Of a stretch of DNA of 22,140 bases, positions 1 to 22,140 are shown piece by piece. Each line of letters begins with the position of its first letter. Position 1 is the stretch's first letter. Under the pieces are notes generated by a model. The model did not search any database. It saw nothing but the letters and a program-made list of their open reading frames with translations, and had not been told where the DNA came from. The DNA is from a virus: IMG/VR virus record IMGVR_UViG_3300034071_000677, positions 1 through 22,140 of that record, one strand, 5' to 3'. Position numbers and translations under genes: made by a program.

Positions 1-1083
1 GAAGAGATATTAGCTAATGCTGGATTGAAGTATAGATTGAATAAGTCTGAAGGTACTATTGATATTGAATCAGTAGGACAGATAATATTTCGTTCATTAG
101 AGAATCCTAGCCGTATTATCGGTTATGAAGTACATCATAGTCATGCAGATGAATTAGATACGCTAGATGCTGATAAGGCTTCTGATGCTTGGGTAAAGAT
201 TATCTCTCGTAATCGTAAGAGATTGCCTGATAATGGTACAAATACTGTATCAGCATATACTACTCCAGAAGGATTTAGATTTACTTATCAGAGATGGGAA
301 AAACAAAGGATTAAAGACATTGAAGAGCTTGGTTTCTCTGACTATGAATTAATTAAAGGCTCTACTTATGATAATCCTTATCTACCACCTGAGTACATAC
401 GTTCACTAGAGGCTTCTTATCCAAAAGATTTGATTAGAGCATATCTTAATGGTGAGTTTGTTAACCTTGAGTCTGGACAAGTGTATGTTGACTTTGATAA
501 CAAGCTAAATCATACAGACCTCTCATTAGATGGTTCTTATAGACCATTTAACAATGCAGAGAGAGTTCATGTTGGATTAGACTTCAACATAGGTCATATG
601 AGTGCTGTAGTGGGTGTTCACAGGGATGATAATATGTATATAGTAGATGAGATTACAAACCAAAGGGATACTCCATCTATGATAGTTGAAATAAATAGAA
701 GATATGGTCATCATCCAATAACTGTATATCCAGATGCTAGTGGTAACTCAAGGAAGACAGTTGATGCATCTAAGTCTGATATTGTATTGCTAAGAGAAGC
801 TGGGTTTACAATCAATGCTCCACTGAAGAATGGTGCTGTTAAGGATAGAATTATTGCTGTAAACACTATGTTTTGTAATTCTATTGGTACAAGAAGGCTA
901 TTTATCAATACTCACGTTTGCAAAGAGTTGGTTGATAACTTGAATGAACAAGCTTATGATGATAATGGCAACCCTAGAAAGGCAAACAATGTTGACCATA
1001 TGCTTGATGCTCTAGGCTACCTAATAGTTCGTAAATATGGCGTAAATAAGGCTACAACTAAGGTAAAAACATTTAGGTTATAA
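1..1083 (+). CDS. terL: Terminase large subunit (TerL), 5'-truncated
   Basis: This is the packaging motor and headful/cos nuclease, which docks on the portal during DNA translocation. The frame is open from base 1, so the start lies upstream; 360 residues are visible and roughly 80-120 are probably missing, including Walker A. Numbered from base 1, a Walker B-like segment ends in HADELDTL with Asp50-Glu51, and a TTP coupling motif lies near residues 87-89. The linker segment PYLPPEYIRSLEASYP with LIRAYLNGEF is typical of large terminases. The RNase H-like nuclease follows with its acidic residues: Asp194 in VGLDFN, Asp245 in YPDASG, and Asp332/Asp336 in DHMLDALGY. It sits directly upstream of the portal, as expected. 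The order of motifs makes the family call secure. The small terminase, if present, lies outside the window. Confidence 0.96.
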   Translation, partial: EEILANAGLKYRLNKSEGTIDIESVGQIIFRSLENPSRIIGYEVHHSHADELDTLDADKASDAWVKIISRNRKRLPDNGTNTVSAYTTPEGFRFTYQRWEKQRIKDIEELGFSDYELIKGSTYDNPYLPPEYIRSLEASYPKDLIRAYLNGEFVNLESGQVYVDFDNKLNHTDLSLDGSYRPFNNAERVHVGLDFNIGHMSAVVGVHRDDNMYIVDEITNQRDTPSMIVEINRRYGHHPITVYPDASGNSRKTVDASKSDIVLLREAGFTINAPLKNGAVKDRIIAVNTMFCNSIGTRRLFINTHVCKELVDNLNEQAYDDNGNPRKANNVDHMLDALGYLIVRKYGVNKATTKVKTFRL

Positions 1084-1141
1084 TTTCACTACTATGGTAA
1101 ACCTCTGAAATCACGTTTACTTTGTTTAAAAAGGACACATA

Positions 1142-2545
1142 ATGGCTCTATATAAAGAACAGAAAGATAACGTAGATTTTAAGCATCCTGACTATTTGCT
1201 TTCAGCTGAGCAAGTTAAGTATGTAAAAGATATATTCGATGGTATTGATACGGCTAAGAAGTATGTCAAGCAAGCTCCTAGGGAAAATGATGAATCTTAT
1301 ATTACAAGAAGAGATGCTGCTACACTAAAGAACTTTGTTAAGAGAGCTGCTGAAGCATTTGTTGGTATGATATTCAGAAAGCCTATTGATACGGTTGGTT
1401 TTGGAAAGAGCGTAAATGCTGTATTTAAGAATGTTGATACTAAGAATACTATCAATAAATTCTCAAGAGATTTAACTACTACACTGATACGTGATGGTAA
1501 ATGTTTTATTGCAGCTGATACTCCAATTGGAGGGGGAAATCCATATCTAGCTATTATTGAACGTAATAGCGTAATTAACTGGAGAAAAGACTCTACTGGC
1601 AAGTACACCATGGTTGTCGTGCATGAAGTAATTGAACAGCCAAGCGGTGAGTTTGGAATAGAAGTAGTTGAGCAGTGGAGAGTATATAAAGAAGATGGAA
1701 ATGTTGATATTTACTCAAAGAATGAAAATGGTGAATACGGTTTAGTCAAAACAATAGATACAGAGTATGACTATATCCCAATTGTAGCTTTGGATATTAG
1801 TGAATTACCTCCTTTATATGATATTGCAAAACTTACTGTTAAGCACATGAATAGAACAAGCTTTAAAGACAAGTACCTTGATATGGCTGCTATACCAATT
1901 CCAGTTATATGGGGAGCTGATGAGAATAACGGAGATGGAACTAAGCCTGTATTTGTTATTGGGGTAGATGAAGCATTTGTATTCACTGGTTCTAAGCAAG
2001 AAGGTGACTTTGAGTGGAGAGAACTAAGTGGTAGTTCAATAAAAGCTCTACAAGATGATTTATCTGTAATTGAAGAAGATATTACCTCTGGTGTAATTCG
2101 TGCAGCCACAAGCGATAATACAACCGTTAAAACAGCCACTCAAGCATTCTATGAAGCAGCTGAGTCATCTAATCGTGTTACGGTTATTGCTAACGTAGTT
2201 GAGATTGCATTAAATAAAGCAGTAATCATGTTGGCTGATATGGCTAATGAACCAATGCCTGAAACAGCTAGAGTTATTGTTAATCAAGATTTCAATGCTA
2301 TTACAAGTGCTAATGATGACTTGCGACTACTTTGGGAAATCTACATGGGCGGGGCTTTGTCAATTGAAACATTCCTAAACTCGCTTGATAGTTATGAAGT
2401 GGTAGATATTGGTTCAGTCGAAGATGAACTAAAGCGTATTGGACAGGATAATTTTACTCCTGAACCAAAGAATATGAGCGAAGAGTCAAAGACTGCTATT
2501 GACAATAAGATGCTATCGGTAAAGAGCAGTGCAGAACAAATGTGA
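1142..2545 (+). CDS. Portal protein, DUF4055 type
   Basis: 467 residues. The N-terminus contains HPDYLLSAEQVKYVKDIFDG, then a lysine/arginine-rich stretch ending FVGMIFRKPID. This pattern is shared by the DUF4055 proteins that act as portals in many siphoviruses and podoviruses. The portal forms the dodecameric ring at one capsid vertex through which DNA enters and to which connector proteins attach. Position agrees: it lies 58 bases after the terminase and before the scaffold and capsid genes. The ATG follows an AAAAGGAC ribosome-binding site. The C-terminal third (ATSDNTTVKTATQAFYEAAE, then LRLLWEIYMGGALS) also fits the portal stem and clip regions. The call rests on family resemblance and gene order; no fold comparison was possible. 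Confidence 0.9.
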   Translation: MALYKEQKDNVDFKHPDYLLSAEQVKYVKDIFDGIDTAKKYVKQAPRENDESYITRRDAATLKNFVKRAAEAFVGMIFRKPIDTVGFGKSVNAVFKNVDTKNTINKFSRDLTTTLIRDGKCFIAADTPIGGGNPYLAIIERNSVINWRKDSTGKYTMVVVHEVIEQPSGEFGIEVVEQWRVYKEDGNVDIYSKNENGEYGLVKTIDTEYDYIPIVALDISELPPLYDIAKLTVKHMNRTSFKDKYLDMAAIPIPVIWGADENNGDGTKPVFVIGVDEAFVFTGSKQEGDFEWRELSGSSIKALQDDLSVIEEDITSGVIRAATSDNTTVKTATQAFYEAAESSNRVTVIANVVEIALNKAVIMLADMANEPMPETARVIVNQDFNAITSANDDLRLLWEIYMGGALSIETFLNSLDSYEVVDIGSVEDELKRIGQDNFTPEPKNMSEESKTAIDNKMLSVKSSAEQM

Positions 2546-2551
2546 TATAAT
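2543..2551 (+). promoter_or_regulatory. Extended -10 promoter candidate before scaffold/capsid genes
   Basis: The nonamer TGATATAAT combines a TG dinucleotide with a perfect TATAAT, as in extended -10 sigma-70-type promoters. It overlaps the portal stop codon and lies about 50 bases before the scaffold start, where extra expression of scaffold and capsid would be useful. No convincing -35 hexamer is visible. Just downstream, TCCAC and GTGGA (2553-2557 and 2565-2569) can form a small 5' hairpin. Confidence 0.45.
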
Positions 2552-2600
2552 TTCCACAGCAAAGGTGGATACCAGCTAAAATTTGAAGGAGGACATGGAG

Positions 2601-3332
2601 ATGTCTTTAGATGTAGTAAAAAAGTTTGCAGAAGAAAGTGGTAACGAAGAGTTGTTGAGTGCCGTAAAAGGCATAGGTAGTTCAATGAGTGCGAATCTGG
2701 ATAGAATCGGCTACTTAGAAAAAGAACTTCAAGGTACAATCTCGAAGCGTGATAGACAAGCTGAACTTGTAAAGGCTAAACTTGGTCTTGAAGAACTTAC
2801 TGAAGATGCTCTTGAAAAAGCACTACAGAGTAAAGCCAAGCAAGGAACTCCTGAGTTTGAGGCTGAAAAGTCAAAGCTTGAACAGATGATTGCTGCATTA
2901 CAGGAAGAGAAGACTGGTCTATCTTCAAAGTATGAGCAAACTGTAAATATGGGTAAGATTGAAAGATCGTTAAATGAGCTTGGTGCTGCTAAGGACGCTA
3001 ACGGACAGAAGGCTTACGATATTCTATTGGCTGAAGTTACTCAGAATGCTGTTTTTGATAATGGCAATCTAGTTTTCAAAGCAAATGATGGAACTACTGT
3101 CAGAAATACAGATGGTACTCCAATGACTCTTGCTGATAAGTATAATCAGTTGAAAGAATCTGAAGGGTTTAAGTTCTTGTTTGTTGAGACCAAGCCAAAG
3201 TCTGGTTCTGGTACTCAAGGAACAAAAGGTGGGTCTACACAGACTTTAAGCAGAGGGTCAATGACAAATGCGGATAAGGCTAAGTTTATTACTGAACATG
3301 GTCAGAATGCGTATTTGAAGTTACCAAAATAA
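2601..3332 (+). CDS. Capsid scaffolding protein (putative)
   Basis: 243 residues from the ATG at 2601, chosen because AAGGAGG at 2586-2592 then lies 8 bases upstream; an in-frame ATG at 2595 and a TTG at 2583 are spaced too closely to that site or precede it. The sequence is charged and helix-forming: residues about 10-130 alternate Glu/Lys with Leu and Ala in a long coiled-coil pattern. A less ordered part follows, with a Gly/Ser/Thr linker near PKSGSGTQGTKGG and a basic/amphipathic C-terminus. Phage scaffolds typically bind the coat protein with such a tail. Its place between portal and major capsid protein supports the role. No protease signature is seen here or nearby, so scaffold release is probably non-proteolytic or handled elsewhere. 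The function is inferred from composition and gene order. Confidence 0.78.
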   Translation: MSLDVVKKFAEESGNEELLSAVKGIGSSMSANLDRIGYLEKELQGTISKRDRQAELVKAKLGLEELTEDALEKALQSKAKQGTPEFEAEKSKLEQMIAALQEEKTGLSSKYEQTVNMGKIERSLNELGAAKDANGQKAYDILLAEVTQNAVFDNGNLVFKANDGTTVRNTDGTPMTLADKYNQLKESEGFKFLFVETKPKSGSGTQGTKGGSTQTLSRGSMTNADKAKFITEHGQNAYLKLPK

Positions 3333-3346
3333 CAAAAGGATAAACA

Positions 3347-4294
3347 ATGGCACTTAAAATTGATAATGAAATCGTACACACGGTTGCTACAGAAACTATT
3401 ATGCAGAATGTTGACGCATTCACAGCTGGTACTCGTGGAGCTATTACACTAGGTACTCAAATGATTTCAGGTGATATGCTTGAAACTTCTATGTTGGCAG
3501 AAATTGCTTCACTTATCGCTCGTAGAGATATTGCTTCAGATGCAGCTGCTGCTGTTAAAACTGTTGACTCACGTGATGAGAATACGATTAAGGTTTACTG
3601 GGGAACTGGTGCTATTGAGTTTAAATCAGTAGATGCAAAACGTTATGGTACTGATGCTGGTGCATTCTCAGCTGCTATTGGTGAGCAAATTGGTAAGGGT
3701 ATCATTTCTTATGCTCTAAACGCTGGTATTGCAGCTGTACGTGCTTCTATTCAAGCTGGTGGATATGTTACTGGTGATGGTATCGCTACAATTACTCCTA
3801 CATTGTTGAATAGCTCATTGAAAACATTTGGTGATGCTCAAGATTCAATCGTATCTTTCGTAATGAATGGTGCTACATATAATGATTTGGTTGGTAGTGC
3901 AATTGCTTCTACTTCTTCTTCTGTTGCTTATGGTGCTATCTATGAAGGTGCTACTGGTAGTCTTGGTCGTCCTGTATTCGTAACTGATGCTGCTGGTCTT
4001 GCAATGACAGTTGGTGCAGAAGCTGGAACTGCTGTTCTTGGTCTTACTATGGATGCTGTCAGTATCATTGAATCAGAGTCTCGTGACTTTATGAGTGAAA
4101 TGGTATCTGGTGGAGAGAACATTAAGTATCGTATCCAAGCTGAGGGTTCTTATGCTCTTAACGTAAAAGGCTATAGCTGGAAAGCTGCTAGTGGAACAAA
4201 CCCAACTATCGCTGCTGTAGGTACTGCTGCTAACTGGGAAAAGAAAGCAACTAACGTCAAGTCAACTGCTGGCGTTATTCTTTTCGTAGCGTAA
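3347..4294 (+). CDS. Major capsid protein (HK97-fold type)
   Basis: 315 residues, beginning MALKIDNEIVHTVATETIMQ. It is rich in Ala, Gly, Ser and Thr, with features of HK97-type coat proteins: an N-terminal arm, a central AIGEQIGKGIISYALNAG helix corresponding to the spine helix, and a later SFVMNGATYNDL segment of the kind seen in P- and A-domain strands of phage coat proteins. It follows the scaffold gene by 14 bases with its own AAAAGGA site, and its codons are somewhat richer in frequent forms than those of neighbouring genes, as expected for a highly expressed protein. There is no obvious cleaved delta domain. The separate upstream scaffold and the following connector genes fit this call well. 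Confidence 0.88.
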   Translation: MALKIDNEIVHTVATETIMQNVDAFTAGTRGAITLGTQMISGDMLETSMLAEIASLIARRDIASDAAAAVKTVDSRDENTIKVYWGTGAIEFKSVDAKRYGTDAGAFSAAIGEQIGKGIISYALNAGIAAVRASIQAGGYVTGDGIATITPTLLNSSLKTFGDAQDSIVSFVMNGATYNDLVGSAIASTSSSVAYGAIYEGATGSLGRPVFVTDAAGLAMTVGAEAGTAVLGLTMDAVSIIESESRDFMSEMVSGGENIKYRIQAEGSYALNVKGYSWKAASGTNPTIAAVGTAANWEKKATNVKSTAGVILFVA

Positions 4295-4300
4295 TAAACT

Positions 4301-4516
4301 ATGACTATCATCTACTCTAACAAAGAGGTTGATAGTCTAAGTGGTCAATACGTTGAACCGTTTAGATTCTCAGGAGTTGAAAAAGGTGTTACAAAAGTCT
4401 ATACAGATGATAGTAAAATTGAATCTGCATACAAAGATGCTGGTATTGAAGTTAGTCCTATTTCTAGTAAAGAAGATAAGCCTTTACCAAAAAAGCAGAA
4501 TAAAGTAGTCTCTTAG
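4301..4516 (+). CDS. Small head-associated protein, unknown role
   Basis: 71 residues, placed six bases after the capsid gene. It contains FRFSGVEKGVTKVYTDDSKI followed by ESAYKDAGIEVSP. I recognise this F/KG--KVYTDD--I--AY--AGI pattern from small proteins that sit right after capsid genes in other phages. The C-terminus is a lysine-rich tail. It could be a head-decoration or minor head protein, but the sequence does not show which. The spacing to the capsid gene suggests co-translation. It is real rather than a chance ORF: codon use is normal and the flanking genes pack tightly around it. Confidence 0.7.
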   Translation: MTIIYSNKEVDSLSGQYVEPFRFSGVEKGVTKVYTDDSKIESAYKDAGIEVSPISSKEDKPLPKKQNKVVS

Positions 4517-4550
4517 GAGGCTATGAATATTTTTCTATAAGGAATAATCA

Positions 4551-5051
4551 ATGGCACTAGTTATTTATCCTGCAACTGGGTACGATTCATTAATATCGGA
4601 GGCAGATGCTACAGCAATCATAACAGCCAATAGCCTACAGTCATCATTGTGGTCTGCATTAACATCTGCAAATAAAGAAATCTATCTACGTATAGCAACT
4701 ACTAGAATACTAAACTCAGTATCCTATGATTACTCAAACCCAACTGGCTACTTAGATGAAGCAAAATATTTAGCAGCAGATAGCTGCTTACCTAAGTCTT
4801 GTGCATTGATGGCTATACACGATTTAGCATATGGATTAAGTTCTGAAATCAATCCTCAGACTGGGCTTATAGCCAAAGAGAAGGTTGGTGATCTAGAAGT
4901 TACTTACATTCATGGAGCTAATGCTTCATCCAAGCAACTATCTAGTAGAGAAACTAATCCATTCCCAGCATCAGTTCAATCATGCTTGAAGTCATACGGA
5001 GCAATACTAAGCAACGGTGGATTCAGACAAGCTACATTAGAGCGTGCATAA
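4551..5051 (+). CDS. Head-tail connector (adaptor), DnaT-like/gp6-type
   Basis: 166 residues. The N-terminus, YPATGYDSLISEADATAIIT, is followed by alternating short helices with W and Y/L positions and by YLAADSCLPKSCALMAIHDLA. This arrangement is seen in adaptor proteins next to the portal, often labelled 'DnaT-like' in phage databases, with a first helix containing D-Y/A-ANxL. Such adaptors form a ring below the portal. The ATG follows AAGGAA at a suitable distance, and the stop overlaps the next start as TAATG. The role is inferred from resemblance and from position just after the capsid genes. Confidence 0.7.
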   Translation: MALVIYPATGYDSLISEADATAIITANSLQSSLWSALTSANKEIYLRIATTRILNSVSYDYSNPTGYLDEAKYLAADSCLPKSCALMAIHDLAYGLSSEINPQTGLIAKEKVGDLEVTYIHGANASSKQLSSRETNPFPASVQSCLKSYGAILSNGGFRQATLERA

Positions 5052-5413
5052 TGTCATTGGCTACTAACCTACAAGCTACATCAGTACAGCTTCTAGTAAA
5101 GTATGGAAATGCAGTTACTTTGATTAAGTCTGTTAAAGATACTGTATATAATCCTGCTATTGCTGGAGGATATGCAATCGTTAATACAACGTATAGCGAT
5201 AAGGCTTACATTAAAGCACCTACAACAGCTGAACTTGAATACAGTGGTATAGATTCCTCTTTATGGAATAAAGTGTCAGGAATAGCAACTATAGCGTATA
5301 AGAGTGACTATTCTAATATAACAAATGATTGGACTATAAATGGAAAGAAGGTTCATAAGGTTATTAAGACTGAAGCTCAAGATACTCCTATTGTATTAAA
5401 AGTATATTTCTAA
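5051..5413 (+). CDS. Head completion/stopper-type connector (putative)
   Basis: 120 residues from the ATG at 5051, which overlaps the previous stop (TAATG). In-frame sequence runs 23 codons further upstream, but using it would overlap the adaptor gene and lacks a ribosome site. The protein is largely beta-rich, beginning MSLATNLQATSVQLLVKYGN and ending in ATP/IVLKVYF, like small barrel-fold head-closure proteins. It lies between the adaptor and the gp10-like neck protein, exactly where a head stopper is usual. The sequence alone does not identify the family, so the call is by order and general character. Its stop again overlaps the next start. Confidence 0.55.
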   Translation: MSLATNLQATSVQLLVKYGNAVTLIKSVKDTVYNPAIAGGYAIVNTTYSDKAYIKAPTTAELEYSGIDSSLWNKVSGIATIAYKSDYSNITNDWTINGKKVHKVIKTEAQDTPIVLKVYF

Positions 5414-5907
5414 TGGGAATACAATTTACTCTTGGAGAAAAGGGTCTATTAAAAAAGCTTAATCAGCAAGTTATTGATAGACTTATGCCGATAGTAAATG
5501 TTGCAGTAGATGAGGTTGTAGATAAGCTTTCAACCAGATTCTCTGATGGTGGCATAGCTCCATACGATGAACTAAAAAAAATGTATGATAGCCCATATAA
5601 TAGCAAACCTCACTCTAAAGATATGTGGACTAAAAGAAATAGAAGCTCAGCGTCAACTCTATCATTTGAAATAAGAAATAGAGCTAAGTATGCTAGATAC
5701 ATATACAGTGAAGAATCATCACTTGGTCATAATCTAGGATTTAGGTCTTCTTATCCTCATCAGAAAGATGCTATGATAATGAAGAATGGAAGATTGGTTA
5801 GAACTGGTATTCAAAGACCTAATCAACTTACTGGAGCTAAATGGAGACAATTTATTGGAAACTCAAAAGCTTCAATAACTAGAGCAATTAAAAAAGGAAT
5901 AAAATGA
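5413..5907 (+). CDS. HK97 gp10-like neck/tail completion protein
   Basis: 164 residues. It begins with a basic amphipathic helix (LLKKLNQQVIDRLMPIV) and has a central RNRAKYARYIYSEES segment. The pattern of 'A-YA-xxxx' after a beta region is typical of HK97 gp10-type and gpZ-like proteins, which close the head-tail junction. The C-terminus is strongly basic (SKASITRAIKKGIK). It overlaps the preceding gene as TAATG and the following gene by four bases (ATGA), so translation is probably coupled. The central FRSSYPHQKDAMIMKNGR is unusual but not diagnostic. The call is moderate: family resemblance plus location directly before the tail terminator. Confidence 0.68.
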   Translation: MGIQFTLGEKGLLKKLNQQVIDRLMPIVNVAVDEVVDKLSTRFSDGGIAPYDELKKMYDSPYNSKPHSKDMWTKRNRSSASTLSFEIRNRAKYARYIYSEESSLGHNLGFRSSYPHQKDAMIMKNGRLVRTGIQRPNQLTGAKWRQFIGNSKASITRAIKKGIK

Positions 5908-6281
5908 CATTACTGCAAATAAAGATAGCTATGGAAACATACTTCAACACTAACTATACTGAGACAGCTATACACTATGCTGGTACTAACTTTGATACGT
6001 CAATCAATGCAGAGTGGATTTACTTTGAGTACATAGGCTCTACAATAGCTGATAGTGGATTAGATAATGCAGTATATTCACACAGAGGCTATATAAAGCT
6101 TGTATCTATGGCTGAAACAGCTTACAGAGCTACAGATATAGCTGATACAGCATTAGCGCTATTTAAGGGCAAGAAGGTATCTAATATGTATCCAAATGAG
6201 ATGCTATTAACAGCTCAAGGATATGATAAGACTTTGAATAAAAGCTACATAGAACTAGAATTGAATATGACAACTTATTGA
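5904..6281 (+). CDS. Tail terminator protein, DUF4128/gpU-like
   Basis: 125 residues. It starts with an amphipathic helix (LLQIKIAMETYFNTN), then W-I-Y-FEYIGS strands, a GYIKLVSMAETAYRATDIAD region and a C-terminal strand pair (KSYIELELNMTTY). This is the alpha-beta pattern of small tail terminators such as lambda gpU and the DUF4128 proteins: a ring that caps the tail tube and joins it to the neck. It overlaps the preceding gene by four bases (ATGA). It is the last gene before a promoter-like box and the tail tube gene, the usual place for a terminator. Confidence 0.72.
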   Translation: MTLLQIKIAMETYFNTNYTETAIHYAGTNFDTSINAEWIYFEYIGSTIADSGLDNAVYSHRGYIKLVSMAETAYRATDIADTALALFKGKKVSNMYPNEMLLTAQGYDKTLNKSYIELELNMTTY

Positions 6282-6283
6282 AA

Positions 6284-6292
6284 TGATATAAT
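6284..6292 (+). promoter_or_regulatory. Extended -10 promoter candidate before tail tube gene
   Basis: The same nonamer, TGATATAAT, as found before the scaffold gene, three bases after the tail-terminator stop and 56 bases before the tail tube ATG. No clear -35 box precedes it at 16-18 bases. Its identity to the site at 2543-2551 and its placement before another highly expressed structural gene favour a real promoter. Confidence 0.45.
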
Positions 6293-6312
6293 GCTATTAA
6301 ATCTTTGAAAGA

Positions 6313-6326
6313 AGATTGTACAATCT
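6313..6326 (+). promoter_or_regulatory. 14-bp perfect palindrome in tail tube leader
   Basis: AGATTGTACAATCT is a perfect inverted repeat, about 20 bases downstream of the -10 box and 22 bases before the tail tube start codon. As RNA it could form a five-base-pair stem with a GUAC loop; as DNA it could be a small operator. Nothing in the sequence decides between these, and chance is possible. Confidence 0.3.
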
Positions 6327-6348
6327 ATTCTACCTTAAAGGAGCCACA

Positions 6349-6840
6349 ATGGCTATCAATTTGCTCGATTCACAGGGAACACGTGTTTATATCGCTCCAG
6401 CTAATACTGCACTTGCTACGCCTGCAAATATTCAAACTGCTTATGCTTCTGCAAAGCTTGTTGGATGTATTCAAGACTTAGGGTCTATGACTAAATCCCG
6501 TAACGTACAAGAGTATTCTTGTTTATCATCTGATGAGATTGCTAAATCTCTTGGTTCAGTTAGTCTTGGTAATATGACTATTGGAATGTTGTTTGACCCT
6601 GCTGATACTGCTGGTCAAAAAGAACTTAAAGATATGTTCTCTGCAAATACTCGTCGTGAGTTTATTGTTGGTCTATCTGATGGAGCTTTCAGTTCAACTA
6701 CAAATCCAACTTGTTTTGTATTTACTGGTGCTGTTTCTTCTGTTGAAGTTTCAATTCAAAAAGACAATGCCGTTATGATTAACGCTACTGTTGAATTTGC
6801 TTCTGTTCCAGTTGAAATTGCTAAAGATATTACTGCGTAA
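6349..6840 (+). CDS. Major tail tube protein
   Basis: 163 residues from ATG 6349, chosen over the in-frame TTG at 6316 because AAAGGAG (6337-6343) is correctly spaced. It begins MAINLLDSQGTRVYIAPANT and contains CIQDLGSMTKSRNVQEYSC, then SLGNMTIGMLFDP and a C-terminal pair of strands around SVEVSIQKDNAVMINATVEF. Tail tube proteins of siphoviruses share this beta-sandwich layout with the central helix after 'DP...GQKEL'. It polymerises around the tape measure. It stands alone between a promoter-like box and two hairpins, and codon use leans to common codons as in the capsid gene, both consistent with high expression. Confidence 0.86.
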   Translation: MAINLLDSQGTRVYIAPANTALATPANIQTAYASAKLVGCIQDLGSMTKSRNVQEYSCLSSDEIAKSLGSVSLGNMTIGMLFDPADTAGQKELKDMFSANTRREFIVGLSDGAFSSTTNPTCFVFTGAVSSVEVSIQKDNAVMINATVEFASVPVEIAKDITA

Positions 6841-6851
6841 GTAATATCTAT

Positions 6852-6867
6852 ATACCCTTCGGGGTAT
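6852..6867 (+). terminator. UUCG hairpin after tail tube gene
   Basis: ATACCC, loop TTCG, GGGTAT: a perfect six-base-pair stem closed by the very stable cUUCGg tetraloop, 12 bases after the tail tube stop. No run of T follows, so it may be a weak terminator, a processing site or a 3'-end protecting hairpin for an abundant mRNA rather than a strong stop. Confidence 0.5.
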
Positions 6868-6877
6868 TAGTTCTAAT

Positions 6878-6916
6878 GGGTACTAGGTTGACTCATCTCC
6901 TCCCTAGTATCTTTTA
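6878..6916 (+). terminator. Second hairpin with short U-tract
   Basis: TACTAGG (6881-6887) pairs with CCTAGTA (6903-6909) around a 15-base loop; the stem can extend outward by G-U and G-C pairs. It is followed by CTTTT. It lies between the UUCG hairpin and the next promoter-like box, so it may act as a partial intrinsic terminator between tail tube and chaperone genes. Confidence 0.45.
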
Positions 6917-6928
6917 GAGCTAATTATA

Positions 6929-6937
6929 TGATATACT
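6929..6937 (+). promoter_or_regulatory. Extended -10 promoter candidate before tail chaperones
   Basis: TGATATACT differs by one base from the two TGATATAAT boxes found earlier. It lies after the two hairpins and 26 bases before the chaperone ATG, leaving room for an AGGAG ribosome site. No definite -35 element is visible. Confidence 0.4.
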
Positions 6938-6963
6938 TTCCTATCTAAATTAGGAGATGTGAA

Positions 6964-7284
6964 ATGCCAAACCCATTCGCAAAGTTTACTACCAAAACTA
7001 AAAAGGTAAAGATTAAGGCTTTAGGTAATGCTGAAGTAGAATTACGTGAACCAACTGTTATCGAGATTGCTGACTTCTATAAGTTAATGGCTAATCCTGA
7101 TGGAACTATGAATGTTGCTAACTTCCTTGAAGCTAAGCTTGAGCGTATTGCTACTTGTTTGATTAGCCCTGCTATGACTGTTGCTGAGTTGAAAGCACTA
7201 AGCTCAACTGCTTCTGATGCTATCAATGAGATTTATGAAGCATCTGATGCAATGATTGCTAAGGGTGAGGGAAACGAAGCCTAA
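6964..7284 (+). CDS. Tail assembly chaperone, gpG-like
   Basis: 106 residues. It begins MPNPFAKFTTKTKKVKIKAL, then VELREPTVIEIADFYKLM, a helical middle and an acidic C-terminus. This is the usual form of lambda gpG-type chaperones, which coat the tape measure before tube assembly and are not kept in the virion. Placement between tail tube and tape measure is diagnostic. Its penultimate codons contain a slippery heptamer (7269-7275) that sends some ribosomes into the -1 frame to make a longer GT-type protein. The ATG follows TTAGGAGATGTGAA, giving a good ribosome site. Confidence 0.88.
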   Translation: MPNPFAKFTTKTKKVKIKALGNAEVELREPTVIEIADFYKLMANPDGTMNVANFLEAKLERIATCLISPAMTVAELKALSSTASDAINEIYEASDAMIAKGEGNEA

Positions 7285-7321
7285 GTCCTGAGAAGCTACT
7301 CTTACACAGGGTAGCTAGGAC
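7269..7321 (+). promoter_or_regulatory. Programmed -1 frameshift signal (slippery site and stem-loop)
   Basis: In the zero frame the codons are GAG GGA AAC, giving G GGA AAC, the canonical X XXY YYZ heptamer GGGAAAC (7269-7275). After a nine-base spacer comes a bulged stem: GTCCT (7285-7289) pairs with AGGAC (7317-7321), and AGCTAC (7294-7299) pairs with GTAGCT (7311-7316), leaving GAGA bulged on one side. A slippery heptamer, a 5-9-base spacer and a stable stem are the known parts of bacterial and phage -1 frameshift sites. The zero-frame stop TAA (7282-7284) lies within the spacer. Confidence 0.92.
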
Positions 7322-7580
7322 ATTAGGTAAAACTGTATTCGAGATTGAACACACAATGTCAATCAATGAATTAAACTCATGGTCTGAGTATCTATCACTT
7401 GAACCATCTAACTCAATTGAGATTCAACTAGCATTACTTACAACTGTTGTAGCTAATATGATGGGTGGAAAGAAATCAGTAGATGACTTTTTGATTACTA
7501 ATTATAAACCGCAAGTAGACAAACCGCTATTCATGGATGAAAGTGATGTCAAGAATATGTTTAGTCTAATCTCCAAATAG
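7275..7580 (+). CDS. Tail assembly chaperone GT extension, made by -1 frameshift
   Basis: This frame has no stop from the slippery site (entered at CGA, 7275) to TAG at 7578-7580 and adds 101 residues to the first 104 of the G-like protein, giving a predicted fusion of about 205 residues. The added part reads LLLHRVARTLGKTVFEIEHT then MSINELNSWSEYLSLEPSNS, the typical 'RxARTLGxTxxE...M...E...W..Y...EP' pattern of gpT-type and similar phage chaperones. An internal ATG at 7356 exists but lacks a good ribosome site and would cut off the conserved RVARTLGKTV segment, so independent translation is unlikely. In lambda the GT fusion recruits tube subunits to the tape measure, and the ratio of G to GT matters for assembly. 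Confidence 0.88.
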   Translation, partial: RSLSPEKLLLHRVARTLGKTVFEIEHTMSINELNSWSEYLSLEPSNSIEIQLALLTTVVANMMGGKKSVDDFLITNYKPQVDKPLFMDESDVKNMFSLISK

Positions 7581-7596
7581 TACCCTCTATGGGTAC
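7580..7596 (+). terminator. Hairpin overlapping the chaperone stop
   Basis: GTACCC (7580-7585), loop TCTAT, GGGTAC (7591-7596): a perfect six-base-pair stem starting on the last base of the stop codon. It resembles the ATACCC/GGGTAT hairpin after the tail tube gene. No T-run follows, so termination would be weak; RNA protection or processing is equally possible. Confidence 0.4.
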
Positions 7597-7612
7597 ACTT
7601 CAAAACCTTCGC

Positions 7613-7618
7613 TATAAT
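7613..7618 (+). promoter_or_regulatory. -10 box candidate before tape measure gene
   Basis: TATAAT followed by TACA, 44 bases before the tape-measure ATG. It lacks the upstream TG of the earlier sites, but shares the ten bases TATAATTACA with the site at 14027. No -35 element is recognised. Confidence 0.35.
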
Positions 7619-7661
7619 TACAATAACAAGTCAAACGACTATCCCACAATAAGGCTCTACT

Positions 7662-10600
7662 ATGGCTGATGATATTAAGTTAAACGTTGGTGCTACATTA
7701 GACATGAAAGGTCTTGAAGCTCAATTAAAAGAGCTGAAGAAACAACTAAAAGATGAAACAAAGAAGGTTGTATTTGAAGGTGATTCAGGCTCGTTAGCTA
7801 AGATTGAAAAGCAGATTACTAGAGTAAATAAGTTAATATCAGATGGATATGCAAAGCAAAATAAACTAGCAGAACAATCTCTTACTCATCAAGAAAAGCT
7901 ACAGCTAAAAAGACTTGATAACAAGAAGCTTATCCTACAAAAAGAATTAGTAGCTGAGCAGACCAATCAGAAAGCAATACAAAATGCTCATATCAAATCT
8001 ATGGAATCTATGGTTAGTAGACATAAGATTGCATATGAAAAACTAAAGGCTCAAAACAAGCTAAATGTTAATGAGCAGATATATGGATTTAGAGCTGTAG
8101 AGCAAGCCAGTAAACAATCTCAGCAGAATATGCTTAATGATGCAAAAGTAGCTAAAGCTAAGATTGCTAAAGTAAATAGTGATTATGCTAAAACATTTAT
8201 GGGTTCGCTTACAGAAGGAACGACATTTGGTCATAAGCTTGCAACAACAGCACAATATGCAATAGCTGGTTCTAGTCTATATGCGCTTGCTGGAGCATTT
8301 ACATCGCTTAAAGATGCTGTTGTGGAATCAGATAAATACCTGCAAATGTTTAAAGGTGTACTTGAATTAAATGATGTAAAAGCTAAAGAATTACAGCAAT
8401 CAATATTTAATGTAGGCAAAGAATTTGGTGGTACAACACAGGGTATTAGCGAAGCAGCATTACAATTGGGAAGAGCTGGTCTTGAAGGTGAAAAATTAGC
8501 TACTGGACTAAAGGTAGCATCACAAGCTGCATTGATTTCTGGAGATAGTATTGAGAATGTAACAGAGATGCTGTCTTCTTGGAGTATAGCATACCAAATA
8601 GACGATATGAAAAGACTTGGCGATGTTATGGTAAAGGTAGCAAATGAGTCGCTACTGTCTATAGATGGCTTGAAGACTGCTACATCATACATAACTGCTG
8701 CTGGAGCTTCTGCTGGAGTTACAGCGGAAAATCTAATCTCATTAGCTGGGGCTTGGAAGCAAACAGGTAAAGCTGATTCTATTGTTGGTACAGAAATTAG
8801 ACGTTTGTTTAGCCAAATAGAAGGTGGTTCTGAAGAGGCTAGAAAAGCCTATTGGGCTATGGGCATTGATATTGATAAAGTGAATAAGGCTCTTAAGTCT
8901 GGTGATAAAGCTACTCAAGAATCGGCAATGAAATCATTCATGGCGCAGATGGGTACATATGAGAAACTTCCTAAAGCACAAAAAGAAGCTGTTGATAAAA
9001 TACTTGGAACTATGCAAGTTCTAGATAAACAGACTATCCAATCTGGGTTTATTGCTGGTAGGGAATATGCAGATATGGCTAAGGCTGCTGATAACGCTAG
9101 TGGTTCACTGGATGAAGCATCTAAGAAGATTTCTCTTAGTTATGAGAAGATGTGGGAGAGGATTAAAGCAGCTGGAGTTGAATCTGCTGTAAAGCTAGAA
9201 GAAGGATTTAAAAAGTCATTCTCTGGTTCAAGCACTACTGCTGAGCAATTCGATACAAAGATGATTGAGCTGTCTAAGACATTTAATGCTGTAGCAGAAT
9301 CAGCTGGACTTCTTGCTGGAGAAATAGCTACACCATTAGTTACAGCAATTGGTGGGGCTGTAACGGCTCTAGGTAGCTTAGTTGGAATAGCGTCATCATT
9401 TGCATCATACGCTAAAGATGCAACTACTGCTGTTGCTGGAATGACTGGAGGATTCTCAACATTAGCAATTGAGATTGGAGTTGCAGCTGTAGCATTCAAG
9501 AAATTCCCAATGATAACTATTATAGCAGAAGCACTAAGATTAATAGATATGTATAGAGAAATTCTTGATCTAAAGAATCAGATTAATAGAGATGGATTAC
9601 AGTCAAGTGCAAGTACCGCATCTGCTAAAGATACTAGCATGGTTGCTGGATACAAAAGTAAGTCTGATAAGCTAAAAGAAGCTGTTAGAATTGAAACTGA
9701 ACTTGTATCAAGACTGAACAAGTTAACTTCAATTACAGATGAGCAGAGAGCTAGAACTGATTCAGCTACTAAAAATAAGCTTGACAATTCAATAATAATA
9801 TTATCAAAAAGACTAGAGTCTATACGCAAACTAAAGTCTGATTTACAAGTAGTTGAAAAGAAAGATAAGCCAATAAAAGTAGTAGATACATCTGCTGTAG
9901 GAGTAATGCCTACAACTAAAAAAGAAAAAACTGCAAAGCAGATTGCTGATGAGGCTGAGAGATTAGCTAGACAAGAGCTAAAAAATAAGATAGCTCTAAT
10001 AAACAAAGAAGAGCAATTAGCGTTTATTAAGTACGGTATATTTGATAAAGAATCACAAAGCCAATATCATGCTGGTATTACGCTGCAAAGAATTGAAGAC
10101 ACTACTAAAGAGTACAAGTCTCATGCTTGGGCTGTTGACGATATTAGTAATGCTGAGAAGGCTAGACTTGATGCTGTAGTTGATATACTAGGAGCTAATC
10201 AGAAGTTTGCTATTGAAAAAGCCAATGAGTTAGACGTGTTAAAGGCAAAGGCTAATCTTGAATCAGCCATGTTTGAAGAGTCTAAGATTCGTATGCAGTT
10301 TGAGCTTGATATGGCAGAAGCTATTTCAAAATACAATACATCTCCAGCTGGAACTGAAAGGGATAGCAAGATAGTAGCTGATGCAGAACTAGCAATAGCT
10401 AAACAGAATAAGTCATTTGATGAACTAGCAATTAAAGATGCAAATACTCTTCGTGATATACGTATTGAGATAGCAGACCAACAAGCTTCAATTGCTGATG
10501 GCATGACAGTATGGGCTGACTCAATAGGAAAGATAAATAGTGAGTATGGAAATGTAGCTAATTCAATTTCTGGCATATATGCCTTTCAAAAGAAAGCGGC

Positions 10601-13600
10601 AGTAGCACAAGAGCAGCTTGAAATAAAGTATGCCAAGAAGGCAGAAGGTAGAGACAAAAAAGATTTGAAATCTGCACAGTTCTTTGCTGACCTAGAGGAA
10701 GAGAAGTCAAAAGAGCAGGCTATCATTGACTATAATAACTATCAAGCTCAACTTGATATGTATGGCAATCTAGCTGGAGCTATGTCTAGTATGTTTAAAC
10801 AAGGCTCTAAGGAAGCAGCTGCATTCCAAATCATACAAACTGCACTAGCAGGAATATCTGGTGTCACAGCTATCCTTGAACAAGGAAAAGGAGACCCATA
10901 TACTTCGTGGGGAAGAATGGCTGCTATGGCTGCTATTGTAATACCAATGGTAACTTCTATCGGGGGAAGCATAAAGACTATGTTTGGTGGAGAAAAGGTA
11001 TCTACATCATCTGACGCATTCTCTTCTATGGCTGCAAATGATGGTAAAGGTTCTGTTCTTGGGGATGCATCAAAGGCTTCAGAGTCAATAGCTAACTCTC
11101 TTGAGCTTATGGGAGATATAGCTAAGCCTGAGTTTGCGTTAATTTCACAGATGAATAAATCGCTTATATCTATTGACCAGAAGATTGGTGGAGTTTCAAG
11201 CTTATTGCTACGTCAAGGCGGTTTTGCCTTTGGTGAAGGATACGAAGGATTTGATACAGGATATTCCAATAACATAAGTACTACATCTGGAGTTGGTGGA
11301 CTAGCGTCAAAGGCTCTTGGAGTTGGTGCTATGGGTATGGCTGGAAGTGCAGCTTTAGGATTAGGTTCATGGGCTGCTCTAGGCACACTTGGACCAGTTG
11401 GAATAGCTGTAGCCATAGCTGATAAGCTACTTCTAGGTGGAGCAATATCTGGAGTTATAAATAGTGCTGTTGGAAGCATAGTTGGCGGAATATTCGGCAA
11501 AACATCCGTATCGCAAACTATGACCGATTCAGGTATTTATTTTGCAGATGCATTATTGACAAGTGCTAAAGAGCAATTTGAGGGTAGTGCGTATCAAACT
11601 ATATCAACTACAGTAAGCAAGAAGTCGTGGTTTAAAAAGTCATCGAGTACATCAATAGTCACTCACTTTGACGAATTGAATGGCGAGTTAGAACGACAAT
11701 TCAGTCTTGTGCTAGGTGGACTATATGATACTACAATGCTTGCTGGCAATGCGTTAGATGCATCCGCCTTATCTGTAGGGGCAAGCCTTGATAACTTTGT
11801 TGTATCCATTGGGAAAATCTCCCTCAAGGGTAAGACTGGTGATGAGATACAAGAAACGCTAAGTGCTATATTTGGCAAAATTGGTGATGATATTGCGCTA
11901 ACCACATTTCCACTGTTAACAGCCTTTCAAAATGTAGGTGAGGGTCTATTTGAGACGATGAGTCGTGTGTCAGTAGGTATGGAAGAAGCTGAATACTACA
12001 TCAACCGTTTGGGTTATGCATTTGATGATATTTCATATCTTGACATACTAAATAAGCAAGGTGATGTAGGCTTTGAAGCATTAATGCAGTCTATAGCAAA
12101 TGCTAATAATGTAACCAAAGACTTAAGCAATGGTCTTATAGAGCTTATGGATGCGGCAGGTGGAACAGCAGAGGAGCTATATTCATTATACAACGCACTA
12201 GACTCATTGGGTCTTATGCTTTCATCTGTAGGCATAGATAGCATTATGTTGACTCAAGCAATGATAGCTGGAGCTGGTGGTATCGAACAGCTTGCAAGTG
12301 GTATCTCTGACTACATAGATGGGTTCCTAGCTGAGTCAGAACAAACTATGTACAAAGTATCACTATTGGTAGAGCAGTTTGATAGACTCAACTTAACTAT
12401 GCCAGATAGCAAAGCTGGTTTCAAAGAGCTGGTTGATGGTATTGATACCACAACAGAAGCTGGACAAGACCTATATGGAAGAGTAATTCTTCTAAGTAGC
12501 GCATTTGATGAAGCATCTGAGTCAGCTGAGAATGCTAGAAATAGTTATGTTGAATTGTTCTCACGAATTGATAGAATACTAAATCCTACAGCATTCAAGA
12601 AACTGGCTGAACTATATCCATTAATAGGTACAGCTACGCTTGAGAATGCTAATGATGTAATATCAAAGCTAGAAGAAGCTCGTGATAGTGAGCTGAACTC
12701 AATACAGAGCATAATTAACGCTGTAGCTAGTCTAAATGACCTTTCTAAGTCCATTAGAGATACTGCAATGGGTACAACTCTAAGTAGCTCACAGGCTCAA
12801 TACAGCTCAATGTACACACTGATTGAAACTGCTATTGCAAACAATACTGATTTCACTGGATATGTTGCTGATTTTACAAAGTCTGCTAATGACTATGCAA
12901 ATAACATTAAAACAAATGCAACTTCATTGGCTGACTATCAATATCAATCACTTGTATTGGCAAATGAGATTAGCTCTTTAGCTACTTCAGATGATTCAAC
13001 TACTCTTGGCGATATTAACGATACGTTTATAGATTACATCACTGAGTTACAAGCAAGTCTTGAGTCGCAGTTTGCGTCTTTATTTGGAGATGAGACATTA
13101 AGTGTTTTGCTTACTGGCACAGAGACAGGTATGGGTGACTATATTAAATTGCTGTACCAAGCACAGGCAGATGCTAAAGCAAAAGAAACAGCGCCCTTAT
13201 CAGCTTCTACTTTCACTGCTGGACATACGCTTGGCACTCAGGAGAGAATTGACTTTGCAAAAGCAACAGGATTAACTATAGGCTCTCAAGAGTTTGAAAA
13301 AGCAATTATAGATATACAAGGCTTCGATACTCAGGCAGATGATACTTCTTACTTGAAGCAACTATCGGGGCTAAGTGGTTCATCATTGTCAGACCCAACT
13401 ATGATGAAGATAATAAAGTCACTTGGTGACAGAGCCCCAGAAGATGCACAAGTAGCGTACTCAGCTGTTCAACAATCACTACAAGATAGTGCTCAAAGCG
13501 AATACTTAGCTTCTCAAGCAGCTAGAGCAAACAACCTATCTGCCTATACAGAGATAATGGGTGTTGTAAGTAGATTCCAAAAGATTCATAAAGACTGGTG

Positions 13601-14024
13601 GCAGAGTACCAATGAGATGCAAGACAATGCTATACTTAATAAGTATGGCACTGGGTTTAATACCAACGAGAAGCGTGGTGAAAATGCTAACCAAGCAATG
13701 TATGACTCTTATGTTCGTCTTGCCAATAGTTATCTAAGTGCAGCAGATAGATATAATATTCCTCTGAAGGATTACTTTGGATTCCAGTCTGGAGGATATA
13801 CTGGAAATATTGGAGTAGATGATTTTGCTGGTATCGTACATGGACAGGAATATGTAGTTAACGCTCAGACAACTAAAGATTTAGGACTGAATAACTCATC
13901 TGGTGTCTTTGAAGAGCTGCTTAATGAAATCAGTGATTTAAAGAATCTAACAATAAAGCTTGTTGCAGATAGTTCAAAGCAACTAAGTACCCAAAGAGCT
14001 ATGCTGGCTGAAAGCGTAGCTTAG
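7662..14024 (+). CDS. Tape measure protein
   Basis: 2120 residues; the longest gene by far. It sets tail length and is thought to aid DNA entry. Residues about 10-150 are Lys/Glu-rich coiled coil. Near residues 185-470 lies a TP901-type tape-measure domain, including GGTTQGISEAALQLGRAG, then SAGVTAENLISLAGAWKQTG and GTEIRRLFSQIEGG. Hydrophobic Gly/Ala segments occur near 550-585 and about 1218-1280, candidates for membrane insertion. More coiled coil fills 650-1070, and Ser/Thr-rich helical sequence follows. The C-terminus carries GYTGN, then DFAGIVHGQEYVVNAQTT, the common tape-measure ending. At the usual 0.15 nm per residue it predicts a tail of about 320 nm. An AAGG site seven bases upstream supports the ATG. 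The frame is intact throughout. Confidence 0.96.
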   Translation: MADDIKLNVGATLDMKGLEAQLKELKKQLKDETKKVVFEGDSGSLAKIEKQITRVNKLISDGYAKQNKLAEQSLTHQEKLQLKRLDNKKLILQKELVAEQTNQKAIQNAHIKSMESMVSRHKIAYEKLKAQNKLNVNEQIYGFRAVEQASKQSQQNMLNDAKVAKAKIAKVNSDYAKTFMGSLTEGTTFGHKLATTAQYAIAGSSLYALAGAFTSLKDAVVESDKYLQMFKGVLELNDVKAKELQQSIFNVGKEFGGTTQGISEAALQLGRAGLEGEKLATGLKVASQAALISGDSIENVTEMLSSWSIAYQIDDMKRLGDVMVKVANESLLSIDGLKTATSYITAAGASAGVTAENLISLAGAWKQTGKADSIVGTEIRRLFSQIEGGSEEARKAYWAMGIDIDKVNKALKSGDKATQESAMKSFMAQMGTYEKLPKAQKEAVDKILGTMQVLDKQTIQSGFIAGREYADMAKAADNASGSLDEASKKISLSYEKMWERIKAAGVESAVKLEEGFKKSFSGSSTTAEQFDTKMIELSKTFNAVAESAGLLAGEIATPLVTAIGGAVTALGSLVGIASSFASYAKDATTAVAGMTGGFSTLAIEIGVAAVAFKKFPMITIIAEALRLIDMYREILDLKNQINRDGLQSSASTASAKDTSMVAGYKSKSDKLKEAVRIETELVSRLNKLTSITDEQRARTDSATKNKLDNSIIILSKRLESIRKLKSDLQVVEKKDKPIKVVDTSAVGVMPTTKKEKTAKQIADEAERLARQELKNKIALINKEEQLAFIKYGIFDKESQSQYHAGITLQRIEDTTKEYKSHAWAVDDISNAEKARLDAVVDILGANQKFAIEKANELDVLKAKANLESAMFEESKIRMQFELDMAEAISKYNTSPAGTERDSKIVADAELAIAKQNKSFDELAIKDANTLRDIRIEIADQQASIADGMTVWADSIGKINSEYGNVANSISGIYAFQKKAAVAQEQLEIKYAKKAEGRDKKDLKSAQFFADLEEEKSKEQAIIDYNNYQAQLDMYGNLAGAMSSMFKQGSKEAAAFQIIQTALAGISGVTAILEQGKGDPYTSWGRMAAMAAIVIPMVTSIGGSIKTMFGGEKVSTSSDAFSSMAANDGKGSVLGDASKASESIANSLELMGDIAKPEFALISQMNKSLISIDQKIGGVSSLLLRQGGFAFGEGYEGFDTGYSNNISTTSGVGGLASKALGVGAMGMAGSAALGLGSWAALGTLGPVGIAVAIADKLLLGGAISGVINSAVGSIVGGIFGKTSVSQTMTDSGIYFADALLTSAKEQFEGSAYQTISTTVSKKSWFKKSSSTSIVTHFDELNGELERQFSLVLGGLYDTTMLAGNALDASALSVGASLDNFVVSIGKISLKGKTGDEIQETLSAIFGKIGDDIALTTFPLLTAFQNVGEGLFETMSRVSVGMEEAEYYINRLGYAFDDISYLDILNKQGDVGFEALMQSIANANNVTKDLSNGLIELMDAAGGTAEELYSLYNALDSLGLMLSSVGIDSIMLTQAMIAGAGGIEQLASGISDYIDGFLAESEQTMYKVSLLVEQFDRLNLTMPDSKAGFKELVDGIDTTTEAGQDLYGRVILLSSAFDEASESAENARNSYVELFSRIDRILNPTAFKKLAELYPLIGTATLENANDVISKLEEARDSELNSIQSIINAVASLNDLSKSIRDTAMGTTLSSSQAQYSSMYTLIETAIANNTDFTGYVADFTKSANDYANNIKTNATSLADYQYQSLVLANEISSLATSDDSTTLGDINDTFIDYITELQASLESQFASLFGDETLSVLLTGTETGMGDYIKLLYQAQADAKAKETAPLSASTFTAGHTLGTQERIDFAKATGLTIGSQEFEKAIIDIQGFDTQADDTSYLKQLSGLSGSSLSDPTMMKIIKSLGDRAPEDAQVAYSAVQQSLQDSAQSEYLASQAARANNLSAYTEIMGVVSRFQKIHKDWWQSTNEMQDNAILNKYGTGFNTNEKRGENANQAMYDSYVRLANSYLSAADRYNIPLKDYFGFQSGGYTGNIGVDDFAGIVHGQEYVVNAQTTKDLGLNNSSGVFEELLNEISDLKNLTIKLVADSSKQLSTQRAMLAESVA

Positions 14025-14026
14025 GG

Positions 14027-14032
14027 TATAAT
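14027..14032 (+). promoter_or_regulatory. -10 box candidate before tail-tip genes
   Basis: TATAAT (followed by TACA) beginning two bases after the tape-measure stop and about 24 bases before the next ATG. It repeats the TATAATTACA found before the tape measure. Its distance to the start codon leaves only a short leader. No -35 element is clear. Confidence 0.35.
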
Positions 14033-14055
14033 TACATCAATAAAAGGAACAGCAG

Positions 14056-14331
14056 ATGGCACAACCAGTTTATGCAATACGTTATTTGGGTACAGTGAGA
14101 GTAGTTAAAAACACCAAATACACAACAGCTTCGCTATTATTATCATTTGCAGGAGCTACAGTTGCAAAGCTGTCAACTGACATATCTGGCGATACAGTAG
14201 GGATAACTGTAAATAATACACCAATGGCTAAATACAAGGATGGTGAAGAGCAGTACGTACAAACAGGAGATACTTTTGAGTTTGACAAGGACTGTACTTT
14301 AAAAATAGGTCTCTATAAGGCGGTTACATAA
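14056..14331 (+). CDS. Small tail-tip protein, unknown
   Basis: 91 residues, beginning MAQPVYAIRYLGTVRVVKNT and mostly beta-strand with alternating hydrophobic residues: YTTASLLLSFAGATVAKL, then VGITVNNTPMAKYKDGEEQY. I do not recognise a family. It follows the tape measure by 31 bases, has a good AAAGGAAC site, and overlaps the next gene (TAATG). Position and size suggest a distal tail or tail-tip component, like the short proteins after the tape measure in other siphoviruses. No signal peptide or membrane segment is seen. Confidence 0.6.
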   Translation: MAQPVYAIRYLGTVRVVKNTKYTTASLLLSFAGATVAKLSTDISGDTVGITVNNTPMAKYKDGEEQYVQTGDTFEFDKDCTLKIGLYKAVT

Positions 14332-15368
14332 TGAGGTATTTAAAGCAAGAGATAGAAGCCTTTGTGTCATCCAATATACCAGAGAATACAGAAGTGTGGT
14401 CTAATGAGCAAGTTGCAGCAGGAAGCTTTACTGTTGGTAAGACATATACCATACTATATGTTGGGACAACAAACTTTACTTTAATTGGTGCATCATCAAA
14501 CACTATCGGAACTGTATTCACTGCCACTGGAGTTGGAAGCGGAACTGGTACAGCTATGATTACATATGTAGCTGGAGACTTGCTTTTATTGGAGCCTTAC
14601 ATATATAAAGCTGTTGCTATTAATTCAGATAAAAGACCAGATATATATACTGGAGTATATTGGGTAAAGTGGAGTGTAAGCAATAGACTAGCAATGCTAG
14701 ATTTATCTGCTAATTCACAGAGTGAAGTTATTGGAGCTGATCTAGTTGTTGTGTTTAATCAAGTAGGTATTGAGACTCTTGCTATAGGTAACTATGAGGC
14801 ATCTGGGATTAAAGTTGAGGTATTAACTGCGGATGAGTTAACTGTTTTGTGGACTTATGAGAATAAAGACTTCTATAATATTGCAGTAGATGACTATTAC
14901 TCATACATTTATGAGCCTTATGATTTCGCAGTGTCCAGAGGGATTAAGATAGACATTCCTGTTCTTGGAAGTAAAATTAGGGTTACGCTATACAGCTCAG
15001 GCATAAGAGCTGCTTGTGGCTTCTTGGCTGGAGGCTTATCTGTATATATGGGAGAAACTTTATGGGGAGTAGGCTTTAAGTATAACTCATTTGCAATTAA
15101 ATCAACTGATGATTTTGGTACTCTATCTGTAACCAAAAGGGCAGTGCAAGACTTGGTGGATTTTGAGACTGTATTTGACTCTACATACCTAATGAGAATA
15201 CGTCAAAACATCAAGAGTATTTATAATGATATAATTGTATTTATAGTTGAGGATGACTCTAACAATTATGAGAACTTATTGACACTAGGGGTAGTTGAAT
15301 CTGCTTCAATAGTTCTAAGTAACTCTCAAAAAACTACTATGACTTGGTCTATAGTTGAAGCTATCTAG
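14331..15368 (+). CDS. Tail-tip protein of a conserved phage family, with inserted module
   Basis: 345 residues. From about residue 105 on, the order is WVKWSVSNRLAMLDLSANSQ, then strands with LAIGNYEASGIKVEVL, a YYSYIYEPYDF segment, IKIDIPVLGSKIRVTLYSSG, ACGFLAGGLSVYMGETLWG and a late TKRAVQDLVDFETV. I recall this sequence, with 'NR.AM.D....Q' and 'A..GFLV.G....G.T..G', from a widespread family of tail proteins in siphoviruses and podoviruses whose exact role is unsettled. Residues about 29-77 look like a foreign Gly/Thr-rich module (listed separately). The gene is coupled to the one before it (TAATG) and lies 11 bases before the fibre gene. With few other genes between the tape measure and fibre, it may be a hub or fibre-attachment protein. 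Confidence 0.7.
   Translation: MRYLKQEIEAFVSSNIPENTEVWSNEQVAAGSFTVGKTYTILYVGTTNFTLIGASSNTIGTVFTATGVGSGTGTAMITYVAGDLLLLEPYIYKAVAINSDKRPDIYTGVYWVKWSVSNRLAMLDLSANSQSEVIGADLVVVFNQVGIETLAIGNYEASGIKVEVLTADELTVLWTYENKDFYNIAVDDYYSYIYEPYDFAVSRGIKIDIPVLGSKIRVTLYSSGIRAACGFLAGGLSVYMGETLWGVGFKYNSFAIKSTDDFGTLSVTKRAVQDLVDFETVFDSTYLMRIRQNIKSIYNDIIVFIVEDDSNNYENLLTLGVVESASIVLSNSQKTTMTWSIVEAI
14415..14561 (+). other. Inserted Gly/Thr-rich module in the tail-tip protein
   Basis: Codons about 29-77 of the tail-tip protein encode AAGSFTVGKTYTILYVGTT followed by LIGASSNTIGTVFTATGVGS and GTGTA. From memory, near-identical segments (V/G-Y-I--VGTT-FT-IGAS-N--G--F-ATG-GSGTGTA) recur in unrelated phage structural proteins. 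Here it interrupts the region before the family's conserved NR-AM-D segment. It is probably a compact beta domain that moves between virion proteins and may add binding surface. Confidence 0.6.
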
Positions 15369-15379
15369 GAGAAATAAAT

Positions 15380-16828
15380 ATGGCAATTACTCAAAACATA
15401 ACCGCTTTACCACCAGCTGGTCATAGGGGCGTTGATATTCGTACAGTCTTTGTCACAAAGCAAGAAGCTTTTCAGGACACGCTGCAAGCCGTGACAGTTA
15501 CTCAGTTAAACAGTTTCGCAACTCAAGCTAATCAACTTCAAGTAGAAGTAAACGCAACACAACAGTTGGCAGAGGATTATGCGGTAAAAACTGCTGCTAC
15601 CGTTGAGACTGGGACATACTCAGCTAAAGAGTTTGCACTTGGTGATTTGACAGCAACAGGCGGTTCAGCCAAAGCATGGGCTGTTGATGCCTCAAACCCT
15701 GATGGTATTGCTACAAGTGGGTCAGCTAAGTCTTGGGCTACTAAAGCCACAACAACAGTAGATGGTACATCTTACTCATCAAAAGAATACGCTAGCGGAG
15801 ATGCTACGGCTTCTGGTGGTTCAGCAAAGGCATGGGCGATAGATTCCTCTAGCCCAAATGGCACTACAGATAAGAGTGCAAAGACATTAGCTACAGAAGC
15901 GGCTGCATCTGCCTCTACGGCAACAACACAAGCTGGGTTGGCGACAACTGCTAGGATTGCGGCTGAAGCTGCACTAGATGCATTTGATGACCGATACTTA
16001 GGGTCTAAAACATCAGCACCAACTTTAGATAATGATGGCAACGCCTTAGTTTCTGGTGCTTTGTATTTTAATGACACGCTCAATGCAATGTATGTGTACG
16101 ATTTGGGTACGACAACTTGGATTTCTCTTAAGTTCAATCCTACAGACCACACGACATTAAGCAATATAGGAACAAGAACTCATACTCAACTTGAGTCGGA
16201 TATTGCATTAAAAGCAAATATCGCTTCTCCAGTATTTACGGGTAATGTAACGGGTCTTGGCGTTTCGACTGGTACGAGTTTTAACAGTATTACTGGATTA
16301 GCCTCAGTAGCGCCAGTAGCTCCAGCCGTAACCGCAGTTGTGGGTACATCCACTCTAGCTGCTAGACAAGACCATGTGCACCCAATTGACACAAGCAGAG
16401 CACCTCTAGCAAGTCCAGCACTAACTGGAACGCCAACAGCTCCAACTGCAGCTACTACAGTAAACTCAACTCAACTAGCTACTACAGCGTTTGCTACTCC
16501 AAGAACTGATGCAACTGGTGCATCAGTAATGCCAGCTGGTACAACAGCACAACGTCCAGTAAGTCCAGTAAACGGTTATATGAGATACAACTCAGAACTA
16601 TTAGCTATGGAAGCATATGTTAATGGAGCATGGGGTTCTGTAGGTGGTGGAGCTACTGGTGGTGGTACTGATAATGTGTTCAATGAAAATGAGTATGTAG
16701 TCACTACGAACTACACTATTCCAGCTGGTAAGTCTGCTCTAGTAGTAGGTGATGCTAATGGGGATTTAACAATAAATGCTGGTGTTGATTTAACAATAAG
16801 TGCAAATAGCAGATTGGTGGTAGTATAA
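15380..16828 (+). CDS. Tail fibre protein
   Basis: 482 residues; ATG 15380 follows AGGAG at 15367-15371. The N-terminus (about 1-65) is the likely virion-attachment part. Two copies of a roughly 50-residue repeat follow (about 74-170), each with Y-S-KE-A-GD-T--GGSAKAWA. After a short helical stretch come YLGSKTSAPTLDNDGNALV, then TTWISLKFNPTDH, and the trimeric-fibre motifs DHVHPIDTSRAPLASPAL and TGTPTAPTAA. The H-V-H triplet resembles the HxH motif that binds metal in some trimeric fibres. The C-terminus, including YTIPAGKSALVVGDANG, is a common end cap of phage fibres. Its stop overlaps the start of the lectin-type gene (TAATG), implying that the two are made together and perhaps assemble together. 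Confidence 0.9.
   Translation: MAITQNITALPPAGHRGVDIRTVFVTKQEAFQDTLQAVTVTQLNSFATQANQLQVEVNATQQLAEDYAVKTAATVETGTYSAKEFALGDLTATGGSAKAWAVDASNPDGIATSGSAKSWATKATTTVDGTSYSSKEYASGDATASGGSAKAWAIDSSSPNGTTDKSAKTLATEAAASASTATTQAGLATTARIAAEAALDAFDDRYLGSKTSAPTLDNDGNALVSGALYFNDTLNAMYVYDLGTTTWISLKFNPTDHTTLSNIGTRTHTQLESDIALKANIASPVFTGNVTGLGVSTGTSFNSITGLASVAPVAPAVTAVVGTSTLAARQDHVHPIDTSRAPLASPALTGTPTAPTAATTVNSTQLATTAFATPRTDATGASVMPAGTTAQRPVSPVNGYMRYNSELLAMEAYVNGAWGSVGGGATGGGTDNVFNENEYVVTTNYTIPAGKSALVVGDANGDLTINAGVDLTISANSRLVVV
15598..15890 (+). repeat. Tandem protein-level repeat in tail fibre
   Basis: Two adjoining units of about 150 bases. Unit 1 (about 15598-15750) encodes TYSAKEFALGDLTATGGSAK and AWAVDASNPDG; unit 2 (about 15751-15890) encodes SYSSKEYASGDATASGGSAK and AWAIDSSSPNG. 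They are similar in protein and partly in DNA, showing duplication within the fibre shaft. Confidence 0.8.
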
Positions 16829-17928
16829 TGGCAAGTATAGGTGTAAATAATAATGGTGTAATAAATGCTAATGGTGAGCCAATAGGTAGTGTGTTGAAGA
16901 AGCCTTTTATAGGTGCTCCACTATTTAGCAAAGCTTCTGTATCTTCTATTACTATTCCAGTAGGTACAGCTGTTATGGTAAACAGTAAGTGCATATCAGT
17001 AGCAACTACAGCATATACTCTCTCACTTAACAGCGTAGGAGTAGGCGCACTCGATACAGGTGCTAAAGCCGCAGGAACGGATTACTACGTCTATGCTCTA
17101 GAAGCGGGTGGGTTTATCATCTCTGCCAATGCTACAAATCCTACTGGATACACTACTGTGAACTCTCGCCAAATAGGTGGGTTTCATTATGGTGTTATTC
17201 CTGAAGCGTTTACGGCTATCAACAACATCGTTGCGGCAGATGCTACGAAGATCGCTGGTATCAATGCGTACTCTTTTTGGGATTTGAAGTTTAGAGCTTC
17301 AAATGGTGATAATCGTGGTATGTTCAAAGCCAATACAGGCAAATGGTATGACCTCTATTTGCTTAATACAGACCATCATCTCTATGGTACATCGGCAGCT
17401 GGTAAAACCATCGCGGGTGGTGCGGTACTTAATGGTCGTAACTTCCCTAAAATTCCTACCTTCTACGGTGGAAACGGTACGGCTACCTACGGAACACTCA
17501 CATGGTTTGAAGCCGCAGAGATTGGTAAAGCATACGGCAAAGACATGATCTCGTATGAAGAGTTTTGTGCCATCGCTTATGGGGTTCTAGAAGCATCATC
17601 CGCTTCAACTGCCGATACCGGCATCACTCAGCATCTCGCCAATTACACCTCAAAGTTTGGGATCTGTATGGCTACCGGGTGTCAATGGATTTGGGGCAAA
17701 GATTTACATATGCGCCCAGACGGTACAGGATGGGCATACCATACTGAGACCGAAGGTCGAGGATCGCTCTATGCGTATCAATACGGACCAACAGCGGCTT
17801 TCTTCGGCGGCGATCGTGACAGCACTTCGAGCTCCGGTTCGCGCGCGTCTTATTGGGCCGGCAACGTTTGGTATTCGGGTTGGGCCGTCGGTTGTCGTTT
17901 CGCCTGTGATCACTTGGAACTTGCGTAA
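16828..17928 (+). CDS. Receptor-binding protein with C-type-lectin domain, DGR variable-protein-like
   Basis: 366 residues. The first 65 or so (MASIGVNNNGVINANGEPIG...) have phage-like A+T-rich codons. Then a beta-rich part typical of DGR target proteins appears: GTDYYVYALEAGGFIISANA and NSRQIGGFHYG. The C-terminal domain has ISYEEFCAIAYG, then FGICMATGCQWIWGKDLHMR and the ending FFGGDRDST, SGSRASYWAGN, WAVGCRFACDHLELA. This is the formylglycine-enzyme-like C-type-lectin fold used by Mtd-type phage receptor-binding proteins and other DGR targets, in which surface residues of the last 40 positions vary. Here they include residues 329-333, 342-346 and 349-353. From about 17035 G+C rises sharply, so the gene appears chimeric. 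It overlaps the fibre gene and is followed by a DUF4376-type protein. No reverse transcriptase lies in the window. Confidence 0.88.
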   Translation: MASIGVNNNGVINANGEPIGSVLKKPFIGAPLFSKASVSSITIPVGTAVMVNSKCISVATTAYTLSLNSVGVGALDTGAKAAGTDYYVYALEAGGFIISANATNPTGYTTVNSRQIGGFHYGVIPEAFTAINNIVAADATKIAGINAYSFWDLKFRASNGDNRGMFKANTGKWYDLYLLNTDHHLYGTSAAGKTIAGGAVLNGRNFPKIPTFYGGNGTATYGTLTWFEAAEIGKAYGKDMISYEEFCAIAYGVLEASSASTADTGITQHLANYTSKFGICMATGCQWIWGKDLHMRPDGTGWAYHTETEGRGSLYAYQYGPTAAFFGGDRDSTSSSGSRASYWAGNVWYSGWAVGCRFACDHLELA

Positions 17929-17945
17929 TGAGCGAAAGCGAATGG
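17035..17945 (+). mobile_element. Probable horizontally acquired lectin segment
   Basis: Hand counting gives about 49% G+C for 17041-17940, with most 60-base lines of 17581-17940 at 52-60%, against about 42% just before and 37-40% just after. The segment contains GATC at 17250, 17547, 17661, 17762, 17812 and 17908; CCGG four times (about 17627, 17684, 17833, 17857); and GGCC twice (about 17855, 17882). The remaining window has four GATC and no CCGG or GGCC that I could find. The left boundary lies within the lectin gene and the right just past its stop, so it is an in-frame domain replacement. No insertion sequence or integrase borders it. Confidence 0.65.
17791..17928 (+). other. Candidate DGR variable region (VR)
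   Basis: Codons at positions that vary in DGR lectins are GAT, GAC, AGC, TAT, GCC, GGC, AAC, TAT, GGT and GCC. Most end in T or C, as expected if a template carried AAT or AAC codons whose adenines were randomised. Invariant scaffold codons (GGC GGC; TCG CGC GCG TCT; GGT TGT CGT TTC) lie between them. The VR ends with CGCCTGTGATCAC and the stop. One codon, TGG at 17881, does not fit an AAY origin. The high G+C continues past the stop to about 17945, including GCGAAAGC, a short GAAA-loop hairpin. GC-rich sequence and a hairpin follow the VR of known DGRs, but this stem is only two base pairs. No template repeat was found. Confidence 0.55.
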
Positions 17946-17954
17946 AGAAATTAA

Positions 17955-18371
17955 ATGAAACAATTAATTAATAAAGTAACTGGATTACAAGTAGGTTTTA
18001 CAACTGAATGGGTTGTATTAGATAATGGGGAGTGGAGAACACTTACTAATGATGAGATGGACTTAGTAGATGCTGAAGCAACTGTACAAGAAGCACTTAA
18101 AACTATACAGGAAGCTAAAGAGGCAAAGCTACAAGCACTACAGCAAATCACTGTAACGACTACATCAGGTAAAGTGTTTGATGGTAGAGACATAGACCAA
18201 CAACGTATGGTATCAGCCATTATGAGTGCTGATGTTGTAGGGATAACAGAAACATACTGGAAGCTTGCAGATAACTCAGTGGCTATGGTAACACTGGATG
18301 AACTTAAAGAAGCACTAGCATTGAGTATACAAGCTCTAGGTGTAATTATTATGATGGAGGTAGTGGTATGA
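17955..18371 (+). CDS. DUF4376-type protein, possible fibre chaperone
   Basis: 138 residues. The C-terminal half contains GKVFDGRDIDQQRMVSAIMS then ETYWKLADNSVAMVTLDELK. The F-GR--DQ-RM--AI and W--ADNS---VT--EL order is that of DUF4376, a domain found in proteins encoded next to phage tail fibres. A helical, Glu/Ala/Lys-rich linker precedes it, and the N-terminus resembles short fibre-associated proteins. Such proteins are often suspected of fibre assembly or of being fibre-tip components; the exact role is unknown. GGAG at 17944-17947 lies seven bases before ATG, and the gene returns abruptly to A+T-rich codons. It overlaps the next gene by four bases (ATGA). Confidence 0.72.
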   Translation: MKQLINKVTGLQVGFTTEWVVLDNGEWRTLTNDEMDLVDAEATVQEALKTIQEAKEAKLQALQQITVTTTSGKVFDGRDIDQQRMVSAIMSADVVGITETYWKLADNSVAMVTLDELKEALALSIQALGVIIMMEVVV

Positions 18372-18865
18372 GTCTTATACTAAATGGTGATACTGGTGTG
18401 AGCATGGTACAGAGTGGAGTAGTAGAAGATGCTGATTTGAATCTAAGTGTTAAACCTATGTTTAGTGCTTATCAGAACGGAAGTACGTCCTGTCTAAATG
18501 CTGTAGTAACAAAAATAGTATTTAATATAAAAGAATTTGATACTACAAATTCTTATGATGCAACAACTAATTATAGATTCACACCTCAAAAAGCTGGATA
18601 TTATCAAGTAAGTGGAGCTATAACCTTTCCAGCATTAACAGGCAACAGCCAAGCTACAATTTATAAGAATGGGGTGCAACATAAGGCTATTGCTTTATAT
18701 TGTAATGGGGTAAGTCATACCCCCCTTGTTAGTTGTATTATATACCTTAATGGAACAACTGATTATATTGAGTTTTATGGGTATCAAACAAGCGGAAGTA
18801 CATTATCAACAGTTAGTGGAAGACCTGATATAACATACTTCCAAGCACACTATATAGGAGCATAA
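18368..18865 (+). CDS. C1q/TNF-like jelly-roll fibre protein
   Basis: 165 residues. After a short N-terminus (MSLILNGDTGVSMVQSG, similar in layout to the next gene) comes PMFSAYQNG, VFNIKEFDTTNSYDATTNYR and FTPQKAGYYQVSGAITFPAL. This F-AY...EFDT-N-YD...F-P--AGYY sequence is the signature of the C1q-like jelly-roll domain. Later strands (ATIYKNGV, SCIIYLNGTTDYIEFYGY) complete the fold. C1q domains trimerise and bind surface ligands, so this is a good candidate for a virion surface or receptor-binding protein. It starts inside the previous gene's stop (ATGA) and ends one base before the next gene. Confidence 0.82.
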   Translation: MSLILNGDTGVSMVQSGVVEDADLNLSVKPMFSAYQNGSTSCLNAVVTKIVFNIKEFDTTNSYDATTNYRFTPQKAGYYQVSGAITFPALTGNSQATIYKNGVQHKAIALYCNGVSHTPLVSCIIYLNGTTDYIEFYGYQTSGSTLSTVSGRPDITYFQAHYIGA

Positions 18866-18866
18866 C

Positions 18867-19307
18867 ATGAGCATATCACTAAAAAATGATGCTGGTACAT
18901 TCAGCACAAATCTAAATCAAAGTAATCCTACTGCTAACGTAAATATAGCATTGCCTACTACAAGTGGGACTATGGCACTAGATGCAGAAACAATAGTAAA
19001 CTCAAATGGGACAGCTATAAAATACTCAGATGGGACTATGATATGCCACAATAGACTAGCTACTATTCAGACAGCAAATTCTGCAACTGGCTCTCTATTT
19101 TACTCCTCTGGCTTGAGCATTACTTTTCCAGCTACATTTATCTCAGTACCATCTATATCTGTTGGATGCTATGATGCTCTGATAGGGTTTTCGTGGGCTG
19201 TAATTAGTGGAACCCCTACAACAACTGGCTACATATCAGTTATTATGGCAGCTACAACTGGGTCTAATTCAAAGCCTTCTTATATAGCAGTAGGTAGATG
19301 GAAATGA
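18867..19307 (+). CDS. Small tail-fibre-like protein
   Basis: 146 residues. The N-terminus MSISLKNDAGTFSTNLNQSN and LPTTSGTMALD are typical of short phage fibre attachments. Then comes SNGTAIKYSDGTMICHNRLA, the 'NG--IKY-DGTMIC-N' motif common near the tips of tail fibres and base-plate spikes, followed by strands YSSGLSITFPATFIS and a terminal YIAVGRWK. The same end pattern is found in fibre tip proteins that form trimers. It follows the C1q-like gene by one base and overlaps the next gene by four. I infer a third surface-exposed adhesin in this cluster; a structural role is likely but its ligand is unknown. Confidence 0.75.
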   Translation: MSISLKNDAGTFSTNLNQSNPTANVNIALPTTSGTMALDAETIVNSNGTAIKYSDGTMICHNRLATIQTANSATGSLFYSSGLSITFPATFISVPSISVGCYDALIGFSWAVISGTPTTTGYISVIMAATTGSNSKPSYIAVGRWK

Positions 19308-19933
19308 AATACCTAGAATACACATCAATCCTACTGTTCACACTCTTCCGTAAGGTATTTGGATTAGTGTGGATATACGTAGCACTACCATTTCGCAAGT
19401 ATGCTAGAAACACTGTGTACAACTATGTGCTACAAAACGGTGTATATCTGCAACGACTTCTAGAGCGACCTATCGAAAATCAGCAACTGTGGAAATACTA
19501 CTATATTCGCCCATATCACGGCACTACTGGTGGCTATATCAAGAAACGCAATGTGTCTTGGATTGAGTACAAGCTAGTCTATTGGTTGATATGGGGATGG
19601 CTTGATGACGATTGTAATGATGATACGTTTGACTTTGGTCATGTAGTTAGATTACGTAGTGAGGGTTGGTTTTGGGTATGGTTGCTAAAAGGTGCTGAAC
19701 GTAAAGCATACGGTAATACGTTTGACTTAGGTGACAGCATTACCAGCAACTTCCACTTTGGAGCTACTACTCAATGGACTTGGAGAAATACAGCATACAA
19801 CTTCCGTTACTTCCAATATGAGAAGAGTCCTACTGATAAGAACTTGTTTCTAATTACTGTTGGCTCATATAAGTTTGGATGGGTTAAGGATGAAGATAGA
19901 GATAATTACAGCTTAGCTTTTGGTGGTGTGTGA
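19304..19933 (+). CDS. Trp-rich membrane protein of unknown function
   Basis: 209 residues from ATG 19304, which overlaps the previous stop (ATGA); an ATG two codons earlier (19298) is possible. Residues about 6-28 (ILLFTLFRKVFGLVWIYVAL) form a probable N-terminal membrane segment. The remainder is strikingly aromatic: WLIWGWL, GWFWVWL and TQWTWRNTAYNFRYFQYE, with 13 or so tryptophans. I do not recognise the family. It may be a membrane-anchored protein acting late, between adhesion and lysis genes. The stop overlaps the next start as TGATG. Codon use matches neighbours, so it is not a recent import. Confidence 0.62.
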   Translation: MKYLEYTSILLFTLFRKVFGLVWIYVALPFRKYARNTVYNYVLQNGVYLQRLLERPIENQQLWKYYYIRPYHGTTGGYIKKRNVSWIEYKLVYWLIWGWLDDDCNDDTFDFGHVVRLRSEGWFWVWLLKGAERKAYGNTFDLGDSITSNFHFGATTQWTWRNTAYNFRYFQYEKSPTDKNLFLITVGSYKFGWVKDEDRDNYSLAFGGV

Positions 19934-20142
19934 TGTACAAATATTTAATCATCATTGACGTATGGATTAACCGTAAGGTATTCAGGGGTCAAGATGAAAC
20001 CATGTCAGACCGTATGGGTGAGAACCTACTAGAGAAAGACTACGGGTGTTGCAAGTGGAGAGTAGTAGTGTGCAAGGTGTTGAGTTGCATTGACCCACGT
20101 AAGGGTAATCATTGTATTAAAAGCATAGAAGAGGTGGAGTGA
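19933..20142 (+). CDS. Small conserved phage protein, unknown function
   Basis: 69 residues from ATG 19933, in the overlap TGATG with the upstream stop; a GTG one codon earlier is in frame but less likely. The order VWINRKVFRGQDETMSDRMG, then C-C-W, and DPRKGNHCIKSIE resembles small proteins of many phages and prophages with 'N--F-G---ETLS-R-G...D....HC--S-E'. Their function is not known to me. Four cysteines, including CC, and a histidine might bind a metal, but this is conjecture. It is coupled by TGATG to the next gene. Confidence 0.6.
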   Translation: MYKYLIIIDVWINRKVFRGQDETMSDRMGENLLEKDYGCCKWRVVVCKVLSCIDPRKGNHCIKSIEEVE

Positions 20143-20546
20143 TGGAACATGCAGTAGAGATTGATAATATTAAGAAAGACTTACGTATCACTCAGGATAG
20201 CGTGTTATTAATTCATCAAGACCTCAAGCAGATGAGCAAAGGAATATCCGAAATGGCATCATCCATGAAAATCATGGTAGAGGTTCAATCTGATATGCGG
20301 TTAATGAATGAGCGTATTGAATCAAGACATATGGCTCAGAAAGATATTAACAAACTAACCCAAGATGGTTTGGACAATATTAATACTCGCATCTCTACTA
20401 AGTGCAGTATAGTAGAGTCACAAGCTAGGGATGGTAGGACTGCATACAATATTCTTAAATGGATTGGCATCACTTTTGGAACATTAGTATGTGGTTCTGT
20501 ATTCGTAACATGGTTGTACGTAGTAGCATTGCAAGGAGTTAAATAA
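20142..20546 (+). CDS. Coiled-coil protein with C-terminal membrane anchor
   Basis: 134 residues from ATG 20142, overlapping the upstream stop as TGATG; GAGGTGGAG just before serves as ribosome site. Residues about 1-95 are heptad-like and charged (DNIKKDLRITQDSVLLIHQD and more), followed by WIGITFGTLVCGSVFVTWLY, a single C-terminal membrane helix. This layout resembles XhlA-type haemolysin/holin accessory proteins and other small phage proteins that precede endolysins. Its overlap with the endolysin gene (TAATG) suggests a role in lysis, though a structural or exclusion function cannot be ruled out. Confidence 0.62.
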   Translation: MEHAVEIDNIKKDLRITQDSVLLIHQDLKQMSKGISEMASSMKIMVEVQSDMRLMNERIESRHMAQKDINKLTQDGLDNINTRISTKCSIVESQARDGRTAYNILKWIGITFGTLVCGSVFVTWLYVVALQGVK

Positions 20547-21001
20547 TGCAAGGGTTTAGCACATTTTTTAGCTTTGAGGAGCTTACAAACTCAGCTGGTC
20601 ATCCTGACCTTGTGTCTCTCAATCGTACTGATGCAATGCGATATATCAACTCAGGCAAGAGATTATCCAAACTGCTAGAGTCAATCAGAGGTATACTTGG
20701 GAATAAGCCATTAAAGGTCAATAGTGGCTTTAGAAATGAAGCACTCAATAAAGCGGTAGGAAGTAAGTCTAAAGCATCAAAGCACACAGTGTTTGAGGCG
20801 GTAGATATTACACCGTCTATGCCTATTAAAGAAGCTTTTAATGCACTAATGAACGCACATAGAGCAGGGTTATTGCCTGACTTAAGGAAAGTATTACATG
20901 AGGGCACTTGGTTGCATTGTGAGGTAGCTATGAGCGTCGGTGATTATCGTGGGTTCTTTGTTTCCAAAGATGGCAATAAAACTTTTGAAAAGGTTGCATA
21001 A
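20546..21001 (+). CDS. Endolysin, M15-type zinc peptidase
   Basis: 151 residues. The family pattern is clear: VNSGFRNEALNKAVGSKSKA, then SKHTVFEAVDI and EGTWLHCEV. In M15_3-type (D-Ala-D-Ala carboxypeptidase/L,D-endopeptidase) enzymes the S-xH-xxx-A-D and W-H motifs bind zinc. The predicted ligands here are His80, Asp87 and His124, with Glu119 as likely catalytic base. The enzyme would cut peptide cross-links of peptidoglycan at the end of infection. It has no signal peptide or membrane segment, so it needs a holin. It starts in a TAATG overlap and ends in another with the putative holin gene. Confidence 0.9.
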   Translation: MQGFSTFFSFEELTNSAGHPDLVSLNRTDAMRYINSGKRLSKLLESIRGILGNKPLKVNSGFRNEALNKAVGSKSKASKHTVFEAVDITPSMPIKEAFNALMNAHRAGLLPDLRKVLHEGTWLHCEVAMSVGDYRGFFVSKDGNKTFEKVA

Positions 21002-21204
21002 TGCTTAAATTAATATCAGACTCAGTTCGTCCAATACTTACCTATGTATTCGCCACTATGTATATCGCAGTATCTACATGGGGCGTTGCTATCGGAAAGA
21101 TAGAGTTCGCTATGTATTTTGCACAAATAGGTACTATGGTTGGAATGATGATTAGTTTTTGGTTTGGTGAAAAATCAGCTTTGAAAGACCCAAGGGGGGA
21201 ATGA
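21001..21204 (+). CDS. Putative holin, two membrane helices
   Basis: 67 residues. Hydrophobic segments at about 12-32 (ILTYVFATMYIAVSTWGVAI) and about 35-54 (FAMYFAQIGTMVGMMISFWF) are joined by a short loop, with a charged tail GEKSALKDPRGE. The 'RP--TY-F' start and the 'SFWFGEKSALK' end match a common class of small phage membrane proteins linked to lysis. It lies between the endolysin and the spanins, and is translationally coupled to the endolysin. As the upstream coiled-coil protein also has a membrane anchor, which of them triggers lysis cannot be settled from sequence. Confidence 0.72.
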   Translation: MLKLISDSVRPILTYVFATMYIAVSTWGVAIGKIEFAMYFAQIGTMVGMMISFWFGEKSALKDPRGE

Positions 21205-21534
21205 ATGTGGATACAGCTATTAACACAATATTGGAAGTATGTATTGGTCTTAGTTGTATTGCTATCATTATCAGCATCATTGGTATTGATGAAGATATCA
21301 AACATTAATCTACAAGCTACTGTTGCTCTACAAGCTAAAGACTTAGCATATATATCTAAAGAGCGTGAGCAAGATGCTAAAGACTATGAGACTGCTATCA
21401 ACGAGTACACTGAAAATATGAAGCATAGAGACACTGTATTCAAAACTAAGACTGAGAAAATTTATATATGGGAGGATGATAAAAATGACAGCTGCCAAGA
21501 TGTTATTAATCGTTTTAACAATTATACTTTTTAG
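21205..21534 (+). CDS. Rz: Inner-membrane spanin, Rz-like
   Basis: 109 residues; a GGGGGGA run just before supplies the ribosome site. The N-terminus WIQLLTQYWKYVLVLVVLLS then LSASLVLM is a membrane anchor, followed by a periplasmic, coiled-coil-prone region (LQAKDLAYISKEREQDAKDY) and a C-terminal part with one Cys. Rz proteins span from the inner membrane to an outer-membrane lipoprotein, and their complex fuses the two membranes at lysis. The next gene begins inside this one in a different frame and encodes that lipoprotein, which makes the call secure as a pair. Confidence 0.82.
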   Translation: MWIQLLTQYWKYVLVLVVLLSLSASLVLMKISNINLQATVALQAKDLAYISKEREQDAKDYETAINEYTENMKHRDTVFKTKTEKIYIWEDDKNDSCQDVINRFNNYTF

Positions 21535-21715
21535 TGGGTGCTTTGGTTGTGAGCCACAAGTTAAGAAGTGTGTCACTCCTAACGTTAAAAAGCCTATAAT
21601 GAATAATACAATTGTAAAAACGGATAAAGAAGTATTTGAAAAGGTGATGAGCAATTATCTACTTATGGAGAAATACGCAGAAGATTTGCTTGATTCCAAT
21701 CTAGTTTGTAAATAG
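21485..21715 (+). CDS. Rz1: Outer-membrane lipoprotein spanin, Rz1-like, overlapping Rz
   Basis: 76 residues from ATG 21485, chosen because GGAGG at 21471-21475 then lies nine bases upstream; the in-frame ATG at 21476 touches that site. The N-terminus MTAAKMLLIVLTIILFSGCF is a lipoprotein signal with an FSGC lipobox (Phe at -3 is unusual; Leu is common), so the acylated Cys would be residue 19. The mature part is short, with Cys-Phe-Gly-Cys then proline-containing segments TPNVKKPIM, shorter in proline than lambda Rz1. It overlaps Rz by 50 bases in another frame, the classic overlapping spanin arrangement. The last gene of the top-strand late block. Confidence 0.78.
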   Translation: MTAAKMLLIVLTIILFSGCFGCEPQVKKCVTPNVKKPIMNNTIVKTDKEVFEKVMSNYLLMEKYAEDLLDSNLVCK

Positions 21716-21728
21716 TCCTAAAGGACTA
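21713..21728. terminator. Bidirectional hairpin at the convergent junction
   Basis: TAGTCC, loop TAAA, GGACTA: a six-base-pair perfect stem that includes the stop codon of the outer spanin on the top strand and the stop codon of the minus-strand ORF on the other. CTTCT follows on the top strand; the bottom-strand side runs into ATTTACAAACT. It lies exactly where two transcription units converge. The T-runs are weak, so termination may be partial. Confidence 0.5.
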
Positions 21729-21897
21729 CTTCTACTCTACCATCTCTACCAAACTCTACTCCATCAGAGAAGCATTGAGCCAATAGTCTAATAAGAGCAT
21801 CTTCTGCTTTCTTGTTCCCTTTCCATAGCACTTCAGGTACAGTACGTACTAAAAGTCTGAGATACTGGTTTTCTTTATCAACAACTACTGTTTCCAT
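21718..21897 (-). CDS. 59-residue hypothetical protein
   Basis: Starts METVVVDKENQYLRLLVRTV, continues PEVLWKGNKKAEDALIRLLA and ends with CFSDGVEF then GRVEVVL. Reading the minus strand, AAAAGGAC lies just upstream of the ATG, a good ribosome site. It overlaps the stop of the upstream minus-strand gene by 20 bases, so translation is likely coupled. Codon use is normal, and the stop sits in the convergent hairpin. The composition (acidic and basic with a helical Leu-rich middle) gives no family; function unknown. Confidence 0.62.
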   Translation of the reverse strand: METVVVDKENQYLRLLVRTVPEVLWKGNKKAEDALIRLLAQCFSDGVEFGRDGRVEVVL

Positions 21898-22140
21898 TTA
21901 AGTCCTTTTCCAAGTCACGCTTTAATCGCTTCTCAATCAATGTAGCATAGCCTGATATATCATGCCAACTATCAATATGTTCTGGATTACCAGCTAGTAT
22001 TCTCGCTATCTTATGAACAATCATATCAAGTGATTCTTGCATATCCCAAGCAAGCTCATTCCAGTTACTACAAGTGGCTTCTCTCATCTCAAGCTTAATC
22101 ATTTGGCTAATCATTGACTGAACACTAAAATCACCATGTG
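21878..22140 (-). CDS. DUF6378-like phage protein, 5'-truncated
   Basis: The frame is open to the window edge; an ATG at 22114 starts a 78-residue version, but the sequence upstream (GDFSVQS) also fits the family, so the true start is probably outside. The core QESLDMIVHKIARILAGNPE then DSWHDISGYATLIEKRL has the pattern 'LDM...KIARIL-G-P---D---DI-GYA-L-E' of DUF6378 and related small proteins of phage and prophage genomes, common in early or metabolic regions. The start of the minus-strand gene set lies beyond this window. Confidence 0.75.
   Translation of the reverse strand, partial: HGDFSVQSMISQMIKLEMREATCSNWNELAWDMQESLDMIVHKIARILAGNPEHIDSWHDISGYATLIEKRLKRDLEKDLNGNSSC

Follow-up and report, generated by a model that had tools for sequence, protein, structure and literature searches.

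Where does the variable repeat (VR) of a phage gene get written when the phage itself appears to carry no DGR? The question is raised by IMGVR_UViG_3300034071_000677, a 22,140-base phage fragment from IMG/VR that was analysed over its whole length (hereafter the window) and that encodes, from left to right, terminase, portal, major head protein and tail genes. The original prediction placed a DGR-like variable lectin at 16828-17945. This lectin is real: its reading frame ends at 17928 and encodes a homologue of Mtd, with what comparison identifies as a genuine VR at the C-terminus. Mtd is a receptor-binding tail protein and the DGR target in Bordetella phage BPP-1. The features of the locus are the following.

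15380-16828, plus strand: tail fibre gene preceding mtd (phrog_38058 tail fibre, E 1.7e-22).
16828-17928, plus strand: mtd homologue, predicted receptor-binding tail protein and DGR target (Pfam, phrog and PDB matches).
17208-17574, plus strand: recombined tract, ~95% identical to the DGR-bearing L002/L004 and divergent from G001.
17796-17910, plus strand: VR (comparison of the window with G001, and alignment with template repeats).
17890-17909, plus strand: invariant VR 3' end (IMH-like), GGTTGTCGTTTCGCCTGTGA (alignment with the template repeats and VRs of relatives).
17930-17941, plus strand: post-VR motif GAGCGAAAGCGA, putative core of a GRNA-loop hairpin, conserved 3' of every related VR examined.
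17948-17954, no strand: junction at the position of the ~1.6-kb avd-TR-RT block of relatives, placed at the end point of homology (tblastn).
17955-18371, plus strand: DUF4376 tail gene (Pfam and tblastn).

The mtd ORF encodes a full-length Mtd homologue of 366 aa. It matches PDB entries 1yu4/1yu0 over residues 29-365 (E 7e-49 to 2e-47; 1yu4 E 6.9e-49), phrog_11262 (tail protein, E 2.4e-82) and, above the cut-off, Pfam mtd_2nd (E 2.5e-22). Homology places it in the Mtd family through both the second and the C-type-lectin domains. The AlphaFold model, built on a 7-sequence alignment, has a pLDDT of 32.6, and it is the homology to solved Mtd structures that points to a C-type lectin fold.

A near-identical phage is represented by G001 (IMGVR_UViG_3300042400_000575, an IMG/VR contig of 42,888 bp), so VR comparison within the lineage is between two phages. 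Their backbones show 10 mismatches in 1-11256 and 19 in 11484-16495. Between these blocks lies a tape-measure gene stretch that differs in length, at 227 bp in the window (11257-11483) and 146 bp in G001. The two mtd genes are identical outside the tract 17208-17574 and nine VR positions (17800, 17812, 17821, 17822, 17858, 17861, 17879, 17885 and 17887). Each of the nine corresponds to an A in the template repeats (TRs) of the relatives L002, L003, L004 and L051 (hypergeometric P about 1e-6), so that the VR carries substitutions at template adenines only (9/9). These differences lie within 88 bp, where 0.16 would be expected at the backbone SNP rate (P about 1e-13). The flanks of this stretch are identical in the two phages over 225 bp upstream and, with 0 differences in 17888-22140, over 4253 bp downstream.

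When aligned, the TRs of relatives read GG-NRDN-T..SGSRAS-NW-NN.VW-N.-NW-N-GCR. They thereby match, codon by codon, the earlier claim that the variable codons derive from AAT/AAC template codons, and variation between the two phages is confined to the predicted codons with the exception of the recombined tract. These comparisons confirm, at the level of sequence, that the C-terminus of mtd is a genuine VR. It appears to have changed recently and at adenine sites only, which is the signature of mutagenic retrohoming. The idea of a fixed variant captured from a DGR is, in its simple form, contradicted, since the VR differs at adenine-derived sites between near-identical phages.

About 20 relatives carry the canonical order mtd-avd-TR-RT, including a prophage in a Sulfuricurvum MAG. 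The carriers are L002, L004/G006, L005, L051, L054, L055 and most of L103-L115, and their full order is mtd-avd-TR-RT-DUF4376. In the IMG/VR relatives, a second copy of the C-terminal repeat is found ~400-500 bp downstream of the first, with AAT/AAC at the variable codons. The downstream copies are the template repeats, with the RT following and bAvd lying between mtd and TR. The L005 TR (3748-3867) is without 27 in-frame nt that are still present in the L005 VR; the next retrohoming might shorten that target by nine codons.

The Sulfuricurvum prophage belongs to MAG LH_M14 (G006), is the same as the IMG/VR contig G004 and carries a complete DGR. It has two Mtd-like targets 14.6 kb apart, and one TR explains both through adenine changes only. 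Because a single TR wrote two VRs at this separation, distance from the cassette is no obstacle. The second target (G006 C3 about 178697-179698; L037 8697-9698, minus strand) encodes 333 aa without the Mtd N-terminus and sits at the prophage edge, 14.6 kb from the TR, between DnaB-like helicase and DnaQ-like genes.

A second Sulfuricurvum MAG, from isolate C19 (G007), contains a VR of the window's template type: 79/82 non-adenine sites are identical to the window VR and 16/19 substitutions are at adenine sites. This result indicates DGR activity with a matching template type in the genus Sulfuricurvum. The corresponding TR is absent from the G007 assembly. An RVT_1 match on its contig C11 was rejected as the source: it does not lie near the target, and the DGR-RT protein search gave no match in G007. 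The G007 VR region at C4 1-253 (L022) has a 2-nt deletion inside the VR, causing a frameshift, at a contig end; it is either an assembly error or a broken target. The window phage itself very probably infects Sulfuricurvum; further genomes of this genus contain 70-75% matches to its genes at 19359-19638 and 20953-21194.

We found none of the machinery of these relatives in the window phage. A six-frame search for the RVT_1 domain, which detects the RT in BPP-1, L002, L004, L005 and L051, returned nothing in the window or G001. Likewise, tblastn gave no match in either contig to the L004 RT or to Avd, and no TR was found on either strand of the two. Candidate TR alignments within them were A-rich chance matches only (91/120 sites, 40 exact). 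The predicted absence of an RT or template repeat in view is thus borne out for the window and extends to its near-twin. With RT, TR and Avd missing from both contigs, the window phage is not itself a DGR.

The locus shows where the cassette would be expected. Exact homology to L004 and the other DGR loci stops at 17947, just 3' of the VR, and the avd-TR-RT block is therefore cleanly missing. At the relatives' cassette site, the window has 7 bp between the mtd region and the DUF4376 gene. Over its first 40 aa, the product of the latter shows 59-70% identity to that of the gene immediately 3' of the RT in relatives. No RT or Avd remnants are found at this junction.

The elements that a DGR needs in cis are retained. 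Outside the mtd ORF, 17929-17945 forms the post-VR recognition region. Every related VR examined, two different targets among them, is followed by the motif GAGCGRAAGCGA. In the second targets of G006 and G007, where the surrounding DNA is different, the flanks still pair (ACAT/ATGT in G006 and AAAGA/TCTTT in G007) around a loop of GAAA or GGAA. The window likewise has a post-VR hairpin with a GRNA loop; its short GC stem with tandem G.A positions is weaker than the 7-10 bp stems described previously (PMC3240598). GRNA-loop hairpins are required for target recognition in BPP-1 (Guo et al. 2011, PMC3240598), and the post-VR motif of the window resembles the BPP-1 hairpin.

Adenine-only changes in the VR, together with the absence of RT, Avd and TR from the window and G001, indicate that the DGR which wrote the VR resides outside this phage. 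Writing is either direct, in trans, or goes through recombination with a DGR-bearing relative, and both routes need a DGR outside this genome. We favour, by a modest preference, the trans DGR of a related prophage or co-infecting phage as the writer of the VR in this cassette-less Sulfuricurvum phage. The original prediction had suggested a host-encoded DGR acting in trans; the trans action is retained, and a DGR borne by a prophage or co-infecting phage is a likelier donor than a housekeeping one of the host.

We propose that the mtd locus lost, or never received, the avd-TR-RT block between mtd and DUF4376; it has kept what a DGR needs in cis, namely the VR, its invariant 3' end and the GRNA-type hairpin motif. 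The DGR itself would come from a second genome within the cell, with a related prophage or a co-infecting phage as the likeliest carrier. It would transcribe its TR and make adenine-mutagenised cDNA, which would then retrohome in trans into the VR of the window phage. In this scheme we infer the direct retrohoming onto the window phage, its host and the identity of the donor. The broader statement, that a natural phage without a DGR keeps its receptor-binding protein evolving by offering a competent VR to the DGRs of resident prophages or co-infecting phages, and thus by inter-genome tail hypermutation in trans, is in our estimation evenly balanced.

A search for the donor template covered IMG/VR, the genome contigs and 399 genomes of the Sulfuricurvum order. 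It yielded more DGRs of the same type and no exact cognate TR, the best TR having 14 non-adenine mismatches to the window VR. Taken together, the VRs of the window, G001 and G007 predict a template of the type GGC GGC AAT CGT GAC AAC ACT TCG AAC TCC GGT TCG CGC GCG TCT AAT TGG AAC AAC AAC GTT TGG AAT TCG AAT TGG AAC ATC GGT TGT CGT TTC GCC TGT AAY. The DGRs of G006, L002, L003 and L051 were consequently rejected as the direct donor, as each of their TRs has at least 14 non-adenine mismatches (15 for G006), for example GTGGAG versus TCGAGC. Matches outside Sulfuricurvum in a 22-base genome scan (L016, L017, L019-L021, L023) look like chance.

The strongest rival to writing in trans is that the writing took place on sister phages bearing a DGR and the resulting VR alleles were imported through homologous recombination at the 3' end of mtd, with nothing happening in trans on the window phage. 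Exchange of this kind has clearly affected the gene: the 367-bp tract at 17208-17574, which has 52-78% identity to G001 in most 60-bp blocks, is ~95% identical to the G006 prophage and L002, and so there has been DNA exchange between the window phage and phages that bear a DGR, very probably within Sulfuricurvum. The C-terminal part of the fibre gene shares 55% of its amino acids with the corresponding gene before mtd in L002 (tblastn). Within the fibre gene, each end of the G001 contig has a different allele of the region 15380-16370, with about 74% identity over part of the length, so that the fibre region also seems to vary by recombination. The tail module as a whole is common to phages with otherwise unrelated backbones. 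Moreover, G001 encodes a Sak4-like annealing protein, an exonuclease and an SSB, which could help such an import, and VR exchange between mtd genes could therefore mimic retrohoming in trans. Nevertheless, the change lies within 88 bp, between identical flanks and at adenine sites only, which demands a donor identical in both flanks and template type, and no such DGR-bearing sister is found in IMG/VR. We thus regard import as a credible but rather unlikely source of the VR differences.

It is improbable that a DGR of the phage itself lies in genome sequence outside both contigs, as the original prediction allowed in proposing that the phage might have an RT at another place. The window is a fragment, and our estimate of completeness is built on two contigs. 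Relative to the window, G001 has a circularly permuted order, and its two ends come together within the fibre gene that precedes mtd, where they overlap only in the divergent fibre region (126 bp at 92.9%) and do not close cleanly. Against this, the window joins fibre, mtd and DUF4376 gap-free and G001 continues from 22140 round to the terminase, so that the two jointly appear to cover the whole genome circle. G001 thus supplies the remaining genome, without RVT_1, Avd or TR. In addition, the cassette of the relatives lies directly 3' of mtd, at the very site of the 7-bp junction.

Least probable of all, and very doubtful, is a dead end in which the phage lost its DGR recently, writing stopped at that point and the VRs differ only through earlier activity. 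A clean deletion would account for the locus most simply, but both phages share the junction and identical downstream DNA, and the differences should accordingly postdate the loss unless recombination spread the deletion allele between phages with different VRs.

If the preferred reading of a DGR acting in trans is true, the host range of a phage can evolve without phage-borne machinery, and prophages may affect how superinfecting phages of their host evolve. Targeted hypermutation would become a service shared within the host cell, if a tail tip can be rewritten by the DGR of another genome. The system is testable, as both the cis signals and close donor systems are known.

How does this locus compare with known systems? 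Mtd of the window and of BPP-1 are homologous over almost their whole length (36-37% identity), the VR occupies the same C-terminal place, and the BPP-1 order mtd-avd-TR-brt is that of the close relatives of the window; the window phage differs in being without avd, TR and RT. The closest experimental parallel is BPP-1 deleted for avd-TR-brt: in lytic infection, a donor on a plasmid in the host rewrote the reporter target carried by this phage (Guo et al. 2011, PMC3240598). As in the window, the target with its IMH and hairpin is kept and avd-TR-brt is missing (PMC3240598). However, that phage was engineered and its rewriting from another replicon was shown, whereas the window phage is natural and its donor putative.

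Remote or second VRs within one genome are known from four gut prophage species (PMC12629997). In these systems and in the Sulfuricurvum prophage of G006, the cassette writes on a VR that lies at a distance from its RT, as proposed here, but TR and remote VR share one genome, whereas the genome of the window target is without a cassette. DGR surveys seek the VR beside the RT, and cassette-less targets are invisible to them; the survey of Roux et al. 2021 (PMC8144416) itself states that remote targets would go undetected. Three complete phage records, S-CBS1 and S-CBS3 of Synechococcus (L085 and L083) and P12026 of Marinomonas (L084), have an Mtd homologue and no RVT_1 match. They are RT-less Mtd phages like the window phage, their Mtd homologues showing only 30-35% identity, and are other possible orphan DGR targets. 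In the open-access literature we found no report of a phage target with adenine-specific variation and no cassette in its own genome, nor of one on which the DGR of a different genome writes. Judging from its VR and cis elements, the window mtd is therefore best described as a gene that works like a DGR target, an orphan target that is seemingly new in comparison with the remote VRs known so far.
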